A stretch of 64,000 bases of DNA from a virus: the IMG/VR virus record IMGVR_UViG_3300036716_002035, positions 1-64,000 of that record; one strand, written 5' to 3'. Positions 1 to 64,000 of the stretch are shown here, piece after piece; position 1 is the first letter of the stretch; each line of letters begins with the position of its first letter. The position numbers and the translations under genes are program-made. The notes beneath the pieces were generated by a model. That model searched no databases. It saw only the letters and a list, made by a program, of their open reading frames with translations, and was not told where the DNA came from.

Positions 1-58
1 ATAATAGTTTTATTAAACGATAAAGGCCGTACCACATTGAACTGATTATTATTAGCAT
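1..58 (-). CDS. Partial hypothetical protein, hydrophobic N-terminus
   Basis: The first 19 codons of a minus-strand gene that runs off the left edge. It starts at the ATG at 58 and reads MLIIISSMWYGLYRLIKLL, which looks like a membrane segment. A TTGACA/CATTCT promoter lies just upstream. No function can be assigned from this fragment. Confidence 0.45.
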   Translation of the reverse strand, partial: MLIIISSMWYGLYRLIKLL

Positions 59-71
59 TGTTATGTGAACA

Positions 72-100
72 AGAATGAACTCTACCCCATACCTTGTCAA
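72..100 (-). promoter_or_regulatory. Sigma70-type promoter
   Basis: On the minus strand TTGACA (95-100) is followed by a 17-bp spacer and CATTCT (72-77). The ATG of the left-edge gene lies 13 bases downstream. Confidence 0.6.
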
Positions 101-152
101 CCCCAAACTTGCAACGCCCGAACTACATAAAGAAAATAGTATTATTAAGTTC

Positions 153-389
153 TCAATTGTTATTAAGCTCATAGGCTCTCGCCTTCCAATATAAGTTCCA
201 GTTACGACCTGCTTCCATTAAATCTTCTTTATTATTATTTGCGCTATATTCAATTCGGCTTTCAGTATATTGCTGAAGATAATAGTCTGGCGGTTCATAT
301 GTAGTCTTGCATCCAGAACAAGTAATCATAAACAAAAGGAAAAAAGTAACAAATACTATCACCCAACAATCTAATCCACATTTCTTCAT
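153..389 (-). CDS. Small lipoprotein-like protein, possible outer-membrane spanin
   Basis: 78 aa. Residues 1-27 form a hydrophobic signal (VIVFVTFFLLFMITCSGC) ending in a Cys, resembling a lipobox although position -3 is not canonical. The rest is short, polar and Asn/Tyr-rich, as expected for a periplasmic tail. It follows a gene (452-847) coding for one TM helix plus a coiled coil. That order matches Rz/Rz1 spanin pairs, which fuse inner and outer membranes at lysis. The spanin role is inference from architecture only. Confidence 0.55.
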   Translation of the reverse strand: MKKCGLDCWVIVFVTFFLLFMITCSGCKTTYEPPDYYLQQYTESRIEYSANNNKEDLMEAGRNWNLYWKARAYELNNN

Positions 390-451
390 ATTATTTCTTA
401 TTAAGCCAAAACTTATTAAAACGGCGCAAATTCATTCAAAATTCTTTATTA

Positions 452-847
452 TTAACGAGTCTTTCTTCTGCTATTTGATCCTTTATGCCAAGGCTTTCTG
501 TTAAAGGTTGGCTTTATATTATTATTTGTGTTATTATCTGGCAGGTCTTCTAGCTTCTCTTCTAAATCTTCTTTTATTTGCTCTTCCTGCTTTGTAAGAT
601 TTTCTTTATTATTAAGTTGTTCCAGTAATTCGGAGTAAAGTTTAATTTCATTATTATTTCTGTTTATTTGGGCGTTCTGATATAACAAGGCACATACTAA
701 AGGTAATATTGCCAAGACAATTGTTAATACTAAATTTCTAGCGCATGGCGTACTCGCTGACGGGACAGGAGTGGTGCAATTTGCTCCACTCCCGCCCAAG
801 CCAGACTTTTTGGGCTTATGATGCTGGGATTTTGGGGAGGACATCAT
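452..847 (-). CDS. Single-TM coiled-coil protein, possible inner-membrane spanin
   Basis: 131 aa. A basic N-terminal stretch of about 38 residues precedes one TM helix (LVLTIVLAILPLVCALLY), then a Gln/Glu/Lys-rich coiled-coil region and a basic tail. It overlaps the gene upstream (816-1109), and the lipoprotein-like gene 153-389 follows. The layout recalls an Rz-type i-spanin, but the long cytoplasmic N-terminus is unusual. No sequence family was recognised. Start may be 847 or 844 (two adjacent ATGs). Confidence 0.6.
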   Translation of the reverse strand: MMSSPKSQHHKPKKSGLGGSGANCTTPVPSASTPCARNLVLTIVLAILPLVCALLYQNAQINRNNNEIKLYSELLEQLNNKENLTKQEEQIKEDLEEKLEDLPDNNTNNNIKPTFNRKPWHKGSNSRRKTR

Positions 848-1109
848 TTATGTAAGCCCGCAATTCCTTAATTTTTTCTATCAAATTATTTGCGCTCTTT
901 ATATCTTCATTTATTAAAGAATGTGTTACTATCTTATTTAACGCCAATTCTGGCTTATCGCAATAACCCATAAAATGCCACTTTTTTTCTTTCGATTGTT
1001 TTTCGGCTATCTTCGGATTCTTGCTTAAAGCTGGAGTTCTAAAATTTTCAACGACCAAATTTAAATCGTCTGCTTTAGTAATGCGATAATTTCCAAATTG
1101 TATTTTCAT
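816..1109 (-). CDS. Small phage protein of unknown function
   Basis: 97 aa, soluble. It begins MKIQFGNYRITKADDLNLVV and has a GYCDKPELALNKIV segment, a pattern reminiscent of small hypothetical phage proteins. First gene after the promoter at 1140-1168, with a leader carrying a purine-rich AAGAAAGGGAAAA before the ATG. The next gene overlaps its 3' end by 32 bp. Confidence 0.65.
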   Translation of the reverse strand: MKIQFGNYRITKADDLNLVVENFRTPALSKNPKIAEKQSKEKKWHFMGYCDKPELALNKIVTHSLINEDIKSANNLIEKIKELRAYINDVLPKIPAS

Positions 1110-1139
1110 TTTTTCCCTTTCTTAATCTTGTATGATAAT

Positions 1140-1168
1140 AGATTAGAATATTAATCTGATGTTGTCAA
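1140..1168 (-). promoter_or_regulatory. Sigma70-type promoter with leader
   Basis: TTGACA (1163-1168), 17-bp spacer, TAATCT (1140-1145). The leader contains TACAAGATTAAGAAA (1118-1132), identical to a 15-mer in the rIIA leader (7011-7025), then the ATG at 1109. The remaining AT-rich sequence 1169-1369 holds no convincing ORF or structure. Confidence 0.7.
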
Positions 1169-1369
1169 CCTATTTGTTCAGATAATAATTAACTTAATTG
1201 AAATAAGTATATTTTTAAACAAAAATAAATAATTAATTAAGTGTGGTAGTATTTTCCCACTCAATTTTTCAAGAATTTTTACTTTATATATTATTATATA
1301 ATATATACTTCTTGTATTATGCTATATGTTATCTGTATATGGGTATGTAATATCAAATAGCAAAGGATG

Positions 1370-1579
1370 CTACTTGGATCGGCTTTGGTAAATTACCTTT
1401 TCTGAAGGAGTATTATCCCGATTAGAAAGCGTGACCTTGCCTGATAATTCATTACAAGCGAGTTTCGCCCAGTTCAATGCTAGAGCCTTGCCAAGAGCTA
1501 AATTGTAAGCAGTAGCAAAGTTTCCATTGTTATCATATACAATATATCGTTCGTTCATATCTGGTTCTATTTCTGACAT
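1370..1579 (-). CDS. Hypothetical protein
   Basis: 69 aa, soluble (starts MSEIEPDMNERYIVYDNNG). No recognised domain. It is last in a unit with 1610-1891 and the ligase gene, 30 bp after the preceding stop. Confidence 0.55.
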   Translation of the reverse strand: MSEIEPDMNERYIVYDNNGNFATAYNLALGKALALNWAKLACNELSGKVTLSNRDNTPSEKVIYQSRSK

Positions 1580-1609
1580 AATTCTTAATGAATTTGTAAT
1601 TGCTTTGAA

Positions 1610-1891
1610 TTATAGATACTCAACATACTTCTTAACCTTTGCAATTGCATCGATTAATTCTTTAATTTCTTTTGTTGGGTTATCTATCGTTTCTGGTAAT
1701 TGTTTCTCTGTTTCTCTTACCAAAATATTCAATGCTTTCCGCAAAGACATTATGCCTGTTGGATGTTGTGCTTGTATTTGCTTGATGGTTGGATAGCTGT
1801 TATTTTCTATATAGCTATCTAACATGGATTCCATGAGATTAATTTTAGTTTCAATAATTTTGTAATCCGATTGTGTTTCGCTATCACTCAT
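1610..1891 (-). CDS. Small HTH-like protein related to the rIIB C-terminus
   Basis: 93 aa, mostly helical. Residues 27-42 (YIENNSYPTIKQIQAQ) closely resemble the C-terminal segment of the neighbouring rIIB-like protein (YIENRHAEGINPTIKQVQSR), which suggests a shared helix-turn-helix-like module. The start overlaps the ligase stop by 8 bp (ATGAGTGA), implying coupled translation. DNA binding is inferred, not shown. Confidence 0.65.
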   Translation of the reverse strand: MSDSETQSDYKIIETKINLMESMLDSYIENNSYPTIKQIQAQHPTGIMSLRKALNILVRETEKQLPETIDNPTKEIKELIDAIAKVKKYVEYL

Positions 1892-3059
1892 AATCTCTAA
1901 ATCCTATTGCGTAAGGAAATCTGGGTATTCCATCTGGAGTATATTCAAAAAATTTAATTGTGGCGAGCTTGCCAATATAGTCTTCTTTATTATTAAAGAT
2001 TTTTGCCAAATATTCAAAATTACCTTTAATATTAGAATTAAATTCTTGTAAAGACTTCGGATCAATTAACGTCAAATTCTTTGCAGTTCCCTGACGATTT
2101 CCATTTCCCTCTTCAATATCAATTACTTTATACTCAGCATCTTGAAACTCCTTACGTTTTAATAGAGATGTGGAGCGTTTCTGCTCGTAACCCATATCCT
2201 TTCTTACCATTTGTCCTTCGTAACCATCTCGTAGATATTCTTGATACATCGAATTTAACGATGCTTGACCCATAATTTCGGCGGTAGGTACAAGTTTAAT
2301 GCAAGATTTTTCTTGTAAAATATTTTGCAAAGTAGTAAAGCGCAGACTAAATGGAACTGCTTCTTTAGCTTGAGCAATTTTCGGACAATCGTAAATCCAA
2401 TATTGAATCGCAGATTCTGATTCCACTAAAGATTGTGTCCACTTATCTTGCTTCTTGATAAAAGAATTATCTGTATCAGATGCAGATCGAACAGGTTTTT
2501 GTTTGCGAACAAGTGATGTTATCTTATTGAAGTTGTCCTTGAAATCGTGATTATACAATTCTCCATCCAAGATGATCTCTGGATTTGATTGCAAGAAATT
2601 TTTCAACTCATTAGTGATATGAGGAATTGCTTCGATTATCTTGCCATTTCTTGTTCTGGCAACCACTTCTCCCTTTTCTAATCTTGCTACGCATCTAATA
2701 CCATCTAATTTTGGTTGCGAATAAACAGGATACTTTACTTCAGCTATCCTATCTTTGTAATTGTGCGCCAACATAGGCTCATAGAATTTTTTATCATCTA
2801 CATCGTTGACATTGGTGAAGTAACCAGAGCGGAGCTTTTTATCCCACTTTGCTTTGGCTTGCAATTCAGCTTGGACTTCTGGACTCGTTTCGTTTGAATG
2901 CCCAATGTTCTTTGCCGTGCAACTCGTTGGCTTGGCAACATTCATCTTCATTCCATGAATGCCTCCTTCTGTCCAGAATTTGTTGCCGTTTACGCAAATT
3001 GTCCATTCACGTATGTTGCCTTTGGTATCTCTTTTATATAAGGTTTCTAATTTTTTCAT
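1884..3059 (-). CDS. ATP-dependent DNA ligase
   Basis: 391 aa. It seals nicks in phage replication or repair. The nucleotidyltransferase motif I, PKLDGIRC with adenylated Lys near residue 117, is present. Downstream are TRNGK, DGELYNH, an EGQMVRKD motif (EGxMxK-type), KRKEF, and an OB-fold-like C-terminus. Residues 1-40 (YKRDTKGNIREWTICVNG) resemble a WGR-type N-terminal domain seen in some phage ligases. The upstream promoter ends within 6 bases of the ATG. DNA rather than RNA ligase is favoured by motif spacing and the OB region. Confidence 0.9.
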   Translation of the reverse strand: MKKLETLYKRDTKGNIREWTICVNGNKFWTEGGIHGMKMNVAKPTSCTAKNIGHSNETSPEVQAELQAKAKWDKKLRSGYFTNVNDVDDKKFYEPMLAHNYKDRIAEVKYPVYSQPKLDGIRCVARLEKGEVVARTRNGKIIEAIPHITNELKNFLQSNPEIILDGELYNHDFKDNFNKITSLVRKQKPVRSASDTDNSFIKKQDKWTQSLVESESAIQYWIYDCPKIAQAKEAVPFSLRFTTLQNILQEKSCIKLVPTAEIMGQASLNSMYQEYLRDGYEGQMVRKDMGYEQKRSTSLLKRKEFQDAEYKVIDIEEGNGNRQGTAKNLTLIDPKSLQEFNSNIKGNFEYLAKIFNNKEDYIGKLATIKFFEYTPDGIPRFPYAIGFRDYE

Positions 3060-3064
3060 GCTTC

Positions 3065-3093
3065 AATTCTGACGCATTTAAAAAGAATGTCAA
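3065..3093 (-). promoter_or_regulatory. Promoter placing the ligase ATG at the transcript start
   Basis: TTGACA (3088-3093), then AGAATT (3065-3070, spacer 17) or CAGAAT (spacer 16). The ATG at 3059 is 5-6 bases after the -10, predicting a leaderless mRNA. Confidence 0.6.
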
Positions 3094-3113
3094 TGATAAA
3101 ACAACTTTCTGCT

Positions 3114-3452
3114 TCAGAAAGTTTCTTCTTCTTTCATTAAAAATCTTTTATAATTAGCTGTAAGCATATTATGTAACTTAAAAAATCTTACTTTGCGACT
3201 AACTCCTTCAGAATCCTTAACCTCAATCCGATCATCAAATCTTGCTGAAGAAAATAAATCACTTTGCCTAAAAGAAATATCTTTAAAATCATGTCCGTAT
3301 TTCTCGTTATAAGGAATAGTAACTACAATTCCATCTTCATCGGTAATAGCAAATAACGTAACAATAATTGGAGGAAGGTCATCTATGGAAACAAAATGAG
3401 CTTCTTGAAAATAAGTATAATATAAAAAACTTTTGATATGATTAAGTTTCAT
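3114..3452 (-). CDS. Hypothetical protein
   Basis: 112 aa, soluble, alpha/beta-like (starts MKLNHIKSFLYYTYFQEAHF). No recognised motif. It follows rIIB on the same strand after a 74-bp gap. That gap holds GGGAGAGG and CCTCTCTC segments that could pair, but they are too far apart to call a terminator. Confidence 0.6.
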   Translation of the reverse strand: MKLNHIKSFLYYTYFQEAHFVSIDDLPPIIVTLFAITDEDGIVVTIPYNEKYGHDFKDISFRQSDLFSSARFDDRIEVKDSEGVSRKVRFFKLHNMLTANYKRFLMKEEETF

Positions 3453-3526
3453 AATAAATAAAGAGAGAGGCCGAACCTAATTTGTGTGCGCTTAAATTAA
3501 AAGAACAACCTCTCCCTTATATAAAA

Positions 3527-4591
3527 TTAACTCCTTAAATTGTAGTTTGCGTAAATTTCAGACCGACTTGTTTTCTTATCGTCAATCGACTCTACTTTAA
3601 AAGTCCATCCATCAGAATTAAGCCCTTCAACAATCGCAATGATTTCTTTAGAAGATAACGAAATGCCTTTCATCCTTGACTGCACTTGTTTTATTGTTGG
3701 GTTAATTCCTTCTGCATGGCGATTTTCGATATAATTACGAATCGCTAATTCATTTGCAGACAATTCATCGTCCCATGATTCATCTTCATCATCGTCATAA
3801 TACTCTTCATCCCAATCAGAATCATAATCTTCATCCTCATCAAAATAGACAGGCTTATCCCATTCCTTGCGACCATCGGTAATTTCCGCAATCACTTCAT
3901 ATTTGCATACTCGCAACTTTTGATATGAAGAACAACTAGGAACGCTTACTGCATCCTTGGGATCAAAACGGACAACCATGAGCCTACCATCTGCTCCAGC
4001 CCAACTATCTGCATAGTCGAATGAACCAACGTGAAATCCGTAAGAGCATCCATTATTAGGATCGTCATCGACACTCCTACGCTTCATTTCAAGCGTTTCT
4101 CCAACGCTATTGTCAAACTTTCCAGAGTATTGATCTTTATAATCGTCACGAACACCCTTATATCCAACAACATAGCCGTCTGGATCAATAGGTAATTCTT
4201 TGTAATCAAGAAAATTATAAAGTTGCTCTACTGAATTACGAGAGGGATTATCCAATAGCTTTTCAATAAAATTGAAGATCGGAGAAGGGTCTTTAATGCC
4301 TTCGCGCATAAGAGACAACAACTTATCAATCACAACTCCATTGAGCTTTTCTTGCTCACCAGAAGAATGATTGTAATAAACATCACCCTCTTTAATTTGG
4401 ATATTGCCCAAAGAATAATCTTCAACTGCGCTCTTTGTGTCTACGAGTTTAATAACTTTATCGTAATTTCCGTCAAGTAAAGACTGACGAACCTGCATGA
4501 AGTTCAAATTGTCCCTGCGAACTGAATGAACTTGCCCATCAGCAAAGATGGTGATGGCGTTCTCTCCGAGATTGTAAGCTAATTTTTGCAT
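3527..4591 (-). CDS. rIIB: rIIB-like protein
   Basis: 354 aa. The central region carries the rIIB signature: DPDGYVVGYKGVRDDY, then NSVGETL, VDDDPNNGCSYGFHVGSFDY, and RLMVVRF. T4 rIIB acts with rIIA at the membrane during rapid-lysis control and protection against superinfecting or resident phage; the exact mechanism is unclear. This protein is longer than T4 rIIB (about 312 aa). It adds an acidic stretch (residues ~255-280) and a C-terminal segment resembling the 1610-1891 protein. rIIA lies directly upstream, as in T4, but rIIB has its own promoter (4627-4655), and a terminator separates the two. Confidence 0.88.
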   Translation of the reverse strand: MQKLAYNLGENAITIFADGQVHSVRRDNLNFMQVRQSLLDGNYDKVIKLVDTKSAVEDYSLGNIQIKEGDVYYNHSSGEQEKLNGVVIDKLLSLMREGIKDPSPIFNFIEKLLDNPSRNSVEQLYNFLDYKELPIDPDGYVVGYKGVRDDYKDQYSGKFDNSVGETLEMKRRSVDDDPNNGCSYGFHVGSFDYADSWAGADGRLMVVRFDPKDAVSVPSCSSYQKLRVCKYEVIAEITDGRKEWDKPVYFDEDEDYDSDWDEEYYDDDEDESWDDELSANELAIRNYIENRHAEGINPTIKQVQSRMKGISLSSKEIIAIVEGLNSDGWTFKVESIDDKKTSRSEIYANYNLRS

Positions 4592-4626
4592 AATTGTTTT
4601 TTCCTCTTTTTTAATTGTGTCCCTAT

Positions 4627-4655
4627 AGAGTAGGGGTTTTTCTTTCCTCTGTCAA
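4627..4655 (-). promoter_or_regulatory. Promoter of rIIB
   Basis: TTGACA (4650-4655), 17-bp spacer, TACTCT (4627-4632). The leader of about 30 nt contains ACAATTAAAAAAGAGGAAAA with an AGAGGA ribosome-binding site before the ATG at 4591. Confidence 0.75.
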
Positions 4656-4677
4656 CTCTTTTTAAATAAATTTTAAA

Positions 4678-4704
4678 CCAGAGGGAGTGACTTTCTCCCT
4701 CTGG
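4678..4704 (-). terminator. Intrinsic terminator after rIIA
   Basis: Perfect 10-bp hairpin CCAGAGGGAG / CTCCCTCTGG with a 7-nt loop. On the minus strand it is followed by TTTAAAATTTATTT. It lies 42 bp past the rIIA stop and just before the rIIB promoter. Confidence 0.85.
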
Positions 4705-4745
4705 CTTTATATGATAATATAATTACACTATGACTACTAAGAAAT

Positions 4746-6989
4746 CTAGTTTTGCTTGAAGGCATTTAGCTCATCCATTTGTTTTATATAATTAACCAAT
4801 TTGGTTGCTTGCTCTTTATCAAATCTCCAAGAATACAATTCAACCATTTCAATCATCGGATATAACTTATGAGCCTTTTCTACATCCTTTACGCTTAATT
4901 CAGCAGTATATTGTTTAATGTTATTAGAGATGAAATCTCCATCGTAAGCAGTATCTATTGATTTTAAAGCCACAAGCAGAGTCTTAACCCTTTGAAGGGA
5001 ATGATAACTAAATACTCCATCGTCATGCTTTGGAAGGAAGTTGATAGCTTTTTTAATGATATTAGAATCATCCAACTCGCCAGCTTTCTTTACAAACTCT
5101 TTGCAAGACATAAAGTCAATTGAACTAATATTATTGTACGATAATTCATCAGCATATTCCTGCCACAACTTTGGAGTGATAATCGTATCAACATTTTTCT
5201 TCAACCAAGATTTAAAATGCGTCCAGTTAGAATCGTCCAACTTTTCGGTATCCTTACAACGGACTCCATAAACCTCTACTTCTAATCCGCAAATATCTTT
5301 TATGCTTTTAATAAAGGTTGCCAATTCTCTTGTGTCAAAAGATTCAGCATGGCGTTTACCATTAACAATCTTGTATCGCAGGATTGGTACATAAACACCT
5401 TGAGTTGGCGCATCATCTGTTTCAACATCAGCCCAATTGTCTTGGTCATTGTGTTTGGAATCCAAGCGCAACTTAAAAACCTTAACGTGTTGGCGAGAAC
5501 CTTCAGACGATTTTCGAGTACCTCCCTTTGAAACGTAACCACTTGGAGACTTATCTAGCTTTGAAAAATAATTTATATTATTATCGCTAATGTGTTCAAA
5601 GTCTCGTTCATCATAAAACTTTTGCTTTGTAACATCATCCTTAAACCAAACCATAAAGATATTCTTTGCATCTGGATTCTCCTTAAATAATGTGCGAGCT
5701 TTTAATGCCATACCATGATTTGATGTACAATCATTATATCCAAGCAAATTATCTGCATGACAATCAATTTGCCTTACTAATCGACTTTTTACTTTATAGC
5801 CATCTGTATTAGCTGAATCATCTTCTTTCCAGTAATTACGGATAGTCATTTCTGGACTATAGTGATCTACTCTAATTTGGTGAATGCGAGCATCAGTAAT
5901 TTTAACACCATTCCACTTAAAGCTATTTTGCAATACATACTGAATAGAATGTGGTAGCGAATTAACAATAGATGCGTAATTGCACTTCGCTTCATAAAGA
6001 TCAGAAGCATTGCCTAATTTTTCTTGTGCAATATTTTCTAGGTCATCTTTAACTGACTGAATTTTCTTTTTAATTGCCTCTTGAGTGCGCTTGGTATATT
6101 CCAGACCTTCACGACTTGGAGCTATATTTAATTCTCCAATGTCAAATTCAATTTCAAGATTATCTACAGACAATAAATCTTGTAGATTAGAATCCATGTG
6201 CTGAATGGATTCCCTCTGAATAGGATACCCGATATTCCCCATTATAGCAATCGTCTGATTTGATCTACTATAATCATACCTTGCCCGATAACCATTATGG
6301 TTAGCAGTACCATCATCATATAGAGTCCAGAAGTCTCCTTCTAATGCAACAACTTTTTCTTCAAGTTTATCTTCGCCTAGATTATGAATCTTTGGCTTGA
6401 CTTTAAAATAACGAAATAAGTTGAGCGATTCTTTTCTAAAAGTATCAACATCAGTATCAGCTACTGAAATAACAATTTCCATGCCATTAGGCTCAGTAGT
6501 CGGAGATGAATCCATAAGAATTACTTTGCCCTTAGCCGTCTCATCAATTTGAGCATTATAAGTATTCTTTGTACCATTATTGTACGAAATGATACCGAAA
6601 TTATCTCCATAAGCAAATCCAGCCTTACAACCGATACCTAATTGACCAGTAAAAGCATTGGAATTACGTTTCGTTGACTTACAATAACGAGTATAAAGAT
6701 TGCGGATTTCATCATCACTCAATCCAGTACCTAAATCACGAACCTTAAAGGTTGGCTCAAACTTCGTTGGCAATGTAACCTCAATAGGAGTATCTCCAAT
6801 CCCTACTTCGGCATGGGCATCTACGGCATTGGTAGAATATTCCCGAATAACTGCGAGAGGTTTGTTGGAATAAATTTGATTCCTCAATAAATCAATAACA
6901 AAAGAAATATCCTCTTGGTCAATGCCAAATTCGGATTCTTCAAAGTCATGTGAGCGAACCAATGTGTGTGTCTTGTTTGTAGTAATCAT
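4746..6989 (-). CDS. rIIA: rIIA-like GHKL ATPase
   Basis: 747 aa. The N-terminal 230 residues form an Hsp90/gyrase-type ATP-binding fold: N-box IREYSTNAVDAHAEVG (residues ~44-59), VRDLGTGLSDDEI, and the lid GQLGIGCKAGFAYGD. Length and order before rIIB match T4 rIIA (725 aa), a membrane-associated protein affecting lysis timing and phage exclusion. The C-terminal half is helical and poorly conserved. It has its own promoter and a leader sharing 15 identical bases with the leader of gene 816-1109. Confidence 0.9.
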   Translation of the reverse strand: MITTNKTHTLVRSHDFEESEFGIDQEDISFVIDLLRNQIYSNKPLAVIREYSTNAVDAHAEVGIGDTPIEVTLPTKFEPTFKVRDLGTGLSDDEIRNLYTRYCKSTKRNSNAFTGQLGIGCKAGFAYGDNFGIISYNNGTKNTYNAQIDETAKGKVILMDSSPTTEPNGMEIVISVADTDVDTFRKESLNLFRYFKVKPKIHNLGEDKLEEKVVALEGDFWTLYDDGTANHNGYRARYDYSRSNQTIAIMGNIGYPIQRESIQHMDSNLQDLLSVDNLEIEFDIGELNIAPSREGLEYTKRTQEAIKKKIQSVKDDLENIAQEKLGNASDLYEAKCNYASIVNSLPHSIQYVLQNSFKWNGVKITDARIHQIRVDHYSPEMTIRNYWKEDDSANTDGYKVKSRLVRQIDCHADNLLGYNDCTSNHGMALKARTLFKENPDAKNIFMVWFKDDVTKQKFYDERDFEHISDNNINYFSKLDKSPSGYVSKGGTRKSSEGSRQHVKVFKLRLDSKHNDQDNWADVETDDAPTQGVYVPILRYKIVNGKRHAESFDTRELATFIKSIKDICGLEVEVYGVRCKDTEKLDDSNWTHFKSWLKKNVDTIITPKLWQEYADELSYNNISSIDFMSCKEFVKKAGELDDSNIIKKAINFLPKHDDGVFSYHSLQRVKTLLVALKSIDTAYDGDFISNNIKQYTAELSVKDVEKAHKLYPMIEMVELYSWRFDKEQATKLVNYIKQMDELNAFKQN

Positions 6990-7028
6990 AGTCAGTAATT
7001 ATTTTCAGTTTTTCTTAATCTTGTAATC

Positions 7029-7057
7029 CAGTCTGATTATTTTTTTGCCAATGTCAA
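7029..7057 (-). promoter_or_regulatory. Promoter of rIIA
   Basis: TTGACA (7052-7057) with a weak -10, AGACTG (spacer 17) or CAGACT (spacer 16). The leader includes TACAAGATTAAGAAA (7011-7025) before the ATG at 6989. Confidence 0.55.
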
Positions 7058-7065
7058 ATCTTTTT

Positions 7066-7473
7066 TTAAAAAGGAGTGTCAGAAAGTTGATGGTGCAAAG
7101 CCTGACAACTTGTTGAGCCTGTCCTTTTTAACCTGTCAAGAGCAGGTTTGCTCAAGCTATCCTCGTAGGCAGTTGTGGGGTCAATGAAGTTAGCTTCAAT
7201 ATTTTTTTTATTAGGTTGGTGCTTGTTGCCCATCTCTAAATAATTGTAAAGTTGTTTCCCTTCTTTGGCCTTTTCGACTAGGATTCGTTGTTCCAAGCAA
7301 AATTGTATTAAATTAAGTATGTCCTCCTCTTTTATTTTAACCCTTCCCGATTGGATGACCTCTCCATCAGCACCATTTGTTCCGCCTTCAATAATATATT
7401 CCTCAAGAGTATATGTTTTATTGTAGTAATCAGTCTGATTTTGTTTTACTCTATATCTTGTTGTTTTAACCAT
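7066..7473 (-). CDS. Hypothetical protein
   Basis: 135 aa, soluble, basic N-terminal beta-rich region (starts MVKTTRYRVKQNQTDYYNKT). No recognised domain. A TGTCCAA/TTGGACA inverted repeat lies upstream and overlaps a possible promoter. Confidence 0.6.
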   Translation of the reverse strand: MVKTTRYRVKQNQTDYYNKTYTLEEYIIEGGTNGADGEVIQSGRVKIKEEDILNLIQFCLEQRILVEKAKEGKQLYNYLEMGNKHQPNKKNIEANFIDPTTAYEDSLSKPALDRLKRTGSTSCQALHHQLSDTPF

Positions 7474-7506
7474 TTGGTTTATTAAGTTTTATTTAAAAGT
7501 TAAAGT

Positions 7507-7534
7507 TGTCCAACTTCTATGTAGTTCTTGGACA
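7507..7534. repeat. Inverted repeat TGTCCAA-N14-TTGGACA
   Basis: A perfect 7-bp inverted repeat upstream of gene 7066-7473. Its left arm contains TTGGAC (minus strand), which would serve as a -35 with AAAACT 17 bp further on. It could be an operator or a weak hairpin. Confidence 0.4.
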
Positions 7535-7592
7535 GGTGATGAAAACTAACCAGAGCAAAAGATAAAAACTCCGCTACATTACCTTTTTAAAT

Positions 7593-7892
7593 TTAATTTC
7601 GACATCCACACAATACCCAATCCCTAAAAGATTCTGCTCTAACATTTCCCCGATTCCGAGTAATGCCGACACATAATCCCTTGTCGGAGTCCCAATCATA
7701 CTCATGCCCTCGTTTCTTAAATAAGTCGGAAGCTAATTCAAAACAATTTTTCTTCAAACCAACTTCGTCTATGAAAGTCTTTTCTATTTTAAGTAAATTA
7801 GCGTAATCCTTTTTTTCCGAAAAACTACTATAGACCCTATCATCTTCATTATAAGAATATAAGACTGCTTTGTATGTGAATTTTTTATTCAT
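7593..7892 (-). CDS. Hypothetical protein
   Basis: 99 aa, soluble, ending in a Cys-containing tail (DWVLCGCRN). No recognised family. The start at 7892 is fixed by a promoter whose -10 ends 6 bases upstream. Confidence 0.6.
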   Translation of the reverse strand: MNKKFTYKAVLYSYNEDDRVYSSFSEKKDYANLLKIEKTFIDEVGLKKNCFELASDLFKKRGHEYDWDSDKGLCVGITRNRGNVRAESFRDWVLCGCRN

Positions 7893-7898
7893 ACATTT

Positions 7899-7927
7899 AA
7901 GCCTGTTGATTTTTTAAAGAATGTCAA
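7899..7927 (-). promoter_or_regulatory. Leaderless-type promoter
   Basis: TTGACA (7922-7927), 17-bp spacer, AGGCTT (7899-7904), 6 bases, then the ATG at 7892. Confidence 0.55.
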
Positions 7928-8325
7928 ATCTTTTCTAAAAATTCTTTAACTGAACTGGATACTTTAAAAAGAGAATAAAATTCTGACTCGCTAATTTCTC
8001 CACCACTTCCCCAGCTAAAGGTATATTCCTTTGTGTCTTCATCAAAGTAAATGTTTGTTACTGACTTGGGGCGATAAGTCCATGTATGCCCATTTGGTCG
8101 CCATTGATTCGCTGGATAATTTTTAGTCTTGCTGTTGCTCCAAAAAGTTATTGAAGCGTTTTTTCTTTGTGATTTAATCTGCGACATTTTAATCACAAAT
8201 GTTTTATCGGGATAAGTATCAGTCGTGCGACTCGCCTTTATCTTTTTTAAGTCCATGTTTTTTATAATGGAATTATTCACCCAGAGAACCTCCTCTGGAA
8301 TATTTGGTATAATATAATTATTCAT
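7924..8325 (-). CDS. Hypothetical protein
   Basis: 133 aa from the ATG at 8325 (MNNYIIPNIPEEVLWVNNSI). The frame stays open further upstream, but the ATG start leaves room for the opposite-strand gene at 8362. The middle is rich in aromatic and basic residues. Family not recognised. Confidence 0.55.
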   Translation of the reverse strand: MNNYIIPNIPEEVLWVNNSIIKNMDLKKIKASRTTDTYPDKTFVIKMSQIKSQRKNASITFWSNSKTKNYPANQWRPNGHTWTYRPKSVTNIYFDEDTKEYTFSWGSGGEISESEFYSLFKVSSSVKEFLEKI

Positions 8326-8361
8326 TGTTTTTTTATATTTATCTTGTGTAAAATAACTTAG

Positions 8362-8577
8362 GTGAGAAAAAGAAATCGAAAAATATTTAAATTTTTTTAT
8401 CGTAATTTTATGCAAAGTATGTTCTTGGACGAAACGCAATGTTTAACTTCTGGCGATCCTTGGCAACATAAAAAAGATGTCGCAAAACGATGGGCAAGAA
8501 AGAGATTAAACGAGTTGGATGAAGGAGAAAAAAGAGACTTCTATAGCGAAATTATAATAGACGAGAAAAAATCATAG
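8362..8577 (+). CDS. Small plus-strand hypothetical protein
   Basis: 71 aa from a GTG at 8362, or 55 aa from an ATG at 8410 (MQSMFLDETQCLTSGDPWQH). It fills an otherwise empty 245-bp interval between two minus-strand genes and has normal protein-like composition, highly charged towards the C-terminus. It overlaps the convergent gene 8572-8847 by 6 bp. No promoter was found. Confidence 0.5.
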   Translation: MRKRNRKIFKFFYRNFMQSMFLDETQCLTSGDPWQHKKDVAKRWARKRLNELDEGEKRDFYSEIIIDEKKS

Positions 8578-8847
8578 CTTTGACAAAAACTTTTTGAAAC
8601 TTCGTGTTATATCACTAACTTCTGATAGTTTTTCCCAATCATCTTTCTCGCACAACATAAAAAGGTCACCATGTTCAATTATTTTGCGTAAAGTATATTT
8701 ATATGCATTTATAACTCTATCGGCTTTTATTGGATCATAATCAACGGCGGTATCCATGACTGAACTTTTTGCGTCATCTAAATAACCAATGTAAAACTTA
8801 ACTGATCTATAATAAAGGTCTGCATTCATATAAAATATTGTACACAT
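8572..8847 (-). CDS. Hypothetical protein
   Basis: 91 aa, helical, soluble. The ATG at 8847 directly follows the TAA of the upstream gene; an internal ATG (MNADLYYRSV) is an alternative start. No recognised family. Confidence 0.6.
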   Translation of the reverse strand: MCTIFYMNADLYYRSVKFYIGYLDDAKSSVMDTAVDYDPIKADRVINAYKYTLRKIIEHGDLFMLCEKDDWEKLSEVSDITRSFKKFLSKL

Positions 8848-9171
8848 TTACATACAATATTCATTAGTGTCCTGCAAATTATTTATAAAAATCGGCGTAC
8901 CTTTACCAAAGTAAGCCCCAGCAATATTAAAATCGAAAAACTCTACAGCATCTTCATAGGTCATGCCGTCTCTTTCTTGGAGAATATCAATAACTTTGCC
9001 AATGTCGTAAATTAATCTTATGGTTCGGCTTGGGGTAAATTCGCTTTCATCACCTGATCCATTCCATGAGTCTGTCCAGCCAACACAAGCCTCATCCAGC
9101 CCATCTGCTCGTAGGATTTCTTCATCTTCATGCCTATCGGCAAATGCATCTATAAATTCTGTTCGTTTCAT
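8848..9171 (-). CDS. Hypothetical acidic protein
   Basis: 107 aa, acidic (starts MKRTEFIDAFADRHEDEEIL). No recognised motif. Read in one direction with its neighbours. Confidence 0.6.
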   Translation of the reverse strand: MKRTEFIDAFADRHEDEEILRADGLDEACVGWTDSWNGSGDESEFTPSRTIRLIYDIGKVIDILQERDGMTYEDAVEFFDFNIAGAYFGKGTPIFINNLQDTNEYCM

Positions 9172-9205
9172 AGCTAATAATTTTATATTTTTTTGTTTGT
9201 TTTAA

Positions 9206-9433
9206 TTAAAAAGGAGTATCTGCTTCTGGATTTAAAATTAATTCATATTCCTCCATGAACATTTTATCCATAAGCCACTTAACCTCTTGCTCTATCTCTT
9301 TTGCTAAATATTTCCTACCAGATTCACTTGCCATGTTTATGTCTGAATATTTCTCAAGAACTTCTGTAATCCTTTTTTCCATCTCGCTTTTCATTAATCC
9401 TCTGGCGTTCTCAGCTTCCGTTTGTTTATACAT
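9206..9433 (-). CDS. Hypothetical helical protein
   Basis: 75 aa, Glu/Lys-rich and probably all-helical. No recognised family. A GAGGA sequence lies upstream but would serve a different, 19-codon frame better. Confidence 0.55.
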   Translation of the reverse strand: MYKQTEAENARGLMKSEMEKRITEVLEKYSDINMASESGRKYLAKEIEQEVKWLMDKMFMEEYELILNPEADTPF

Positions 9434-9492
9434 CCTATTAATGTTTCATCCATTTAATTTATTCCTCAATTTTGACGATTTATAATTGTAAG

Positions 9493-10074
9493 TCAATCTT
9501 TTTTTCTCACTAACCATTCGTTTCTTTTTAATTGCACTATTTTTTTTATTTTATCTAATGCTCTTGTGCGAGTCTTGTAAATCTGATGAATATTTCTATT
9601 TGGTAGCATTTTATTCATTTCTCTAGGTTTATAACCTTGAAGGTACATTCCGATAACCTCCTTTTGTATAGGGGAAAGAGAATTTAAGGCAATATCTAAT
9701 TCTTCAAGTAATAATTCCGACTCCCTAATAACGCTTAGAACTTCTGGCTCCACCATAGAACCCTCTGGAATTAAGTCTTTATCTTTACTTAGCGAAACTC
9801 CTTCTTCGACACTAGAGCAGTCACAATATTCAACTTTTGAAATGGCAGTCTTTTTTAAATAAGATTTGGCAGTCCAATACGCAATAGAATAAATCCATTG
9901 TTTAAATTTGCCCTTCTCTTGGTAATTGGAATATTTCTCTATAATTTTTAAATTAGTATCTTGTACAATATCTTCGACATTATGCCTACCAAAAACATAT
10001 TGATTAACAATATTGAATAAATATTTTTGGCTATCAGGGTCAACAAGCTTTGCTAAATATTCCTCCTTAGTCAT
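9493..10074 (-). CDS. ECF-like RNA polymerase sigma factor
   Basis: 193 aa, the usual size for group-4 sigma factors. Region 2 is visible as VEDIVQDTNLKIIEKYSNY followed by FKQWIYSIAYWTAKSYLKK (core binding and -10 recognition). Region 4 is LNSLSPIQKEVIGMYLQGYK followed by an HTH. Such a factor would redirect host RNA polymerase to phage promoters. No anti-sigma gene was recognised. It is the third gene of a unit driven by the promoter at 10647-10675. Its target promoters are unknown; the TTGACA promoters here look host-sigma70 dependent. Confidence 0.85.
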   Translation of the reverse strand: MTKEEYLAKLVDPDSQKYLFNIVNQYVFGRHNVEDIVQDTNLKIIEKYSNYQEKGKFKQWIYSIAYWTAKSYLKKTAISKVEYCDCSSVEEGVSLSKDKDLIPEGSMVEPEVLSVIRESELLLEELDIALNSLSPIQKEVIGMYLQGYKPREMNKMLPNRNIHQIYKTRTRALDKIKKIVQLKRNEWLVRKKD

Positions 10075-10078
10075 TAGC

Positions 10079-10432
10079 CTACTCTTTTTTTGTTGAAGCT
10101 ACATTCTTGAGTAGGTTTTTGTCGCTATTAATTAAATGAGAGAATTGAGAGATTGCCGTATGATACCCATCAGAATAATTCAACATATTTTCTTCATTCA
10201 TAAACGCTACCCCAAGCTGGACTCTACCCTGTTCAAAACCTTTATGGTATTCGTTTGAGCGAATAACAGGGATTTGAGAAGACAAATCCAAAAGTTGAGA
10301 CTGCAAGAGTTTATGCTCGCTATCATTAATATGGATTAATGTTTTTAATTGTTCGTTGCGATTAAATGTGTTATAAGAATACAACGCACAAAACCCAGCT
10401 ACGACAATAGATATGATATTTATTTTGTTCAT
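10079..10432 (-). CDS. Exported or single-TM hypothetical protein
   Basis: 117 aa with an N-terminal hydrophobic helix (IISIVVAGFCALYSY, residues ~6-20) acting as signal or anchor. A polar helical domain follows. Sits just before the sigma factor gene with a 4-bp gap. Confidence 0.6.
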   Translation of the reverse strand: MNKINIISIVVAGFCALYSYNTFNRNEQLKTLIHINDSEHKLLQSQLLDLSSQIPVIRSNEYHKGFEQGRVQLGVAFMNEENMLNYSDGYHTAISQFSHLINSDKNLLKNVASTKKE

Positions 10433-10436
10433 AATT

Positions 10437-10640
10437 TTATTTAACTAATTTTTCTAACTTAACGTGAATATGATTCATATCCAACTCTTTGCTGATTTCT
10501 AGCTTAATTAACGAATGTTCTTTCAATGCTTCCTTTAATATCCACTCTAAATCATTTTCGTGAAGACCTCCAATAGCATGAGCCTCGCCATTTTGCATGG
10601 CTTCCCAAATTTGATGTCGAGCCTGAGAATTATCTTTCAT
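10437..10640 (-). CDS. Hypothetical protein
   Basis: 67 aa, soluble (starts MKDNSQARHQIWEAMQNGEA). First gene of the unit leading to the sigma factor. The promoter's -10 ends 6 bases before its ATG. Confidence 0.6.
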   Translation of the reverse strand: MKDNSQARHQIWEAMQNGEAHAIGGLHENDLEWILKEALKEHSLIKLEISKELDMNHIHVKLEKLVK

Positions 10641-10646
10641 GTTTAT

Positions 10647-10675
10647 ATAGTGGACGCATATTTAAGGAATGTCAA
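10647..10675 (-). promoter_or_regulatory. Leaderless-type promoter of the sigma factor unit
   Basis: TTGACA (10670-10675), 17-bp spacer, CACTAT (10647-10652), 6 bases, ATG at 10640. Confidence 0.65.
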
Positions 10676-11542
10676 CTATTTTTCTAGGCAGTAACTCCAA
10701 TAACGTGAATTACGCTTGCCTTGGATTTTATTCCAATACATTTCTCTTGCGATATTATAGCCAATGCCATACTCATCACATTTGTCAAGCCATTTCTGCT
10801 CCATCGCCTTATACTTTTTGAGGGGAGGTACTGCCTTTTTATCCCAACCAAGAAAGCGGAGCAAGTGTACATCCAAGCAACAAACCTTGGCCTCAACAGG
10901 CCAACTCAAATTAAGAGCAAAAGAAACTTTTGCTTGACCGATACCATAAAGGCTAGAGGCTAGTCTATCTCTTAATTCTACCCAAGTTTCATTCCTTTTT
11001 TTATAAAATTGCTTTGGATTTGCACGAAACTTACGAGCGAAATCCCAGAGAGCTTTATAACGCATACTTGTTAGTCCAAGCGAACTACCCTCCAGCATTT
11101 CCAACAATCGTTCTTTGGAGATAGTCCACGACATATCATTGATTAACATTTTATAGCCCTCTACGTTATTTTTGAACGTAGTATGGATGCTGGCAAACGC
11201 AAAGACCCAACGCTTAAAATAATCTAAATCACTCTTCACTTTTAAGCCCTCCCAATATGCGGTTTCTTCTTTTACCTTTCCATACTTCAAGCCATCCACA
11301 AAAGAATCAAGAGTAAGTTCTTTCTTTTGGGGCTTAATGTTTGAATTAACTTCTTTAAGCAAAGGAACATCTTCATCATACCTTTTTAAAAATTCTAATT
11401 CCAACTGAGGAGAAGGGTCTGCCACTTTAATTAACTCTTCAGAAGAAGGAGAGTCAATAGTCTCATACAAAACCTTTTTGGGGGCTTTTGGTAAAACTGG
11501 GTTGGCAAACAAGTTATCGAATATATCTGTAATTTTTATCAT
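10676..11542 (-). CDS. HhH-GPD superfamily DNA glycosylase-like protein
   Basis: 288 aa. The C-terminal half shows a helix-hairpin-helix/GPD pattern: LYGIGQAKVSFALNL followed by VCCLDVHLLRFLGWD, where the Asp after Leu is the expected catalytic position. Base-excision glycosylases of this fold remove damaged or modified bases. The N-terminal ~90 residues are acidic or low complexity and look unique. Substrate cannot be deduced. No iron-sulfur Cys cluster typical of EndoIII/MutY is visible. Confidence 0.75.
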   Translation of the reverse strand: MIKITDIFDNLFANPVLPKAPKKVLYETIDSPSSEELIKVADPSPQLELEFLKRYDEDVPLLKEVNSNIKPQKKELTLDSFVDGLKYGKVKEETAYWEGLKVKSDLDYFKRWVFAFASIHTTFKNNVEGYKMLINDMSWTISKERLLEMLEGSSLGLTSMRYKALWDFARKFRANPKQFYKKRNETWVELRDRLASSLYGIGQAKVSFALNLSWPVEAKVCCLDVHLLRFLGWDKKAVPPLKKYKAMEQKWLDKCDEYGIGYNIAREMYWNKIQGKRNSRYWSYCLEK

Positions 11543-11549
11543 GCCAACA

Positions 11550-11578
11550 ATTCAAAAGGAATATTGGTGAAACGTCAA
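11550..11578 (-). promoter_or_regulatory. Leaderless-type promoter of the glycosylase gene
   Basis: TTGACG (11573-11578), 17-bp spacer, TTGAAT (11550-11555), 7 bases, ATG at 11542. Confidence 0.65.
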
Positions 11579-11580
11579 TA

Positions 11581-11617
11581 AAAAAATAAAAAAAAGCTAT
11601 ACGCCTAATTGTAGAGC
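11581..11617 (-). terminator. Intrinsic terminator-like hairpin
   Basis: Minus strand GCTCTAC-AATTAGGC-GTATAGC (one mismatch in seven pairs) followed by TTTTTTTTATTTTTTT. It would end the tRNA and 11668-11838 transcript. The stretch 11618-11667 is non-coding. Confidence 0.6.
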
Positions 11618-11667
11618 CACTTCAAGCAGATTGCTTCCCTGCCATCAAGAAGGCTTTATGATAATTT

Positions 11668-11838
11668 TTATTCCATTAAGCGGTGCAGTACGCCCACTTC
11701 CGCTTGCCCTTTTGCTTTTGTAAAAGAAATGATAAAACTAACTATGTCTGACGAACTCATTTGAGAAACTTCATCAGCAACTTCAATGTATTTGGCATTA
11801 TTCCAATCTTCTATTAATTGAATGTGTAAGTCTCTCAT
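11668..11838 (-). CDS. Small hypothetical protein
   Basis: 56 aa (starts MRDLHIQLIEDWNNAKYIEV), soluble and helical. Located 19 bp past the tRNA 3' CCA on the same strand. No family recognised. Confidence 0.6.
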   Translation of the reverse strand: MRDLHIQLIEDWNNAKYIEVADEVSQMSSSDIVSFIISFTKAKGQAEVGVLHRLME

Positions 11839-11857
11839 AATTATTTAAGGTTGACGA

Positions 11858-11932
11858 TGGTACGGGAACTGGGAATCGAACCCAGAATGTTGGATTAGAA
11901 ATCCAAAGTTATATCCGTTTAACTATTCCCGC
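11858..11932 (-). tRNA. tRNA-Arg (anticodon UCU), CCA encoded
   Basis: The minus strand folds as a standard cloverleaf. The acceptor stem is GCGGGAA/TTCCCGT with one G-U pair. The anticodon stem is TTGGA/TCCAA around loop TTTCTAA (anticodon TCT). The T arm is CTGGG TTCGATT CCCAG, with discriminator A and encoded CCA at 11858-11860. It reads AGA/AGG Arg codons, common in this AT-rich genome. Confidence 0.95.
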
Positions 11933-11939
11933 ATTTAAT

Positions 11940-12149
11940 TTATTTAAATGGGTATTTTTTTTCAAAATGCTTTTGTATTGCGACCTTTAATTGCTCTAAA
12001 TCTTCTATATGGCAAAATAATTTTTGGACTCTATGCCCGAATTTATTATCGCTCAATAATTGCAAATATAATTGTCCGTCATCTTGCTCCGTTATTTGGA
12101 TGTGAGACTTTCCGTATTTGGGGTGATCGTAAGAATATATACTCTCCAT
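11940..12149 (-). CDS. Small hypothetical protein
   Basis: 69 aa from the ATG at 12149 (MESIYSYDHPKYGKSHIQIT), chosen because it overlaps the stop of the upstream gene as TAATG. Soluble, mixed alpha/beta. It ends 8 bp before the tRNA. Family not recognised. Confidence 0.6.
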   Translation of the reverse strand: MESIYSYDHPKYGKSHIQITEQDDGQLYLQLLSDNKFGHRVQKLFCHIEDLEQLKVAIQKHFEKKYPFK

Positions 12150-12316
12150 TAAGATGTCATACACATACCTAAGAAAAATAACATAAATAATAACATCCCT
12201 CCTGACGCAAACCTACAAAACCATTCTAACGAATCAACACGCCCATCATATCTTTGATTGTTTAAGGATTTCTTGCAAACCTCAAACTTGTCTTTTTTTT
12301 TATTCCATTGTAGCAT
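12149..12316 (-). CDS. Small C-terminally anchored membrane protein
   Basis: 55 aa. A charged N-terminal domain (MLQWNKKKDKFEVCKKSLNN) is followed by a C-terminal hydrophobic segment (MLLFMLFFLGMCM). Translationally coupled (TAATG) to 11940-12149. Confidence 0.55.
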   Translation of the reverse strand: MLQWNKKKDKFEVCKKSLNNQRYDGRVDSLEWFCRFASGGMLLFMLFFLGMCMTS

Positions 12317-12341
12317 TAATAGATATATACACCTATCAAAA

Positions 12342-12809
12342 CTAACGGCCTATGAAATCAAAGATTGCAGGTTTATTATTTAGCCATCCTATATTCTCTT
12401 GATGAATGTCATGCAACTCGCAATAATGCTTTCCCCACTTTTTCTCAAAAAATTCATACGCTTTATTTTTTTTATTTCGTTTAACTTTCGGCTGTATTAG
12501 GATTGCGCCGTCAAAATAAATTGAATCCACACAATATTTATCTAATTTAAACCTTTTGTCTTTTTTATCATCTATGATGCCAGAATTGTAAATTTTGACC
12601 ACAAAGTCAACGCTTTTTTTTGAAAAAACTTTTTTATAAGAACCTTCTGCCATCCGTTCAAATTTTTGTTCAATTAACTTTTTTATAAACCTTTCTTTTG
12701 CTAAAATATAATCCACTCTATTTGTTGAATGTGATGTGTCAAATAAAATTGATTTGATTTTGCATTTCCACCACGAATCAATGACCTCGTTGGTCTTGTT
12801 TGTCTTCAT
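12342..12809 (-). CDS. Minimal protein-kinase-like protein
   Basis: 155 aa. A protein-kinase-like core is visible in compact form. AEGSYKKVF resembles the glycine loop, FVVKIY the ATP-binding Lys strand, and LHDIHQENIGW the catalytic loop (Asp with downstream Asn). IFDFIG, only a few residues from the C-terminus, resembles the DFG metal-binding motif. The activation segment and most of the C-lobe are absent, so it may be a highly reduced kinase or pseudokinase. Substrate is unknown. The start overlaps the upstream gene by 32 bp. Confidence 0.6.
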   Translation of the reverse strand: MKTNKTNEVIDSWWKCKIKSILFDTSHSTNRVDYILAKERFIKKLIEQKFERMAEGSYKKVFSKKSVDFVVKIYNSGIIDDKKDKRFKLDKYCVDSIYFDGAILIQPKVKRNKKNKAYEFFEKKWGKHYCELHDIHQENIGWLNNKPAIFDFIGR

Positions 12810-12975
12810 TATTTAATTGATTAATTATTTGTTTTAAAATACCTTGGATTGTCGCTTCCTCAATAGGAAGCGCATATAGGTCATGCTCCATTTCTTCTGC
12901 GATTTGCTTAACCATTTCTAGGTCAAACTCATCCAGTATAATCTTATACTGCTTGACTATAAGTTCGTTGGGCAT
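12778..12975 (-). CDS. Small hypothetical protein
   Basis: 65 aa, acidic, helical (starts MPNELIVKQYKIILDEFDLE). Overlaps both neighbours by 32 bp. No recognised family. Confidence 0.55.
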   Translation of the reverse strand: MPNELIVKQYKIILDEFDLEMVKQIAEEMEHDLYALPIEEATIQGILKQIINQLNNEDKQDQRGH

Positions 12976-13330
12976 TTTGTTTCCTTCGATTATATTCTAA
13001 AGCCTGTCCTATCCAACGCTCAACAGGTTTTAACGCCTCAAGCATTTCATGCCATCTTTCTAAAGTAAATGCTCCAGAGCAACAGGTATTAAACCAATGT
13101 ATTTGGTCACCATTCTGCCATGAATTTTCCAGCATTAAAGTTTGTGGATAATTATATGCTCCATATTCTTTAATCCAACATCTTATGTAAGGAAAGCCGT
13201 TCTCTGCTATATAAAGAACCTTCACAACAATTCCTTCTGGAAACTCACTTGTTCTAGTGCTTGCCTTTAATATTTGAGAGTTGAGGGGTTGTCCTTCAAT
13301 TCGTTTGTTATTTAATAGATATATATTCAT
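12944..13330 (-). CDS. Hypothetical protein
   Basis: 128 aa from the ATG at 13330 (MNIYLLNNKRIEGQPLNSQI), selected for its TAATG overlap with the upstream stop. Probably beta-rich and Trp-containing. No family recognised. Confidence 0.6.
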   Translation of the reverse strand: MNIYLLNNKRIEGQPLNSQILKASTRTSEFPEGIVVKVLYIAENGFPYIRCWIKEYGAYNYPQTLMLENSWQNGDQIHWFNTCCSGAFTLERWHEMLEALKPVERWIGQALEYNRRKQNAQRTYSQAV

Positions 13331-13530
13331 TATCCACAACTTTCTGGCGTTTCTGTTCTACCGATTTGTTCGATATAATTTATTTCTGCATTCTCCACCC
13401 ATGCTGGAGAGACTTCAAAATCTTCTTCAAGAACTTTTAAAGCCATCTCATTCGCTTCATGCTCTGACTCTGCATCCACATAATATGTGCGAAATGTGCT
13501 TGAGGTAAATTCTACTTCATATGTTTTCAT
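13330..13530 (-). CDS. Small protein, paralogous with its neighbour
   Basis: 66 aa. Pattern YEVEFTSSTFRTYYVDAESE, then EANEMA, resembles the N-terminus of the adjacent 13532-13876 protein and, more loosely, 19091-19585. Probably a small alpha/beta domain. Function unknown. Confidence 0.6.
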   Translation of the reverse strand: MKTYEVEFTSSTFRTYYVDAESEHEANEMALKVLEEDFEVSPAWVENAEINYIEQIGRTETPESCG

Positions 13531-13531
13531 G

Positions 13532-13876
13532 TTACATTAAGTCTTGTAAGTTGTCTACTGGGTTATCTTTATTAAATTTGTCTAGGCGTTCTTGCGCTTT
13601 ATTTACGTGATGCGCTCCATCAAAATCTCTAGGATAAGATAAGGCTCCAAGCTCTCTAGCTTTGTCTAAAACATCTTCACACATTTGAGTAGTAATGCTC
13701 TTAACTTCTCCAACTACTTCTATATAGTCGTACTTGGGATCATATTGCATACTGCCTTCATAACCCCCCATTTCATCTTCAACCTTCTGAACTGCATGAG
13801 CTTCCGATACCGCCTCTATTTCTACTTCGCCAGAGGTATGATAGGTTTTACTCCATGCTACTTTATATTTACTCAT
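13532..13876 (-). CDS. Small protein, paralogous with its neighbour
   Basis: 114 aa. The first 60 residues (YKVAWSKTYHTSGEVEIEAV, SEAHAVQKVEDE) align by eye with the 13330-13530 protein; the C-terminal part is extra. Soluble, function unknown. The start overlaps the upstream gene by 8 bp. Confidence 0.6.
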   Translation of the reverse strand: MSKYKVAWSKTYHTSGEVEIEAVSEAHAVQKVEDEMGGYEGSMQYDPKYDYIEVVGEVKSITTQMCEDVLDKARELGALSYPRDFDGAHHVNKAQERLDKFNKDNPVDNLQDLM

Positions 13877-14021
13877 TATTTTCTTTCTCCAAGGTTACAT
13901 TTACTTCAACACCTTCCTCATTCTCCGCAGGAAATGTCCATTCAAATGACTTGCCTTCAAACAATATTTCGTGCAGTTCATGCTCGTCAACAGGGATTGT
14001 GATATTATAACTTTTACTCAT
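13869..14021 (-). CDS. Small acidic hypothetical protein
   Basis: 50 aa (starts MSKSYNITIPVDEHELHEIL, ends LEKENNE). Acidic and beta-rich. The ATGAGTAA overlap with the next gene supports it. Confidence 0.6.
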   Translation of the reverse strand: MSKSYNITIPVDEHELHEILFEGKSFEWTFPAENEEGVEVNVTLEKENNE

Positions 14022-14075
14022 ATTTATATTTCTCTATTTTATCGACACGTTTTAAATATATGTTGATTGAATAAA

Positions 14076-14282
14076 CTAATCATCTCCTTCTTTAGTTCCA
14101 ATAACCAATAGCTTGATATCTTCCTCATCTCCTGTCAAGCCAAAAACATCAACGCACTCTTGAAAGATGACTCCATTTTCGGGAGTAATACTAATCCAAG
14201 AACAATTTTCGCCATTGTCGCCCTCCACGGCATCCCAATCATAGTATTTCAGTCTATCTTTCTGATTTTTGGTCAGTTTCAT
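14076..14282 (-). CDS. Small acidic hypothetical protein
   Basis: 68 aa, acidic (starts MKLTKNQKDRLKYYDWDAVE). Soluble, no recognised family. It follows 14286-14597 after 3 bp. Confidence 0.55.
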   Translation of the reverse strand: MKLTKNQKDRLKYYDWDAVEGDNGENCSWISITPENGVIFQECVDVFGLTGDEEDIKLLVIGTKEGDD

Positions 14283-14285
14283 TTA

Positions 14286-14597
14286 TTATTGATCCTCCCA
14301 GTTGCGGTATTCAGCTATAGCTTCCAGAGTTTCTTCCGCAATTGTTCTGGGGTCATCATCTGTCGCCTCAAGAATGCACTCAAGCGCATCCTGCAAGATG
14401 GCTGATTTATGAGCCTCGTTCTCAGTTAATTTAATCAAGTCTTCTAAGCGTTTATTTAATCGTTCAATTTCTTTATTCATTATTACTTTATCTTTATTTG
14501 GCTTATTTGCAGATGATAAATCTAAGTAGTCGTTAATATCGACTTCTCCATCATCAAAAATTTTGTCTAATTCTTTACTTGTCTTATTTCTCTCCAT
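14286..14597 (-). CDS. Helical hypothetical protein
   Basis: 103 aa. The middle (NKEIERLNKRLEDLIKL) is predicted coiled coil. Its start shares a base or so with the stop of 14597-14809. No family recognised. Confidence 0.55.
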   Translation of the reverse strand: MERNKTSKELDKIFDDGEVDINDYLDLSSANKPNKDKVIMNKEIERLNKRLEDLIKLTENEAHKSAILQDALECILEATDDDPRTIAEETLEAIAEYRNWEDQ

Positions 14598-14809
14598 TAT
14601 ATTCCTCCATTTTCTCTTTGTTTATTTAATGAAATTAATGTTTCCATGTTTTCTTCAAATTCTTCTCTCATTGTTTGCCTATCGTAGACTCGCTTGCCGT
14701 CAGCGTCAAGTTTATAATAAACATAAACCATGAGGGCTTCTTCTGTATGAAGCATCTCAAGGATGTTTTGATTTTCTTGTTCGATTAACTTTTCTACAGC
14801 TTTACTCAT
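14597..14809 (-). CDS. Small helical hypothetical protein
   Basis: 70 aa, acidic and helical (starts MSKAVEKLIEQENQNILEML). Overlaps the upstream gene by 4 bp (ATGA type). Function unknown. Confidence 0.55.
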   Translation of the reverse strand: MSKAVEKLIEQENQNILEMLHTEEALMVYVYYKLDADGKRVYDRQTMREEFEENMETLISLNKQRENGGI

Positions 14810-15111
14810 TGTTTATCTTCCTCTTTAAGAAAAGAGTCTAGGTCTTTTATTTCAATAAGCCCTTCGCTCTCGTCATAGAATGGCGCAAACTTTATTTGAT
14901 CTCCTTTAAGAACATTATCTTTGCATCTATTTACATCGTTTATCATCATCTCTAGCGTCTTCTGTATTTCTTCTACTGAAGCACCGACAATAGTTGGAAC
15001 TTCATCGTGACCACAAACTTCGCCCTCATCATTATAAAATGTTTCATACAAGCCATAATCATATTCATGGTTGTCCTTCATAGGAAATTTAATTATTCTA
15101 TAGTTCCACAT
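14806..15111 (-). CDS. Hypothetical protein
   Basis: 101 aa (starts MWNYRIIKFPMKDNHEYDYG), soluble alpha/beta. The N-terminal Trp-Asn-Tyr-Arg pattern is common in small phage proteins of unknown role. Confidence 0.6.
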   Translation of the reverse strand: MWNYRIIKFPMKDNHEYDYGLYETFYNDEGEVCGHDEVPTIVGASVEEIQKTLEMMINDVNRCKDNVLKGDQIKFAPFYDESEGLIEIKDLDSFLKEEDKQ

Positions 15112-15114
15112 AAT

Positions 15115-15285
15115 CTATTCTCCTTCTAAAGCAAAATCAATTTCTTGCTGGGCTAAATCCCATGCGTGGCCTTCGCTTGTGTCTTCGCACTCTTCAACAA
15201 AAAGAGTCCATATTTCAATCGCTCGACTACGAGAGAGTTTCTTTTTTTCAACCAAGTTCTGTAAGTATATTTTCATTTCACTCAT
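15115..15285 (-). CDS. Small helical hypothetical protein
   Basis: 56 aa (starts MSEMKIYLQNLVEKKKLSRS). It has a clear GGAGGG ribosome-binding site 8 bases before the ATG at 15285. It is the first gene of the 15.3-11.9 kb run. No family recognised. Confidence 0.65.
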   Translation of the reverse strand: MSEMKIYLQNLVEKKKLSRSRAIEIWTLFVEECEDTSEGHAWDLAQQEIDFALEGE

Positions 15286-15299
15286 AATTTATACCCTCC

Positions 15300-15327
15300 A
15301 TTAAATAGACTCCACTTGGGATGTCAA
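15300..15327 (-). promoter_or_regulatory. Sigma70-type promoter with Shine-Dalgarno leader
   Basis: TTGACA (15322-15327), 16-bp spacer, TTTAAT (15300-15305), then a short leader with GGAGGG before the ATG at 15285. It shows that Shine-Dalgarno initiation is also used. Confidence 0.65.
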
Positions 15328-15341
15328 GGTTTTAAACTAAT

Positions 15342-15683
15342 TTAATCTGCGAAAACATTGCAAACATGAAAAGAATACTGATATGTCTTTCCTGCTCCAA
15401 CATTAAAATAATTAAAATGCAAAACTATTTTTTTTGTCTTGCCTCTGTTTACCTTTAAAAAAGAGGCGACCTTTAAGGTTGTATAGTCATTTATAGACTT
15501 AATTTTATAAGCCCCAGAGTCTGTAAACAAAATATAATCTACTTGTTTGTCTTGTGAAATGAATTTCTGAACGTCATTTATCTTGAGGTCTGCATATTTA
15601 TGTCCGACCTGAGAAGGTTCTCTTAATGCAAAGGTATTTATTTGAAATAAAAAAAGATAAATAAAACAAAATAGCTTTAACAC
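15342..15683 (-). CDS. Exported hypothetical protein
   Basis: 113 aa with a signal peptide (LKLFCFIYLFLFQINTFA, residues 2-19). The mature part is small and likely beta-rich. Predicted periplasmic or secreted. Function unknown; it follows the RuvB-like gene. Confidence 0.6.
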   Translation of the reverse strand: MLKLFCFIYLFLFQINTFALREPSQVGHKYADLKINDVQKFISQDKQVDYILFTDSGAYKIKSINDYTTLKVASFLKVNRGKTKKIVLHFNYFNVGAGKTYQYSFHVCNVFAD

Positions 15684-15697
15684 ATTTATATATTACA

Positions 15698-16627
15698 CTA
15701 ATTTATAGACTCAAGAACTTTCCTGCCGTGAGAGGTAATCTTTCTCTTGCCATCAATCTCCATAAAATGCTTCTTTAATAAATATAATTCGTGATCCCTT
15801 CTTAGAGATGAGGGGCTTAGGCCAGTAGACGCAGAGAGCATAGATAAAGTGCAAGCACCTCGCTTTAATAAAATTTCTAAAACCTGTCTCTCTGTACAAC
15901 TGATGCCATGCGGTAAAACCCCAAGAGTTTCACAAAAATTTTCATAAGACTTGTTATTAAAAATTGGTGTATTTTCGGCTTCACAATATAGCATTATTTC
16001 TTTTGCTCGCATTACCGCACTCCTTGCGTTACCCCTTGTTGTCTTAGATATTTTGTTGAGAGCGTCTGGAGAAAATTGAATGTCAGGTATTCTCCCTTGT
16101 AGTATTTGGCCTAATTCATTAGGCTCGTAAGGCTCAAAATCAATAGTAGTAAGCCTATCCTTTAAGGGAGGGAATAGCTTATCACTCTCTGTAGTGGCAA
16201 ACAAAAATGTCTGCTTACTAAAATCAAAGCTAAATACTTGCTCCTCCCAAGTAAATTCTTTTAAATGGCTTTTTTCCGTATTAAAAATAGTAAGGAAGGC
16301 GTTGGTTAAATCCTTTGGTAAATTATGGGCTTCATCCAGCAAAATAGTAACCTCATTGTGTGCGATGACAGGCAAAAAGATTTGCTCAAAGAAAGCTTCG
16401 TTATTCTTGATTGTTGAGCAATTGATTTCGAGAAACGGCCTAGGACTACCATCCTGATTGGTGAGGTTGCGAGCAAAAGCTTTTGCGAACTCCGTTTTAC
16501 CAAGACCTTTGGCTCCAACAAAATTTAAAAAAGGACAAATACTTGTTTTATTAAATGCCTTTAAGTAAAAAGAAAGTTTCTTTTTAACATTATCTTGTCC
16601 AACTAATCCATTGAATATATCACTCAT
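15698..16627 (-). CDS. RuvB-like AAA+ ATPase
   Basis: 309 aa, close to bacterial RuvB (~335). Walker A GAKGLGKTEFAK, Walker B TILLDEAHNLP, sensor-1 FATTE, LKDRL arginine-finger region, and a C-terminal winged helix (LLKRGACTLSMLSASTGLSP) typical of the RuvB C domain. Cellular RuvB drives Holliday-junction branch migration with RuvA. No RuvA or RuvC is visible here, but a Holliday-resolvase-like gene lies at 33143-33529. Start at 16627 (MSDIFNGL), overlapping the upstream gene by 8 bp. Confidence 0.85.
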   Translation of the reverse strand: MSDIFNGLVGQDNVKKKLSFYLKAFNKTSICPFLNFVGAKGLGKTEFAKAFARNLTNQDGSPRPFLEINCSTIKNNEAFFEQIFLPVIAHNEVTILLDEAHNLPKDLTNAFLTIFNTEKSHLKEFTWEEQVFSFDFSKQTFLFATTESDKLFPPLKDRLTTIDFEPYEPNELGQILQGRIPDIQFSPDALNKISKTTRGNARSAVMRAKEIMLYCEAENTPIFNNKSYENFCETLGVLPHGISCTERQVLEILLKRGACTLSMLSASTGLSPSSLRRDHELYLLKKHFMEIDGKRKITSHGRKVLESIN

Positions 16628-16844
16628 TATCAAACCTTGTTATTGAATATTTAATTTGGGGAGACTCCTCTTTGCTAGGGGAGTTTGGTTGTGGAGAATC
16701 TTGTGGCACATCCTCAAAGATAAAGCCAATAGATTCCAGCCAATTCTTTTTGACTGGCACTACGCCTTTTGCTCCAATGTATTCACCTAATTCTTCATAG
16801 GTGAGAGTATGGTAAACTACGGGTCTTCCTCGTTTTTCAATCAT
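16620..16844 (-). CDS. Small hypothetical protein, possible DNA binding
   Basis: 74 aa from the ATG at 16844 (MIEKRGRPVVYHTLTYEELG), which the promoter spacing fixes. A basic GRP motif near the N-terminus and a Ser/Pro-rich tail are visible. The region after GRP looks like a short HTH, but this is weak. Precedes and overlaps the RuvB-like gene. Confidence 0.6.
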   Translation of the reverse strand: MIEKRGRPVVYHTLTYEELGEYIGAKGVVPVKKNWLESIGFIFEDVPQDSPQPNSPSKEESPQIKYSITRFDNE

Positions 16845-16850
16845 GCACCT

Positions 16851-16879
16851 ATTCAAAAGGATAAATGAAAGAATGTCAA
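16851..16879 (-). promoter_or_regulatory. Leaderless-type promoter of the RuvB-like unit
   Basis: TTGACA (16874-16879), 17-bp spacer, TTGAAT (16851-16856), 6 bases, ATG at 16844. Confidence 0.65.
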
Positions 16880-16886
16880 GATTTTT

Positions 16887-17084
16887 TTAAAACCACTCTC
16901 TTTTAAAAGGCTTAGTAGAATCTTTTTTGTTTTTCTCCCAGACTTTCCCCTCTGGATCAAGGTCAGAACTTAGTCGCATTAATTTTTGATAAGCAGGGAA
17001 AAGAAAACTCAGTAAATCCCAACGCAAGAAAAAACTTACAAAATGCCCTAGCCAATAAAGAATTAAAGATAAAAATGTTTTCAT
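16887..17084 (-). CDS. Small membrane protein
   Basis: 65 aa. A hydrophobic N-terminal half (FLSLILYWLGHFVSFFLRW) precedes a charged C-terminal tail. Located between a promoter and the second sigma-like gene. Function unknown. Confidence 0.55.
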   Translation of the reverse strand: MKTFLSLILYWLGHFVSFFLRWDLLSFLFPAYQKLMRLSSDLDPEGKVWEKNKKDSTKPFKREWF

Positions 17085-17095
17085 TTATTTGTTCT

Positions 17096-17749
17096 CTATG
17101 CTACATGGGTTGGGGAATCACTATCGGCTCCAATAATCTCCTTTAACAAGGAGAATTTTTTCTTTTCACTTAACCTATCCTCCCCTGCAATATCTGAAGA
17201 GTTAGAATTAAATTTTTTATTTATTTTAATGCGTATGGCATCTACCTTTTGTCTAATTGCCTCCCTTGTTAAATCATAAATATCCCCAATTTCCTTTTTA
17301 GAAAAACCTTTCCAAAGCAATGCAAAAAGAGACTTCTCTTCTGAATTTAAAATTGAAAGGTATTTATGGTATAAATTTTTATTTGATTCCTCCTCGCAAT
17401 AATCAGAAAAACCAGAATCCTCTTCTCCAATGATTGAAGTAACCACATCAAGTTTATCACTATTAAAATCAATATTTTTATCTTTATGGAATTTCTTAGA
17501 AAAAAACCAAATACAATGATTATGAGTAAACTTTGCAACCCATTTTTTAAGCTTTACATCGTCAAGCGAATTTTCCCCTTCAAAAAAAGATGCTCTTTTA
17601 TTCCAAAGATTTATGCTAACATTAGAAGTTATTTCTTCTGCATCTGATTCAGTAATGCCTTTATATTTATTTTTTATAATAGTATATATGTACCCAGCCT
17701 TACGAGATACCTCCTGAGCAAATTCAATTTCTAGCTGAGAGTGGTTCAT
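17096..17749 (-). CDS. Second sigma-like factor (divergent ECF type)
   Basis: 217 aa. A region-2-like helix set (AEEITSNVSINLWNKRASFF, then KKWVAKFTHNHCIWFFSKKF) is followed by a region-4-like HTH (LNSEEKSLFALLWKGFSKKE, then GDIYDLTREAIRQKVDAIRI). The layout is that of an ECF sigma factor, more divergent than the 9493-10074 protein. It could serve a later class of phage promoters. Its start overlaps the stop of the 17749-18798 gene (TAATG), so it is co-expressed with that putative regulator. Confidence 0.7.
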   Translation of the reverse strand: MNHSQLEIEFAQEVSRKAGYIYTIIKNKYKGITESDAEEITSNVSINLWNKRASFFEGENSLDDVKLKKWVAKFTHNHCIWFFSKKFHKDKNIDFNSDKLDVVTSIIGEEDSGFSDYCEEESNKNLYHKYLSILNSEEKSLFALLWKGFSKKEIGDIYDLTREAIRQKVDAIRIKINKKFNSNSSDIAGEDRLSEKKKFSLLKEIIGADSDSPTHVA

Positions 17750-18798
17750 TATTTGTTATTTTTAAAAGATTTAGGAGAAGGGTATTCAGTACCCCAATCA
17801 ATTTCTTTAATCTCTTTGAAGTATTTATAAAGGGTATCCGTGCTAACATTGAGGTCTTTGGCTACCAAAATCCTAATATTATCGTGCTTTTTAAGCAATG
17901 AAATGATCTTAGGCTTCAATTTTTTGAGCCTTTTTTCCCTGTTGGCTTGATGCGCTTTAAATATACTTTCTCCATGGGACGGAGGACGCTTTTTACCATA
18001 AAAAGGATGCTTTTCTTTTGAATAAGTATTCTTAAAAGTTATTTTCTGCTTTTCTATTGATTCTTTAGACCTTTTTGGCCTCCCTCCTATTGGGTACAAA
18101 GTATTCCAGTCTATTTCGGGATGGTTGTTTAGCATTCTATATAGCGTTTTGGGTTCGATTTCCAATAACCTACAAGCCTCTCTCCTATTGCCATTGGCCT
18201 TAGTTAATGCTTGTGCAATAACCGCTCTCTCCTCCCTTCGTTCTTCTTCGGGAATCCTCTCCCAAACCTCTCCTCTTCGATACCCCTTGGCTGGCCTAAA
18301 CAAATACATTTGGTCTTCTGGGGGACGATTTTCTTTAGATATTGGATTTTTATAATGCCAACTATCTTTACCGCTTTTAAATCCCTGCTTTAAAAGCCTT
18401 TCTTTGTCTTTTTGAGTAAAGTTTCTATTAAAATAGTTCTCCTGACCTTCTTTTCTAACTTTTTCAATAAGATATAATCTATCTAAGGCATTAGGAAACG
18501 CTCCCTCTCTAATGGCTTGCCATTGCTCAATACTTAAAGTAGAATTTTTCTTATGGCTTAATCTATATCGAGAATGAATTTTATAAAACTTCTGCGACCT
18601 TATTGAATTTCCCTCGCCCTTTCTTTCAACCTTTCCTTTTAATAGGTCTACAGCTTTTTCTCCAGAAGGAGCCTTGATAATGGACTTAAAATCTTTTTCT
18701 GGCTTATTTGGATATACCCAAGTAAAAATTAAAAGCCAGTAAACATCGTATTCTAAACTTTCTTTATTAAAGACTTTCTGTATAGAATCTTTTTTCAT
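17749..18798 (-). CDS. Double Fis-like HTH protein, possible regulator
   Basis: 349 aa, strongly basic. Two similar units each contain a Fis-like HTH and end in nearly the same words: ANGNRREACRLLEIEPKTLY with EIDWNTLYP, and NIRILVAKDLNVSTDTLYKY with EIDWGTEYP. Between them, HPFYGKKRPPSHGESIFKA resembles a NUMOD3 DNA-binding element known from homing endonucleases. No nuclease domain is visible. Likely a DNA-binding regulator or endonuclease-derived protein. Translationally coupled with the sigma-like gene. Confidence 0.65.
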   Translation of the reverse strand: MKKDSIQKVFNKESLEYDVYWLLIFTWVYPNKPEKDFKSIIKAPSGEKAVDLLKGKVERKGEGNSIRSQKFYKIHSRYRLSHKKNSTLSIEQWQAIREGAFPNALDRLYLIEKVRKEGQENYFNRNFTQKDKERLLKQGFKSGKDSWHYKNPISKENRPPEDQMYLFRPAKGYRRGEVWERIPEEERREERAVIAQALTKANGNRREACRLLEIEPKTLYRMLNNHPEIDWNTLYPIGGRPKRSKESIEKQKITFKNTYSKEKHPFYGKKRPPSHGESIFKAHQANREKRLKKLKPKIISLLKKHDNIRILVAKDLNVSTDTLYKYFKEIKEIDWGTEYPSPKSFKNNK

Positions 18799-18807
18799 AT
18801 CCCTTAC

Positions 18808-18836
18808 AGTATCCTATAAAAAAACAAACAAGTCAA
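18808..18836 (-). promoter_or_regulatory. Leaderless-type promoter
   Basis: TTGACT (18831-18836), 17-bp spacer, GATACT (18808-18813), 9 bases, ATG at 18798. Confidence 0.7.
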
Positions 18837-18844
18837 GCGTTTAT

Positions 18845-18988
18845 TTAAAATAAAAAATCTAACTGAGAAATAGCCATACAAAGCCCAACGCTATAACCAA
18901 ACAAGACTAAGCAGTAAAGGAAAATTCCTCCAATTACTGACGTGGAGGAAGCGTCTTCTCTGATATGTCTCCGCTTGGCCTTTGCCAT
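18845..18988 (-). CDS. Small membrane protein
   Basis: 47 aa. A basic N-terminus (MAKAKRRHIRED) is followed by one TM segment (IGGIFLYCLVLFGYSVGLCM). Overlaps 18934-19089 in another frame by 55 bp, so at least one of the two starts may be wrong. Confidence 0.45.
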   Translation of the reverse strand: MAKAKRRHIREDASSTSVIGGIFLYCLVLFGYSVGLCMAISQLDFLF

Positions 18989-19089
18989 TTTATTTTATCG
19001 TAATTCTTTTGGAATTGACTTAAGCTCTTTGTGCGATTTTTGTCACCTTTTCCGTTTGTGGAGCAATTATTTGAATTGCCATTGCTCAT
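18934..19089 (-). CDS. Small polar hypothetical protein
   Basis: 51 aa from the ATG at 19089 (MSNGNSNNCSTNGKGDKNRT). Polar and basic. An upstream ATG at 19119 would overlap the preceding gene more. No family. Confidence 0.45.
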   Translation of the reverse strand: MSNGNSNNCSTNGKGDKNRTKSLSQFQKNYDKIKWQRPSGDISEKTLPPRQ

Positions 19090-19090
19090 G

Positions 19091-19585
19091 TCAAGAAATT
19101 TCTTGAAGAGCTGGGCCAATGTATTGCAATTTAGTGCGATTATTTTCTAGCCACTTTTCTAGCTCATTTAAGCAAAGAATATCTGGGGATATTTCAGACT
19201 CTTTTATATATCGTTGTTCTTCCGCATCAAACATAACGACATCAGCTTCAAGCCACTCTGAACCCTGAGATTCTATTAAATCTATATAAGCCTGACTCAA
19301 ATTTTTAGCCAATACAGTTGTTCCCATGCCACTTTCTTGAGAGTCACACCTACCGCTTGTTGGGTCATCAAAATCATTTAAATCACCCAAATCAAAAGAA
19401 AAGGTAAAAAGTTCATTTATTTCGACCATAGAGTCCCAGTTTTTCAAAGTCTCAATATCATTAGGAAATTGCTCCTTGAATATCATTTTGGCACGAATCG
19501 TCGCTTCTTTTGTATCGAAGGCATCAAACTCTGCCATTAAAGGGGTGTCAAAATTTACAACAAGTTCATAAGTTCTCTTTTTCAT
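19091..19585 (-). CDS. Hypothetical protein
   Basis: 164 aa, acidic. The N-terminal 45 residues (RTYELVVNFDTPLMAEFDAF, then KEATIRAK) loosely match the small-paralog pattern of 13330-13530 and 13532-13876. The rest is unrecognised. Confidence 0.6.
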   Translation of the reverse strand: MKKRTYELVVNFDTPLMAEFDAFDTKEATIRAKMIFKEQFPNDIETLKNWDSMVEINELFTFSFDLGDLNDFDDPTSGRCDSQESGMGTTVLAKNLSQAYIDLIESQGSEWLEADVVMFDAEEQRYIKESEISPDILCLNELEKWLENNRTKLQYIGPALQEIS

Positions 19586-19655
19586 CTCGGTAGCTATTCC
19601 TTTTTATTTAATTATTTAATGCTTAAAAACAGAGGGGTTCTCCATCTTTAAAAAG

Positions 19656-19685
19656 ATTTTAGCATAAAATGACACCCGTAGTCAA
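19656..19685 (-). promoter_or_regulatory. Sigma70-type promoter with long leader
   Basis: TTGACT (19680-19685), 18-bp spacer, TAAAAT (19656-19661). A leader of about 65 nt precedes the ATG at 19585, with AAAAGGAATAG as a possible ribosome-binding site. The leader shows no obvious strong fold. Confidence 0.55.
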
Positions 19686-19855
19686 GAACTTTTATTTTTT
19701 TTTAAAGAACTGGGGTCGATCACTAGCCCACTCCAATTTCTGGGAGGCTGTTTTTTTAAAGCTAATTTAATATCCACCCTGATTAAGTCCCGAAGAGGGA
19801 CGAAGTTGGACTCCTCCTCTTTAAGCAGTGTTTTATGATGGATTTTGCGTTTCAT
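19682..19855 (-). CDS. Small basic hypothetical protein
   Basis: 57 aa (starts MKRKIHHKTLLKEEESNFVP). Basic, no TM, fills the otherwise empty 19.69-19.86 kb interval. Its stop codon overlaps the -35 of the next promoter. Confidence 0.55.
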   Translation of the reverse strand: MKRKIHHKTLLKEEESNFVPLRDLIRVDIKLALKKQPPRNWSGLVIDPSSLKKNKSS

Positions 19856-19879
19856 ATTAAACGTATTTAATACACTTTT

Positions 19880-20110
19880 TTACTCGCCACGCTTTACGCG
19901 AATCGTTATTTGGTCTTTAACCTTCTCTTCATTAAGTTTTGCGTCTACCAAAAGCCAAAGAGAATAAAATACATCTCCCACATCTTTATGGACGTTATTT
20001 GGGATTTCTTTGTCCGAATTTTTAACACAATCTATTAATTGTGCGCCTAATTTATTTAAATCTCCAGCGCATGAAATAAAATTATAAATGTCTTCGTCGT
20101 CTAATTTCAT
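19880..20110 (-). CDS. Small acidic helical protein
   Basis: 76 aa (starts MKLDDEDIYNFISCAGDLNK). Overlaps the upstream gene by 4 bp (ATGA type). No family recognised. Confidence 0.55.
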   Translation of the reverse strand: MKLDDEDIYNFISCAGDLNKLGAQLIDCVKNSDKEIPNNVHKDVGDVFYSLWLLVDAKLNEEKVKDQITIRVKRGE

Positions 20111-20301
20111 AATGATTTTATTGTGATTCCCCCCTTGGCCTCTTTAATCCAATCTTTGGCGAACTCGCAACCTTCCTCTTCAATAAAAACTTTTAAATAA
20201 AAAGAGGCCTCTTCATTGGTCAGGCATATCTTTTCAAATTTATCAACCTGCTCTCCGTTGATATTAAAAGTAGATCCAATCTTTAAATCCAACTCTACCA
20301 T
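20107..20301 (-). CDS. Small acidic hypothetical protein
   Basis: 64 aa, soluble, acidic (starts MVELDLKIGSTFNINGEQVD). Part of a chain of small overlapping genes after the pyrophosphatase. Confidence 0.55.
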   Translation of the reverse strand: MVELDLKIGSTFNINGEQVDKFEKICLTNEEASFYLKVFIEEEGCEFAKDWIKEAKGGITIKSL

Positions 20302-20308
20302 TGGGATT

Positions 20309-20386
20309 TTAAGAAAATTTTTGTATAAGCCACGCTACAGCCATAGCTCCAGCCACCAACCACAACATCTCTTTGCTCGCTGTCAT
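20309..20386 (-). CDS. Micro membrane protein
   Basis: 25 aa, MTASKEMLWLVAGAMAVAWL plus a short tail: essentially one TM helix. It lies between the pyrophosphatase stop and the next gene. Confidence 0.45.
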   Translation of the reverse strand: MTASKEMLWLVAGAMAVAWLIQKFS

Positions 20387-20390
20387 AATA

Positions 20391-20416
20391 TTTATTTATT
20401 TATTTATTTATTTATT
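20391..20416. repeat. TTTA tetranucleotide run
   Basis: Six tandem TTTA units plus TT. It covers the pyrophosphatase stop codon and the spacer to the next gene. Could be a slippage-prone spacer. Confidence 0.8.
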
Positions 20417-20910
20417 ATCGATTCTGAAATTATCTCCCTGGCTTTCGCAGCGCTATGCCAATTAAAAACCCGAGTCCCTTTGTTATCTCCTATATCTTTA
20501 TAGTGCGCGAAGAAGTTTTTGCACACTTCTAAAAAAACTTTATCTATATCATCTAGAAGCTCGTACTTCTTTAAGTCAGAGCGTGGGGCGCCAATGATTT
20601 TCCAATCCTTATCGTCTCCATCGTCCATGTCTAAAACGCCTAAAACCTTAGTTTCTACTAAAGTCCCTCTATGAATAGGGCTAGAATTAAAAACCAATAT
20701 GTCTAAGGCATCTCCGTCATCAGTAAGGGTATTTGGGATAAAGCCGTAATTAGATGGGTAAGTCATAGCAGAACACAATGTTCTGTCTGCGACAAATAAT
20801 TCTAAATCAGAACTATATTCATATTTGACATTTGTCCCTTGGGGAATCTCAATAATAGCGTTGACCATGTCAGGACTATTAATATGCGAAGGTATTTTAT
20901 ATAAATTCAT
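20404..20910 (-). CDS. ppa: Inorganic pyrophosphatase, family I
   Basis: 168 aa, close to bacterial Ppa (~175). It hydrolyses PPi released during DNA and NTP synthesis, pulling those reactions forward. Signature regions are YPSNYGFIPNTL, DDGDALDILVF (metal-binding Asp set; usual DGDPLD) and HYKDIGDNKGTRVFNW. All expected acidic ligands in the central motif are present, so activity is likely. Uncommon in phages; fits the neighbouring dNMP kinase and dUTPase. Confidence 0.9.
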   Translation of the reverse strand: MNLYKIPSHINSPDMVNAIIEIPQGTNVKYEYSSDLELFVADRTLCSAMTYPSNYGFIPNTLTDDGDALDILVFNSSPIHRGTLVETKVLGVLDMDDGDDKDWKIIGAPRSDLKKYELLDDIDKVFLEVCKNFFAHYKDIGDNKGTRVFNWHSAAKAREIISESIINK

Positions 20911-20912
20911 TG

Positions 20913-21176
20913 TTAAAAATTAAACTTCTCTTGCCTTGGGTCTTCATACGCCTCTTCCTCTTCTTCCTCAACTAATGCGCTAAGGCGTGGTGCGTGGCTA
21001 TGTAATGGGCTTTTTGCAAAGTTTTTTTGGGCAATGCGAATTATAAATCGCATCAATGCAAATCCATAAATTTTGTTTAATTCAATTGTATTATTATTTG
21101 AATCTGTTATTAAAAAACACTTGCTCTCTTCGTTGTATTCAAAAATTCCATTTTTAAGCTCCTTGGTAATTTTCAT
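20913..21176 (-). CDS. Hypothetical protein
   Basis: 87 aa with an acidic EEEEEAYEDPRQE stretch near the C-terminus. Co-transcribed upstream of the pyrophosphatase (2-bp gap). No family. Confidence 0.55.
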   Translation of the reverse strand: MKITKELKNGIFEYNEESKCFLITDSNNNTIELNKIYGFALMRFIIRIAQKNFAKSPLHSHAPRLSALVEEEEEEAYEDPRQEKFNF

Positions 21177-21178
21177 AA

Positions 21179-21352
21179 TTAATTATCTAACCCTTTATTG
21201 ATTTTATCAAAAATATATAAAGAAATTCCAGATAAGGCTGCGAAGGCCATCACTGGGAGAAGTATAATATATAATATTGCACATATGATACTGAAAAATG
21301 CCCTCTCAAATATGGACCTCATTATGAGTATTCCTGCTTTAACTTTAGGCAT
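21179..21352 (-). CDS. Small membrane protein
   Basis: 57 aa. Basic start, then a hydrophobic segment of about 30 residues (FFSIICAILYIILLPVMAFA). The start overlaps the dNMP kinase stop (TAATG). Confidence 0.55.
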   Translation of the reverse strand: MPKVKAGILIMRSIFERAFFSIICAILYIILLPVMAFAALSGISLYIFDKINKGLDN

Positions 21353-21951
21353 TAAGATAGGTTGAATAACTTATTTAATTCATCTCCAACTACCCAATCC
21401 AAAACCTCTTCGTCTTCAATTGAGGCCCAAGTTAATTGTATATTTGCCATGCTTTCAAGTATAGGGTCGTTTAATAACTCTTCGCTGTTGGCAGGCAGAG
21501 CTTCTCCTTTGTTATCTGGTAATACGCGCGTTAAATGCATGCATTTTCCACCAAGATCGTCTTGTACCCAAGACATTTCATTCTGATAGCGAATATCGGT
21601 GATGATAGTGATAATATCATTATTGATATTTTCTTCAACCAAAGGGGATACTTTATTTATCCAACAAGACTGATCGATTTTACGCATTAGCTTTGTGCCG
21701 TAAGCGACAAGAAAGTCTCTTATTAATGTTTTTTCTTCAATCTTGGTGGTAAAGGCGCTGATACCTACACGATCTAGTAAAAAAGGGTCTGCATCTGCTT
21801 TTAGTGCGTCAGCAAAACTTACTCTTTGAGCTTTAACCCCCTGCTTATTTAACAATCTTATTGCGGAAGCACAAAATGTATCCTTACCGCTCTGAGCTAC
21901 CCCAGAGAGGCCAATAACTTTTATCATCTCTTTATCTTGTAGTTTAGTCAT
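21352..21951 (-). CDS. Deoxynucleoside monophosphate kinase
   Basis: 199 aa. P-loop GVAQSGKDTFCASA (residues ~16-29), a DALKADADPF substrate region, a FLVAYGTKLMRKID segment and IITDIRYQNE resemble phage dNMP kinases of the T4 gp1 type. These phosphorylate dNMPs to dNDPs using ATP. Substrate range cannot be read from sequence. Start 21951 overlaps the previous stop by 8 bp; a second ATG (MIKVIGLSG) lies eight codons in. Confidence 0.82.
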   Translation of the reverse strand: MTKLQDKEMIKVIGLSGVAQSGKDTFCASAIRLLNKQGVKAQRVSFADALKADADPFLLDRVGISAFTTKIEEKTLIRDFLVAYGTKLMRKIDQSCWINKVSPLVEENINNDIITIITDIRYQNEMSWVQDDLGGKCMHLTRVLPDNKGEALPANSEELLNDPILESMANIQLTWASIEDEEVLDWVVGDELNKLFNLS

Positions 21952-22123
21952 CTTCTATATTTATATCCACTTCAAAATCTAAACTTATATTTGTTATATC
22001 GTTAATCAGACAATGTAACACCCAAACCTGATCAGAAGCTTTAAGATCAAATTCATCATCAAAACGCAAAAGAGTATTATTTAACTCGTCATATAATGCG
22101 TCTACCTGTTCCGCGTGATTCAT
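21944..22123 (-). CDS. Small acidic protein
   Basis: 59 aa from the ATG at 22123 (MNHAEQVDALYDELNNTLLR). This start is preferred because the longer frame would overlap the gene 22125-22304. Acidic, soluble, unknown. Confidence 0.55.
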   Translation of the reverse strand: MNHAEQVDALYDELNNTLLRFDDEFDLKASDQVWVLHCLINDITNISLDFEVDINIEDD

Positions 22124-22124
22124 T

Positions 22125-22304
22125 TTATGAAATGCGCCTTGAATTCGGACAATGGCACGCAAAATAACATAAAAAAGAAATACCTGCGTGCAATATGCAC
22201 TGCGAATCTCCAAGGAATGCAAGTACAAAGCTTAAGGCTAAATTGATTAAAAAAAAAATAAAATTTATTTTTCCAAGAATACTTAAATCCGACCAATGAA
22301 TCAT
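22125..22304 (-). CDS. Small membrane protein
   Basis: 59 aa, about two hydrophobic stretches (FIFFLINLALSFVLAFLG, then ISFLCYFACHC). The ATG at 22304 overlaps the preceding stop (ATGA). Two Cys lie in or near the second hydrophobic stretch. Function unknown. Confidence 0.55.
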   Translation of the reverse strand: MIHWSDLSILGKINFIFFLINLALSFVLAFLGDSQCILHAGISFLCYFACHCPNSRRIS

Positions 22305-22492
22305 TTATAATAAGCGTCTAGAGGGTTACGTATTGGTTGGGAAGTGGTCTTTGGCTGTATCTTCTGGAGGTGCATTATTTTTTTTAAATAAGCAAACCAA
22401 TAAATTGGTAATGATACCGCCCAGCCGCAAGCAAGAATTAATCCGACTGCGCCAAGCCAATTCCAAAAACTGCTAAAAATAATATCAAACAC
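22301..22492 (-). CDS. Small membrane protein, GTG start
   Basis: 63 aa from a GTG at 22492, one base after the stop of 22494-22670. One long hydrophobic region (WNWLGAVGLILACGWAVSL) plus a basic Gln/Pro tail. An ATG at 22585 in the same frame would overlap the upstream gene by 91 bp and is less likely. Confidence 0.5.
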   Translation of the reverse strand: MFDIIFSSFWNWLGAVGLILACGWAVSLPIYWFAYLKKIMHLQKIQPKTTSQPIRNPLDAYYK

Positions 22493-22493
22493 T

Positions 22494-22670
22494 TTATTTA
22501 GATCTCTTATTTTTATTGTTTTCTTGAGCCAAGCGAACCTTGGGAGTAACCAAGGTTCCGTATAAGCCCTCGACCAAATCTCCACTTGATCTTCCTACTT
22601 TTTTTGACATTCTGCCAAGCTCACCTTTTTGCTTGGTCATTCTTTTGGGATTTCTTGCTTTTTTTGCCAT
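22494..22670 (-). CDS. Small basic protein
   Basis: 58 aa (starts MAKKARNPKRMTKQKGELGR), very Lys/Arg-rich, likely nucleic-acid binding by charge alone. Lies between the RHH-like gene and a membrane gene. Confidence 0.55.
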   Translation of the reverse strand: MAKKARNPKRMTKQKGELGRMSKKVGRSSGDLVEGLYGTLVTPKVRLAQENNKNKRSK

Positions 22671-22674
22671 AATC

Positions 22675-22827
22675 TTATTTATCTATTACTGTTCTGACCC
22701 TGTTTTGAATTAAAGCTAACAAGTATTCACTTCTGCTTAGACCTAACTGCTTCGCCTGACGGCTCCACTCTTTAGCTTTGGCAGTTGGCGCCTGTATTTT
22801 AATTATTTGATGTTCTTTTTTTTTCAT
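22675..22827 (-). CDS. Ribbon-helix-helix-like small DNA-binding protein
   Basis: 50 aa. One beta-like strand (HQIIKIQAP) followed by two helices with AKEWSRQAKQLGLSRSEYLL. This resembles RHH (CopG/MobC-like) proteins, including the LSRSEYL turn. TAATG-coupled to the WYL-like gene upstream, so the pair may be regulatory. Confidence 0.6.
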   Translation of the reverse strand: MKKKEHQIIKIQAPTAKAKEWSRQAKQLGLSRSEYLLALIQNRVRTVIDK

Positions 22828-23051
22828 TATAATTTGGTTATTGAAATGACTCGGTCGTGCCGAAAGTTGCGAACTTGAGTCCTTGCAAAGCAGTACGCTT
22901 TGAACCCTACATTATTGCGGCCTTCAGCCTTATTTGATACTGCGTCACTCAATTTTGGGCGAGCAATTTCATATGTTTTAACTTCCCCGTCTTGCTTCCG
23001 ATAAACCAATAGGTAACGAGGCTGGAATCTATTTAACAATTTATTAATCAT
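22827..23051 (-). CDS. Small WYL-like protein
   Basis: 74 aa. The pattern LLVYRKQDGEVKTYEI, then FKAYCFARTQVRNFRHDRVI, recalls the ligand-binding core of WYL domains, which end in a FRLDRI-like strand. WYL proteins are usually regulators with extra HTH domains; this one is stand-alone. Family call by pattern only. Its promoter is the best sigma70 match in the window. Confidence 0.55.
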   Translation of the reverse strand: MINKLLNRFQPRYLLVYRKQDGEVKTYEIARPKLSDAVSNKAEGRNNVGFKAYCFARTQVRNFRHDRVISITKL

Positions 23052-23057
23052 GAGAAT

Positions 23058-23086
23058 ATGATACGAAAATAATAAGAAATTGTCAA
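23058..23086 (-). promoter_or_regulatory. Leaderless-type promoter, near consensus
   Basis: TTGACA (23081-23086), 17-bp spacer, TATCAT (23058-23063), 6 bases, ATG at 23051. Confidence 0.8.
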
Positions 23087-23105
23087 GGGCTTTTTAAAAA
23101 ATTAT

Positions 23106-23516
23106 CTAACCAGTGCTTCCAAAGCCCCCGTCTCCTCTTTCGCTTGGAGGCAATTCATCCACCTCTTCAACTAAAACGCGAGGCAACTCTAAGACCATTA
23201 ACTGCGCAACCCTATCTCCTAACTTGTAAGCATTTCTATCTGTCCAGCTCATTCGTATCTTTATTTCCCCCCTATAACCACTATCAATCACTCCTACGGA
23301 ATTAAGTAAACGATGCCCAGTGTTAGAAATGCTGGAACGAGGAAAAATAAGAGCAACATTGCCCCTTTCTATCTCTAAAGCTAGGCCAGTACCATACTCT
23401 ATATAATCCGCTCGCTTGATCATAGAAACCGCCTTTAAATCCATAGCTGCATCTCCAAGCTTAGCCTTGCTAGGGATTTCGGCGTCTTTATGCAATTTTT
23501 TAATTTTAAGTAACAT
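23106..23516 (-). CDS. dut: dUTPase
   Basis: 136 aa, trimeric dUTPase size. All five motifs are visible: DAAMDL, PRSSI, GVIDSGYRGEIKI, GDRVAQLMV, and the C-terminal RGDGGFGSTG. It hydrolyses dUTP to dUMP and PPi, keeping uracil out of DNA and supplying dUMP. The released PPi could be used by the phage pyrophosphatase. Confidence 0.95.
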   Translation of the reverse strand: MLLKIKKLHKDAEIPSKAKLGDAAMDLKAVSMIKRADYIEYGTGLALEIERGNVALIFPRSSISNTGHRLLNSVGVIDSGYRGEIKIRMSWTDRNAYKLGDRVAQLMVLELPRVLVEEVDELPPSERGDGGFGSTG

Positions 23517-23528
23517 ATTTTATATTAA

Positions 23529-23741
23529 TTATTCTTCTTCTAAAATATCATATAAATCTTTTAATTTATTTAAATCCCCCAACCTAGACTTTATCATCTC
23601 AATAGTTAAAAGAGACTCTACCTGCGACTCCAGAGCCGCTAATTTATTCTCAGCATTATTTAATGTAATTAAAGTGCCAATATGAAATATTGTACTAAAT
23701 ATACAAAACAAAACCAAACGAGATTTTAAGCCTTCTCCCAT
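23529..23741 (-). CDS. Single-TM coiled-coil protein
   Basis: 70 aa. An N-terminal TM helix (LVLFCIFSTIFHIGTLITL) is followed by a Leu/Glu-rich coiled-coil tail. Overlaps the nuclease-like gene by 16 bp. Function unknown. Confidence 0.55.
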   Translation of the reverse strand: MGEGLKSRLVLFCIFSTIFHIGTLITLNNAENKLAALESQVESLLTIEMIKSRLGDLNKLKDLYDILEEE

Positions 23742-24289
23742 ATTTGCACTCCTTTTATTTCGGGTATGGCATCTGAAAATTTTATCTGAGCCAACAAATC
23801 TTCTCTACCGCTTCTTTTATAAAATTTATATTTGGCGCCTGATGCGCTGAGCGATAATGCTTTAATGGTAATCTTGCCCCCATTTTCGTCTGCGATTTTT
23901 TGCTTAACCCATCGAAGTAAATTTTTTCTAGGGAAAGAAACAAAATCGCCAGAACGCTCAAAGGCTATATGGGTCGCTTCTCCAAGCAACCACCCATGCT
24001 TGCCGCTAACATTGCGAAACTCAACCCAGGTCCACTCGGAATTAAAAGACGAATCATTTCTGTTTGTTTTTTTTTGAGCTTTTACATCCACACTAATAAC
24101 GTCTTCATGCCCTTTATTTGGGTTAAAAACATAAAGCTTTAAATCTATATGCTTGTATATGTTCTCGTGTTTAGTGGCATCTTCTACCCTATAACCTCTA
24201 GACTTCGCTAAACTTGCAAACAATCGCTCTGCATTAAAACCAATAGAAGAGCACTTCGCCCCAGAATCATATTGATTCACGTATTGCAT
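23726..24289 (-). CDS. Putative PD-(D/E)XK-type nuclease
   Basis: 187 aa. FNAERLFASLAKSRGYRV with following KHIDLKLYV and ISVDVKAQKK matches the E...D...(D/E)xK order of restriction-like nucleases. In such folds Asp and the DVK Lys bind metal and activate water. The C-terminal domain is unrecognised. Partner and target unknown. Confidence 0.6.
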   Translation of the reverse strand: MQYVNQYDSGAKCSSIGFNAERLFASLAKSRGYRVEDATKHENIYKHIDLKLYVFNPNKGHEDVISVDVKAQKKTNRNDSSFNSEWTWVEFRNVSGKHGWLLGEATHIAFERSGDFVSFPRKNLLRWVKQKIADENGGKITIKALSLSASGAKYKFYKRSGREDLLAQIKFSDAIPEIKGVQIWEKA

Positions 24290-24299
24290 TTAAATTCAC

Positions 24300-24626
24300 T
24301 CATCCTTTATTCCAAAGTTTAATGCAAACAAAAATTCCGAGAGCTAAATACCCTAATGATACTACTTGGGCTAATGAGCCTACTGGATCACCCGTTCTCG
24401 TTACTAATTGAGATAGCGCAAAAGATGCGCCATACGCACAAGTCAGCAAACGATCTGTTTTAGGCATTAGGAATAGGCTAGCTACTGTTGAGATTAATAT
24501 TAATATTCCTCCCACCCCTACTGTAACTAAACCAGCTAAAGGATTGGTTAAAATCGTAGCCATACCTACGAGTGAGCATACCCATCCTGTGGCCCACGCT
24601 ATTACTGTTACTCTATTTTTATTCAT
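24300..24626 (-). CDS. Multi-pass membrane protein
   Basis: 108 aa with three to four TM helices (WATGWVCSLVGMATIL, LVTVGVGGILILISTVASLF, LAQVVSLGYLALGIFVCI). No family recognised. Confidence 0.6.
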   Translation of the reverse strand: MNKNRVTVIAWATGWVCSLVGMATILTNPLAGLVTVGVGGILILISTVASLFLMPKTDRLLTCAYGASFALSQLVTRTGDPVGSLAQVVSLGYLALGIFVCIKLWNKG

Positions 24627-24708
24627 ATTTCTTTTCTTTTGGCGGACGTTTTGGTCCGTATAATACTTGCTTTTTAAGCTTATTCTTCCATTTCTGACTC
24701 TTCTTCAT
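24619..24708 (-). CDS. Basic micro-protein
   Basis: 29 aa, Lys-rich (starts MKKSQKWKNKLKKQVLYGPK). Overlaps its upstream neighbour by 29 bp and its downstream one by 8 bp (ATGAATAA). Weak but consistent with the coupled layout nearby. Confidence 0.4.
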   Translation of the reverse strand: MKKSQKWKNKLKKQVLYGPKRPPKEKKYE

Positions 24709-24907
24709 ACGATATATCTTCACTTTCTATTAGGCGGGAATAATATCCCAGTTTAAAATGATACTTTTGAATAAAAAATATTAACCCCATGATTATATAG
24801 GGTTGCCATGCGGTAAACCCGAACGCAGACCATAGTAAAAAACCTATAATCACTAAGGGAAATAACTTATTTGCTAAATGGTCTATTGTTGCTTGTAAAA
24901 ATGTCAT
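24680..24907 (-). CDS. Small membrane protein
   Basis: 75 aa, two TM segments (LFPLVIIGFLLWSAFGFTAW, YIIMGLIFFIQKYHF) and an acidic tail. Promoter 24926-24954 drives it with a short leader. Confidence 0.6.
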   Translation of the reverse strand: MTFLQATIDHLANKLFPLVIIGFLLWSAFGFTAWQPYIIMGLIFFIQKYHFKLGYYSRLIESEDISYEEESEMEE

Positions 24908-24925
24908 TATTATTAATATGTTGAT

Positions 24926-24954
24926 ATATTACTCTAACAAAACCTAAAAGTCAA
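24926..24954 (-). promoter_or_regulatory. Sigma70-type promoter
   Basis: TTGACT (24949-24954), 17-bp spacer, TAATAT (24926-24931), 18 bases to the ATG at 24907. It starts right after the terminator of the beta-barrel gene. Confidence 0.75.
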
Positions 24955-24982
24955 TAAAAAAGGGCCCAAAGTGGGCCCTTTT
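24955..24982 (-). terminator. Intrinsic terminator after the beta-barrel gene
   Basis: Hairpin AAAAGGGCCCA / TGGGCCCTTTT with a 3-nt loop, followed by T residues on the minus strand. Ends the 25005-25685 transcript. Confidence 0.88.
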
Positions 24983-25004
24983 AAATATAAGACTGTGGGC
25001 TGAA

Positions 25005-25685
25005 TTAAAAAACGTGTTTAATTCCTCCGAATACAGAAACGGTATCATCACCATTTGGGATATCCTTAAGATCAACTAGATCCACGCCTAGAAATAAAGA
25101 CGTTTCATCATTGATGGCTCTTGTAAGAAGAAGGTCTGCGCCATAGTAAGTAGCGCGATCTCCACCCAGTTCTGTACTGCCAGCTTTTGCAGAAATGCCC
25201 AAGCCAAACCCTTCCCAAAGCTCTACTTCATGAGAGAGGGAGCCTTCAAAAGTGGTTACTTCGCTATCAGGATTATAATAAACCCTAGCTCCTGCATCAA
25301 AAATAATTTCTGCACCCAATTCCACATAGAGTTCAGTTCCATTTCCTAATACATGATTATCTGTATAGTTAAGTACTCCTACTGAGGTACTAACGCCTTC
25401 TAGGATTTCTAAACCAGTACTTGCGCCCAAACGAACCTCATCGGCGCCATCCTTTGCGTTAACCAAGCCTTCTACACCGACATCTAGGCCAGCCAAAGAC
25501 AGCGATGTCCCAAAAGACGTCCCGATGCTATCCTGCCCAGAGGAAACTCCCCTGAATGCGAGTTCTGAATTATAACCAGCAGTAAAACTACCGTGCAATT
25601 CAGTTGCGTTAATTTTCTTATAAGCAAAAAGCCCAATAATAATGACTCCTGCTACGATTCCAAGTTTTACGAATTTATTTTTCAT
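25005..25685 (-). CDS. Outer-membrane beta-barrel-like protein
   Basis: 226 aa. An N-terminal hydrophobic signal (LGIVAGVIIIGLFAY) is followed by a Gly-rich beta-strand domain beginning SFTAGYNSELAFRGVSSG. That start resembles Gcw_chp/TorF-type barrels. It ends in GGIKHVF, a terminal aromatic as used for outer-membrane insertion. It is monocistronic with its own promoter and a strong terminator, suggesting high expression. Possible roles are altering host envelope permeability or masking a receptor; both are inference. Confidence 0.7.
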   Translation of the reverse strand: MKNKFVKLGIVAGVIIIGLFAYKKINATELHGSFTAGYNSELAFRGVSSGQDSIGTSFGTSLSLAGLDVGVEGLVNAKDGADEVRLGASTGLEILEGVSTSVGVLNYTDNHVLGNGTELYVELGAEIIFDAGARVYYNPDSEVTTFEGSLSHEVELWEGFGLGISAKAGSTELGGDRATYYGADLLLTRAINDETSLFLGVDLVDLKDIPNGDDTVSVFGGIKHVF

Positions 25686-25705
25686 AATTTTGTTGTTAAG
25701 CTTTA

Positions 25706-25734
25706 ATATTAATTGAACGAAGGGGAAAAGTCAA
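25706..25734 (-). promoter_or_regulatory. Promoter of the beta-barrel gene
   Basis: TTGACT (25729-25734), 17-bp spacer, TAATAT (25706-25711), 20 bases to the ATG at 25685. Confidence 0.78.
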
Positions 25735-25874
25735 GAATCTTTTTCTTTTATTTTTTCTTCCAGGTCTTGTACACGAGATAAAAGGTAACTTAATTTTGAA
25801 CGCATCTTTGTGTCTAGATGATTTATCTTATCAAGTATTTGATGTAGTGTCTCGACTATCTCTTTATCTTTCAT
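25731..25874 (-). CDS. Small coiled-coil protein
   Basis: 47 aa, heptad-like (starts MKDKEIVETLHQILDKINHL). Immediately follows the glycosyltransferase gene. Its stop overlaps the next promoter. Function unknown. Confidence 0.55.
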   Translation of the reverse strand: MKDKEIVETLHQILDKINHLDTKMRSKLSYLLSRVQDLEEKIKEKDS

Positions 25875-25875
25875 A

Positions 25876-26631
25876 TTAAAATTTAAAAACCTTTCTCCCT
25901 GAGTGATCCCTCTCTTTACCTAAATGAAAAACAGGAACGGCAATTTCTACCTTGTTCTCCCAGAAAGCTCTAAAATGAATGTCTGATCCTCCACACGTCG
26001 GGAAGGAAGGGTAAATGTCCCCTGCGGATTTAGCTATATTACTAAATTGGCCGCTACTGTAAGACTGAACCTCATTCATCATGGCTTCTGGAAAGAGAAT
26101 CGTTTGGTCCTTAATGAATTTTAAGCACTCGCTATTTATATTAAATAATTGAAAAAACCCACAGCAAACTTCCTCTGGCTTGTCGATAAGCTCTCCAACG
26201 GGACGGGGCGCATAAAATAGAGCAAATTCTTTTAGTAAAGCTAAATATTCCTCTCTATCAGAAATTTCAACCCTTCGCGCACCATACAAAGTGTTTAATT
26301 TGAGGTTTTTATTTTTAGGATTTAAAATTTCTTCGTAGCCACGGGGTAGAACAATGTCTGAATCTAAATGCAAAACCCAACTTGGGTCTTTTAAATTATT
26401 AAATGCTTCGTTTAGCGCTAAGCCGCGATTAAAATGCGCCCCGTCCTTGTAGAAAAGGTCGGTTTTTATACAATCCACATCATTGTCGATACAGACCTTC
26501 TGGGTTTCATAGTCTGTAGGAGTGGTAACAACGACTACCCGCTCTACCTTTCTTTTATTGATTGGCAGTGTCTCGCGCAGAAAGTGGGCGTGATTTACGC
26601 AAGCAACTACGATTTCGAATTTATCCTCCAT
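25876..26631 (-). CDS. GT2-like glycosyltransferase
   Basis: 251 aa. GT-A type features: N-terminal FEIVVACVNHAHFLRETL, then VLHLDSDIVLPRGYEE with a DSD nucleotide-sugar/metal motif, and AHFNRGLALNEAF before it. Donor and acceptor unknown. It stands apart from the 46.5-61 kb glycan cluster but resembles its members at 50420 and 52842. Confidence 0.72.
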   Translation of the reverse strand: MEDKFEIVVACVNHAHFLRETLPINKRKVERVVVVTTPTDYETQKVCIDNDVDCIKTDLFYKDGAHFNRGLALNEAFNNLKDPSWVLHLDSDIVLPRGYEEILNPKNKNLKLNTLYGARRVEISDREEYLALLKEFALFYAPRPVGELIDKPEEVCCGFFQLFNINSECLKFIKDQTILFPEAMMNEVQSYSSGQFSNIAKSAGDIYPSFPTCGGSDIHFRAFWENKVEIAVPVFHLGKERDHSGRKVFKF

Positions 26632-26966
26632 TACTTCACCAAAGCCGTTGCCAGATCAATGATCGACACCTCTTGGATTAGTTCATCTTCAAGCTTTTCG
26701 TACATATCAGACTCGCTAAATCCCTCAAGCTTCGCCCATTTGTATATTTTAGGGTCTTGCATAAAAACTTTTAAAGTACCATTTTGATCAAGGCCTACGC
26801 TTGCATAAGTATTATTGTCAGAAGTGCAGATTACCATGATTTTTCCAGAGGAAACTTTAATATATTTTAAATATAAAGAGGTATTGTTTTTTGAGCAATG
26901 GTTTTGCAGGTAAAGTATTGCCACTTCCAGCATGGGGTCTAATTTGTGTTTTGTATTCTCTGACAT
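26631..26966 (-). CDS. Hypothetical protein
   Basis: 111 aa, soluble (starts MSENTKHKLDPMLEVAILYL). Shares its final base region with the start of the glycosyltransferase gene. No family. Confidence 0.55.
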   Translation of the reverse strand: MSENTKHKLDPMLEVAILYLQNHCSKNNTSLYLKYIKVSSGKIMVICTSDNNTYASVGLDQNGTLKVFMQDPKIYKWAKLEGFSESDMYEKLEDELIQEVSIIDLATALVK

Positions 26967-27073
26967 ATCTCTTTAACTCTACCGAATTTGACAGGTTTGT
27001 CAAGTTTAATTTTGACGATTAAGGTTTGGTCATTATTAATTGTTTCTTCTATTTTATATTTATCTAAAATCAT
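26939..27073 (-). CDS. Small basic protein
   Basis: 44 aa (starts MILDKYKIEETINNDQTLIV). Overlaps the sulfotransferase gene end by 14 bp and the next start by 28 bp. Its coding region contains the promoter at 26976-27003. Confidence 0.5.
   Translation of the reverse strand: MILDKYKIEETINNDQTLIVKIKLDKPVKFGRVKEICQRIQNTN
26976..27003 (-). promoter_or_regulatory. Leaderless-type promoter
   Basis: TTGACA (26998-27003), 16-bp spacer, TAGAGT (26976-26981), 9 bases to the ATG at 26966. Confidence 0.55.
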
Positions 27074-27698
27074 AATTAAAATTTTCAAAATCTTTTTGAT
27101 ATCTTTTATTTATTATATCAATTAAATCTTTTGTGTAAAATTCATCAATCTTATTCCCAACTCCTGTTACAGCAGTTTTTCTTATGTTATTAGGAATATC
27201 TATTTCTTCTCCCATTTTATTCCAATCGTTATTAAAAGATTCTACTTTTCCAAAAAAATTATAATCAATTTTGTCTATAAACAAACAAGTTGTTAACGTT
27301 ACAAAGTGTTGGTCCGACAATTCATCTGGTATATCTTTTATTACATTTACAAAGTCAGAAAATGATTGGCCATATGTAATTCCTGGTATTAAAAATAATC
27401 TACTGCCTTTCTTGGATTTAACCCAACCATTCCAGCAAGATAATATTCTATTATAAGGATTTCTTGTAAATGAAAAAGTATATTTATTTTTGCTTATATC
27501 TATTGCTTTTTGTAATTTAGTACGACTCCACCCATCATTGGGGATAGTATCTCTTATAGTGCTACTTGCGCACTTTGGGGCCGACACATACATATAATTT
27601 TCTTTTTCAATATATTGTAATATTGGAGAATCCTCTGGTAAGTTGTACTTATTTTTTTCCTCTTGCGAGGAATATCTCATATAGCAAAATTTTTCCAT
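27060..27698 (-). CDS. Sulfotransferase family protein
   Basis: 212 aa from the ATG at 27698. PAPS-binding elements are visible: 5'-phosphosulfate loop MYVSAPKCASSTIRDTI (residues ~33-50) and 3'-phosphate segment FTRNPYNRILSCWNGW. Matches the carbohydrate sulfotransferase 2 superfamily pattern. It would transfer sulfate from host PAPS to a sugar or similar acceptor. Four more copies lie in the 49-59 kb cluster. Confidence 0.78.
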   Translation of the reverse strand: MEKFCYMRYSSQEEKNKYNLPEDSPILQYIEKENYMYVSAPKCASSTIRDTIPNDGWSRTKLQKAIDISKNKYTFSFTRNPYNRILSCWNGWVKSKKGSRLFLIPGITYGQSFSDFVNVIKDIPDELSDQHFVTLTTCLFIDKIDYNFFGKVESFNNDWNKMGEEIDIPNNIRKTAVTGVGNKIDEFYTKDLIDIINKRYQKDFENFNYDFR

Positions 27699-27700
27699 AA

Positions 27701-27763
27701 TCATATTTTTTTATCTGATATGAATTTATCTCTTAAGTCATGAATAATTATATATTCATGCAT
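27701..27763 (-). CDS. Micro-ORF
   Basis: 20 aa (MHEYIIIHDLRDKFISDKKI), filling the gap before the sulfotransferase and overlapping both neighbouring frames (ATGA). May be chance. Confidence 0.3.
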   Translation of the reverse strand: MHEYIIIHDLRDKFISDKKI

Positions 27764-27977
27764 TATTCTTTTTAAACCTTTTATAGGCTAATAAAAGCAT
27801 GTTAAGTACCGCTTGATCGTTAACCAGACTTCCGTCTCTGCGAAAACATCCATGATCATTACAGAAATAAGTCTTTCTTGATACATATTTAAAGAACGAG
27901 AAAAAGGAAAAGGGGTGCGAGATTTCTATCTCGCACCCCAATCCCCGTTGTCTTATCGAAGATACAAAGCTTTTCAT
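27756..27977 (-). CDS. Small protein with an internal terminator-like hairpin
   Basis: 73 aa. The C-terminal part (YFCNDHGCFRRDGSLVND) looks protein-like. Codons ~13-22 contain a perfect 11-bp hairpin followed by a T-rich run, i.e. an intrinsic terminator signature on the coding strand. Either the gene is attenuated by it or the true gene starts differently. Family not recognised. Confidence 0.45.
   Translation of the reverse strand: MKSFVSSIRQRGLGCEIEISHPFSFFSFFKYVSRKTYFCNDHGCFRRDGSLVNDQAVLNMLLLAYKRFKKNNA
27912..27939 (-). terminator. Strong terminator or attenuator hairpin
   Basis: GGGGTGCGAGA / TCTCGCACCCC, 11 perfect pairs and a 6-nt loop. On the minus strand TTTTCCTTTTTC follows. It sits 42 bp past the stop of gene 27982-28509 and inside ORF 27756-27977. 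Confidence 0.8.
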
Positions 27978-27981
27978 TTAG

Positions 27982-28509
27982 CTATTGATCATAAAGAGCA
28001 TTAAATATAGATTTAGATTTGCTCCTTAACCTAGCCCTCCTTTCGGCGGCATCCTTTGCCCTTTCTTTTTCTAGCCTTTCTCTTTCCGCAGCCTTGTCAA
28101 TTAGGGCTTCATTTTCATCAGAGAGCGTAGCCAGCTCCCTCAATAGCTCCTCGCGCCTTTCCTCTCTAGACTGTGCCTCTGCACCATGATCTTTAACTTC
28201 TCCCTCTAGCTCGTTAACATTATCTCCTAGATCTATAACCTCTCTTTTTAGGTCTCTTAATTCAGCATGCAAAGCCGCTTCTTCGGCAGCCTTTTGCGCT
28301 TTATCTAGCCGATCAGCTTCTTCTTGCTCGGGAGTACCTTTAGCACAAATTAAAAATAAAACTTCTTGGCCCTCGTCTTCATTAACGATAACTTCGCTAT
28401 ATTCTACAAGGTCAAGCCACTGATCCTTATCTAAGGATACATAGTTAACGCTTTCCCTAACTTGGTCAGGGAAAGAACTGCTGGTAACAAGTGCATAATC
28501 TAGGTCCAT
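27982..28509 (-). CDS. Coiled-coil hypothetical protein
   Basis: 175 aa. The N-terminal 70 residues form a mixed domain, then a long Glu/Ala/Arg-rich coiled coil (residues ~75-165). Located between a DUF736-like gene and a strong terminator. Function unknown. Confidence 0.65.
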   Translation of the reverse strand: MDLDYALVTSSSFPDQVRESVNYVSLDKDQWLDLVEYSEVIVNEDEGQEVLFLICAKGTPEQEEADRLDKAQKAAEEAALHAELRDLKREVIDLGDNVNELEGEVKDHGAEAQSREERREELLRELATLSDENEALIDKAAERERLEKERAKDAAERRARLRSKSKSIFNALYDQ

Positions 28510-28524
28510 ACGAGCCTAATACAC

Positions 28525-28842
28525 TTAGGCTAATAATTCTGGAACTTCGTCACCTGCCGAAGCCTTACTAGGTGGAGGCGTACCTCCTGCTTCTTGAGAC
28601 TCCTCTGGAGCACTAGGCTTCTTAGTGTCTTCTGACTTGTAGATCACAAAATCTGGAGCATTTGGGTTCTTGCTTTTATTCTTATTGGTAAAAATTACCA
28701 ATCTGACTTCCTGCTCAACACCAAACTCTCCGATCTTTACAAAACCAGAAAGATAATTTTGGCTCTTACCCTCCTTCTTCCAAAGGGCTCCAAGTTCACG
28801 ATTACTCCACTCATTATTTTTTGCGCTATTTTCTTCACTCAT
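28525..28842 (-). CDS. DUF736-like small protein
   Basis: 105 aa. GALWKKEGKSQNYLSGFVKI, then NAPDFVIYKSE, resembles DUF736-type proteins found in phages and plasmids. A Pro/Ser/Glu-rich acidic tail follows. An ssDNA-binding-like acidic tail is a possibility but not supported by a defined fold here. Confidence 0.55.
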   Translation of the reverse strand: MSEENSAKNNEWSNRELGALWKKEGKSQNYLSGFVKIGEFGVEQEVRLVIFTNKNKSKNPNAPDFVIYKSEDTKKPSAPEESQEAGGTPPPSKASAGDEVPELLA

Positions 28843-28865
28843 AATTTTTTTAAGTTGTTTTTGGG

Positions 28866-29030
28866 TTAGTTATTAAAAAGTTTTTCTAAATTAATTAAAT
28901 ATTTCTTTCGATCATTTGGCGATAAGGAATCATATTCATCCTTTATGGACCTGTATGTCCTCCTGACTATGGGGTCATCTTTTTTAAAAGACATGATCTT
29001 TCTTATTTTTTTTGCCACCTTGCTGTTCAT
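28866..29030 (-). CDS. Small basic helical protein
   Basis: 54 aa (starts MNSKVAKKIRKIMSFKKDDP). Basic N-terminus, no TM. The ATG overlaps the preceding stop (ATGA). Confidence 0.58.
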   Translation of the reverse strand: MNSKVAKKIRKIMSFKKDDPIVRRTYRSIKDEYDSLSPNDRKKYLINLEKLFNN

Positions 29031-29230
29031 TTTCGCCTTTCTTCAAAAAGGTTTTTGATTTTAATTCCCGTTTCCGCTAGAGAGCTATACTTATCAAGTT
29101 CTTCTATCAGAGATTTGATTTTAGTATATCTGCCTGAAGTTATTGCTGTCTCCAACTCTATAAGCTTTTGCTCCCTCTGGGCAATAAATTCATTTATTAC
29201 AGGTTTTAAGTATTCTGATATATTATTCAT
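29027..29230 (-). CDS. Small coiled-coil protein
   Basis: 67 aa, all-helical, Glu/Lys-rich (starts MNNISEYLKPVINEFIAQRE). TAATG-coupled to the micro membrane protein gene 29230-29310. Confidence 0.58.
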   Translation of the reverse strand: MNNISEYLKPVINEFIAQREQKLIELETAITSGRYTKIKSLIEELDKYSSLAETGIKIKNLFEERRK

Positions 29231-29310
29231 TATTTATTATTAAAAAAACAGGCGTAAGCAAAGATCGATGTACTTACAAAAACAAAAAAATCTAAAACAG
29301 GGTAATCCAT
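29230..29310 (-). CDS. Micro membrane protein
   Basis: 26 aa, MDYPVLDFFVFVSTSIFAYA plus CFFNNK: a single hydrophobic segment. It begins about 17 nt after the expected transcript start of promoter 29334-29362. Its stop overlaps the next ATG, so it is well supported despite its size. Confidence 0.6.
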   Translation of the reverse strand: MDYPVLDFFVFVSTSIFAYACFFNNK

Positions 29311-29333
29311 ATTATGTATATTAAACTTGAAGT

Positions 29334-29362
29334 AGTTTATGTTATCCAAAGCGATTTGTCAA
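29334..29362 (-). promoter_or_regulatory. Sigma70-type promoter
   Basis: TTGACA (29357-29362), 17-bp spacer, TAAACT (29334-29339). Drives the unit 29310 to 27982, ending at the hairpin 27912-27939. Confidence 0.72.
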
Positions 29363-29370
29363 GAACTAAA

Positions 29371-30312
29371 TCAAACTTGACTCCATTGAACACTGAGAAG
29401 GTCAGATAATTCTTTACCGCCTCCATAAGAAATTGAAGATTGCAAATCCTCCTGTATTTCTGTTAATTTTTGATCATAAGTCATGTTATTAGTTGGGACT
29501 TCCTTCATGACCCCCTCGACATGAGATTTGGTTCCTTTGTTATGTTCGCTTGCTGATCCGAAATACTGCTTATAAATTTTACCATCTATAACTGTAGTGA
29601 TAGCAGGGCTATCTACGCATCGACTAAAAAGTGATCCTGCCATAGATAATCTGGCCCCCGCTACTAAAGATTTAGCGATATCTCCATTGCATCTAATTCC
29701 CCCATCAGCAATAATTGGTAAATTAGAACTTGCTTGGGTGCAATCTATTATAGAAGAGAACATTGGTCGTGTGAAGCCCGTTTTGTCTTTGGTAGTGCAA
29801 ACATTACCTTGCCCTATCCCCACCTTGGCGCAATTTGCGCCCCACCTAGCTAGATCATTCACCGCTTCAGCGGTTGCAACGTTCCCCGCTATAATAAAAC
29901 TATCGGGAAGCTTGTCTTCGATGTGAGCTAACATTTCTTTAACTAAAGGACTATGCCCATGAGCAATATCTATCGTAATAAAGTCTACCTTTCTGGCGTG
30001 CGCAGAAATAACCTCTATATCCTTAAAATCTTTATCCTTGACCCCGACACTGATTGAAATTGTTTTCCAGTCTTTAGCCCTCTTACAAAATTCAATAGGA
30101 CAAACCCCAAATCTATGCATTATATAAAAATAACCTGCTTCGCTTAGTTTTTCTGCCAAAGATTCATCAATAACGGCCTTCATGTTGGCGGGAACAATAG
30201 GGAGTTTAAACCTGTGGTTCCCCAGCGTTACTGAAGTATCTGCCTCGCTCCTACTAGAAACCTGAGATTCTCGAGGGATAAGGGTTACATCTGAATATCG
30301 AAGCTCTTTCAT
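29371..30312 (-). CDS. guaC: GMP reductase
   Basis: 313 aa, TIM-barrel of the IMPDH/GMPR family without CBS domains. Catalytic loop GIGQGNVCTTKD (Cys), phosphate-binding IIADGGIRCNGD and AGSLFSRC. The flap KQYFGSASEHNKG with following HVEG matches bacterial GMP reductase rather than IMPDH. It converts GMP plus NADPH to IMP plus ammonia. Start at 30312 by TAATG overlap. Rare in phages; paired with the deoxyribosyltransferase-like gene 30497-31039. Confidence 0.85.
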   Translation of the reverse strand: MKELRYSDVTLIPRESQVSSRSEADTSVTLGNHRFKLPIVPANMKAVIDESLAEKLSEAGYFYIMHRFGVCPIEFCKRAKDWKTISISVGVKDKDFKDIEVISAHARKVDFITIDIAHGHSPLVKEMLAHIEDKLPDSFIIAGNVATAEAVNDLARWGANCAKVGIGQGNVCTTKDKTGFTRPMFSSIIDCTQASSNLPIIADGGIRCNGDIAKSLVAGARLSMAGSLFSRCVDSPAITTVIDGKIYKQYFGSASEHNKGTKSHVEGVMKEVPTNNMTYDQKLTEIQEDLQSSISYGGGKELSDLLSVQWSQV

Positions 30313-30497
30313 TAATTTTGTAATTCTGACTGTATTTGTTCTTGTTTTTTTAGACACCGATCTAAATGAAACTGACAAAGTTTAATGTTTTTTTTACCCC
30401 TGATGAATCCGCCCCGATTTAATCTAAGTTGCCACTGCCTGATTTGACGTCCAATACTACTTAGTCTTTGTGCTGTTGAGAGTAACTTTTTTCCCAT
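30312..30497 (-). CDS. Small basic protein
   Basis: 61 aa, Gln/Arg/Lys-rich (starts MGKKLLSTAQRLSSIGRQIR). Sits between the deoxyribosyltransferase-like and guaC genes, overlapping both by about one base. Function unknown. Confidence 0.58.
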   Translation of the reverse strand: MGKKLLSTAQRLSSIGRQIRQWQLRLNRGGFIRGKKNIKLCQFHLDRCLKKQEQIQSELQN

Positions 30498-31039
30498 TAT
30501 CTAAATTCCTTTCTTAATAATCTCCATCGATCTGAATCAATAGGCTTATTGCCATCATCAATAGCATAAAGCATTGAAATAATTTCGTCAATACTATTAT
30601 AAATATATTTATGAGGAAACATGCCAAGCATCCACAAAGGCGTTTTGGCTTTGCCTCCGTCCATACTGACAAATACGGGTTTTTTTTCTCTTACGGCAGT
30701 TACAATTTCTTCCGCCGAGCCCCAGCTTGCTACATCTGGAACAAGGTGCGCTATAATAAAATCCGATCTATCTACTAAATTTAAATCATACGCACGAACC
30801 ATCTTCATTCGTTCGCTCACACGATCATATTGCTTGGTACTCATCCAGGTTTCCATATCTTGGCGCGAGGCCTCGTCTTCCTCCACGTCTTTAATAAAAG
30901 GTTTTTTATAAGGATCAAAACATGTAATCCCTAAAGGATTCAACCTTTCAGTCACCTCTTCCCTCCAGTTTCTACCGCTCACATATTGCATGTGCCCGAC
31001 AAGATAAGTTTTAGTTTTGTATAAGAGATTCTTACTCAT
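30497..31039 (-). CDS. Nucleoside 2-deoxyribosyltransferase-like protein
   Basis: 180 aa from the ATG at 31039, fixed by the promoter. Features: YLVGHMQYVSGRNWREEV, CFDPYKKP, a DLNLVDRSDFIIAHLVPDV segment (Asp pocket), and WGSAEEIVTAVREKKPVFV, where the Glu is the usual nucleophile. The family exchanges bases on deoxyribose or hydrolyses dNMPs. Substrate unknown; adjacency to guaC suggests purines. Confidence 0.75.
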   Translation of the reverse strand: MSKNLLYKTKTYLVGHMQYVSGRNWREEVTERLNPLGITCFDPYKKPFIKDVEEDEASRQDMETWMSTKQYDRVSERMKMVRAYDLNLVDRSDFIIAHLVPDVASWGSAEEIVTAVREKKPVFVSMDGGKAKTPLWMLGMFPHKYIYNSIDEIISMLYAIDDGNKPIDSDRWRLLRKEFR

Positions 31040-31046
31040 GCCAACG

Positions 31047-31075
31047 ATCTTACGGCAAAAGTTAAAAAATGTCAA
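31047..31075 (-). promoter_or_regulatory. Leaderless-type promoter of the purine genes
   Basis: TTGACA (31070-31075), 17-bp spacer, TAAGAT (31047-31052), 7 bases, ATG at 31039. Confidence 0.78.
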
Positions 31076-31494
31076 GAAATTATTTCTTTGAGATGAGATA
31101 GATACCTCAAATGCTTTTCACTTATTAAAGCTCCATAACAATTTTGAAAATCACCATACTTTTTAAAAAAGTCTATACCAAAAACAAAATCAGTAGTCCT
31201 ATTAAATGACATAAATTTAAATTTTGCAAAACTAGAAATTTCAAATTCATATTTCTTATGAGCTTCGTCATTACATGCAAAAATACGCTCATAAAAAAAA
31301 TTCAAGCACTCATCAGAGTTGTACTTAATTTTTTTTGAAGCTAAGTCTATCTCCCACTCTAAATCATTAAATTTTAACCAAACTTTTTCCACAAAACCTA
31401 TATGTGGTTCGTTGTTCTCTTTGATTTCATCGACTTTACAATTAACAAAAAAACCTTTGCCTTGAAAAAGAGCTGCGTAATAGGGTAATCTCAT
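31072..31494 (-). CDS. Hypothetical protein
   Basis: 140 aa from the ATG at 31494 (MRLPYYAALFQGKGFFVNCK), Phe/Lys-rich, soluble. Divergently paired with the plus-strand gene at 31513. The 18-bp gap is GTGTAATGGGTTTACACT, a near-perfect palindrome. No family. Confidence 0.6.
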   Translation of the reverse strand: MRLPYYAALFQGKGFFVNCKVDEIKENNEPHIGFVEKVWLKFNDLEWEIDLASKKIKYNSDECLNFFYERIFACNDEAHKKYEFEISSFAKFKFMSFNRTTDFVFGIDFFKKYGDFQNCYGALISEKHLRYLSHLKEIIS

Positions 31495-31496
31495 GT

Positions 31497-31511
31497 GTAA
31501 TGGGTTTACAC
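31497..31511. promoter_or_regulatory. Palindrome between divergent genes
   Basis: GTGTAA-TGG-GTTTACAC-like inverted repeat in the only divergent gap here. It may be an operator; a weak minus-strand promoter (TTGGTA/TGTAAA) overlaps it. Confidence 0.35.
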
Positions 31512-31512
31512 T

Positions 31513-32340
31513 ATGATAACATACTATTACCAATTTGACTTAACTTCATCAAGTATATCTATACCAACTAGCGGATCCGTATCTGACGAAGGCTACGACT
31601 TAACTGAATTTAATGCGGACTCAAGAGGCACTCCCAGAGTGGCCGATTGGTCAGATATAAGCTCAATGACTGAAGCCGAGTATGATATATTTTTAGAAGC
31701 TTTAGGCTTAGATAATGTAGATCAAACATTTTTTGTAAGCTGGAACTCAAGATCTTCTTCATACCAAAACAGAAATCAATATTGGTGGTATGGAAATAGT
31801 ATTGCCCGACCATTCTGGGCAAGAATTAATCCAAGTAGCCCAGGCGGTTGGCACCAGCAAAATAATATCACCTCAGAAAAAGAGATAGTTCTTGGTTCTT
31901 GGAGCCCAGCCAGTTTAAGGTCTTTAGTATTTTTTCCAGACTACGAAGCAAACGGGGGCCGTCAAACTATGACAGTTTCATTTGCTAGTCAAGACCCAAG
32001 CACAGAAGACTTCTGCTTTTTGAATGGTAGTGGCGCTCTAAGGCAAAGTGATAATATGAATCTATATATAGATGGGACTTACGAAGCAACTTGGAATAAA
32101 TACAATAATAAAACTGTTTATTATAACTCAGCTGCAATTATGTATGCTTTCTGGGATGATGATGATGAATGGAAAGTTACAGATCAAAATCCAAATCTAT
32201 ATCTTGCCCAGGGCGATGAACTAGAAACAGGGCATTATATGGCACAAACAATAAGCGGTAGTAATAATCCTGCAAACGACACTTGGATTGAAGTAGTTAG
32301 AGGTACTTACGTTAGTGGCGCAGAAGGATCGTGCAGTTAA
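31513..32340 (+). CDS. Plus-strand protein, possible virion or exported protein
   Basis: 275 aa, rich in Ser, Tyr, Trp and Asn with low Lys (RNQYWWYGNSIARPFWARIN; YYNSAAIMYAFWDDDDEW). That composition is typical of beta-rich phage surface proteins. No signal peptide or known domain. Followed 26 bp later by a second plus-strand ORF, forming an island inside minus-strand genes. Function unknown; structural role is inference. Confidence 0.7.
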   Translation: MITYYYQFDLTSSSISIPTSGSVSDEGYDLTEFNADSRGTPRVADWSDISSMTEAEYDIFLEALGLDNVDQTFFVSWNSRSSSYQNRNQYWWYGNSIARPFWARINPSSPGGWHQQNNITSEKEIVLGSWSPASLRSLVFFPDYEANGGRQTMTVSFASQDPSTEDFCFLNGSGALRQSDNMNLYIDGTYEATWNKYNNKTVYYNSAAIMYAFWDDDDEWKVTDQNPNLYLAQGDELETGHYMAQTISGSNNPANDTWIEVVRGTYVSGAEGSCS

Positions 32341-32366
32341 ACATTTAAAACAAACACAAAAACATT

Positions 32367-32642
32367 ATGAATTTTAATTTAACTTGGAGCAGCTCAAATA
32401 ATAGGTTTGAGGGTAGTAATAGTGAAACACTTCACCACAACGGAACAACATGGGTTTTTAATTCTAGCAATGATGGAATATATAACTGCACAGCATCATA
32501 TCTAGGTAGCCCTATAGGGGCCCATGTAGACCCAGGTAGTTCTAGCATAGATTGGAGCTGCTCTGCAACAATTACAGCTAGTGGTGGAGTTGCAGGAGAT
32601 CCACATATTAAACCACTTTTAGGCAAGCCTTATACTATTTAA
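32367..32642 (+). CDS. Plus-strand protein ending in a VWD-like GDPHI motif, probably truncated
   Basis: 91 aa, Ser/Asn/Thr-rich. The last 20 residues, GGVAGDPHIKPLLGKPYTI, match the opening of von Willebrand D-type domains (GDPH...), which normally continue for over 100 residues. The frame stops where the convergent HNH gene begins (8-bp overlap). The protein therefore looks like the N-terminal stub of a longer gene cut by the HNH insertion or rearrangement. Confidence 0.6.
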   Translation: MNFNLTWSSSNNRFEGSNSETLHHNGTTWVFNSSNDGIYNCTASYLGSPIGAHVDPGSSSIDWSCSATITASGGVAGDPHIKPLLGKPYTI

Positions 32643-33150
32643 AATTTTTAGTAACCTGCTTGCAAATCTTTTTAAAATCTTTTAAAGCGAGAGCTCCTTT
32701 CATCCTGTTAGCTTCTGCAATAACTGGAGCACAATTCTTTAAAGAACAGCCTCCACCCTTAGACAAAGGTGTAATATGGTCTAGGCTATAAGTGTGTTTA
32801 TTGTTTAAATCTATAGATTGTCCCGTTAAATAACATTTTGGATTCTTGCCGAACTTTTTAATAAAATCCTCCACCGAAAAACGTTTAATCTCAGAATTAA
32901 ATTTCATTCTACGAGTCGTGCCAAAAAAATTTTCTATCTTCGTTGCCAAAGTATTTTTCTCTCTGCGCAGGGCTCGCCGAGCATGACATTTTTGCTTACC
33001 CCCTTCAGCTAAATGGTAATTAACAGTGCTAATAGAGCAGGGGACGGTTCGAGAAATTTCCCGATAACTCAAACCTTCCTTGCCTAATTGTATAATTTGA
33101 GGACCAATTCCACGAGGGAGAGTAGAGGCCTGAGTTTGTTTTTTATTCAA
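32635..33150 (-). CDS. HNH endonuclease with HTH
   Basis: 171 aa. An N-terminal HTH (LGKEGLSYREISRTVPCSIS) is followed by an HNH core CYLTGQSIDLNNKHTYSLDH, ITPLSKGGG and NCAPVIAEANRMKG. The DH and N residues give the catalytic ββα-metal site. Such free-standing HNH enzymes often act as homing endonucleases. Its 3' end abuts the truncated VWD-like ORF. Confidence 0.82.
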   Translation of the reverse strand: MNKKQTQASTLPRGIGPQIIQLGKEGLSYREISRTVPCSISTVNYHLAEGGKQKCHARRALRREKNTLATKIENFFGTTRRMKFNSEIKRFSVEDFIKKFGKNPKCYLTGQSIDLNNKHTYSLDHITPLSKGGGCSLKNCAPVIAEANRMKGALALKDFKKICKQVTKNFK

Positions 33151-33529
33151 TTCTAAACACCTCCCACCTAACCTTCTTTTCGTTTACTTGATCTCTTATT
33201 CTGCGCTGATTTTTATTCAACTGGCTTTTGCCCGTTTTGACTTCCATGAATATTATTTCATCTTCTTCAAAGATAATAAAATCAATTGGAGAAGCAAGAA
33301 ATCTTGCCTGCTTGCGATTATATTTAAAATCTTTTAATAAGGGAGAAAAGTGCTCAGCAATCTGCCCTGTCCTGACCTCTGAGCTTTTTTTCTGAGATAC
33401 TATTTTTTGAGATTTGAGACTGGCTGTTTCTATCTTCTCTATATATAATAGTTTATCCCTTCTCCATAATAAGAAAATTAAAATACATAAATGTACTGCT
33501 AGTATTGGAATTCCTATTTCCACTTGCAA
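33143..33529 (-). CDS. Membrane-anchored Holliday-junction-resolvase-related endonuclease
   Basis: 128 aa. N-terminal TM helix (IPILAVHLCILIFLLWRR), then a nuclease domain: GQIAEHFSPLLKDF, FLASPIDFIIFEED, IIFMEVKTGKSQLNKNQRRI and VRWEVFRI. This matches the archaeal-type HJR-related family (Endonuc_Holl) with the D...ExK active site. Probable role is cleavage of branched DNA. No ATG: start is TTG at 33529 or GTG at 33523. Confidence 0.75.
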   Translation of the reverse strand: MQVEIGIPILAVHLCILIFLLWRRDKLLYIEKIETASLKSQKIVSQKKSSEVRTGQIAEHFSPLLKDFKYNRKQARFLASPIDFIIFEEDEIIFMEVKTGKSQLNKNQRRIRDQVNEKKVRWEVFRIE

Positions 33530-33681
33530 TAATTAGGGTTTTGCGCTCGTTTTCTACGCATGTAATCCCTCTTCTGTGCCCTGCGCCTCTCCATATCTGA
33601 TTCATCATATTTTTTTCTAGCCTTATCTTGTGCGAGCTTACCTCTTGGGCTTTTTGAGTATTTTTTTTGACTGTTATTCAT
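33514..33681 (-). CDS. Small very basic protein
   Basis: 55 aa (starts MNNSQKKYSKSPRGKLAQDK, ends RAQNPNYCKWK). Arg/Lys-rich helix, likely nucleic-acid binding. The ATG lies inside the repeated element described at 33679-33730. Confidence 0.58.
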   Translation of the reverse strand: MNNSQKKYSKSPRGKLAQDKARKKYDESDMERRRAQKRDYMRRKRAQNPNYCKWK

Positions 33682-33730
33682 GTATCGTCCACTATTGACT
33701 GGTTTTCGTTTTTATTTTTTTTTCGTTAAC
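33679..33730. repeat. Dispersed repeat, copy A
   Basis: CAT(G/A)TATCGTCCACT, then TGG and CGTTTTTATTTTTTTT, about 45-52 bp in length. Shared with copy B at 39806-39856. It spans the last codons of the Clp ATPase gene and the start of gene 33514-33681. Confidence 0.6.
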
Positions 33731-36136
33731 AGAGATTTCTAGCTTTTTGATAGATACAGCGATATCTTTTACTTCGGAGGCGAGCAGCGTCGCCATTTTA
33801 TTTTCTATCTCGTCTTTAATAATTTTTTTAATGGGTCGCGCTCCATCGTTTCTCTCAAAAGCAATATCGGATATAAAGTTGCAAACTTTGGGGGCAAAAT
33901 TAACTTTGACTCCTGAAGGAGACAGTTTTTCCTTTAAATTTTTAAGCTCCAACTTAACTATGCGAGTGATTTCAGGAAGTCCCAACGTATTAAAAACAAC
34001 AATATCGTCCAAGCGATTAAGGAACTCTGGCTTAAAATGTTTAGAAGCCTCTTTGATAACTTCTGTGGAATTATCTACGTCAGTAGTAAGAAATCCCATT
34101 GACTTATTTTCCGTAAGTAAGTGGGCGCCTACGTTACCAGTTAGCAAAATTATACAATTGGCGAAACTAACCTCTTTGCCAAAACTATCTGTTAAGTGGC
34201 CCTCTTCCATGATTTGAAGAAGCATCTGATGTACTGATGCGTCTGCCTTTTCAATTTCATCAAATAAAATTACAGAATATGGGTTCTTTTTAACTTTTTC
34301 CGTTAACTGACCGCCCTCTTCGTAGCCAACGTAGCCAGGAGAAGATCCAACCATACGTGAGGCTGAAATTTTTTCAGAATATTCAGACATGTCCAGCTGT
34401 ATCAATCTCCCACGACCACCAAAAACTTCCTTAGCTAAAGTTTTAGCCAAAAACGTTTTGCCTACACCGCTAGAACCTAAGCATAAGAAAGCTCCAAACG
34501 GTTTGTTCTTTTCTTTTAAAGGGGTATGCCCACGCAACAAACAACTATATAATTTATCAATTGCGACATCCTGCCCTATCAAGGCATTTTTAAGTTTCTC
34601 GTTTAAGCCTACAAATTTACGGGAGCTATTTATAAAAATAGAATCCAAGGGAATTTTTGCTTTTTGAGACAGCGCTTCAAACAAGTTTCTATCTGAAACA
34701 TAACTCGGCGTCTTGCTTTTTTTGTCTGCCCACTTTACTAAAAGCTTTTCGTAAGAATGAAATAAATCATTTTGTTTTTTTGTAAGCTCTGGAGTCTTGC
34801 CCGAAGTTTCTTCTTGAAGCATTAGATCTTCAAGCTCCTTCTCTAATTTGTGGGCCTTATCTGGGCGCTTAAAAGCGTCTAGCTTTGCTTTTGCCCCAGC
34901 ATGATCTAGCAAATCTAGGGCTTTATCTGGGAACCGTCTGTCTCCTATATATTTTTCTGCCAAATGGACGCAATTTTCTACAATAAACTCTGGATAGGAA
35001 ACTCCGTGGAACTTTTCATAATATTTGCATGCGCTTTTTAATATTAAAATAGAATCTTCTTTTGTAGGCTCTTCTATTTTAACTACTTGGAACCTACGAT
35101 CTAATGCTCCATCTTTAGAGATGGTTTTCTTGTGCTCCTCAAATGTAGTAGCACCGATGCAAATGATTTCTCCACGCGCTAAAGCTGGCTTTAGCATATT
35201 TGCTGCATCCATAGTGCCTTCTGCGCTCCCCGCACCGACCAAAGTATGTATCTCATCAATAAATAATATAACTTTGTCACTCTCTGAAACCTCTTTAATG
35301 ACCTTCTTTAGTCTTTCTTCGAACTGTCCACGATATTTAGTGCCTGCAACTAATGAACCTATATCAAGGCCATATATCACCTTGCCAAGCAAAAACTCAG
35401 GGGCGCAACCATCTACTATGTTCTGGGCCAAACCTTCAATAGCTGCCGTCTTACCTACGCCTGGATCACCCAGTAATATTGGATTACTTTTTTTGCGCTT
35501 ACATAAAACCTCAGAAATTTCTTTAATCTCTAAATCTCTGCCAATAACTGGGTCTAATTTTTTATTTCTAGCTAATTCGTTAAAATTAACTGAAAATTTA
35601 GATAAATTTTCCAGCCTCCCTTCTGGCTCGGGAAGCTCGGTAACCATTTCGCGCTCCTCTTCAGGGTGAATACCTAAAGACTCTTCCTGCTCTACGAACC
35701 TGCTTTTCATGGCGGCAGAAAAAACCTTGGGGTCGATACCTACCTTAATAAGGTATTCGTAAATAGGGGATTCTGAGAATTGAGAAAGTGCTAATAAAAT
35801 ATGTTCAACACCTATATATCCATGGTCTAATTTCTCTGCAATTTTTTGGGCAATCAACAATGACTCATTCGCGTGTTGAGAATACATAAAATCCCCCTTA
35901 TTTTCTGAAGAAAAGTCTTGATCCTTATCTATTATACTCAACAAATGCAACTGCACCAAATCTACGGAGGTGTCTAGGCTATTAAAAGTTTCCTCTACAA
36001 CCTTTGCGTCTACCGATACTATACCATAGCAAAGATGCGCTATCGATACTACAAGAGTATTATTTTCTTCAGCAGCTTCTGCTGCAATTTTCAGAGCTTC
36101 TTGGGCTCTAGGCGTGAAATTGGGCTTCGTTTCCAT
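33692..36136 (-). CDS. ClpA/ClpC-like AAA+ unfoldase
   Basis: 814 aa from the ATG at 36136. Clp N domain with two repeats (residues 1-145). First AAA: PILLGDPGVGKTAAIEGLA and VILFIDEIHTL. Second AAA: LCLGSSGVGKTFLAKTLA and YSVILFDEIEKAD. A short middle region rather than ClpB's long coiled coil. An MGFLT loop sits where ClpA and ClpC carry their ClpP-binding IGL/VGF tripeptide. It unfolds proteins and feeds them to ClpP; a ClpP-like gene is at 63563. Its 3' end lies in repeat copy A. Confidence 0.92.
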   Translation of the reverse strand: METKPNFTPRAQEALKIAAEAAEENNTLVVSIAHLCYGIVSVDAKVVEETFNSLDTSVDLVQLHLLSIIDKDQDFSSENKGDFMYSQHANESLLIAQKIAEKLDHGYIGVEHILLALSQFSESPIYEYLIKVGIDPKVFSAAMKSRFVEQEESLGIHPEEEREMVTELPEPEGRLENLSKFSVNFNELARNKKLDPVIGRDLEIKEISEVLCKRKKSNPILLGDPGVGKTAAIEGLAQNIVDGCAPEFLLGKVIYGLDIGSLVAGTKYRGQFEERLKKVIKEVSESDKVILFIDEIHTLVGAGSAEGTMDAANMLKPALARGEIICIGATTFEEHKKTISKDGALDRRFQVVKIEEPTKEDSILILKSACKYYEKFHGVSYPEFIVENCVHLAEKYIGDRRFPDKALDLLDHAGAKAKLDAFKRPDKAHKLEKELEDLMLQEETSGKTPELTKKQNDLFHSYEKLLVKWADKKSKTPSYVSDRNLFEALSQKAKIPLDSIFINSSRKFVGLNEKLKNALIGQDVAIDKLYSCLLRGHTPLKEKNKPFGAFLCLGSSGVGKTFLAKTLAKEVFGGRGRLIQLDMSEYSEKISASRMVGSSPGYVGYEEGGQLTEKVKKNPYSVILFDEIEKADASVHQMLLQIMEEGHLTDSFGKEVSFANCIILLTGNVGAHLLTENKSMGFLTTDVDNSTEVIKEASKHFKPEFLNRLDDIVVFNTLGLPEITRIVKLELKNLKEKLSPSGVKVNFAPKVCNFISDIAFERNDGARPIKKIIKDEIENKMATLLASEVKDIAVSIKKLEISVNEKKIKTKTSQ

Positions 36137-36154
36137 TCTCAATATAAGGTTACA

Positions 36155-38737
36155 CTATTTAATATCGCTTAGTTTCATAAAGATCTTTTCGTCTAGGACG
36201 GCAATGCTATCCATAAATAAAATATCTGACCCTTTCCTGGCAGAAAATACAACTATGCTTTCTTTTTTTGGCATTTTATTTTTACTTAAAAAAGTATCTA
36301 CTCTGTTGTTTTCTATCCACCCCCTATCTGTGCGTTGCCTTCCATTAAGCAGCATGGCATCCATTGAGGCAGTCTCATCCGAAAGAGAAAATTTAATATA
36401 AAGATTGCCGTTTCGACTCTTTCTTTTGACTATGTCAGATATTACACCAATAAACTTAGCGCCATCTCCCTCCTCCAACCTCGAAGCATATAAGAGGTTG
36501 TTTAATTCTTGCCCAATAAAAACTTCAGTTAAGCGATTAGTATAACTATATCCTAACAATTTTCTTTCAAAGAACCAGTTTGCAAACTTCTCTTGCTTGC
36601 GGTTTTGATTATAAATCTCTCTATAAGGAAGATACTTCTTCTTAAACGTCCCAAATCTTTTTTCGGGCATTATTAATTTGCTATCATCACCGAGCAAAGC
36701 ATCCCTTTGAGTGGACGCTATACAATCTAAGAGTTTATAATCATATTTCTCTCCTAGGGCCACGAAATTACGCTTCTCTCGGTCAGTAAGGATGTTGAAA
36801 GCCTGAGCCTCTAAAACCAAAAGCGACCGACTGGAATCTCCGCACGAAGACATGGCTCCCGCCTGTATTAAGGCGGAAAGCGTACCAATATTAAGGCCAG
36901 CCGTTTTAGCTGTAAGAAAAATGTCGTATTTATTTATTCTTGCCGAATCCCTAAAATCTTTCAAGTTCTGGAGGGACTTTTCGCTAATACCCTTAATACT
37001 GTTTAATCCGTATCTAATATCTTTATCCTCGATAGTAAAGTCCATGTCTGACCTTGCTAAGTCAGGAGGTAACAACTTAATATTAAAATGAGGTAACTCT
37101 TGAGAAATTTTGCAAATCTCTTCGTGCGGGGCAGGCTCAAACTGCGACATTCGCAGAAGGGATTTGAAGAACTGAAGAGGGTGTTTGAATTTAAGGTATG
37201 TGGTCCACGCAGCAAGTGTTGCGTATGAAATTGAATGAGACTTGTTAAACGAATAGTTAGCGCTGTCCTCGGCCACGCTCCAAAGCACTTCGCCCACCTC
37301 GGAGGGAAGGTTATTCTCTATAACTTTTTGATCAATCTTTTGCTTCCAAATAGGCATTTCTTTAACCTTTTTTTTGCCTACTATACGCCTCAATTGTTCT
37401 GCTTCGTCCAAGCTAAAACCTACTTTAACAGCCATCTTCATGAGCTGCTCTTGATACAAAGGAATACCCCCAGTATACGAAAGGACATCATCAAAAAAAG
37501 GATGGACACTCTGAGATTCTCCAGTAGTAGCAAATTCTACAAAACTATCCATAAAATCTAAAGCGCCTGGCCGACCAATAGCTATGACTGCGCTTAACTC
37601 CTCTAAAGTTTTTGGACCAACCTTTTTGCATACTTTAAAGTTTACATCTGCCTCAATCTGAAAAAGGCCATGCGGACAATTGAAATCCTTAGATAATGGA
37701 GCAAACGAAGAAGACTCTCCCAATGGTATTTGATCTACAGATAAGTCAAGGCTCTGGCATACATCATAAATAACACTTAACGTTCTTAATCCTAATATGT
37801 CAAACTTAACCATAAGCTCGGCCACCCAATTCATGTCGTAACCACTTACCAATCCACCATCTCCAGTGCTTTGAAGCGGGCAAATATCCTCAAGCTTGTC
37901 GTAAGAAATTGCAATGCCTGAAGGGTGAACTCCTGTGTTTTTGTTCAAGCCCTCTAGCTTTTGGGCGACCTCATAAATATGGGTGTTTTTAGAAACCCAT
38001 TCTTCAAACTTTTCGCTTTCAAGTACTGAATCGATTAAAGAGGCAACCTTGCCAAACTTTTTGGGAATAAAATCACTAACCGCATTGACATCCTGCTCGG
38101 AATACAAGCCTACAATCTTGCCGCATTCTTTAATGCAAAGCTTGCTGCTTAAGGTGTTTAGCGTTAAAATATTACAAGTTCTTGATGGGTACCTATTCTC
38201 AATAAATTTAACAACATCCTGCCTCCTTTCGTAAGAAATGTCGTTGTCTATATCTGCTAATAATGAACCATCTAAATACGTAACCCCATCCTTGCCCTCT
38301 ATCTTCTTCGCCCTACTCTTGCTAACAAACCTCTCGAAATATAAATCATATCTCACGGGATCAATGTTTGTTACATCAATTAGATATAAAACCAAAGACC
38401 CTGCTGCTGAACCTCGTCCTGGTCCTGTGGGGATGTTCTTCTCGGCGCAAAAATTATGAACATCCCAATTTAATAAAATATAATCCACAAACCCAAGGTC
38501 CTGAAGTATATCTAACTCTTCTTTTGTCCTTTTGTAATATTTATCTTTGTTTTCGAAATGGTCTATTCCCCTATCCTTAATCCCTTCCCAACATAACCTT
38601 TTTAAAAAATCAAAATTAGAGATTGGGGATTTTATGTTGAATTTGTCATAAAAACGCTGTTCAATTTTAATTTCTGGCAAACGCACGCCTGGTGGGCAAG
38701 CCTCTTCGTAATCTGAAAAACCTTTAAAAAAATTCAT
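36155..38737 (-). CDS. dnaE: DNA polymerase III alpha, polymerase part without PHP domain
   Basis: 860 aa from the ATG at 38737, overlapping the exonuclease stop (ATGA). C-family polymerase motifs: GPGRGSAAGSLVLYLI, catalytic LADIDNDIS, TGVHPSGIAIS, MVKFDILGLRTLS, PLYQEQLMKMA, NKSHSISYATLAAW, a helix-hairpin region, and a C-terminal OB fold (FIGVISDIVKRKSRNG). The N-terminal PHP domain of cellular DnaE (~270 residues) is absent and encoded separately at 39840-40586. It is the main replicative polymerase of this phage. Confidence 0.93.
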   Translation of the reverse strand: MNFFKGFSDYEEACPPGVRLPEIKIEQRFYDKFNIKSPISNFDFLKRLCWEGIKDRGIDHFENKDKYYKRTKEELDILQDLGFVDYILLNWDVHNFCAEKNIPTGPGRGSAAGSLVLYLIDVTNIDPVRYDLYFERFVSKSRAKKIEGKDGVTYLDGSLLADIDNDISYERRQDVVKFIENRYPSRTCNILTLNTLSSKLCIKECGKIVGLYSEQDVNAVSDFIPKKFGKVASLIDSVLESEKFEEWVSKNTHIYEVAQKLEGLNKNTGVHPSGIAISYDKLEDICPLQSTGDGGLVSGYDMNWVAELMVKFDILGLRTLSVIYDVCQSLDLSVDQIPLGESSSFAPLSKDFNCPHGLFQIEADVNFKVCKKVGPKTLEELSAVIAIGRPGALDFMDSFVEFATTGESQSVHPFFDDVLSYTGGIPLYQEQLMKMAVKVGFSLDEAEQLRRIVGKKKVKEMPIWKQKIDQKVIENNLPSEVGEVLWSVAEDSANYSFNKSHSISYATLAAWTTYLKFKHPLQFFKSLLRMSQFEPAPHEEICKISQELPHFNIKLLPPDLARSDMDFTIEDKDIRYGLNSIKGISEKSLQNLKDFRDSARINKYDIFLTAKTAGLNIGTLSALIQAGAMSSCGDSSRSLLVLEAQAFNILTDREKRNFVALGEKYDYKLLDCIASTQRDALLGDDSKLIMPEKRFGTFKKKYLPYREIYNQNRKQEKFANWFFERKLLGYSYTNRLTEVFIGQELNNLLYASRLEEGDGAKFIGVISDIVKRKSRNGNLYIKFSLSDETASMDAMLLNGRQRTDRGWIENNRVDTFLSKNKMPKKESIVVFSARKGSDILFMDSIAVLDEKIFMKLSDIK

Positions 38738-39372
38738 AATTCTATCTCCCATAGTTGGCGACGAAAGATTTCGTAATTCATCTTTACGTCATAAATTGCA
38801 TCGTGCAGTTTGCTTGGATCGAAATCTAAGTCATAGCGTTTGCATAGTGCCGTAATGCTAGCTTTCATGCCGCGCTCCCTAAAGGAACATAACTTGTATT
38901 GCCACGATAAAAAATTACCCTTGGCCGCCTTAATCCCTTTGTGTATAGCTTTAGCAACGCATAGCGTGTCAATTAAGTCTCCAAGATAAGAGTAGTCTGG
39001 CTTTTTGTTTAAAAGCTTTCTAAAAATAGAATGTATATAAACATCGAAGCCCAATAAGTTGTGTCCCATTTTTATGTATTGGGGGTCATATAGATATTTT
39101 TCTATAACTCCCAAAACTTCTTCTGGGTCTTGTGCATTTTTTTCATATCTCTTTCTGTTGAAGCCTGTGATTTTCGCCGCGTCCGCAGAAATGTCCAAAC
39201 TGTCCCACTTAATTAAAAAATCAAATTCCTCAATCACTTCGTCCCCCTTACAGATGATAAACCCAGCTTGCCAGGGCTTGTTATTTAGACTGCATAGATT
39301 TAAGTTACAAGTCTCAAAATCGAATACCATGTATTTTTGGTTTTTCTTAAAACGTAAAAGTTCATCTTTCAT
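38734..39372 (-). CDS. dnaQ: DnaQ-like 3'-5' exonuclease (proofreading)
   Basis: 212 aa from the ATG at 39372, set by the promoter. DEDDh motifs: VFDFETCNLN, GHNLLGFDVYIHS and HDAIYDVKMNYE. It would provide proofreading to the adjacent polymerase, whose gene it overlaps by 4 bp. A longer upstream frame exists but would contain the promoter. Confidence 0.9.
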   Translation of the reverse strand: MKDELLRFKKNQKYMVFDFETCNLNLCSLNNKPWQAGFIICKGDEVIEEFDFLIKWDSLDISADAAKITGFNRKRYEKNAQDPEEVLGVIEKYLYDPQYIKMGHNLLGFDVYIHSIFRKLLNKKPDYSYLGDLIDTLCVAKAIHKGIKAAKGNFLSWQYKLCSFRERGMKASITALCKRYDLDFDPSKLHDAIYDVKMNYEIFRRQLWEIEL

Positions 39373-39379
39373 GTTGTGT

Positions 39380-39408
39380 AGCATACTAGATAATGAATAA
39401 ATAGTCAA
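39380..39408 (-). promoter_or_regulatory. Leaderless-type promoter of the exonuclease/polymerase unit
   Basis: TTGACT (39403-39408), 17-bp spacer, TATGCT (39380-39385), 7 bases, ATG at 39372. Confidence 0.78.
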
Positions 39409-39451
39409 TAAAAAACGGAAGCTATAAATTTTACGTGTATATATTTGCAAT

Positions 39452-39799
39452 ATGAGTATTAATGTATCATCCAGCGGAGTATTTAATGGCATAGGTATTG
39501 ATGGCACCGATTTAACCATTCCTTTAGCATCTATTCGATATGGGGGGAGCACGATAACTGAAGCAGAAGCTACAGGAGACTACAGGACATTGATGAGGGG
39601 AATTCAGGAAAGCTACCACTATTTTACGACAGGTGTTGCAACTGGCACTTCCAATCCCGACGATTTTAATAAGCCATCTTATTTTACAGAAACTGTATCT
39701 GATTGGAGTACTTATCAATCTAGTTACCTGACGAGGTATTATCAGACTACATTCTACTACAATATTATGGATGACGCTACACTGGTTGACGAAAGCTAG
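39452..39799 (+). CDS. Plus-strand protein, possible virion component
   Basis: 115 aa, Ser/Thr/Tyr-rich, beta-like (starts MSINVSSSGVFNGIGIDGTD). Upstream TATATT ends 6 bases before the ATG, but no good -35 is seen, so another sigma factor may be used. It lies between the polymerase/exonuclease unit and the PHP gene, like an inserted late gene. Family unknown. Confidence 0.65.
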   Translation: MSINVSSSGVFNGIGIDGTDLTIPLASIRYGGSTITEAEATGDYRTLMRGIQESYHYFTTGVATGTSNPDDFNKPSYFTETVSDWSTYQSSYLTRYYQTTFYYNIMDDATLVDES

Positions 39800-39805
39800 T
39801 CGCAT

Positions 39806-39856
39806 CCATATATCGTCCACTGACTACTGGCTCCCGTTTTTATTTTTTTTCGTTCG
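39806..39856. repeat. Dispersed repeat, copy B
   Basis: CATATATCGTCCACT, then TGG and CGTTTTTATTTTTTTTCGTT, matching copy A with few differences. It spans the last codons of the PHP gene and the 3' flank of the plus-strand gene. Confidence 0.6.
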
Positions 39857-40586
39857 TAGGTAACCATTCCTCAAAACAAAAGGAATCACTCCCTTGGTGG
39901 TCAAAATTGGGCACCGTTAAATCCCTGGTCTTGAACGTCCTGTTGCAGATGCATTTGTACGTTTGATATGCAGAGAAGTCTTTTTTAGCTTTGTAGAAAA
40001 TGCTTTTTGTTTCTAATATTGAGTGACAGTTCCTGTCGCAATAAGCATCAACCTCGTCTTCAATTAAGCCGTCAAAGGGTAAATTATTATTTTCTGTAAA
40101 AAAAATAGGATCAGCAAAAGAAAAGTCGGGGGTGCAACTAGAAAATGACATTGCATTATTAAAAATAAAAGAATCGTAAAAAGGTATGGCAAGTTTTAAC
40201 GCAGAGTCATCCCAAATATCCTTCAAGTATTCCTCCGAAAGAACGCCTCCGCCGATCGTAAAAGCGTTTGTGTAAATTTTATTTAAAAGCCTGCATCCTA
40301 AAGAATTTTTAGCAAAAATTACTATTTTGTGAACGCACGACGAATCTTTTGATTCCTCGTTAGACATGGAGATTCTTAGCCCGAACCTAAGATTAAGGCC
40401 ATGATCTCTTGCCCCGTCGCGTGCTTCTAGAAAACCTATCAAGGAGTCTTCTACTAAGACGATATCCTTTAAGTCCGCATCTTTGGCAATAGAAAGTATG
40501 CTTCGGTTTTTTGTTTTTTCTGAAGGTTCCTCAAAAGTTAAAATGCTTTTGCCTATGGAGTAGTGTGATTTAAATAAAGGGATCAT
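39840..40586 (-). CDS. Stand-alone PHP domain of DNA polymerase III alpha
   Basis: 248 aa from the ATG at 40586. It matches the N-terminal PHP domain of DnaE in length and order: FKSHYSIGKSIL, DIVLVEDSLIGFLEA, GLNLRFGLRI and KIVIFAKNSLGCRLLNKI, ending EEWLPTNEKK. The first metal motif (usually HxH) reads KSHYS, so catalysis is doubtful and a structural role more likely. It presumably reassembles with the 36155-38737 polymerase. The polymerase starts where this protein ends in a normal DnaE. Confidence 0.8.
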   Translation of the reverse strand: MIPLFKSHYSIGKSILTFEEPSEKTKNRSILSIAKDADLKDIVLVEDSLIGFLEARDGARDHGLNLRFGLRISMSNEESKDSSCVHKIVIFAKNSLGCRLLNKIYTNAFTIGGGVLSEEYLKDIWDDSALKLAIPFYDSFIFNNAMSFSSCTPDFSFADPIFFTENNNLPFDGLIEDEVDAYCDRNCHSILETKSIFYKAKKDFSAYQTYKCICNRTFKTRDLTVPNFDHQGSDSFCFEEWLPTNEKK

Positions 40587-40592
40587 CAATAC

Positions 40593-40621
40593 AGAATAAC
40601 ACTTACAATCAATGCAGTCAA
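40593..40621 (-). promoter_or_regulatory. Leaderless-type promoter of the PHP gene
   Basis: TTGACT (40616-40621), 17-bp spacer, TATTCT (40593-40598), 6 bases, ATG at 40586. Confidence 0.78.
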
Positions 40622-40622
40622 C

Positions 40623-41699
40623 TCAAAAATCAAACTCATCCTTTTTATTCCAATGAGGGCAACCCTTATACGATCTTAATTCTATTGTATCTCCATCTTT
40701 TTGTATTTTTTCTAAATCAATACGCTTCTCCTTGAAGGCCGAAGCTTTTATCTTCTCGTCTTTATTAATTAAAACATAATAATCCATAGGCCTCCTGAAA
40801 GGACAAATATACGCAGGTATCTTGTTGCCATCCTGATCCAATAAAGGCTCTCCTCTAAACTTTTTAAAACCCTCTCTACCGCAAGACAAGGGGCCGCCAA
40901 AGGAACCGTCTTTAGGGTAAGGCTTTGTTGCAGCAAATCCCACGCGGGCTTTTGCGTCCGTAAAATCATTTAAATATTTATTTATTTCTGTTAGGTGATA
41001 CTCAAACCCCTCAAGCTCTTCATCTTCTAGTTCGTTCATTTGAAGTAGCCCCTTGCCTGTAGCTCCTACCAAATCTTTTCCCAAAGGAAATCTCAAAAAT
41101 AAAAATTCAGAAAATCTTTTTTTGTATTTAGGATACATCTGTTTTACTGCTAAGGAATACATTAGGTCTTGCAAATTATCCGTAGCATCTTTCCCTTTAA
41201 ATACCTGTTTGCTTGTCTTGAAATCTCTTATTACCGCGTGTTTATTATATAAAAATAATTTATCAATAAAACCTTTAATCCGATAGTGCTTCCCGTCTTT
41301 TTTTACCGTAAGGTCAAAATCCTTTTCGGATATAGCCTCCTTAGGTACTTGTTCGGTATCTCCAAAAAAATCATACTTTAAACCTTTTAAAGTCATCTCA
41401 TCCATATCCTCCAAGGCTTCTGGATAATTGATGTCCAATCTACCTGCATAAATAGACACTAATCTAGCTATGGGGCCTGAAGCATAAATCGTACCCGAGT
41501 CCAAGATTTTTTTAAGGTGGGAAGCGTGCTTGTCTGCGCCAAGAAGCTCAAATATAAGATGACAAATCCATCCTTTAGATGCTCCCTCATTGGTTGACTC
41601 TGGAAGCTTTAAAACGTACTTAGAAAAGTAAGTCCAGCTACATGTTTGGGCAGTCTTAATTCGACTGGCAGACAAAGGGGTAAGTTCTTCTTTATTCAT
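40623..41699 (-). CDS. RecB-family PD-(D/E)XK nuclease, probable Fe-S type
   Basis: 358 aa. Core IKGFIDKLFLYNKHAVIRDF followed by KTSK gives the D...DxK active site of RecB/Cas4-like nucleases; NLQDLMYSLAV matches motif QxxxY-like helix. Cys at the N-terminus (AQTCSWTYF) and three at the C-terminus (LSCGREG, YICPFRRP, KGCPHW) could bind an iron-sulfur cluster as in Cas4 and AddB. Overlaps the primase gene by 8 bp. Likely replication or recombination end processing. Confidence 0.8.
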   Translation of the reverse strand: MNKEELTPLSASRIKTAQTCSWTYFSKYVLKLPESTNEGASKGWICHLIFELLGADKHASHLKKILDSGTIYASGPIARLVSIYAGRLDINYPEALEDMDEMTLKGLKYDFFGDTEQVPKEAISEKDFDLTVKKDGKHYRIKGFIDKLFLYNKHAVIRDFKTSKQVFKGKDATDNLQDLMYSLAVKQMYPKYKKRFSEFLFLRFPLGKDLVGATGKGLLQMNELEDEELEGFEYHLTEINKYLNDFTDAKARVGFAATKPYPKDGSFGGPLSCGREGFKKFRGEPLLDQDGNKIPAYICPFRRPMDYYVLINKDEKIKASAFKEKRIDLEKIQKDGDTIELRSYKGCPHWNKKDEFDF

Positions 41700-42756
41700 T
41701 AATATATTTAAGGTTCTTCATTATGTTTTTAGACAACCGACCTTTTTTAAAAAGAAGCTTGGCCGACTTAATGATATAGTTTTTTTGCGCTTCTATATCT
41801 AACTCTTTAGCCTTATTTTTCCACGTAACAAAATGATCTTCATCCATATCTCCGAAGTCATTTTTGACTGGCAGGCATATCTGCAAAACATTCGGGTCAA
41901 AATGCCCCAATAGCTTAAGATAATTCTTAATGCATGCATTTAATCCTCTGTTATCTTCTTTAGAGCTATCATTGTTGAAAGATAAGGTAATCTTATTCAA
42001 GCCTATTCCCGAAAGAAAACAGATCAAGGACGGAGAAATGTCTAGGCCGAACGTTACCAAAACATTTTTGATTCCATGTTCATGCAAGGATAAAAGATCT
42101 CCAATACTTTCCACAAGAATTACCGAATCTTTCTGAGAAATAATATCTGATACTGACTCACCTGTACGAAACTTTAAATGGGCAGGATAAATCCAATTAG
42201 ATTTTCTTCCTACATGCTTCCATTTGGGCCTGTTCTCTCCGTCAATCATATCCCTGCCAGCAAACCCGTGTATCTGGCCATGTATATTAATAATAGGGAA
42301 TACAAACCTCTTGTTCATTTGCCCATACGTTGCAAACCCACCCAAAAAAAACTTTAAAGTAGTGTCTGAGATCCCCCTGTTATTATAAAACTTATAATGC
42401 GGGAGCAGCTTATCTAAAATACTAATGTCGTATATCTCTTCCATCTCTATCTTTCCTTCGAGGTTGCTGCGCTTTTTTTTTAAATCGCCTAAATTAGAAT
42501 CTTTTAAATATTTCTTAATTGTATATGGGTTACTGGTTCCTAAAGTTTTTTGAACCAATAATTCGAACCTTGAATAAGGATTGTTATTACTACCATCCCT
42601 GTCAACATAATCCCTCCATACTCCCGTATCTTTATAAATTTGTAATGCTGTCTGATTATCTCCGTCCCTATATATGGCAGTCGCTTGCCAATACGCCCCT
42701 CTATCCTTTAATTTATAACCCAAGGACTCGAGCACTTCTTTTACTGTGCCTGACAT
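41692..42756 (-). CDS. DnaG-like DNA primase
   Basis: 354 aa. A central DnaG-like core (YNNRGISDTTLKFFLGGF, RFVFPIINIHGQIHGFAGRD) is followed by a Toprim region: SVILVESIGDLLSLHEHGIK (Glu) and ITLSFNNDSS (Asp-type site shifted). An N-terminal zinc finger is not obvious. It makes RNA primers for the phage replisome. It overlaps the helicase start region by one base (TAATG), linking primase and helicase production. Confidence 0.85.
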   Translation of the reverse strand: MSGTVKEVLESLGYKLKDRGAYWQATAIYRDGDNQTALQIYKDTGVWRDYVDRDGSNNNPYSRFELLVQKTLGTSNPYTIKKYLKDSNLGDLKKKRSNLEGKIEMEEIYDISILDKLLPHYKFYNNRGISDTTLKFFLGGFATYGQMNKRFVFPIINIHGQIHGFAGRDMIDGENRPKWKHVGRKSNWIYPAHLKFRTGESVSDIISQKDSVILVESIGDLLSLHEHGIKNVLVTFGLDISPSLICFLSGIGLNKITLSFNNDSSKEDNRGLNACIKNYLKLLGHFDPNVLQICLPVKNDFGDMDEDHFVTWKNKAKELDIEAQKNYIIKSAKLLFKKGRLSKNIMKNLKYINE

Positions 42757-44270
42757 TATAATTCGTCTGGGAGATTGTCTATGAAATTTTCTTGAGGCGA
42801 CACATCATTAAAATTCAAAGCTTCTACCATATCTACTAAATCACCCCTCTCCTCAATAGAGAAATTATCAATTTCCAAATTGATATAATTATTTCTTTTA
42901 GATCCATCAGGCAGTTCTACTGGCTGAACTGCTCTTTGGTAATCTGAACCCAAATGCCTTGATTTTAGACAAGATAATTGGTGCGAACCAAATCCATCTG
43001 GTTCTTCTTGTATTTGGTCTAAGGTTTTTCTTCTTAAATGAAACATGTGAGAACAAAACTGTATTATCCTATCCGACAAGGAAACTACGCTCTCGTCATC
43101 AACCACGTTTTCTGCGCGACGATTAGTTGTAATTCCATGCCTGTTGCTTTGAACGCTGGTCATCATTGAAATAACAGGGCCATCGTCACCCAAAATCTCC
43201 TTTTGGATAACGTTTTTAAATTTAGTGACCATATCTCCCACGACTTGCCACTCAGAACTATTTCTATTTTGAGTCTGCTCAGTAGTCTTAATATAATCAA
43301 AACTAAATATCATATTTTTTCCTCTTCCAACGTTCGAATAATAAAAACGACGTAAAACATTAGCCATTTCATCAACTGAGAGCCCAGCGACATTATAATA
43401 ATGGAACTTAAAATCTTTAATAATTTTCCAAACGTCTCTAATTCGCTTGACAAAATCTTGATTATTCCTCCACATGCCGCTCTCGAGATAATGTATTGGA
43501 ACTTTTGACAAGGCTGAACATTGCCTCATTGTAATCTCTTCTTGGGACATTTCTCCATTATCAAAGTGTAAGACAGGAACGTTGTTGTATTTTCGAGAAA
43601 CCTTGCTTATAAAATCCAAGCAAAAGGTAGTCTTTCCCACTCCAGAACGAGCGACAATAACAGAGATATTTCCTGGCCTCAAAAGAGAACCATACAATTC
43701 ATTCACCCTTTTATAGGGGCCCATGAAACCAAATTCTTCCTTTGGATTATCTCCGCGCTCTTCAATGACCTCTTCCATTGACGCATAAATATTTTGGGGT
43801 GCGTCGTTTACATGGTAAAGATCTATCTGTTTATTATAAATGTTGTCCGCAGCGCTAATAATGTCGTCAAAAGAATGGTTCGATCCCAGACTTTTCATTT
43901 TCTTGGCTACTTCTACAGCGGAAGCGTAAATAGACCTTCTTACGCTAATCTTTTTAAGTTCTTGAGCTGAATTGGTTACTCCCTTTTCTGATATTTTTCT
44001 CAAGCCCAAAGAAGCAATGTATTGAGAAATATCAATATTGTCCTCAAAAGATATATTAAAATCTTTAACCTTCTGCGCAAGAACCACTTCGTCTACCTGT
44101 ACTCCTTTGTCAATACAGTTTCTTAATATTTTGAATATAGTGGCATGAACTTGACTCGCTTCTGTAGAGAAGTCGTCTTCAGAAATAAACGGAGCAATTT
44201 CTGCGTACATTTCTGGGTGTTTAATAAGCCCAGCCAAAAGATGCCTTTCAAGCTCTTTAGATTCAATCAT
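42756..44270 (-). CDS. dnaB: DnaB-like replicative helicase
   Basis: 504 aa. N-terminal DnaB domain (ERHLLAGLIKHPEMYAEIAP), then RecA-type motor: Walker A VIVARSGVGKTTFCLDF, VLHFDNGEMSQEEITMRQ, SFDYIKTTEQTQNRNS (Walker B) and QSNRHG. Unwinds DNA at the fork. Near full length of bacterial DnaB (~470). Transcribed from a leaderless-type promoter and followed by the primase and RecB-like nuclease. Confidence 0.92.
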   Translation of the reverse strand: MIESKELERHLLAGLIKHPEMYAEIAPFISEDDFSTEASQVHATIFKILRNCIDKGVQVDEVVLAQKVKDFNISFEDNIDISQYIASLGLRKISEKGVTNSAQELKKISVRRSIYASAVEVAKKMKSLGSNHSFDDIISAADNIYNKQIDLYHVNDAPQNIYASMEEVIEERGDNPKEEFGFMGPYKRVNELYGSLLRPGNISVIVARSGVGKTTFCLDFISKVSRKYNNVPVLHFDNGEMSQEEITMRQCSALSKVPIHYLESGMWRNNQDFVKRIRDVWKIIKDFKFHYYNVAGLSVDEMANVLRRFYYSNVGRGKNMIFSFDYIKTTEQTQNRNSSEWQVVGDMVTKFKNVIQKEILGDDGPVISMMTSVQSNRHGITTNRRAENVVDDESVVSLSDRIIQFCSHMFHLRRKTLDQIQEEPDGFGSHQLSCLKSRHLGSDYQRAVQPVELPDGSKRNNYINLEIDNFSIEERGDLVDMVEALNFNDVSPQENFIDNLPDEL

Positions 44271-44276
44271 GATCTA

Positions 44277-44305
44277 ATAGTATATTAAAAATGGGTATGT
44301 GTCAA
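44277..44305 (-). promoter_or_regulatory. Leaderless-type promoter of dnaB
   Basis: TTGACA (44300-44305), 17-bp spacer, TACTAT (44277-44282), 6 bases, ATG at 44270. Confidence 0.8.
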
Positions 44306-44308
44306 GGA

Positions 44309-44584
44309 TTATAATCCCTCGAGACCGTCTCCATTATCTATATCGATGCCTGTAACCGAGCTAGAAGCTTCTACTTCTTCCAGATAAGATTCCATAGCTT
44401 TTCTTAATCCAAATTCTACAATACGACTGCCATACCTAGCGTATATTATAGGGGAGCCATCTTGAAGAAGATATGCAATCAGGACTCCGCGAGAGACCTC
44501 GGACGCACTAGAGAAATCGTAGATCTTATCAAAGATCTGTTGGGGCATTTCAAAGCTAGGGATATTATTAGGATCAAAGTTCAT
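44309..44584 (-). CDS. Hypothetical protein
   Basis: 91 aa from the ATG at 44584 (MNFDPNNIPSFEMPQQIFDK). Acidic C-terminus. Located between the VSR-like nuclease and the dnaB promoter. No family. Confidence 0.58.
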   Translation of the reverse strand: MNFDPNNIPSFEMPQQIFDKIYDFSSASEVSRGVLIAYLLQDGSPIIYARYGSRIVEFGLRKAMESYLEEVEASSSVTGIDIDNGDGLEGL

Positions 44585-44606
44585 AGACTTATTATGTAAT
44601 ACACTT

Positions 44607-45017
44607 TTACAAAGAGATACCGACATTTTTAAAAAAATCCAGAGTGAGTTCCCTCCTGTCGTAAATCTCTACGAGTTGTATATGGTTTAGTTCACAAAAT
44701 TTTAGTTTGTTCTGGTCTCTTCTGAGCTGGTTTATATAATTATATTTATTGTTGCCATGGAAAAAAGGCGTATACTTTCGGTGCTGAGCCCCCTGAACTT
44801 CAATAGCTATTTTTTTATTGGCGTTGTAAAAATCTAACGATAGCCTGGAACCCGCTACTGGGAACTCTTCAAATACAACATGACTAAACCAATATTCTTT
44901 TAAAAAAGACTTTGTGGCTTTTTGTATCTTGCTTCTGCTTTTCCCGTCCCAATTAATAAGATATTTCTTAGGATTAATTACGGATCGAGCGGCCCCGCCA
45001 AGCGTAACGAACCTCAT
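44607..45017 (-). CDS. VSR/DUF2726-like nuclease
   Basis: 136 aa. LSLDFYNANKKIAIEVQGAQ, then H and QLRRDQNKLKFCELNHIQLV, fits restriction-like nucleases of the VSR/DUF559 type (D...ExQ with a following His). It may nick DNA in repair or host degradation. Overlaps recA by 4 bp. Confidence 0.72.
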   Translation of the reverse strand: MRFVTLGGAARSVINPKKYLINWDGKSRSKIQKATKSFLKEYWFSHVVFEEFPVAGSRLSLDFYNANKKIAIEVQGAQHRKYTPFFHGNNKYNYINQLRRDQNKLKFCELNHIQLVEIYDRRELTLDFFKNVGISL

Positions 45018-46108
45018 CTGAGGGATGCAACTTCTTCGGTGATCAATTCTAATAAAAAATCTCTAAACGGAGCATTATTTTCTAAATAATCAATCAACTT
45101 AGGCTCTCCTTGTATTTTTTCAACAAATTCAATTCCCGCTTGAGAGCATTTATCTGCAACTTCTTTGTCTAAGGAAATCCAAGCTCCTTTTTTCTCCAAG
45201 AATCCCCACAAATAAGACATCTCAATGACCTCTTTTTCTAGCCAAACAGAAGTTCCATTGGTCCTTCCGTATCTAATTGGATATCTTACCATTGCTCCCG
45301 TGCGTTCATTAACACTTTTGCGAAAAACTACCTTGCATATGTGGCCAATTGGATTGCCCTTGTCTTCAAGTTTTGCTGCACTAGGATTTTCAAATATAAT
45401 ATCGTTGTTATAGCGCTCTTGAAACTCTAAAATAAAGTTAGCATAATGTTTTATTGCGTTCCCTCCAGCCTGCTTTGTTTTTGGGCCGCCTCTTGCAGCA
45501 TAAGGATTTGTAGCAACCTCCACCCTAACCTGGGATGTTAAAATCATCATGTGGTTCAACTTAAGTATTGGGAGTACCATTTTTTTTAAGAAAACAGAAG
45601 TTATAAGGGCGCCTCCAGCGACTTGTTCGCTATCTTCAAAAGGCTTGTCGTAATCATTCTGACGACATAAAGCATCGACGCTATCAACTATAAATAAATA
45701 TTTCTTTTCCTCTTCATTGTCCATTACAAGCATGCGAATTAATTCAAATACCTTTTCGAATACATTGCAGTCAAATTTAAAAAATTTATTTTCAGAAGCG
45801 TCTAGTCCCGACCTTCTTATCATCTCTGGCCCCAGCCTCCCTTCGCTCTTTATATAAACAACCATGCCTTTGTCTCCAAAATGATCTTGAAATCGTTTGG
45901 CTATAGCCATGGCGCAAGATGTCTTTCCCCCCTCATTCACTCCCGTAAACCTATGCACTCCAGCAGGTAGGCCGCCGTCCAACGCAAGATCTAAATTTAA
46001 ACTCCCAGTTGGTATCTTATAGTCCAGCTCTTCGTGGTCATTATAATGAAACCTTTTGTTGTTCTTGTCATCAAGAAACGCTTTAATATTATTTAATGTT
46101 TTACTCAT
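45014..46108 (-). CDS. recA: RecA-like recombinase
   Basis: 364 aa from the ATG at 46108 (overlaps the upstream stop by 8 bp). Core: IPTGSLNLDLALDGGLPAG, Walker A GVNEGGKTSCAMAIA, KYLFIVDSVDAL (Walker B), and L2-type loop GGPKTKQAGGNAIKHYANF. Strand exchange in replication-linked recombination. The Walker A first half GVNEGG departs from the usual GPESSG, but GKT is kept. Confidence 0.92.
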   Translation of the reverse strand: MSKTLNNIKAFLDDKNNKRFHYNDHEELDYKIPTGSLNLDLALDGGLPAGVHRFTGVNEGGKTSCAMAIAKRFQDHFGDKGMVVYIKSEGRLGPEMIRRSGLDASENKFFKFDCNVFEKVFELIRMLVMDNEEEKKYLFIVDSVDALCRQNDYDKPFEDSEQVAGGALITSVFLKKMVLPILKLNHMMILTSQVRVEVATNPYAARGGPKTKQAGGNAIKHYANFILEFQERYNNDIIFENPSAAKLEDKGNPIGHICKVVFRKSVNERTGAMVRYPIRYGRTNGTSVWLEKEVIEMSYLWGFLEKKGAWISLDKEVADKCSQAGIEFVEKIQGEPKLIDYLENNAPFRDFLLELITEEVASLR

Positions 46109-46454
46109 ATCTTTCTGACAAAAAGTCTTTGATTGTTCTTTTTCTTCTTCCGATGTTTGCATCTTTTCCTATTTTTGTGGGGGATAATTCGTGTTGAGTT
46201 GGTTTGGGAATTTTGTAATTATAATCTAAAAATTTGCGTTTTACAAGTTTTTTCCAGTTCGGGCTAGCAAGTATAGCTAGACTGTCAAACTTTTGCCCAA
46301 AGTTAACATCGCTCCAAAAACATTGATCAGGGAACTCTTCAAGAAATCTATTTAGAAGAGTCATTTCTTTTTTCCAAAAAGGTCTTTTGGCTGTCGTAGG
46401 TTCGTTAATATGTTTTTGAATAATCTGCCTTTTGTTTAAGCATTTTTTTGACAT
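46101..46454 (-). CDS. Hypothetical basic protein
   Basis: 117 aa, basic with Trp residues (FPDQCFWSDVNFGQKFDSLA). Upstream of recA in one unit with a leaderless-type promoter, so it may help recombination. No family recognised. Confidence 0.6.
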   Translation of the reverse strand: MSKKCLNKRQIIQKHINEPTTAKRPFWKKEMTLLNRFLEEFPDQCFWSDVNFGQKFDSLAILASPNWKKLVKRKFLDYNYKIPKPTQHELSPTKIGKDANIGRRKRTIKDFLSERYE

Positions 46455-46460
46455 TGCTCC

Positions 46461-46489
46461 AGGATATACTAGGCATGTATATCTGTCAA
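46461..46489 (-). promoter_or_regulatory. Leaderless-type promoter of the recA unit
   Basis: TTGACA (46484-46489), 17-bp spacer, TATCCT (46461-46466), 6 bases (GGAGCA), ATG at 46454. The -35 lies 7 bp past the glf stop. Confidence 0.78.
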
Positions 46490-46496
46490 GAAAAAT

Positions 46497-47486
46497 TTAA
46501 CGAAGTTTGGTCATGACCTGCTTCACGGCCATCCACATGTCTAAATATTTATAAGTAGCCAACCTGCCAAGAAAAATGGTGTTTTTATCTGCTTCTGCTG
46601 CGATCTTGTATTTTGAATATATATGCTTAGCAGATCCAAAATTCTTAGGGTAAATAGCTTCATTGTATTCGTTGTGTTCTTCGGGGAAATCTCTGGTTAA
46701 TACTGTTTCGTCAACCTGTTCGTTTAAATATACGCTACTATCCATTGTGCGATTAAAGGGCTGCTTATTACACTCATTAATGACCGCACCTTTCTCCCAA
46801 GAAAAATCATCACTCTTTTTTGTATAAAAATGCTGAAACCTTAGTGATCGGTATGGCAATTTACCAAATTCTAGATTGAAATATTCGCTAATTTTACCAG
46901 TCCAGATTAACTTATCACACTTTAATTTCCTCCACGCACCCCGCTCAACACCTAGGTTAACTTTTATCCCATCAAGCATGGAGTGAAACATTTCTGTATA
47001 ACCTTTTTCTGGAATGCCTTGATACTTGTCAGTAAAATATCGATCATCAAAGTCATCTCTTTTATTTGGCACTCTTCCTGTTATGGATTTAGGTAAATCT
47101 TCCCACTTGACACCCCAATGTCTCTCCGAATATTCTTTAAAAAGAAGGTCTTGAATTTCCTTAGGAGATAAATCTTCCCCTAATTCTCCTGCCGTTTTTT
47201 TGCTAAAGGGGATAGAAATTAATCCATTTTTTGTATTGGCTCGCACCCTATGGACATAACTATTAAACTTAGTATACCTATTTAAAAATGACCACACATC
47301 CTCATCGTTTGTATGAAAAATATGTGACCCATACTTATGAACAGTTACTCCATTAATCTTTGAGTCATAACAGTTGCCGCCGATATGGTCTCTTAGCTCA
47401 AATATCTCTACTTGATGGCCCTGCTCTTTTAGAAGGATCGCTGCCGTCACTCCAGATAGCCCGCACCCAATTATATTAATTTTCAT
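46497..47486 (-). CDS. glf: UDP-galactopyranose mutase
   Basis: 329 aa. FAD-binding IIGCGLSGVTAAILLKEQGH, GGNCYDSKINGVTVHKYGSH (signature), and ITGRVPNKRDDFDDRYF. It interconverts UDP-Galp and UDP-Galf, supplying galactofuranose for glycans. Slightly shorter than bacterial Glf (~370). Last gene of the glycan cluster; one-base junction with the 612-aa glycosyltransferase. Confidence 0.92.
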   Translation of the reverse strand: MKINIIGCGLSGVTAAILLKEQGHQVEIFELRDHIGGNCYDSKINGVTVHKYGSHIFHTNDEDVWSFLNRYTKFNSYVHRVRANTKNGLISIPFSKKTAGELGEDLSPKEIQDLLFKEYSERHWGVKWEDLPKSITGRVPNKRDDFDDRYFTDKYQGIPEKGYTEMFHSMLDGIKVNLGVERGAWRKLKCDKLIWTGKISEYFNLEFGKLPYRSLRFQHFYTKKSDDFSWEKGAVINECNKQPFNRTMDSSVYLNEQVDETVLTRDFPEEHNEYNEAIYPKNFGSAKHIYSKYKIAAEADKNTIFLGRLATYKYLDMWMAVKQVMTKLR

Positions 47487-49324
47487 TATAGAGACAAAGT
47501 AAAAAGCGTTGCGCCTCCATCCAGCACTAAGGCGCCAGAATCATGGACCTTTAAAAATAAACCACTACTAACTTCTTGTATCTTGTGCTTACCCCCAGCC
47601 TTATGAAGCTTCCATTGGTTACGGGGGGTATCCGTGGTCTTGGCTATGCTGCCTAAATTAGACAACCAAACAGATTTTCTTTCGTCATCAATACATTTGA
47701 TATGATAATTTCCATTATCTAGCTGGATAAACTCCCATAAATGACCCCTAACAGTCCAATAAAAACCACGAGGAGTGATCATTTTTGGAAAGTCCTTGTC
47801 GCAAACTGCTTCCGCGTAGGTAGGGTCGTTTTCATACTTGCCTAAATCTTTTCTAATGATATTGGATATAAAAATTTCATTAGCCCTGTCTTTCATGCTT
47901 ATAAAGTTCCAGCTATCTGGTTCAAATCCATCTTCTTTTTTTCGAAAGAAATATAACACCTGTCCAGCGTCGTCATCCTCCTTGGAGAATAAAAACATTC
48001 CTGGGTCCGACTTCGATTCAATTAAACACGTCCCATCCTGCTGCTCATGTAACTTTACTCCGTTTTTTGTATAATTCTGTTGAAAAAAACGGCTCACATA
48101 AAACGCCATAAACTGAGGGTTTTCTTTGTTGGGGTTAGTTGTTTTTAGGAGCTCTGTGCATGTATAAATATTTGAATCCATATTGAATGCATACTTGTCA
48201 TTGTCTGATCCAGACAATACCGTTCTCAGAAAGAGTACGCCATTCCCCTTTTTGGTTTTGGGATCTTTTCTCTCTTGAACATCATATGTTAGGGTCATGT
48301 ATTTTTTGCTTCGAGCATTTTGAATAACAAAAGAGTTCTCATCAACCCACGATCTATTTATGTATGCATTATTAAACTTAATGGGAGTAGCAGATCCAAA
48401 TGAATTAGTAATTTCTTTATTAATTCTCTCCACATCGTTTTTAAACCAATTTTTTGCAAGATTTTCGTACAACTCGAAGGTTCCCTCGTCTTCCATTACT
48501 GGCTCCTGCACACCGTAGGTATGATGTGCGGTTATAAAATCCCCAATTATCATATTGGGCCTGTCAAGCTCTTGGCCTAATTTAGAACTGGTAATGTACT
48601 CGTCTTGTGCATCAATGTTAATAAAATGCTTCCTATCGGAACCAAGCATGAATATGCAGTTAATTGAGACTCGGGCATTAAAATAAATATTTTCTTTTAA
48701 TTTGTAAGATTCTAGGCTGTTAGGGTTCCTAATGAGGTCTGATATAAATTGCTTATGGCATTTGCATGCGATTTTTGGGTGAGCAAAAAGGGGGCCAGTC
48801 AAACCGCACGGAGGATACATTTCAATCTCCTTGTCGGGGAAATTCCACATGCCTTTCTTTGCCTGATGAAAAGCGGTCATTCCATTGTTGATGCAATTAG
48901 AATGCATTATGATTGGATCTTTATTTTCCCACCTTAACTGTGCGGCGGAACGAAGAGTCTCTACGTCAAGAAAAAGAGTGTCGTCATCAAGCTTTATGAT
49001 GACATCATTGTCTTTAAAGGTGCCCATGAATTTATAAAACGGAGCCCAATAACCAACGCTGTCCATTACTGTTCCATCTTGTATCTGCTTTCCACGCTCT
49101 TCTCTGTTTGAGACAAACACCCTGTCTGGGTAAGTTTTATTCAGTCTCTGGCACTCGCTCCAAATGAAATTATGATCCGATTTGTTTCGGGTCATGTCTA
49201 TCATGTAATACTTATCGATCGACCCGATCCTTAAGCCTTCCTCAATATATTGGTGAAGGATTTTTATATTAGATTCCCTGCCCATAAAGGAGCAAACATT
49301 AATTGTAAATTCTTTATTTTCCAT
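47486..49324 (-). CDS. Glycosyltransferase with C-terminal beta-trefoil-like domain
   Basis: 612 aa from the ATG at 49324. The first ~250 residues contain VIIKLDDDTLFLDVETL, a DDD metal/nucleotide motif of GT-A enzymes, and GMTAFHQAKKG. The last ~150 residues show repeated short beta units ending in LWEFIQLDNGNYHIKC and QWKLHKAGGKHKIQEV, resembling a ricin-type lectin fold. A catalytic domain plus sugar-binding domain is likely. Donor unknown. Confidence 0.7.
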   Translation of the reverse strand: MENKEFTINVCSFMGRESNIKILHQYIEEGLRIGSIDKYYMIDMTRNKSDHNFIWSECQRLNKTYPDRVFVSNREERGKQIQDGTVMDSVGYWAPFYKFMGTFKDNDVIIKLDDDTLFLDVETLRSAAQLRWENKDPIIMHSNCINNGMTAFHQAKKGMWNFPDKEIEMYPPCGLTGPLFAHPKIACKCHKQFISDLIRNPNSLESYKLKENIYFNARVSINCIFMLGSDRKHFINIDAQDEYITSSKLGQELDRPNMIIGDFITAHHTYGVQEPVMEDEGTFELYENLAKNWFKNDVERINKEITNSFGSATPIKFNNAYINRSWVDENSFVIQNARSKKYMTLTYDVQERKDPKTKKGNGVLFLRTVLSGSDNDKYAFNMDSNIYTCTELLKTTNPNKENPQFMAFYVSRFFQQNYTKNGVKLHEQQDGTCLIESKSDPGMFLFSKEDDDAGQVLYFFRKKEDGFEPDSWNFISMKDRANEIFISNIIRKDLGKYENDPTYAEAVCDKDFPKMITPRGFYWTVRGHLWEFIQLDNGNYHIKCIDDERKSVWLSNLGSIAKTTDTPRNQWKLHKAGGKHKIQEVSSGLFLKVHDSGALVLDGGATLFTLSL

Positions 49325-49351
49325 ATCCAAAAATAGATACACAAACAAAGG

Positions 49352-50374
49352 CTACAATTCAATCAAGCCACTTAATAATTTAAACTTTTTTTCTATAACG
49401 CCGTTGATCTGCGAACCTCTAGCACCATCAAACCACCAATCTTTAGATTTGGCATTGGTATTTTTTCTATAATGAACGTTTTGCGAGTTGGAATCATATA
49501 TTGATTTGTTGCATTTTATATTTATAGAATTATTCTTAAAAAACTTACCAATGTTGTCTGCGACATGTTTAAAATCAATGATATTGTCTACGGCTAGATC
49601 TTTCCCGTCATAATAATACCCATAATTTAAGAACCTACACTGGCCCTCCGTGTTTTGATGTTTGACAAATGGCTCCATGCGAATATATATATCTGGATTA
49701 GATAAGTAAGGAAATCTACTGTGAGCTATGCCACTGGGAGGCGTGAAGGCAACCTCTTCTTTGTCAATGTCATATAATTTAAATCCTAATTTTTGATTTT
49801 GTTTTTTATATATTGCCCGTTCTTTTTCTAAGGCGGCAACACCATATGTATCATGATCTGTTAGAGGCAGCTCCTCTGCAGATAATTGTAGCAAAGCCCA
49901 GTCCTCAAAATAAGATCTGATTTCTTCGGGATATAACCCCAGAAGACTTTGGGAAAGCATCTCTTTCATTTCTGGACCCTTTGTTCTGGATCTTAGCTCA
50001 GGTGAGGGCAAAAACAGCCCAGGTTTAATCAGGATAGAATTTAAAAAACAAAACAAAGAAACCATTCTGTCTTTGGGACTTCTCTCGATAGTGAATTTAG
50101 TATAAGAATCCCATATTTCATTACCCACTATTTCTTTAATGATAAACCATGGAAGATGGTTGCCGTACTTCTCTTGATAGGCAAGCGCTGATTTACCTGT
50201 ATCTTCAAAAACCTTGTCTACATTAACTTTAGTATCCTCGTTGACTTCGTTGGAAGGGTCTCCTGCCATTACGTCATCAGAACCTAAATGAGGTTTAATA
50301 AACTTCATAAAGGTTTGCGTTGATGTCTTATGGGTCTTAACAAATATAAATTTATGTTTATGTGATATTATCAT
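49352..50374 (-). CDS. Sulfotransferase-like protein
   Basis: 340 aa. Starts MIISHKHKFIFVKTHKTSTQ (5'-phosphosulfate loop variant) and has FTIERSPKDRMVSLFCF (3'-phosphate segment with Arg and Ser). The N-terminus closely resembles those of the 57672 and 58322 proteins, so it is a paralog with a longer C-terminus. Acceptor unknown. Confidence 0.72.
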   Translation of the reverse strand: MIISHKHKFIFVKTHKTSTQTFMKFIKPHLGSDDVMAGDPSNEVNEDTKVNVDKVFEDTGKSALAYQEKYGNHLPWFIIKEIVGNEIWDSYTKFTIERSPKDRMVSLFCFLNSILIKPGLFLPSPELRSRTKGPEMKEMLSQSLLGLYPEEIRSYFEDWALLQLSAEELPLTDHDTYGVAALEKERAIYKKQNQKLGFKLYDIDKEEVAFTPPSGIAHSRFPYLSNPDIYIRMEPFVKHQNTEGQCRFLNYGYYYDGKDLAVDNIIDFKHVADNIGKFFKNNSINIKCNKSIYDSNSQNVHYRKNTNAKSKDWWFDGARGSQINGVIEKKFKLLSGLIEL

Positions 50375-50419
50375 GTTTAAAATTCGAATTGAATGCCATT
50401 TAAGTCGGCTCGTGAAAAA

Positions 50420-51169
50420 CTATTCATTTATTAAAAATTGATAGTCTTGCTCAAATTTAGATTCTCCTTTTTGCCCTAAATGAGAAACCGAAAGATCTAA
50501 AGTTCTAAGTTTAGAGAAATCTTTATTAATGATATCATCCCTAAACCAAACATCGTTCTGCGCAGCAGAGTGCCACTCGTCATAAAGCACTCTAGCCTCC
50601 TCTGAGGAGGGTTTGTAGAGCTGAAAAAAGCCCCAGCCAGATTTCGGCGTTCCATAAAAAGAAAATCTTTCCATAGATTTGAAGTCCTTAAGCGAGAGGA
50701 AGTCTTTCCTTGAGGACGGGGTATACAAAACATCGGATTCTAAATCATCATCTGTAATCGGCAAACCTTCTGAAAGAACTATGTCGCAATCTAAAATTAA
50801 TTGAAACGCATTAGGAAAATCTTTTGCCCCTCTTTCTTGTCCGATTCTAAGACCTGAACCCTTGTTAAAGGCTTTTGAGTTAGCATTTTCTAAGAACTTA
50901 GGCCAGTATTCTTTGCGGGAATCAGGAGGCTGATTCATCTGGCCATTCTCAAATCTTTTTTGATGAACATCAAACCATCCCATTCCAACTTTAAAATCAT
51001 GATAAAGAACCTCAACATTATTGTATTTTTTACAGACTTCAATTGTTTCTAAATCATCTTCCTTGGTTATGACATAGATGTGTTTAAGTATTGATGAATT
51101 TACTTCTAGGGCTATTTTGAGTAATGCTCCATAATTAACACAAACAGTTATGCCTATAACGTCCACCAT
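50420..51169 (-). CDS. GT2-like glycosyltransferase
   Basis: 249 aa. N-terminal IGITVCVNYGALLKIALEVN and LILDCDIVLSEGLP with a DCD metal motif. Pattern close to the 25876 enzyme. Donor and acceptor unknown. Confidence 0.68.
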   Translation of the reverse strand: MVDVIGITVCVNYGALLKIALEVNSSILKHIYVITKEDDLETIEVCKKYNNVEVLYHDFKVGMGWFDVHQKRFENGQMNQPPDSRKEYWPKFLENANSKAFNKGSGLRIGQERGAKDFPNAFQLILDCDIVLSEGLPITDDDLESDVLYTPSSRKDFLSLKDFKSMERFSFYGTPKSGWGFFQLYKPSSEEARVLYDEWHSAAQNDVWFRDDIINKDFSKLRTLDLSVSHLGQKGESKFEQDYQFLINE

Positions 51170-51172
51170 CTT

Positions 51173-51787
51173 TTAAATACAATAGTTAAAATTTTCAAAT
51201 TCTTTTTTTCTTAAATTATAGACTAAGTTCTTTGTGTTCTTATCTAGCCATTCATCTATATCGATAGATGGTTTTTTATTATTTTCTTTAATGAAAAATG
51301 AATAATGCTTGCACGCTTCCGCTTCTTCCATTAAATTTAACTCTTCTAAGATTTTATTCACTCCGCTTATTCCATCTTCAAATCTAAAAATAAAATCCGC
51401 CCATAAGTTTCCAGATTCATTAAAAATGATATCATGCTGCCTCTTGATTTCTTGCGTTAATGTATTGTTTCCATCGTTAGAATAAATGTGTTTTTTTAAA
51501 TCACTCTTGAATTCTTCTTTTTGATCTTTATTTAAGTTAGATATAGAAGAGGTATTGTGGTGTTTGGATATTCTAAAATACAAAGAAATTGTGTTAACGT
51601 AAGGGTTTCTAACTGTACAAATTTTATAGGATTGATTCCATATTGAACTGTTTTTTAATTTAGATTTCTCATAAGGTAAATGCCTGCAATCAAAAAAGCT
51701 GATAGCATTACGCGCATCAAGCTCTCTGAATATATTGCTTAGGGCGCTACCTGCAGTACGCATGCATCTATTAAGTATAATATTCAC
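51173..51787 (-). CDS. Sulfotransferase-like protein
   Basis: 204 aa. ILNRCMRTAGSALSNIF occupies the phosphosulfate-loop position and CTVRNPYVNTISLYFRI the 3'-phosphate segment. More divergent than the other copies. Confidence 0.66.
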   Translation of the reverse strand: MNIILNRCMRTAGSALSNIFRELDARNAISFFDCRHLPYEKSKLKNSSIWNQSYKICTVRNPYVNTISLYFRISKHHNTSSISNLNKDQKEEFKSDLKKHIYSNDGNNTLTQEIKRQHDIIFNESGNLWADFIFRFEDGISGVNKILEELNLMEEAEACKHYSFFIKENNKKPSIDIDEWLDKNTKNLVYNLRKKEFENFNYCI

Positions 51788-51795
51788 TGGTACAA

Positions 51796-52851
51796 CTATA
51801 GAATATTAACTGTTCTTAGCCAAGACTCTACTCTATGGTGGGGTCGGTGATTTTCCATTACATACTTCTTGCCCGCCTCCCCAATTGCCTTGGCTGCATC
51901 TTGGTTCGTCATGTAGTAATAAACTTTTTCGAGCATATCAATATGATCATCATAAACAATCCAATGCTCTCCATCTACTAAACCCACTGGAGGTAATATC
52001 ATGCGGTTATGAAGAACTAAAGCTCCGCTACTCATAGCTTCCATTAGCCTATAGTCTCCTTCCCAGCCGTCAGGGGTAGCAGTGACAATAATTTTAGTGG
52101 TTGCCATTAACCTGCAATAGTCTTCCTGAGGGGTGCGGCGCCCATCGGTTTGACCCCCTCCAGTTTTACCAACATGCAAATTGTAACCACAACCGTACCA
52201 TTTTTGAGCAGCCTTTAGTGCAGAAGCTATAAGACGCCTAGTTCCACACCAACCCAGGTGCCTTTCAACCATTTCCCTTAATGCCCCACCCCTTTGATAA
52301 TGCATAGGAATATGCTGACTCCAATTATCATCGTTAGACTCAAAGAAGCAACAAACATCCATATCTCTAGGCTTGCCTTTATGTTTCTCAAACTCTTCTA
52401 CAATATCTTCTCTCACACAATAAGGAGAAAAATGCACTACATGGGGAGAGTAGTCTTGCACCCCCAAGGGCTTCCCCCATTTTCTAATCGCCATGTTTCT
52501 TTTGAAATGCCCCAAAACTCGCGCCTTGGGATGATATAATTCGAGCTCGTCCTTGTAATCCATAATAATTGCAGGAACATCAGGGTACTGCTCTCTCCAA
52601 ACAATGGCCTGATCTGGCTGCATGCAGCCGTGCAGTATCATCAAGTCTACATCTTTTGGCCTACCAGCGGTTTGGGGAGCGGCTTTTATGTAGGGGCCAT
52701 CGGGGTTGTCTAGGGTGCGAACTTGATCTGGTAATTTCACTAACTCACACAAGTCGCTATTAGCTATGCCTGGCTGCAATATTTGTGCGTTTTCTTCGGA
52801 GGTGGCTCCTTGCATGGGGGTATAAATTTTTATCTTCTTTTTCATATCCAT
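51796..52851 (-). CDS. GT-B glycosyltransferase (GT4-like)
   Basis: 351 aa. C-terminal half has EGDYRLMEAMSSGALVLHNR, the E-x7-E-type donor site of GT4-like enzymes. It lacks a clear N-terminal Rossmann glycine loop. Overlaps the next gene by 10 bp. Confidence 0.72.
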   Translation of the reverse strand: MDMKKKIKIYTPMQGATSEENAQILQPGIANSDLCELVKLPDQVRTLDNPDGPYIKAAPQTAGRPKDVDLMILHGCMQPDQAIVWREQYPDVPAIIMDYKDELELYHPKARVLGHFKRNMAIRKWGKPLGVQDYSPHVVHFSPYCVREDIVEEFEKHKGKPRDMDVCCFFESNDDNWSQHIPMHYQRGGALREMVERHLGWCGTRRLIASALKAAQKWYGCGYNLHVGKTGGGQTDGRRTPQEDYCRLMATTKIIVTATPDGWEGDYRLMEAMSSGALVLHNRMILPPVGLVDGEHWIVYDDHIDMLEKVYYYMTNQDAAKAIGEAGKKYVMENHRPHHRVESWLRTVNIL

Positions 52852-53657
52852 TTATCTGTTACTCTTCCATCTCTATTTAACCAAGTCTCTCCAATATGAA
52901 GGCAAAACATCTCCTTATCTTCTATATGTACACCATACTCTAAACCTTCTTTGTCTCCATATTTTATAAATTCATAAATATACTCATCGGCGTCTTGAGT
53001 AACTCTATCCCTCCAATTTAAAGATTGTTTCGCTCTATTTTGAAATTTACCTATAAATTTTGAGTCAACAATTTGTGCATTCACGCAATGGAGATCTTGC
53101 GTCCATATAGGCTGGTTATTGTGGTCTCTGTATTCATCTAAGTGATCAAAGTAAAATATCTGCGCGTAACCCAATAGCGTTCTCTCCTTGCCCAATGGCA
53201 ACCTTTTCAGGAAATCATGTTCTTGGTGAGGATTTTTTTGCCATAATAAAAAGTTTTCTTGCTTTTCTATTATATATCTAGCCATACCCATAAGAACTTG
53301 ACGAGTATCAATTCCAATAGAATTTAATTTATCAATATGATGGTTGAATCTGGCGTTGAAATTATTAAAAATAACATCGCTGTCTGTTAGGCATAAAAAT
53401 CCTTGGTAGTTTTCGCCTTCCAAATAAGACATCCCCTCGTTCACAAGCCTACCTTTATTAAAGGCTGCATTGTTGTATTTGATTAAAGAGTCTTCTACAA
53501 CTATACATTTTACAGTTTTATGTTTATCGCAAACTCTTTGGCAGTCAATATCGGACTTAATAGTGACCACTATTATCTCATCAAAAATTAAGGAGTTATA
53601 TGGTAATATATAATCCAAGTAATCGGAATAATTAACTGAAACCAATAAGCTTTTCAT
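52842..53657 (-). CDS. Putative glycosyltransferase
   Basis: 271 aa. GT-A-like pattern FLCLTDSDVIFNNFNARF (DSD) with IIVVTIKSDIDCQRVC before it, and a HIGETWLNRDGRV tail. Related in layout to 25876 and 50420. Confidence 0.66.
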   Translation of the reverse strand: MKSLLVSVNYSDYLDYILPYNSLIFDEIIVVTIKSDIDCQRVCDKHKTVKCIVVEDSLIKYNNAAFNKGRLVNEGMSYLEGENYQGFLCLTDSDVIFNNFNARFNHHIDKLNSIGIDTRQVLMGMARYIIEKQENFLLWQKNPHQEHDFLKRLPLGKERTLLGYAQIFYFDHLDEYRDHNNQPIWTQDLHCVNAQIVDSKFIGKFQNRAKQSLNWRDRVTQDADEYIYEFIKYGDKEGLEYGVHIEDKEMFCLHIGETWLNRDGRVTDKWI

Positions 53658-54340
53658 TGGTTATCAATATGTCTTTTTAATATACTTTTATACTCAGGCT
53701 TGCGTATATTATTCTCATCATAAGTGTCACCTATAAATTCATAATCAATCCGAGGTATTTTTATCGGTATTGTGTCTTTTTGAAAATCTCCAAAAATTGT
53801 CAATTCATTTTTGCATTTAGGATAGATTACGTCCCTCAAGAAAAGCTGGTCAATGCCATAATATCCCCCTTTGTTTTTTGTATATTTCTGGTATTCATTA
53901 CGGTAATTAATGTCGCTCGATTTAAACGCACACATGCCTGCCATTATAGGCCATTTTTGTGTGTGGCCTGGGTGATCTCGGATAGTCATTGCATTAGTAT
54001 TCATTAATAGCCATTTATTTACAGCCCAAGAATCTCTCTTTGAGAGTCTACTATCAGTGTCTCGCGATATATTTACCTCAACATCAGGATCATCAATTGC
54101 ATAAAATCTAGCCCCCGTTATCTGCTTTTCTTTATTTTGTGGTATGGAACATACCTCTATCTCAACATTATGCTTTTTTTTGAGTTTTAATATCACAGGA
54201 TGGGCCTCACAATATGATGCTATATAAAATCGGCAGACCCACCCCTTGAAATACCTGTCTCTTAGTTTTATATTCTCAAGAGCGCCAAAATAGTATTTCG
54301 CCTCATCGCCAAACAAACAAAATGATATAATGCGTTTCAT
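53654..54340 (-). CDS. Putative glycosyltransferase
   Basis: 228 aa. Starts MKRIISFCLFGDEAKYYFGA and has VEVNISRDTDSRLSKRD, a DTD motif consistent with nucleotide-sugar binding. Overlaps both neighbours by 4 bp. Confidence 0.6.
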   Translation of the reverse strand: MKRIISFCLFGDEAKYYFGALENIKLRDRYFKGWVCRFYIASYCEAHPVILKLKKKHNVEIEVCSIPQNKEKQITGARFYAIDDPDVEVNISRDTDSRLSKRDSWAVNKWLLMNTNAMTIRDHPGHTQKWPIMAGMCAFKSSDINYRNEYQKYTKNKGGYYGIDQLFLRDVIYPKCKNELTIFGDFQKDTIPIKIPRIDYEFIGDTYDENNIRKPEYKSILKRHIDNQ

Positions 54341-55008
54341 TTACTTAGTAAAGTTCTTAGTTCATTAATGATATCTGAAATGCCAAGATTAGATCCAAAT
54401 TTTTCGCATTTATGAAATCCTTGTTGATAACTTGCGACATAGTTGCTAGAAGAAACCATGTAAATCAAATCTTTATCAAAGTCTTCGTTTGAAAAATAAT
54501 CAAAACTCCAGCCGTTGTGATTTATTTTGTTATTAATTTTGCTTAAATATAAAAAGCCTGTTTTAACAGCCGAATCAACAAACTTTTGGGGGTACTCGTG
54601 ACCAAAATGATGAGCCGTAACACAAGTAACCTTGTCTATATCGTAGGCGTTTCTCCAGCTGGGAATTTCTTTAACGAGATTTTCATAAAACGATCTGCTA
54701 TTCTCTCTTAGCCAACTCTTTCCGCTGACAAAAACATCTCCAAGTCTAGCGTGAAGCACTAATTCTCTTTTAGCTGCTTTTTTAAAAGAATTAGAATTTA
54801 ATTTTTTTTCAACTATTTCAGCTAAAGTGTCCCAATCCCTAAACTTTTTTTTATTTTTAATATATTGCGTTAGAATTGAGTCTTGGTACTTGCCGCAAGA
54901 TAGTAATCTATCAGCATCGCGAGGGTTACTGCCCCAAAAAAGATCAGATAGCCTATAGATAGAATTATTGTTTAATACTTTTATTTTAAGTATGTCTGCT
55001 TTGTTCAT
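54337..55008 (-). CDS. Fucosyltransferase-like (GT11/GT23-like) protein
   Basis: 223 aa. ELVLHARLGDVFVSGKSWLR resembles the H-x-R-x-GD motif I of alpha-1,2/1,6-fucosyltransferases. SSSNYVASYQQGFHKCEKF fits a second donor region. GDP-mannose dehydratase nearby supports GDP-deoxysugar use. Assignment by motif only. Confidence 0.52.
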   Translation of the reverse strand: MNKADILKIKVLNNNSIYRLSDLFWGSNPRDADRLLSCGKYQDSILTQYIKNKKKFRDWDTLAEIVEKKLNSNSFKKAAKRELVLHARLGDVFVSGKSWLRENSRSFYENLVKEIPSWRNAYDIDKVTCVTAHHFGHEYPQKFVDSAVKTGFLYLSKINNKINHNGWSFDYFSNEDFDKDLIYMVSSSNYVASYQQGFHKCEKFGSNLGISDIINELRTLLSK

Positions 55009-55023
55009 ATATAATCAAATTTT

Positions 55024-55791
55024 TTACCCAACTATTAATCTTACAGGTACGCCTTCCAGGTCCCTAGGCTCAACTTTAATGCTATTATTATTTCTTCTAT
55101 GCCAAATAAATTGGTGTCTAGGATGTAATTCTTTATGTCTTTGCCCCCATTGAGTAGGATCTCCTATAAGCGGAAGATTGTTTTTTTTACAAAGCAAGCT
55201 AAAAATAGATTGATCATGGCGATGATCTTTAAATCCTTTATAATTTTCTTTTTTGCTTGGAGAATCAGTGATTAGCTGTTCTATTTGGGCGTATTTTAAA
55301 TACTCCCTGCAAAAGTTAATAGAAAAATCAGTTTTTCTAAATCCAATAAATGAAGCCATTACCTGTTCGCTTTCAGAGAATTCTTCGTTATCTAAATCGA
55401 GCGCCACAAACAAATCTCTTTTGGTATATTGAAATTCTTTATGGTTTCCAGTAAGAGAAAAAGGACAAACTCCTTGTTCGGAATTTCTGATTTTTTCTAT
55501 TATTGGAGAAAAGTCTTTTATGATATCTGCTCCAGAGTCAGAGTAAAATAAAATATCCTCTTTATTGAGTAACTCTAAATTTTTTAATATAAAATAAGGC
55601 TTCCATAGCCAGTATCCACAACCCTTTTTCTGGTCTAATATAGATTTATTTTTACTATAAAAACTGCCGTCAATAGACTGTGGCGAATACTGGTGGACGG
55701 AGTCAAATCCATGCATCAAAGCAGAAGCAGAATTTCTAACTTGAGAATTTCTGTAGTTTTTATCAGCAAAGTTTATTAATATATTTCTCAT
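55024..55791 (-). CDS. Putative glycosyltransferase
   Basis: 255 aa. KGCGYWLWKPYFILKNLELL and EDILFYSDSGADI resemble bacterial capsule or LPS sugar transferases (conserved Trp/Lys block and SDSGA). Specificity unknown. Confidence 0.58.
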   Translation of the reverse strand: MRNILINFADKNYRNSQVRNSASALMHGFDSVHQYSPQSIDGSFYSKNKSILDQKKGCGYWLWKPYFILKNLELLNKEDILFYSDSGADIIKDFSPIIEKIRNSEQGVCPFSLTGNHKEFQYTKRDLFVALDLDNEEFSESEQVMASFIGFRKTDFSINFCREYLKYAQIEQLITDSPSKKENYKGFKDHRHDQSIFSLLCKKNNLPLIGDPTQWGQRHKELHPRHQFIWHRRNNNSIKVEPRDLEGVPVRLIVG

Positions 55792-55825
55792 TCGTGAAAG
55801 GTGTACTTGATATTTTTATGGCAAA

Positions 55826-56668
55826 TCATTTTTGATTATTTTTTAAAATATTATTTAACTTATATATTTCTGTATCTCCTAGGTCGTGCTCTTCCATAGC
55901 GTCTGAAAGAGCAACGCTTCTACCTCTATGTTTTTGGATTTTGTATTTTTTAGGATGTTGTATTGGGAGTTGTTGAATATCTGTTGACGGGTTAGATAGC
56001 AGCTCCATAGCAAAAAATAAACCGTAAGTCCTTTCTAGAACACCTCCTAGGTGGGGGTGGTGAGTAGGCCAAGGAGGAAGGTTGGCCCAAGGATATATAT
56101 CGTCTACTAAAACCTCAATCCATGACATTAATTTTTCAAATAGATCTTTATGTATAATAAAGGTAGCAAATAAAATTAAAGAGTCTTTAGTTTTGGCGTT
56201 TTTCTTAAGTTCGCCCATAGAGAAAGAAGTGCCAAAAAAGTCATTATAATGATCTACAACATAATCGTAGGGGACCTTATTGAATTCAGGGTCTGTGGTT
56301 AAATCTTTTTTATTAAAATAAAAAATACAAGGATTTTTATTGGTAGATAATCTTTTATTAAACTCATCAAATACATCTCTCTTTATGACTTGATCGTATT
56401 GCCCAAAGCCAATATAATCTAAATCTTTATAGATCTCGTTTTTGTATATATGCCACGCTGCAGAAGTTTCGCTGTAACCTCTCTCCTGAAATCGAGGTTC
56501 GTAAATAGGTAGGTCTTTTTCTTGGATAACATCTTTAGAAATTGTTATTGGGGATTTTTCAATATTTTCATTTACCCCAAAGAATTTGATATTTTCTAGA
56601 GACTCACTATCATAAACCTCTTCGTGAATGGATTTATGATAAACTACAAAAAATTTAATTTTATTCAT
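55826..56668 (-). CDS. Putative polysaccharide glycosyltransferase
   Basis: 280 aa. LDYIGFGQYDQVIKRDVF and LERTYGLFFAMELLSN resemble the YIGLxHYRR and C-terminal helix pattern of DUF4422-type LPS transferases, though weakly. Overlaps the GT10 gene by 4 bp. Confidence 0.5.
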   Translation of the reverse strand: MNKIKFFVVYHKSIHEEVYDSESLENIKFFGVNENIEKSPITISKDVIQEKDLPIYEPRFQERGYSETSAAWHIYKNEIYKDLDYIGFGQYDQVIKRDVFDEFNKRLSTNKNPCIFYFNKKDLTTDPEFNKVPYDYVVDHYNDFFGTSFSMGELKKNAKTKDSLILFATFIIHKDLFEKLMSWIEVLVDDIYPWANLPPWPTHHPHLGGVLERTYGLFFAMELLSNPSTDIQQLPIQHPKKYKIQKHRGRSVALSDAMEEHDLGDTEIYKLNNILKNNQK

Positions 56669-57672
56669 GATGTCATTTTTAATATATCTTTTCTGATTAA
56701 AGAATACACTTGGGAGTCTTTGTTGAAAAAATCATTTAAGGGGGTTTTGAAAAAATTCAGAGATCTCATTTTTTCTATTTCTTGATTGCTTAAAAGCGAA
56801 ATGTATTCTGCGCAATCCTCGATTGAATTGAAGTCTGTAATGTCTATAAAGGAGTCAGGGTTAAAGATTTCTTTGGTCAAAGAATCGCCATAGTAAATTG
56901 GTATTGCGCCCGCCAGAAATGCATTTAATATTTTTTCAGTTACATAACCCTTGCTAATTGTGTTTTCCATAGCTAAAACAAAATCATATTGAGAATATGT
57001 TTTGTAAAGCTCATTATTATACCAACAATCATTTCCAGATCTTAGGTTTGAAGAAGGTTTCAATGTAGAAGGGTAGCTTCCGTGCCTCTCGCCCAAGGCG
57101 TGGCATTTGTTTTCTCCTATTTTTTCTACTAAACAATCAAACATTGATTCTCTGCGGGGACATTTAGTTCTATTCATATAACCCACGGAAAAAGGACGAT
57201 TGTTATTGCAGTGAATTCTTTTTGTTTTCCCCTCCCCTAAGAGCCGTGGGTGCATTGATGCGAAGGGAACGTGATGACATTCTTTCTGGACATCACAAGT
57301 AGTAATTAAAAAATTTCTATCTAAAAATAAATTCCTATTAGAAATGCCATTTATGCAATCAAACCCAAAACCCAAAGGAATGCCTCCCGTACTACCTCTC
57401 GCAGACTCTATAGAGAAACCGTTTCTTTCTGCATCTAAATGAGATCCTACAATATAAGGCTCAAAACCTATTAAAATGGTAGGCTTTAGCAATTTATATT
57501 TTCCATTATCCCTACCAATAACTCGACTTATGCAAGCAGGTTCTTTGTTGACCCTTAAAGAAGTTACGATTATGTCATTATCTTTAAGATAGCTTTGTAT
57601 TTGGTCATCACAAAGAAAAAACTCTTCAACAAAGTCTCTTATGTGGACTGGGAGGGAAGGAGTTTTAAGCAT
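56665..57672 (-). CDS. GT10 alpha-1,3-fucosyltransferase-like protein
   Basis: 335 aa. The donor-binding signature is clear: YDFVLAMENTISKGYVTEKI followed by LNAFLAGAIPIYYGD, as in the GT10 motif FxLAFENS...DYxTEKL. VGYMNRTKCPRRESMF precedes it. These enzymes transfer fucose (or a related GDP-deoxysugar) from GDP-sugar. With GMD at 60985 it points to a deoxysugar-bearing glycan. Confidence 0.85.
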   Translation of the reverse strand: MLKTPSLPVHIRDFVEEFFLCDDQIQSYLKDNDIIVTSLRVNKEPACISRVIGRDNGKYKLLKPTILIGFEPYIVGSHLDAERNGFSIESARGSTGGIPLGFGFDCINGISNRNLFLDRNFLITTCDVQKECHHVPFASMHPRLLGEGKTKRIHCNNNRPFSVGYMNRTKCPRRESMFDCLVEKIGENKCHALGERHGSYPSTLKPSSNLRSGNDCWYNNELYKTYSQYDFVLAMENTISKGYVTEKILNAFLAGAIPIYYGDSLTKEIFNPDSFIDITDFNSIEDCAEYISLLSNQEIEKMRSLNFFKTPLNDFFNKDSQVYSLIRKDILKMTS

Positions 57673-58310
57673 TAGAAATCATATTTAAAATAATCAATGT
57701 CATCCTTAAACCTGTCTGCTACTATATCTATGCATTCTTGATCATAATACTGATCATAAGAACCTCTATCAGATTTATTAAGATGCGGTAGACTTTCTTC
57801 CTTAAGTCCAAGCTTTTTTAATGTTTTAGTGAACTCCACATTTAGAGCATCAAATTTAATTATATGATCAATAATTTTTTCTCCATCGTCATTAATAATG
57901 AATGAAAGTTGAGTATTTAAATGGCCGTCTTTAATCTCTTGCATTCTATACCACGTATCAAAAGCTCTAATTTGATTCATGTCATGATGGTTTCTTGGGG
58001 ATAATTGAACCATTTTTAAAAAATCTTTAAAAGAAACTTGGTCATTTCCCCATGGAGTAGCAATTTGAGTAACCGCCGACCCTTTCTGCCAGCTATATTC
58101 AGAAACCATTCTGTCCCAAGGATTCCTGACTATGGTAAAACTAAAATAAGAGTTCCAAGTTTCATCTCCAACAAACTTCATTATTTGATTAGAGGTGCAA
58201 TGCCACTTAGTGTCATCCACCATGGACCTCTCCAAAAAAAACTTATCAACACTGTGGCCGCCCGTTTTGGGTATATGTATAAAAATAAATTTATGCTTGT
58301 GATTAGTCAT
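57672..58310 (-). CDS. Sulfotransferase family protein
   Basis: 212 aa. Starts MTNHKHKFIFIHIPKTGGHS (PAPS loop) and has FSFTIVRNPWDRMVSEYSW. Tandem paralog of 58322-58873, with which it shares the first ~20 residues nearly identically. Confidence 0.85.
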   Translation of the reverse strand: MTNHKHKFIFIHIPKTGGHSVDKFFLERSMVDDTKWHCTSNQIMKFVGDETWNSYFSFTIVRNPWDRMVSEYSWQKGSAVTQIATPWGNDQVSFKDFLKMVQLSPRNHHDMNQIRAFDTWYRMQEIKDGHLNTQLSFIINDDGEKIIDHIIKFDALNVEFTKTLKKLGLKEESLPHLNKSDRGSYDQYYDQECIDIVADRFKDDIDYFKYDF

Positions 58311-58321
58311 AGACGAGGTTT

Positions 58322-58873
58322 TTATTCTCCAAATCTATACCCAAAGCTTTTAATGTCTTTTGCGTACTTTTTTGCCACAATGTTGCGGGTTTCATCGTCG
58401 TAGTATTCGCTATAATGCCTGTGCTTTGATTTGTTTTTGTGAGGAAGTTCTTGTCGGGGAATTCCAATTTTGTCGCAGACAGTGTTGAAGCCTTCTTGTA
58501 GGTTTTCAGTCTTGCCTATGAAATCATATTCTTTTTTATCAACTATCCATGCTTGGCAATCAAGGGGATCTTTGTTTTTCCAACCAGCACCTTTCCAGTG
58601 CGTTAAAAAACCATTTTTACACCAATCCTTAAACGTTGCACCTCTATAATCCTTACCATTCCAATGGTAATAATACCAGGACACCATACGGTCCCAAGGG
58701 TTTCTGACAAATGTATATTTGTAATAATTGTTTAGATCTATGTGGGGGTTGCATTTTTTATAAAGTTCCATGGTGTCATGCCTGGAGCTCTTCCAATTAA
58801 ATACTGACTCGATACTAAGTCCTCCACACTTTGGTATGTGTATAAAAATAAATTTATGTTTATGATTAATCAT
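58322..58873 (-). CDS. Sulfotransferase family protein
   Basis: 183 aa from the ATG at 58873 (ATGA overlap with the upstream stop). Starts MINHKHKFIFIHIPKCGGLS, then YKYTFVRNPWDRMVSWYYYH. A tandem duplicate of the next gene downstream. Confidence 0.86.
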   Translation of the reverse strand: MINHKHKFIFIHIPKCGGLSIESVFNWKSSRHDTMELYKKCNPHIDLNNYYKYTFVRNPWDRMVSWYYYHWNGKDYRGATFKDWCKNGFLTHWKGAGWKNKDPLDCQAWIVDKKEYDFIGKTENLQEGFNTVCDKIGIPRQELPHKNKSKHRHYSEYYDDETRNIVAKKYAKDIKSFGYRFGE

Positions 58874-59220
58874 TCTTTCCACCTCAATGTTATAATTAAT
58901 GTATCTTCTAAAAACTCAAACTCATGAGGCTCATTAGGTTCAAATAAAACGTAATCACCCTCTTCTCTTAGATACACATTGTCCGTGCCGTTATGAAATG
59001 CTATGCGGATTTCTCCATATATTAGAATTGGAAGAGTCTTAGTGTTAGGGTCGGGTGCGGATTTAGGTGGTCGAGCCTCACCCTTTTTGCCTTTTTGAAA
59101 TTTAAATTCAAAATGCTCCGAGTTGAAATCTGGGTCACCTACAAATGGTCCAATTATCCAATCCTTGTATTGATTGGCGTGGGTCTTAAAGAAATTACCA
59201 TTTCTAACTTTTAGATTCAT
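58870..59220 (-). CDS. Cupin-like protein
   Basis: 116 aa from the ATG at 59220. Short beta-barrel pattern: ILIYGEIRIAFHNGTDNVYL, then EEGDYVLFEPNEPHEFEF with an E-P-H element. Cupins in sugar clusters can be epimerases or isomerases; this one cannot be assigned a reaction. Confidence 0.6.
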   Translation of the reverse strand: MNLKVRNGNFFKTHANQYKDWIIGPFVGDPDFNSEHFEFKFQKGKKGEARPPKSAPDPNTKTLPILIYGEIRIAFHNGTDNVYLREEGDYVLFEPNEPHEFEFLEDTLIITLRWKE

Positions 59221-60052
59221 CTCTATTTGATACGGCTGAAGGTTCAGAAAGCCAATCATGATCTTCTCTAACTCTTAAATTTGTAGTCCAAGCAGACATT
59301 AACATATCTGTAGGTAATGATAAGTCGTGCATTTGATATATCAAAGAATTGATATCTTTAGGAAAGCAAGTTCCGCCAAAACCTCTACTTCCGTCTGGAC
59401 CAGGAACCTTAAAGTGGGATTTGCCAATTCGAGCGTCTGAAATAATCGCGGCCGAAACCGATTCCCAGGAGCCCCCCATTTTGCAAACTAAATCATACAT
59501 CTCATTAAAAAAACTAACTTTTGTGGCTAAAAAACAATTAGCAATGTATTTTGTCATCTCAGACTCATCGCTTGACATTAAAAAGCACGGTGCAGAAGGG
59601 AAGCGTGATCTGTAAAGAGAAACAACCTTCTCGGCCGTGGCAAGAGATCCCGTATGGCCTACTACATTTCTGTCGGGGTTTTCAAAATCATTTTGCGCAT
59701 TAATTGCAGTTAAGAACTCAGGGGAATGTACAAATTTTAAACGAGGATATTCCTTTTGTACTCTCAATGTAAAGCCAATGGGTACTGTGGACTTAATAAT
59801 AAAAATAGAATGTGATCCAATTTCGTTTATTTCGTCAATGCAGTTTTCGATAATAGATAAATCGCACTTGCCTACTTCTGCCGATTTCATAGGGGTGGGG
59901 ACGCATATGAATACAAAATCTTGCTTCAGCACTTCTTCTAAGCTATGCTTTGAAAGCTCTGGCTTTTTATCAAAAGATCTTGTGAAATATCCTTGGAAGC
60001 CATTTTCGACCGCCGAACCCACAAAGCCGAGACCGATTACGCCAATACTCAT
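59204..60052 (-). CDS. UDP-glucose/GDP-mannose dehydrogenase-like, short form
   Basis: 282 aa. NAD-binding IGVIGLGFVGSAVENGF, FICVPTPMKS, IIKSTVPIGFT and FVHSPEFLTAIN, and the catalytic GFGGTCFPKDINSL. The usual C-terminal UDP-sugar-binding domain (~100-150 residues) is missing, as the protein ends about 50 residues after the Cys. It may work as a reduced enzyme or a sugar oxidoreductase of changed specificity. Confidence 0.8.
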   Translation of the reverse strand: MSIGVIGLGFVGSAVENGFQGYFTRSFDKKPELSKHSLEEVLKQDFVFICVPTPMKSAEVGKCDLSIIENCIDEINEIGSHSIFIIKSTVPIGFTLRVQKEYPRLKFVHSPEFLTAINAQNDFENPDRNVVGHTGSLATAEKVVSLYRSRFPSAPCFLMSSDESEMTKYIANCFLATKVSFFNEMYDLVCKMGGSWESVSAAIISDARIGKSHFKVPGPDGSRGFGGTCFPKDINSLIYQMHDLSLPTDMLMSAWTTNLRVREDHDWLSEPSAVSNRDESKS

Positions 60053-60960
60053 CTGGGTTTATTTTGATTTATCCAATCTTCAAATTTAATCTTAGGCTCC
60101 CAAGATAACATTTCTCTTAGCTTGCTATTGTCTGCAAGAGTTATGCGAGCTTCTCCTTCGCGGGCAGGTATATTAACTGAATCTCCACCTATAATTTTTA
60201 CGAGTTCATTAATAGAGTGATTTGTTCCAGTTCCTACGTTAAAAAGTTCTCCTACTACAGACTTATCTTCGCTAAGCGCAGCAAGAATATTCGCATTTAC
60301 TATATCAGAAACATGGGTATAATCTCTCCTTTGCTCGCCATCCCCAACAATAGTCATTGGCTTGCCAGCTTTCTTTTGTTTAAAAAAATAACCAACTACT
60401 GGAGCATATTGGCCTTTGGTAGGGCTGCGATCTCCGTAGACATTAAAATATCTAAAGCAAACAGTCTCTAAACCAAAAAGCTTTGTATACATCCTGCATA
60501 CCTCTTCGCCTCCAACTTTGCCGACCGAATAAGGATTGAGGCAGTCCGTGGGCATTGTCTCTTTTAGGGGAGGCTCATTTTTTAAACCATACGCCGCCGA
60601 AGTAGAAGAATACATAACTCTTTTTACTCCCATTTCTCTAGCAGCCTGTAAAACATTTGCCGTACCAACTACATTAACCTCTATCGCATATCTAGGGTCA
60701 ATAATAGAAGGTTGAATGCGAGACTCCGCCGCAAAATGCAAAACATAATCAACCCCTTCCATGAGAGGCTCAAGGCGGTCGTAGTCGATAATATTGACTT
60801 TGTGATTCTCGGCCTCATCCCTCCAAAAGAAATTGTCATTCTCCGCCGCGCACTCATTATCAACCACAACTACATCGTGGCCCATATCTAATAATGTATC
60901 AACCGCATGGCTTCCAATGAAGCCTGCACCGCCAGTAACTAAAAATTTTTTCTTTGCCAT
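60049..60960 (-). CDS. NAD-dependent sugar-nucleotide epimerase/dehydratase
   Basis: 303 aa, extended SDR. FLVTGGAGFIGSHAVDTLLD, catalytic YSSTSAAYGLK and YSVGKVGGEE (YxxxK), FRYFNVYGDRS, RRDYTHVSD. Closest to GalE/UDP-glucuronate 4-epimerase type. Reaction not certain. Overlaps the dehydrogenase by 4 bp, suggesting successive steps. Confidence 0.85.
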   Translation of the reverse strand: MAKKKFLVTGGAGFIGSHAVDTLLDMGHDVVVVDNECAAENDNFFWRDEAENHKVNIIDYDRLEPLMEGVDYVLHFAAESRIQPSIIDPRYAIEVNVVGTANVLQAAREMGVKRVMYSSTSAAYGLKNEPPLKETMPTDCLNPYSVGKVGGEEVCRMYTKLFGLETVCFRYFNVYGDRSPTKGQYAPVVGYFFKQKKAGKPMTIVGDGEQRRDYTHVSDIVNANILAALSEDKSVVGELFNVGTGTNHSINELVKIIGGDSVNIPAREGEARITLADNSKLREMLSWEPKIKFEDWINQNKPR

Positions 60961-60984
60961 GTATTTTTATACACAGCAAATAGG

Positions 60985-62073
60985 TTAAGGTACTATTTGT
61001 TTATTCAGTAACATGTAATCATTGTCATACATCTTTTTGACCAATTGGTTGAAGTTGGAAGACCTTCTCCAGCCCAGTTCTTTTTCTGCCAGAGATGGAT
61101 CTCCCAAAAGTTTATGAACTTCTGCTGGTCTATAAAACTCTGGATTTATTCCGACTATTAAAGGTCGCGGAACTTCCTCGCCGTTAATGCTTAGAGCATA
61201 ATACTTCTCGTCCTGGCCTGAACCCTCCCTTATGAATTCTATTTGTGCAACAAAAAGGCATCTCTCTACAAACTCTCTAACCGAATGCATTTCGCCACTC
61301 GCAAGAACATAATTCTTGGGCTTGACTGCATTAAGCATCGCCCATACTCCCGACATAAAATCTTCTGCATCACTCCAATCCCTTAAGGCATCTAAATTGC
61401 CCAATTCTAAAACGGGAAAAGGGTGGCGCGCGGCAGAAGGCCTGCGAAAGGAATTCTCAATACATAATTTTATTTGAGCAACGCCATGAGAGATTTTTCT
61501 GGTTACGAAATCTAAGCCTCTCCTTGTCCCTTCGTGGTTAAATAGCCAACCTTGAATAGCGAAAAGGCCATAACTTTCTCTATAAACCCTAACTAAATGT
61601 CTTGCCCCACACTTCGCAGCCGCATAAGGAGACTGAGGCCTTAAAGGATGCTTCTCGTCTTGAGGAGAATAAGCGACATCCCCAAACTCTTCACTGCTTC
61701 CAGCATTATAAAACCTACACTTGGGAGCAAACCTCCTAATTGATTCTAATATATGCAAAACTGCGTTAGCGTCGGTATCGAACGTCTGTGTCGGGTATTT
61801 CCAACTCCCCGCAACGAAGCTTTGCGCCGCAAAATTAATAAAATAATCGGGTTGAACGCTAATAATTACATCTCTAATACTATGGGCGTCATTTAAATCC
61901 ATGTCGATAATATGAACCCTGGGATTGTTCTTGAGGTGCAATATGTTTTCGTGGTTCTTTACGCTGAGACGACGAATTGTTCCGTAGATTTCGTGGCTTG
62001 TGTTTTCAAGGAGATAGTCAACCATGTGGCTGCCGTCTTGACCTGTTATCCCTGTTACTATAATTTTTTTCAT
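60985..62073 (-). CDS. gmd: GDP-mannose 4,6-dehydratase
   Basis: 362 aa from the ATG at 62073. IIVTGITGQDGSHMVDYLLE, TIRRLSV, VHIIDMDLND, AAQSFVAGSW, AGSSEEFGDV, YAAAKCGA and LFNHEGTRRG match GMD closely. It makes GDP-4-keto-6-deoxymannose, precursor of GDP-fucose, rhamnose and related sugars. No clear GDP-fucose synthase accompanies it here. Starts 4 bp after the RNR stop. Confidence 0.93.
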   Translation of the reverse strand: MKKIIVTGITGQDGSHMVDYLLENTSHEIYGTIRRLSVKNHENILHLKNNPRVHIIDMDLNDAHSIRDVIISVQPDYFINFAAQSFVAGSWKYPTQTFDTDANAVLHILESIRRFAPKCRFYNAGSSEEFGDVAYSPQDEKHPLRPQSPYAAAKCGARHLVRVYRESYGLFAIQGWLFNHEGTRRGLDFVTRKISHGVAQIKLCIENSFRRPSAARHPFPVLELGNLDALRDWSDAEDFMSGVWAMLNAVKPKNYVLASGEMHSVREFVERCLFVAQIEFIREGSGQDEKYYALSINGEEVPRPLIVGINPEFYRPAEVHKLLGDPSLAEKELGWRRSSNFNQLVKKMYDNDYMLLNKQIVP

Positions 62074-62077
62074 TATT

Positions 62078-63094
62078 TTAAAAATCGTCTTCCAATGAAC
62101 CGCTTTGTTGGTACTCTCTAACCCTGCGCTCAAAAAAATTAGTCATTGCTTGGGTGTCAACAACTTCACTTAGCCATGGAAATGGATTTGTATCAGATGG
62201 AAATCTATAGTCCAAGCCGATAGATTCTAGCCTTCTGTTTCCAATATAATGCATGTAATCTACAAACATATCTGCATTCAAACCTAGAATACCTGTAGGA
62301 AGAACATCTTTTGCATATGAAATTTCCAGCTCAACAGTCTTTTTCATGTGCTCGACAAATTCTTGCTGTATTTCTTCCGTCCAAATCTCAGGATTTTGTT
62401 CGGTAATGGTGTTAATTAAATAAATCCCAAACTTAATATGAATACTCTCATCCCTAAGAGTATATTTAATTTGGTCTGAAATTCCTTGAAGCTTATTTTG
62501 TCTACCTAATGCAAGTAGCATTGCAAAGCCAGAGAAGAAAAACGTACCTTCGCACACTACATAATAAGTAAAAAGATTCTTTAAGAACTCTTTCTTCCCG
62601 CCCTCGTTATCTGTAGAAAAATCATTACGAGTAAGGTCAGTAGTGATTTCCATCAAGAAATCATCTTTTGCTTTGATTGATGGGATGGTTTCATACGCAC
62701 GGAAAACTTCATCTATATCTAGACTGAGGCTATCGCAAATATAAACTACAGTAAGGTTGTGCAAGCTCTCTTCAAAAGCTTGGCGCAAAATATATTGGCG
62801 ACATTCTGGATCTGTTACGTATTTAAAAGCAGAAAGCAATAAATTATTTCCAACCAATGATTCGCTTCCAGCAAAAAAACCTAAACATCTTTTAACTAAA
62901 AGCTTTTCATCATCAGAAATTGTTCCGTTTTTCCACTGGTTGATATCTTCCTGCATTGAAATTTCTGTAGGCATCCAATTATTCGCGCACCCTTTCAGAA
63001 ACAGGTCCCATGCGAATTTATGTTTATGAGGGAGTATTCGGTTGACTCCAGCAATATCCTGACTAATTAAATTTCCTGTTTTTTCTTTACTCAT
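62078..63094 (-). CDS. nrdB: Ribonucleotide reductase beta subunit, class I
   Basis: 338 aa from the ATG at 63094. The diiron-type ligands are present: E78 (SESL), E109 and H112 (EESLH), CEGTFFFSG and RDESIH. The residue four after H112, which carries the radical Tyr in class Ia enzymes, is Val116. That points to a tyrosine-less (class Ic-like) cofactor. A large subunit is not in the window. It supplies dNDPs for replication. Confidence 0.9.
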   Translation of the reverse strand: MSKEKTGNLISQDIAGVNRILPHKHKFAWDLFLKGCANNWMPTEISMQEDINQWKNGTISDDEKLLVKRCLGFFAGSESLVGNNLLLSAFKYVTDPECRQYILRQAFEESLHNLTVVYICDSLSLDIDEVFRAYETIPSIKAKDDFLMEITTDLTRNDFSTDNEGGKKEFLKNLFTYYVVCEGTFFFSGFAMLLALGRQNKLQGISDQIKYTLRDESIHIKFGIYLINTITEQNPEIWTEEIQQEFVEHMKKTVELEISYAKDVLPTGILGLNADMFVDYMHYIGNRRLESIGLDYRFPSDTNPFPWLSEVVDTQAMTNFFERRVREYQQSGSLEDDF

Positions 63095-63100
63095 TTCAAT

Positions 63101-63129
63101 AGGATACAAAAAACCCAGGCCTAAGTCAA
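63101..63129 (-). promoter_or_regulatory. Leaderless-type promoter of nrdB and the glycan cluster
   Basis: TTGACT (63124-63129), 17-bp spacer, TATCCT (63101-63106), 6 bases, ATG at 63094. No other clear promoter is seen before 46497, so one transcript may run through the whole cluster. Confidence 0.78.
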
Positions 63130-63566
63130 GAAACTTCTTGCTGCGGATAGGTTATGATAGTGTTCTCGTCAAAAGAAATTAAAGACCCATAAAACGTAAC
63201 TTTTTTCAACGCGGACTGAACTTTTAGAACGCCTTCTGCCTCAAACCCATCTTCTGAAAGAAAAACAAAACAATGAAGTCTCATTAACTTGTTTTGAAGG
63301 GAGGAAAAAATAGAACCTACCTCTACACCCTTTTTTAGATCTATAATAAAAAGAGCGGGGGAATTGAGGGCGTCTATTAAGTCTAAAATTTGGTCTAATG
63401 TATTGGCGTCATTAGTTTTTATATCTCTCTTGGGGCCTTTAGATTTGATACCATCAAGGAGGTGGGGGTTTATAATTGTATAGTCTTTTTTGGAAGCGCC
63501 AAAGAACTCCATAAGCTCTAGGTATTTATTCCAAGCAGTACAATACGCCTGTCTTGATAAACTCAT
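63126..63566 (-). CDS. Hypothetical protein
   Basis: 146 aa, alpha/beta, soluble (starts MSLSRQAYCTAWNKYLELME). Overlaps the ClpP-like gene by 4 bp, so it may be a partner. No family recognised. Confidence 0.6.
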   Translation of the reverse strand: MSLSRQAYCTAWNKYLELMEFFGASKKDYTIINPHLLDGIKSKGPKRDIKTNDANTLDQILDLIDALNSPALFIIDLKKGVEVGSIFSSLQNKLMRLHCFVFLSEDGFEAEGVLKVQSALKKVTFYGSLISFDENTIITYPQQEVS

Positions 63567-64000
63567 AGCTCCCCTTTAATTTCATCAATAAGACCTAAGC
63601 TTAAGGCTTCGTCCGAAGAAATCCACCAGTCCTTCCTGTCCCAATTTCTCTTGATTTTTGTTCTAGTAAGGTCTGACCTTTTCTCAAAGATGTCAAGGAT
63701 TCTATCTTCGATTCTTTTGATCCATGCCACTTCATCTTCAATTTCAAATGTTTTTCCAATAGCTCCAAAAGCCGCGCGATGAATCATCATCCAGGCCTGA
63801 TGCCCCATCCATCGATCGTCTCCCGCCTGAAGAAGTACGCCAGCCATTGACGCAGCCATCCCTAAAGAACCCGTGGTGACTTTGTGCCCGCGCGCCCGCA
63901 GCTCTTGGATAAAATCAAAAAGAATAAAGCCATCAACAATGCTTCCACCTCCTGAAGAAAAAACTATTTCAATATTACAATTAGGATGTCTTCGTGACCA
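63563..64000 (-). CDS. clpP: ClpP-like serine protease (partial, runs off right edge)
   Basis: The last 145 residues are visible. VFSSGGGSIVDGFILFD matches the oxyanion region, TTGSLGMAASMAGVLLQAG carries the nucleophile Ser, and WMMIHRAAFGAIG the His. The C-terminal ISSDEALSLGLIDEI matches the ClpP tail. It forms a barrel protease that would work with the ClpA/C-like unfoldase at 33692-36136. The N-terminus lies beyond 64000. Phage ClpP relatives can also serve in capsid maturation. Confidence 0.88.
   Translation of the reverse strand, partial: WSRRHPNCNIEIVFSSGGGSIVDGFILFDFIQELRARGHKVTTGSLGMAASMAGVLLQAGDDRWMGHQAWMMIHRAAFGAIGKTFEIEDEVAWIKRIEDRILDIFEKRSDLTRTKIKRNWDRKDWWISSDEALSLGLIDEIKGEL

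Follow-up and report, generated by a model that had tools for sequence, protein, structure and literature searches.

The window, which is the whole 64-kb stretch of DNA analyzed here, was taken from a viral record of 71.6 kb. Its minus strand carries, in the order of transcription, genes for a DnaB helicase, a TOPRIM primase, a Cas4/RecB-like nuclease, a PHP protein (php), an exonuclease (exo), a DNA polymerase (pol), and a ClpA-like unfoldase (Table 1). All of php, exo, and pol are intact, with an overlap of 4 nt (ATGA) between the last two. A plus-strand gene with coding-like codon usage lies between php and exo, convergent with the former and divergent from the latter. The positions assigned to these four ORFs in an earlier note on this DNA, made from the sequence alone, were all correct.

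Table 1. Genes and promoter sites at the php-exo-pol locus (positions in the window)
Feature	Position	Strand	Description
ClpA-like AAA+ unfoldase	33692..36142	-	Downstream of pol, usual clade I neighbor
pol	36155..38737	-	860 aa; DnaE palm, thumb, fingers, HHH, and OB region; without PHP
exo	38734..39372	-	212 aa; DEDDh (DnaQ/RNase_T) proofreading exonuclease
Putative exo-pol promoter, leaderless type	39373..39408	-	TTGACT-17-TATGCT, 7 nt to ATG
Accessory gene, lineage specific	39452..39799	+	115 aa; product unassigned, not part of the polymerase
php	39840..40586	-	248 aa; stand-alone DnaE-type PHP domain, metal ligands lost, motif PLFKSHYSIGKSIL
Putative php promoter, leaderless type, sigma-70-like	40587..40621	-	TTGACT-17-TATTCT, 6 nt to ATG
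Cas4/RecB-like PD-(D/E)XK nuclease	40623..41699	-	Conserved neighbor, upstream of php
TOPRIM primase	41692..42756	-	Conserved neighbor
DnaB-like replicative helicase	42756..44270	-	Conserved neighbor with its own putative leaderless-type promoter

The earlier note had proposed that a DnaE polymerase is split at this locus, with the PHP protein ending where the polymerase chain begins, and alignment to full-length DnaE revealed that the split is genuine. PHROG family 405 (DnaE, 1190 positions) was matched in complementary pieces, positions 50 to 150 by the PHP ORF and 327 to 1040 by pol, which indicates that the two proteins together make up one DnaE, minus most of the short linker. The model of the PHP protein aligns to residues 6 to 251 of E. 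coli DnaE (Z score of 20.3 over 227 residues), and pol starts at about E. coli residues 259 to 278 (LP motif); thus, the break coincides with the PHP/palm domain boundary (E. coli about 252 to 278). DnaE also has a short helical linker (E. coli about 252 to 277), most of which is absent here. Throughout the relatives examined, as in the window, PHP and polymerase are encoded by separate genes, not as one chain.

The polymerase had Pfam matches to DNA_pol3_alpha (E value of 7e-59) and to the finger domain (3e-27), and comparison with PDB entries gave E values of 1e-112 for DnaE and 1e-7 for PolC. It is a C-family polymerase of the DnaE type with an invariant catalytic Asp triad (D162, D164, and D313) and an OB-like match at the C-terminal side. 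An exonuclease inserted in PHP, an N-terminal OB domain, and a PolC-type palm, which mark PolC, were not found in these separate genes with their DnaE-type pol. The exonuclease possesses the catalytic residues of the DEDDh type (DxE, D, and HxxxxD), with D18, E20, D110, H190, and D195 being invariant in 53 relatives, and its best likeness is to a PolC-type exonuclease (2p1j, E value of 6.5e-8). The RNase_T match stops 9 residues before the end of the 212-aa protein, and an epsilon-like C-terminal tail beyond the exonuclease domain is absent.

A Pfam search with the PHP protein returned no match, and its sequence match to solved structures was weak (E value of 0.07). Since the sequence match by itself is weak, the assignment to the DnaE PHP domain rests on fold, gene order, and position. 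The AF2 model (pLDDT of 88.9) contains the complete fold of the N-terminal PHP domain of DnaE, including its C-terminal part, as a separate protein. The 18 best Foldseek matches of the model were all DnaE PHP domains, and VIA gave Z scores of 16.4 to 20.3 for the PHP domains of DnaE and PolC and of no more than 11.4 for other phosphoesterases and PHP-like enzymes. An unrelated phosphoesterase, which the earlier note had listed among the findings that would refute its reading, was rejected on these grounds, the fold being closest to the DnaE and PolC domains.

The metal site of PHP domains comprises nine residues, HHDHEH(C/H)DH (PMC12926913). In the PHP family of the window, these positions are occupied by L, K6, K13, D or a gap, R71, a variable residue (H, C, or other), F136, S, and F or Y, so that at most one His is left, at the variable position, and the signature is lost. 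Conservation is at least 90% at K6, K13, R71, and K194, and PFYDS (135 to 139) does not vary at all in the family; the change appears to be a replacement of the metal site by conserved residues and not its decay. In the motif KSHYS, which the earlier note had read as the PHP metal motif and as a hint of a structural role, the His (H8) is at a variable position, and the true replacements are K6, K13, R71, and others. Barros et al. (2013) found that metal loss in the PHP domains of polymerases accompanies a separate exonuclease and that the metal-dead PHP domain of E. coli stabilizes Pol III (PMC3666897). The PHP protein of the window fits this pattern, but it has a gene of its own. A structural rather than a metal-dependent role is likely, and the best reading of the destroyed metal site, its conserved new form, and the adjacent intact exonuclease is that PHP would act structurally in trans.

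In scans of viral contigs, 409 relatives of pol and 194 relatives of the PHP protein were confirmed, and the best 80 of each were taken in. Relatives occur in hundreds of contigs from uncultured phages, for the most part marine, and every informative contig shows the same arrangement as the window. An unsplit version, which the earlier note had suggested looking for in related phages, was not found in any of the 107 distinct loci containing both genes: in every one, three ORFs encode PHP, exo, and pol, and the gene order dnaB-primase-nuclease-PHP-exo-pol is constant, an arrangement far above chance expectation. A second clade, with a pol about 49% identical, has the three genes separate and in this order wherever a locus is informative; it comprises some 47 further loci, counted before deduplication. 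The distance between php and exo is 5 nt or less (abutting or overlapping) in 66 of 97 loci, and that between exo and pol is 2 nt or less in 75 of 102, mostly -4 (ATGA type). The distribution over the clade indicates that the split is old and predates the divergence of the clade. A survey of 12 whole viral records with one profile revealed exactly one PHP and one pol in 11, the exception being L179, the contig of which ends about 4 kb upstream of pol. A search of 12 records (a near-identical set that included the record of the window) detected no B-family polymerase. One PHP and one pol per record, together with this lack of a B-family match, suggest that the php-exo-pol enzyme is the main replicase of these viruses.

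No close relative of the clade was found in the cultured-phage collection searched, and tblastn with the PHP query against that collection returned no match; the precedents in cultured phages were reached via the polymerase. One relative was binned in a Halobacteriovorax MAG, which is too weak a basis for assigning a host. Profiles of T4-like capsid and clamp proteins had no match in the large contigs, and the controls were likewise silent.

The split between PHP and polymerase as such is already on record, in Rhodococcus phage MacGully, mycobacteriophages Onyinye and Leopard, and Papyrusvirus, and is not unique to the clade of the window. DnaE of MacGully (gp68/gp67; OR283216) is broken at the same PHP/palm boundary, and the public record labels the two products "PHP domain" and "palm, fingers, thumb domains." Unlike the window, MacGully acquired its split without common descent with that of the marine clade, its PHP motif I histidines are kept (LHTHTTFSHGDG), and its two genes overlap by 10 nt with no exonuclease gene between them, where the window has exo. 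PHP and a PHP-less polymerase are also separate in Onyinye and Leopard (gp82/gp84) and in Papyrusvirus (Candle gp70/gp72), with a small gene between them. Their PHP proteins match PF02811 (E values of 5e-33 and 2e-36), and those of Onyinye and Candle, which were aligned in full, have kept all nine metal ligands, unlike the clade of the window. There is no exonuclease at these breaks, and the polymerases fall among unsplit actinophage DnaE proteins. The Papyrusvirus PHP protein is mostly mislabeled "sliding clamp" in the records. A literature search, with subscription journals mostly outside its coverage, found no paper describing the split. As far as the tools and literature searched extend, the metal-dead PHP, the exonuclease at the break, and the entire uncultured clade are new.

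Phylogenetic analyses placed the clade of the window in one group (support of 100) with a long stem, and the actinophage splits nest among unsplit relatives, with Chill next to Onyinye and Buggaboo next to MacGully. The AU test rejected a common origin for the marine and mycobacteriophage splits (P = 7e-6) and also one for the four sampled actinophage splits (P = 4e-8). Pseudomonas phage Y1 was left out of the AU tests because its polymerase clusters with E. coli DnaE and is possibly derived from a host. Parsimony requires four changes, at least three of them forced by starred branches. These results indicate that fission or re-fusion at the PHP/polymerase boundary has occurred repeatedly. Because DnaE and PolC of cells are fused, we infer fission rather than an ancestral separate state for the marine clade, in a tree that is unrooted and in which the position of this clade is weak.

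E. coli DnaE (Pol III alpha) with epsilon shares with the locus the DnaE-type palm, fingers, and PHP, the metal-poor state of PHP, and a separate proofreading exonuclease (PMC3666897). However, DnaE is a single chain, and the C-terminal tail of epsilon binds PHP, whereas the exonuclease of the window has no tail. PolC of Firmicutes has the order PHP, exonuclease, and polymerase, as in the window, and an exonuclease of the type that exo most resembles, but it is a single chain with the exonuclease inside PHP, and the pol of the window is DnaE-like. Group 2.2 jumbo phages have a minimal Pol III alpha (Iyer et al. 2021, PMC7824862) that is also a phage C-family polymerase encoded by separate genes. 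It is split inside the catalytic region, is encoded by distant genes, and has no PHP and a companion B-family polymerase. None of these features applies to the window, where the break is at PHP/palm, and no PolB was detected in the 12 records. DnaE of Cellulophaga phage phiST, another marine phage, lies in two overlapping ORFs, but its break is inside the palm (pol position of about 144), with PHP kept in the first piece.

The earlier note had further proposed that the fission became fixed when the plus-strand gene was inserted, a reading that did not hold. This gene is confined to the virus of the window, apart from a weak homologue in one distant contig, whereas the split is clade-wide. At the php-exo gap, L003, the relative nearest to the window, carries a reverse-strand gene that is unrelated and was read by eye as encoding a membrane/coiled-coil protein, and the gap of L013 contains two reverse-strand genes in tandem with weak similarity to the plus-strand gene. 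The php/exo/pol junctions of relatives contain IMPDH-like, SET domain, cupin, JmjC-like, FkbM methyltransferase, or unassigned genes, or none. The junction served as an insertion site at a later time. That the insertion both caused and fixed the fission is very improbable, even though the gene does sit between php and exo and looks coding, since nearly all split relatives are without it and most have no gap at all. If anything, the constant marker of the break is the exonuclease gene, which is always present. The leaderless-type promoters claimed for php and for exo-pol do exist as sequence, 6 nt and 7 nt before the ATG, respectively, and PHP, exo, and dnaB are each preceded by TTGAC(A/T)-17-TANNNT at 6 to 7 nt. 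Over the whole window, sites scoring at least 9 at leaderless-type positions were counted for 15 of 98 genes versus 24 of 490 controls, so that putative promoters of this type appear enriched at gene starts. Compact relatives have no space for an exo promoter; thus, the two-unit transcription layout of the window is probably secondary.

These phages quite probably encode their own replicative C-family polymerase of the DnaE type, with PHP as a separate subunit docking in trans, and reassembly of PHP and polymerase in trans is likely. The PHP protein would fold alone and dock noncovalently on the palm/thumb face that is occupied in unsplit DnaE. Once docked, it may stabilize the polymerase and perhaps seat the separate DEDDh exonuclease, which would carry out all proofreading. 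The ancestral state may have been one overlapping operon, php-exo-pol; in the lineage of the window, a reverse-strand gene would later have entered between php and exo, and exo-pol would have gained its own leaderless promoter. E. coli Pol III unfolds as a single cooperative unit (PMC3666897), so a freely separable PHP would be surprising, which counts against docking in trans, as do the mostly missing linker, the weak sequence match of PHP, and the lack of an epsilon-like tail by which the exonuclease could dock. It is possible, although rather doubtful, that PHP, exo, and pol form an ancient, obligate three-protein replicase, in which the basic pocket (K6, K13, R71, and K194) next to IPFYDSF may have taken on a new role, for instance in holding on to the exonuclease or to the backbone of the DNA. 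Fission might then have come about via capture of exo between PHP and pol, giving a PolC-like order by another route.

PHP may instead have left the polymerase for another job, such as tethering the exonuclease or another component of the replisome, or using the basic pocket to bind nucleic acid or phosphate, with pol working without it. The exchange of metal ligands for a conserved basic set, beyond mere decay, the greater variability of PHP than of pol (mean column identity of 52% versus 67%), and the promoter of php in the window would agree with such a departure. We consider it unlikely, however, as php is always inside the replisome operon and nearly always directly before exo, the full DnaE-type fold is retained, including the C-terminal part, and every pol of the clade with informative upstream sequence has a PHP, with only the truncated L179 as an exception. 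Rejoining of the chains after transcription or translation, by a split intein, trans-splicing, or a frameshift, has a known parallel in cyanobacterial DnaE (PMC3919608). It is highly improbable here, as no extra sequence flanks the break: the model of PHP stops where the domain does and pol opens with DnaE linker sequence, leaving no space for intein halves, and php and pol are separated by an entire exonuclease gene, the frame of which is often different. An assembly or sequencing error, which the earlier note had set against its own reading, or a decaying pseudogene is hardly conceivable, given that more than 100 independent contigs, drawn from many metagenomes, share this structure and have their frames open and the residues invariant.

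The PHP domain has been reported as strictly conserved in bacterial replicative C-family polymerases (PMC3666897), and repeated phage fission at the same boundary marks PHP and polymerase as modules that can be separated. The clade is large, its 409 confirmed pol relatives coming from a single viral scan, and, with nothing closely related in the searched phage collection, its replicase has so far been unstudied. The purpose of a PHP with a dead metal site is unsettled, and the E. coli version can be studied only within a chain that unfolds as a single unit (PMC3666897). These phages provide a natural experiment, in which a metal-dead PHP is a separate protein that can be added to or omitted from a polymerase assay.

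At the junction between the PHP and exonuclease genes, opposite-strand accessory genes have been inserted repeatedly, in the window and in the related loci L013 and L003. In several relatives, an IMPDH/GMP-reductase-like gene (phrog_9582) lies between the PHP and exonuclease genes (e.g., L010:6395-7369), and its counterpart in the window is located away from this junction, at 29371-30378. The window also pairs T4-type accessory genes with a bacterial-type polymerase, and leaderless-type sigma-70-like promoters are enriched at its gene starts, with the -10 box 5 to 8 nt before the start codon.

Accessory genes at the PHP/exonuclease junction and T4-type genes of the window
Feature	Location	Coordinates	Strand	Product
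Accessory gene	window	39452-39799	opposite to PHP and exonuclease genes	115-aa protein
Two tandem accessory genes	L013	5548-6509	-	weak homologues of the window's 115-aa protein
Accessory gene	L003	6886-7341	-	membrane/coiled-coil protein, unrelated to the window's
rIIA- and rIIB-like genes	window	3527-6989		
UvsX-like gene	window	45014-46162		
Clamp-loader gene	window	15698-16633		
DNA ligase gene	window	1884-3059		
Ribonucleotide reductase gene	window	62078-63109		

DnaE is also split in Mycobacterium phage Candle, where its PHP domain is gp70 (L232:1578-2513; PF02811, E = 1.7e-36). GenBank misannotates this protein as "DNA polymerase III sliding clamp," and does the same for its equivalents in Send513, Zenon, Weiss13, Nilo, Riparian, and MontyDev. 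The PHP subunit is 439 aa long in relatives L192 (1751-3067) and L210 (3292-4608), and the additional C-terminal portion in L192 matches phrog_18407, of unknown function.

In Cellulophaga phage phiST (NC_020842; L239:41629-45232), DnaE is encoded by two overlapping ORFs of 526 and 677 aa within an unannotated gap of the record; this break lies inside the palm and differs from the PHP/polymerase split of the window. The polymerases of relatives L215 (7992-10931) and L207 (7938-10994) are interrupted around profile position 495-560, either by ~100 additional aa or by a break that leaves two ORFs; an intein or intron is a possible cause.

The split module is also present on contig L164 (PBIO01000033). 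This contig was assigned by binning to a Halobacteriovorax MAG, which weakly hints that Bdellovibrionota are among the hosts of split-module viruses.

Follow-up and report, generated by a model that had tools for sequence, protein, structure and literature searches.

A Variable Island of Glycosyltransferase and Sulfotransferase Genes in an Uncultured Tailed Phage

Introduction

The virus record IMGVR_UViG_3300036716_002035 carries an island of 18 genes for a sulfated-glycan programme, a reading that is well supported by gene content, by clustering and by recurrence in relatives. The window analyzed here comprises the first 64,000 nucleotides of this record, and the searches covered 71.6 kb of it. 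Relatives of the virus keep the same neighborhood and fill it with different genes, hence a rapidly changing layer of sulfated sugar probably covers the virus or its host. We propose a cytoplasmic assembly line of a large tailed phage, with the sulfated glycan most likely placed on virion proteins, and give this proposal about an even chance. The function of sulfotransferases in phages stays unclear (PMC10580990), and no paper on phage sulfotransferase islands was found in the open-access literature. That function becomes testable with a clustered sulfated-glycan island that can be swapped and has candidate acceptors beside it. Sulfated coats that large phages make for themselves would have consequences for adsorption, host range, grazing, aggregation, and the stability of the virion.

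Organization of the Island

The island consists of 18 minus-strand open reading frames at positions 46497–62073, in agreement with the original prediction of about 18 consecutive co-directional glycan genes. It runs from the Glf gene (46497) to the GMD gene (ATG at 62073). All genes given below with both end coordinates lie on the minus strand. Intergenic spacing is -56 to +45 bp and every frame is open. The genes encode six supported or probable glycosyltransferases, four sulfotransferases, and three proteins that match no family meaningfully. The donor and accessory genes encode a UDP-galactopyranose mutase (Glf), a GalE-like epimerase, a truncated UDP-glucose-dehydrogenase-like (UGD-like) protein, a GDP-mannose dehydratase (GMD), and a cupin-like protein. 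The Pfam matches above cut-off are GLF, Glyco_trans_1_2 (51796), GT10 (56665), Sulfotransfer_2 (57672 and 58322), UDPG_MGDP_dh (59204), Epimerase (60049), and GDP_Man_Dehyd (60985). GC content of the island genes is uneven (0.29–0.45). The sequence recurs in a second, near-identical contig (99.985% over 20.5 kb).

Two frame genes flank the island, nrdB upstream (62078–63109; PF00268, 5e-80) and a RecA-like gene at the downstream edge (45014–46162; PF00154, 1e-16). Searches with RecA for cultured relatives or a host gave distant matches only. The GMD start codon lies 4 bp after the nrdB stop, which makes the suggested co-transcription of nrdB and the island plausible, but promoter-like matches are no commoner than in shuffled sequence. 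Family searches of the 18 genes found no initiating phosphoglycosyltransferase or lipid-carrier transferase, flippase, polymerase, ligase, or transporter, and by hydropathy none of the products is a polytopic membrane protein. The 18 genes do not make up a Wzx/Wzy- or ABC-dependent polysaccharide locus, though such functions could be encoded elsewhere in the phage or by the host. As a contiguous, co-directional set of genes for glycosyltransferases and nucleotide-sugar metabolism in a tailed phage, they form a phage glycan island of the S-SKS1 type.

Sugar-Donor Enzymes

The labels first given to the donor enzymes held for GMD, Glf, and the cupin-like protein and were refined for the other two. 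Glf (46497–47486; Pfam GLF, 7e-48) is short at 329 aa. It scores 252 bits against TIGR00031, under the cut-off of 304 bits, and the match is split in two where about 35 residues are absent. Relatives of 334 aa are found in other phage contigs. GMD (60985–62073; PF16363, 5e-99) scores 291 bits against TIGR01472, under the cut-off of 415 bits. Its reading frame opens with a TTG at 62133 and the likely start is the ATG at 62073. The UGD-like protein (59204–60052; PF03721 and PF00984) has the N-terminal and central domains and GGTCFPKD. It is without the C-terminal UDP-binding domain (PF03720) and is not a three-domain UDP-glucose 6-dehydrogenase. Relatives of about 280 aa occur in more than 30 loci. 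The cupin-like protein (58870–59259; Cupin_2 0.002, below cut-off) has relatives in two contigs, G033 and L129.

The epimerase (60049–60960) is a GalE-like UDP-sugar 4-epimerase. Its best NCBIfam match is TIGR01179, below cut-off, and its best PDB match is the UDP-glucose 4-epimerase 4zrm (6e-50); these comparisons ruled it out as a GDP-fucose synthase. It is the only other SDR of the cassette, and no GDP-fucose synthase (fcl) was found across the 71.6 kb examined. The GDP-fucose pathway (gmd plus fcl) is thus represented by gmd only. The fucose-containing glycan originally predicted keeps its GMD and its GT10 enzyme but lacks this synthase. Fucose would therefore depend on the host or on phage genes not yet sequenced, or the sugar would be a different GDP-deoxysugar.

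Glycosyltransferases

The gene at 47486–49348 encodes a glycosyltransferase with a C-terminal beta-trefoil (ricin-B-like) region. Its match to PHROG 4447 (1.9e-7) spans residues 17–283, and RicinB_lectin_2 matches at 1.4e-4, below cut-off. Two tandem relatives of this lectin-tailed enzyme are found in G033, and none among 50,697 deposited phages. The genes at 50420–51169 and 52842–53657 encode GT2-like glycosyltransferases. They share an invariant DxD in a family alignment (A5) with a third enzyme, at a second site (25876–26631; PF13704 0.002, below cut-off), where a GT2 had been expected. The gene at 51796–52851 encodes a GT-B type enzyme (Glyco_trans_1_2; PF13524, 5e-17). The anticipated GT10 fucosyltransferase-like enzyme is encoded at 56665–57672 (PF00852, 7e-19); the C-terminal nucleotide-binding domain on residues 219–299 places it in GT10, and relatives are found in other glycan islands.

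Structure-based classification, which the original prediction had proposed, assigned one further enzyme. The protein encoded at 53654–54340 belongs to a ten-sequence family with a conserved R-D-[CT]-D-S-R. Its AlphaFold2 model (pLDDT 83) matched glycogenin, GTB, and a PBCV-1 capsid glycosyltransferase in Foldseek (E about 1e-5, TM about 0.5), and this predicted fold marks it as a GT-A glycosyltransferase. The protein at 54337–55008, with an HxRxGD invariant in three phage sequences, is a possible fucosyltransferase-superfamily enzyme. Its model (pLDDT 59) is too weak to call and gave weak fold matches, some to GT-B. The possible glycosyltransferase at 55024–55791 carries an HRHDQS motif and has relatives in four other sulfotransferase-bearing contigs, but no structural match. 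The protein at 55826–56668 is an orphan found in this virus only. None of these last three had a meaningful family match even at E = 10. PDB profile and sequence searches gave no match for 55024, the GT2-like family, or the lectin-tailed enzyme.

Sulfotransferases

The four sulfotransferases predicted in the island and the fifth at the second site are all present, and they belong to one Sulfotransfer_2-type family by sequence. Three pass the PF03567 cut-off directly. These are ST212 (57672–58310; 2e-13, PHROG 3347 4e-22), ST186 (58322–58882; 3e-18, PHROG 3347 1.5e-22), and the second-site ST214 (27060–27704; 1.8e-12). ST340 (49352–50374; Sulfotransfer_2 17 bits, cut-off 22) and ST204 (51173–51787; no Pfam match, RNP...S motif) join through an iterated profile, in which all five queries reach one set of about 120 ORFs. 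The R..P.....S residues of the 3'-phosphate motif (RxPxxxxxS) are invariant in all five, and the 5'-phosphosulfate loop is atypical in 51173. Sulfotransfer_1 (PF00685) was considered as the family and had no match anywhere in the record. The predicted activity of these five enzymes is transfer of sulfate from PAPS onto a glycan.

No APS kinase or other PAPS synthesis gene was found in the 71.6 kb examined. Phage-made PAPS was also considered and rejected: APS-kinase matches in 16 of 50 related contigs belong to a kinase-nucleotidyltransferase fusion, which is absent from this record and occurs in sulfotransferase carriers and non-carriers alike. In cellular genomes the sulfotransferase is found in Flavobacteriaceae, Planctomycetes, Verrucomicrobia, Gammaproteobacteria, and roseobacters, a spread too broad to indicate a host.

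Island Turnover Between Relatives

Of 50 uncultured phage contigs that share gmd/nrdB, 33 carry the sulfotransferase family, with up to 11 copies each. Only 3 of the 50,697 deposited phages, LR756508 among them, carry near relatives. Sulfotransferases are clustered: 85 of 116 have a second one within 5 kb, against an expectation of 36. GT2 genes are also enriched around them (25 of 75 within 5 kb, 16 expected; p 0.018). The closest relative, IMGVR_UViG_3300046532_005078 (G031), shares frame genes that are 65–87% identical, namely the recA-like gene (81%), nrdB (87%), a clpP-like gene, and a gene for a coiled-coil membrane protein. Its few island homologs are 21–41% identical. The G031 island lies on the other side of nrdB and has no gmd or Glf. 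It is likewise filled with glycosyltransferases and sulfotransferases, and its enzymes include GT47 (twice), GT8, GT25, GT2, GT10, an FkbM methyltransferase, and two sulfotransferases, with Sulfotransfer_3 represented. By sequence comparison, this is a variable glycan island, conserved in neighborhood and variable in content. Enzyme families, packing, and turnover between relatives are direct observations. Exchange of the cassette within a kept frame is the rapid change that would be expected of a trait facing outward.

Candidate Acceptors and Proposed Mechanism

A search for acceptor repeats, also suggested originally, yielded candidates. Thr/Ser/Pro heptad-repeat and CBM-bearing proteins are encoded on the same strand 2–9 kb upstream of the island, beyond the window (record positions 64635–71.6k), and these candidates, close to the island, hold 21-nt Thr-rich tandem repeats. 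A sister contig encodes a further repeat-rich fiber-like protein and another Thr-rich repeat tail. These repeat proteins are putative virion surface proteins, though Thr/Pro linkers can also be plain spacers. At least two Thr/Ser/Pro proteins occur in 5 of 16 sulfotransferase contigs versus 0 of 17 without sulfotransferases (one-sided p 0.018, post hoc; p 0.032, also post hoc, minus the virus's own lineage). The plain association is not significant, with any such protein in 5 of 16 versus 3 of 17 contigs (p 0.31). Many sulfotransferase-rich contigs have no Thr/Ser/Pro protein, and neither has G031 in its 28 kb.

In the proposed mechanism, the GalE-like enzyme would provide UDP-Gal, Glf would provide UDP-Galf, and the UGD-like enzyme perhaps UDP-GlcA. 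GMD would make GDP-4-keto-6-deoxymannose, which a reductase of the host, or an unseen one of the phage, would complete. Six to nine soluble glycosyltransferases, GT10 included, would add sugars singly onto an acceptor, and the chain would then be sulfated by four or five sulfotransferases using host PAPS. The likeliest acceptors would be virion surface proteins, the upstream heptad-repeat and CBM-bearing proteins being the best candidates. The outcome may be a mucin-like coat with negative charge, through which adsorption, shielding, or the stability of the particle would change. We infer the order of the pathway, the acceptor, and the benefit. A wider and rather doubtful proposal is that certain large uncultured phages are clad in a sulfated mucin of their own making, with repeat-rich fibers that a swappable island of 10–20 enzymes O-glycosylates and sulfates. 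Such a mucin would be a phage counterpart of proteoglycans, its chemistry exchanged between relatives like a serotype.

Alternative Explanations

The sulfated-glycan programme might instead act on the host surface, where an O-antigen or capsule would be rebuilt or sulfated during infection and so keep out superinfecting phages or keep progeny from adsorbing prematurely to debris. O-antigen and capsule loci typically hold sets of GMD, GalE, Glf, and glycosyltransferases, and a similar island in the cultured cyanophage S-SKS1 includes gmd, a fucosyltransferase, and phosphoheptose isomerase. Published work describes sulfated capsules in marine bacteria with sulfotransferase genes within the locus. 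However, the cassette has no export genes, so this route must borrow the whole export route of the host, and we hold it possible but on the unlikely side. The original prediction had named virion and host surface alike. The lack of flippase, polymerase, ligase, lipid-carrier transferase, and polytopic protein, together with the upstream repeat proteins, leans toward a cytoplasmic pathway with a virion-protein target.

Rapid turnover between relatives, the uneven GC content, the orphan 55826, and the truncated UGD and Glf would also fit a neutral or selfish reservoir, in which glycan genes acquired by recombination are kept transiently and make no single product. We consider this improbable, given that none of the 18 closely packed frames is interrupted, that the near-identical contig keeps the sequence, that sulfotransferase-bearing islands recur in many contigs, and that the short versions of UGD and Glf are conserved among phages. 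Modification of DNA bases with sugars is more improbable still. Phage glycosyltransferases often act on DNA (PMC12619734) and this phage has a dNMP kinase-like gene (21352), but no base-hydroxymethylase or other base-modifying synthase was recognized among the genes examined. No role on DNA is known for sulfotransferases, Glf, or GT10, and the variety of transferases exceeds the needs of known DNA hypermodifications.

Comparison With Other Phages

The uncultured huge phage LR756508 (484 kb) has an unannotated co-directional island at about 306–324 kb, with three same-family sulfotransferases in a row, a GT10 fucosyltransferase, gmd, and further glycosyltransferases. It differs in lineage and in having fcl, NeuB, and GT25, and no Glf or UGD was seen in the 25 kb examined. 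The compact co-directional island of S-SKS1 (NC_020851; 34–48.5 kb) has gmd-type and epimerase genes, a GT10 fucosyltransferase, and 55024-like proteins. It differs by phosphoheptose isomerase, transaldolase, and a cyanophage backbone, and its 26 kb examined contained no sulfotransferase. Phage-encoded glycosyltransferases of mycobacteriophages reportedly modify virion proteins, giving glycosylated virions (PMC12619734, citing Freeman et al., 2023). The virion acceptor proposed here is a candidate. The mycobacteriophages reportedly have far fewer transferases than this island and no sulfotransferases. Isolated phage-borne sulfotransferases are found in OM43-type phages, S-SRM01, and Stenotrophomonas phage DLP_6. 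None of these is a many-gene glycan island. The OM43 case is a Sulfotransfer_3, and the annotated sulfotransferase of DLP_6 is a lone gene among replication genes.

Gene content and position of the island

The 18 minus-strand ORFs at 46497-62073 form a real and well-formed predicted island for a sulfated glycan. On the minus strand, the island is bounded on one side by a RecA-like gene (45014-46162) together with a small gene (46101-46454), and on the other by nrdB (62078-63109). Intergenic gaps between its ORFs range from -56 to +45 bp. Pfam matches above cut-off comprise GLF, Glyco_trans_1_2, GT10, two Sulfotransfer_2 domains, a nucleotide-sugar dehydrogenase, an epimerase and a GDP-mannose dehydratase. 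The full record, a genome fragment, is 71,609 bp long, the window being its bases 1-64000, and the stretch 63000-71609 (L001) was also taken in. The genome is tailed-phage-like and encodes DNA polymerase III alpha, a DnaB-type helicase, a primase-like protein, a RecA-like recombinase and NrdB. It also encodes a ClpB-like ATPase (an unfoldase, 33692-36142) and a ClpP-like protease (63563-64000, running on to 64258), and nearly all of its genes lie on the minus strand. A few plus-strand ORFs (at 31513-32642 and 39452-39799), structural- or secreted-looking, stand amid the otherwise minus-strand replication region.

Sulfotransferases and sulfate donor

The role of sulfotransferases in phages is unclear (PMC10580990). 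Genes are named here by their lower window coordinate. Sulfotransfer_2 is matched above the Pfam cut-off by 57672, 58322 and 27060 and under it by 49352, while 51173 has no direct match. The original prediction of four sulfotransferases in the island and one outside is nevertheless correct in its count, because profile searches reach one common set of ~120 ORFs in related contigs whichever of the five sequences seeds them, and the R..P.....S residues are invariant in all five. No APS kinase was found in the 71,609-bp record; therefore, PAPS would be supplied by the host. Separately, 16 of 50 related contigs encode a fusion of ~275 aa that joins an APS-kinase-like domain to a C-terminal nucleotidyltransferase (NMN adenylyltransferase-like) domain, perhaps a small enzyme connected with PAPS or NAD. 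An example is G007:50455-51279 (L172:10455-11279); the others are in 15 further contigs.

Glycosyltransferases and sugar-donor enzymes

Family matches show 51796 and 56665 as predicted glycosyltransferases, and a PHROG glycosyltransferase match makes 47486, which has a lectin-like tail, a strong candidate. The 53654 family has ten members with a conserved RD[CT]DSR motif. The structure model of 53654 (pLDDT 83) matches GT-A enzymes such as glycogenin, GTB and the PBCV-1 capsid glycosyltransferase (E ~1e-5, TM ~0.5), and this motif and predicted fold argue strongly for a GT-A glycosyltransferase. A single GT2-like family with an invariant DxD comprises 50420, 52842 and, at the second site, 25876; these are probable glycosyltransferases. 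HxRxGD, a motif seen in fucosyltransferase superfamilies, is carried by 54337, whose structure model is weak. Relatives of 55024 occur in four further contigs, all sulfotransferase-bearing, and 55826 is an orphan.

The epimerase 60049 is GalE-like and its product could supply Glf 46497. No fcl lies beside GMD 60985. The UGD-like 59204 keeps its NAD and central domains and lacks the UDP-binding domain. Judged from sequence, it is a conserved phage form of uncertain activity, since similarly short relatives recur in more than 30 loci. Both the UGD-like protein (59204-60052) and Glf (46497-47486, missing ~35 residues) are consistently shorter than their cellular counterparts, by loss of the UDP-binding domain in the former, and the short forms are conserved in other phage contigs.

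Candidate acceptors and target

The cassette's 18 proteins include no polytopic one and no flippase, polymerase or lipid-carrier transferase. This gene content favours a cytoplasmic target, such as a virion protein, rather than a surface polysaccharide built de novo. The virion is our favoured target, at about even chances. Thr/Ser/Pro repeat sequences are classic O-glycosylation substrates. Just past the window, on the same strand (record 64635-68320), upstream proteins carry CBM5/12-like segments with Thr/Ser/Pro linkers and tails encoded by 21-nt tandem repeats; the CBM_5_12 match of the small one (0.0064) is under cut-off. The contig G001 continues this region with two more proteins: a repeat-rich fibre-like one whose terminal repeats are of (TSTPTST)n type, and one bearing (STTAQAT)n. 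Further upstream of these Thr/Ser/Pro proteins, L167:1-2162 encodes a protein that is also fibre-like and contains tandem repeats of 93 nt and 435 nt (TGTGC...SGHCSTGNLSD).

Among contigs with sulfotransferases, 5 of 16 have Thr/Ser/Pro ORFs, compared with 3 of 17 among those without (p 0.31). Contigs with at least two such ORFs are all sulfotransferase carriers (5 versus 0, p 0.018, post hoc), also when our own lineage is excluded (4/14 carriers versus 0/17, p 0.032, post hoc). Such an association across contigs is suggestive and not proof.

Distribution and turnover

The survey set comprised 50 contigs retrieved via gmd and nrdB. PF03567 occurs in 33 of them (1-11 copies per contig) and PF00535 in 43. 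Sulfotransferases are clustered, 85 of 116 having another within 5 kb, against an expectation of 36. For GT2 genes, proximity to a sulfotransferase is modestly above expectation, with p values of 0.049, 0.018 and 0.12 for distances of 3, 5 and 10 kb.

G001 is 99.985% identical to this record across 20.5 kb. The nearest non-identical relative is G031 (IMGVR_UViG_3300046532_005078, 28 kb), which retains the flanking frame genes: RecA-like (81% identity), NrdB (87%), ClpP-like (78%), the small gene (76%) and a coiled-coil membrane protein (65%). Its island sits at the opposite side of nrdB and contains two GT47, GT8, GT25, GT2, GT10, an FkbM methyltransferase, Sulfotransfer_2 and Sulfotransfer_3; only three groups are homologous to ours, at 21-41% identity. 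In a third relative, L086, the gene content beside nrdB differs again. These comparisons indicate that the frame is retained while the glycan genes are swapped. The membrane-anchored coiled-coil protein (record 69075-70280, L001:6076-7281) is conserved near nrdB in 25 loci and has a relative in Pelagibacter phage Mosig.

No paper on such phage islands was found among the open-access papers searched. Moraphages are reported to have four core glycosyltransferase groups (PMC12619734). The cultured phage S-SKS1 has a comparable island, but without sulfotransferases in the stretch examined. The sulfotransferase-rich, swappable island is a variant of already known phage glycan islands. A tblastn search with 58322 gave three matches among 50,697 deposited phages. 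One of them, the huge phage LR756508, has an unannotated island likewise with sulfotransferases, GT10 and gmd, and additionally with GT25, fcl and NeuB. A cytidylyltransferase lies in the same island (LR756508.1:300000-325000, L410).
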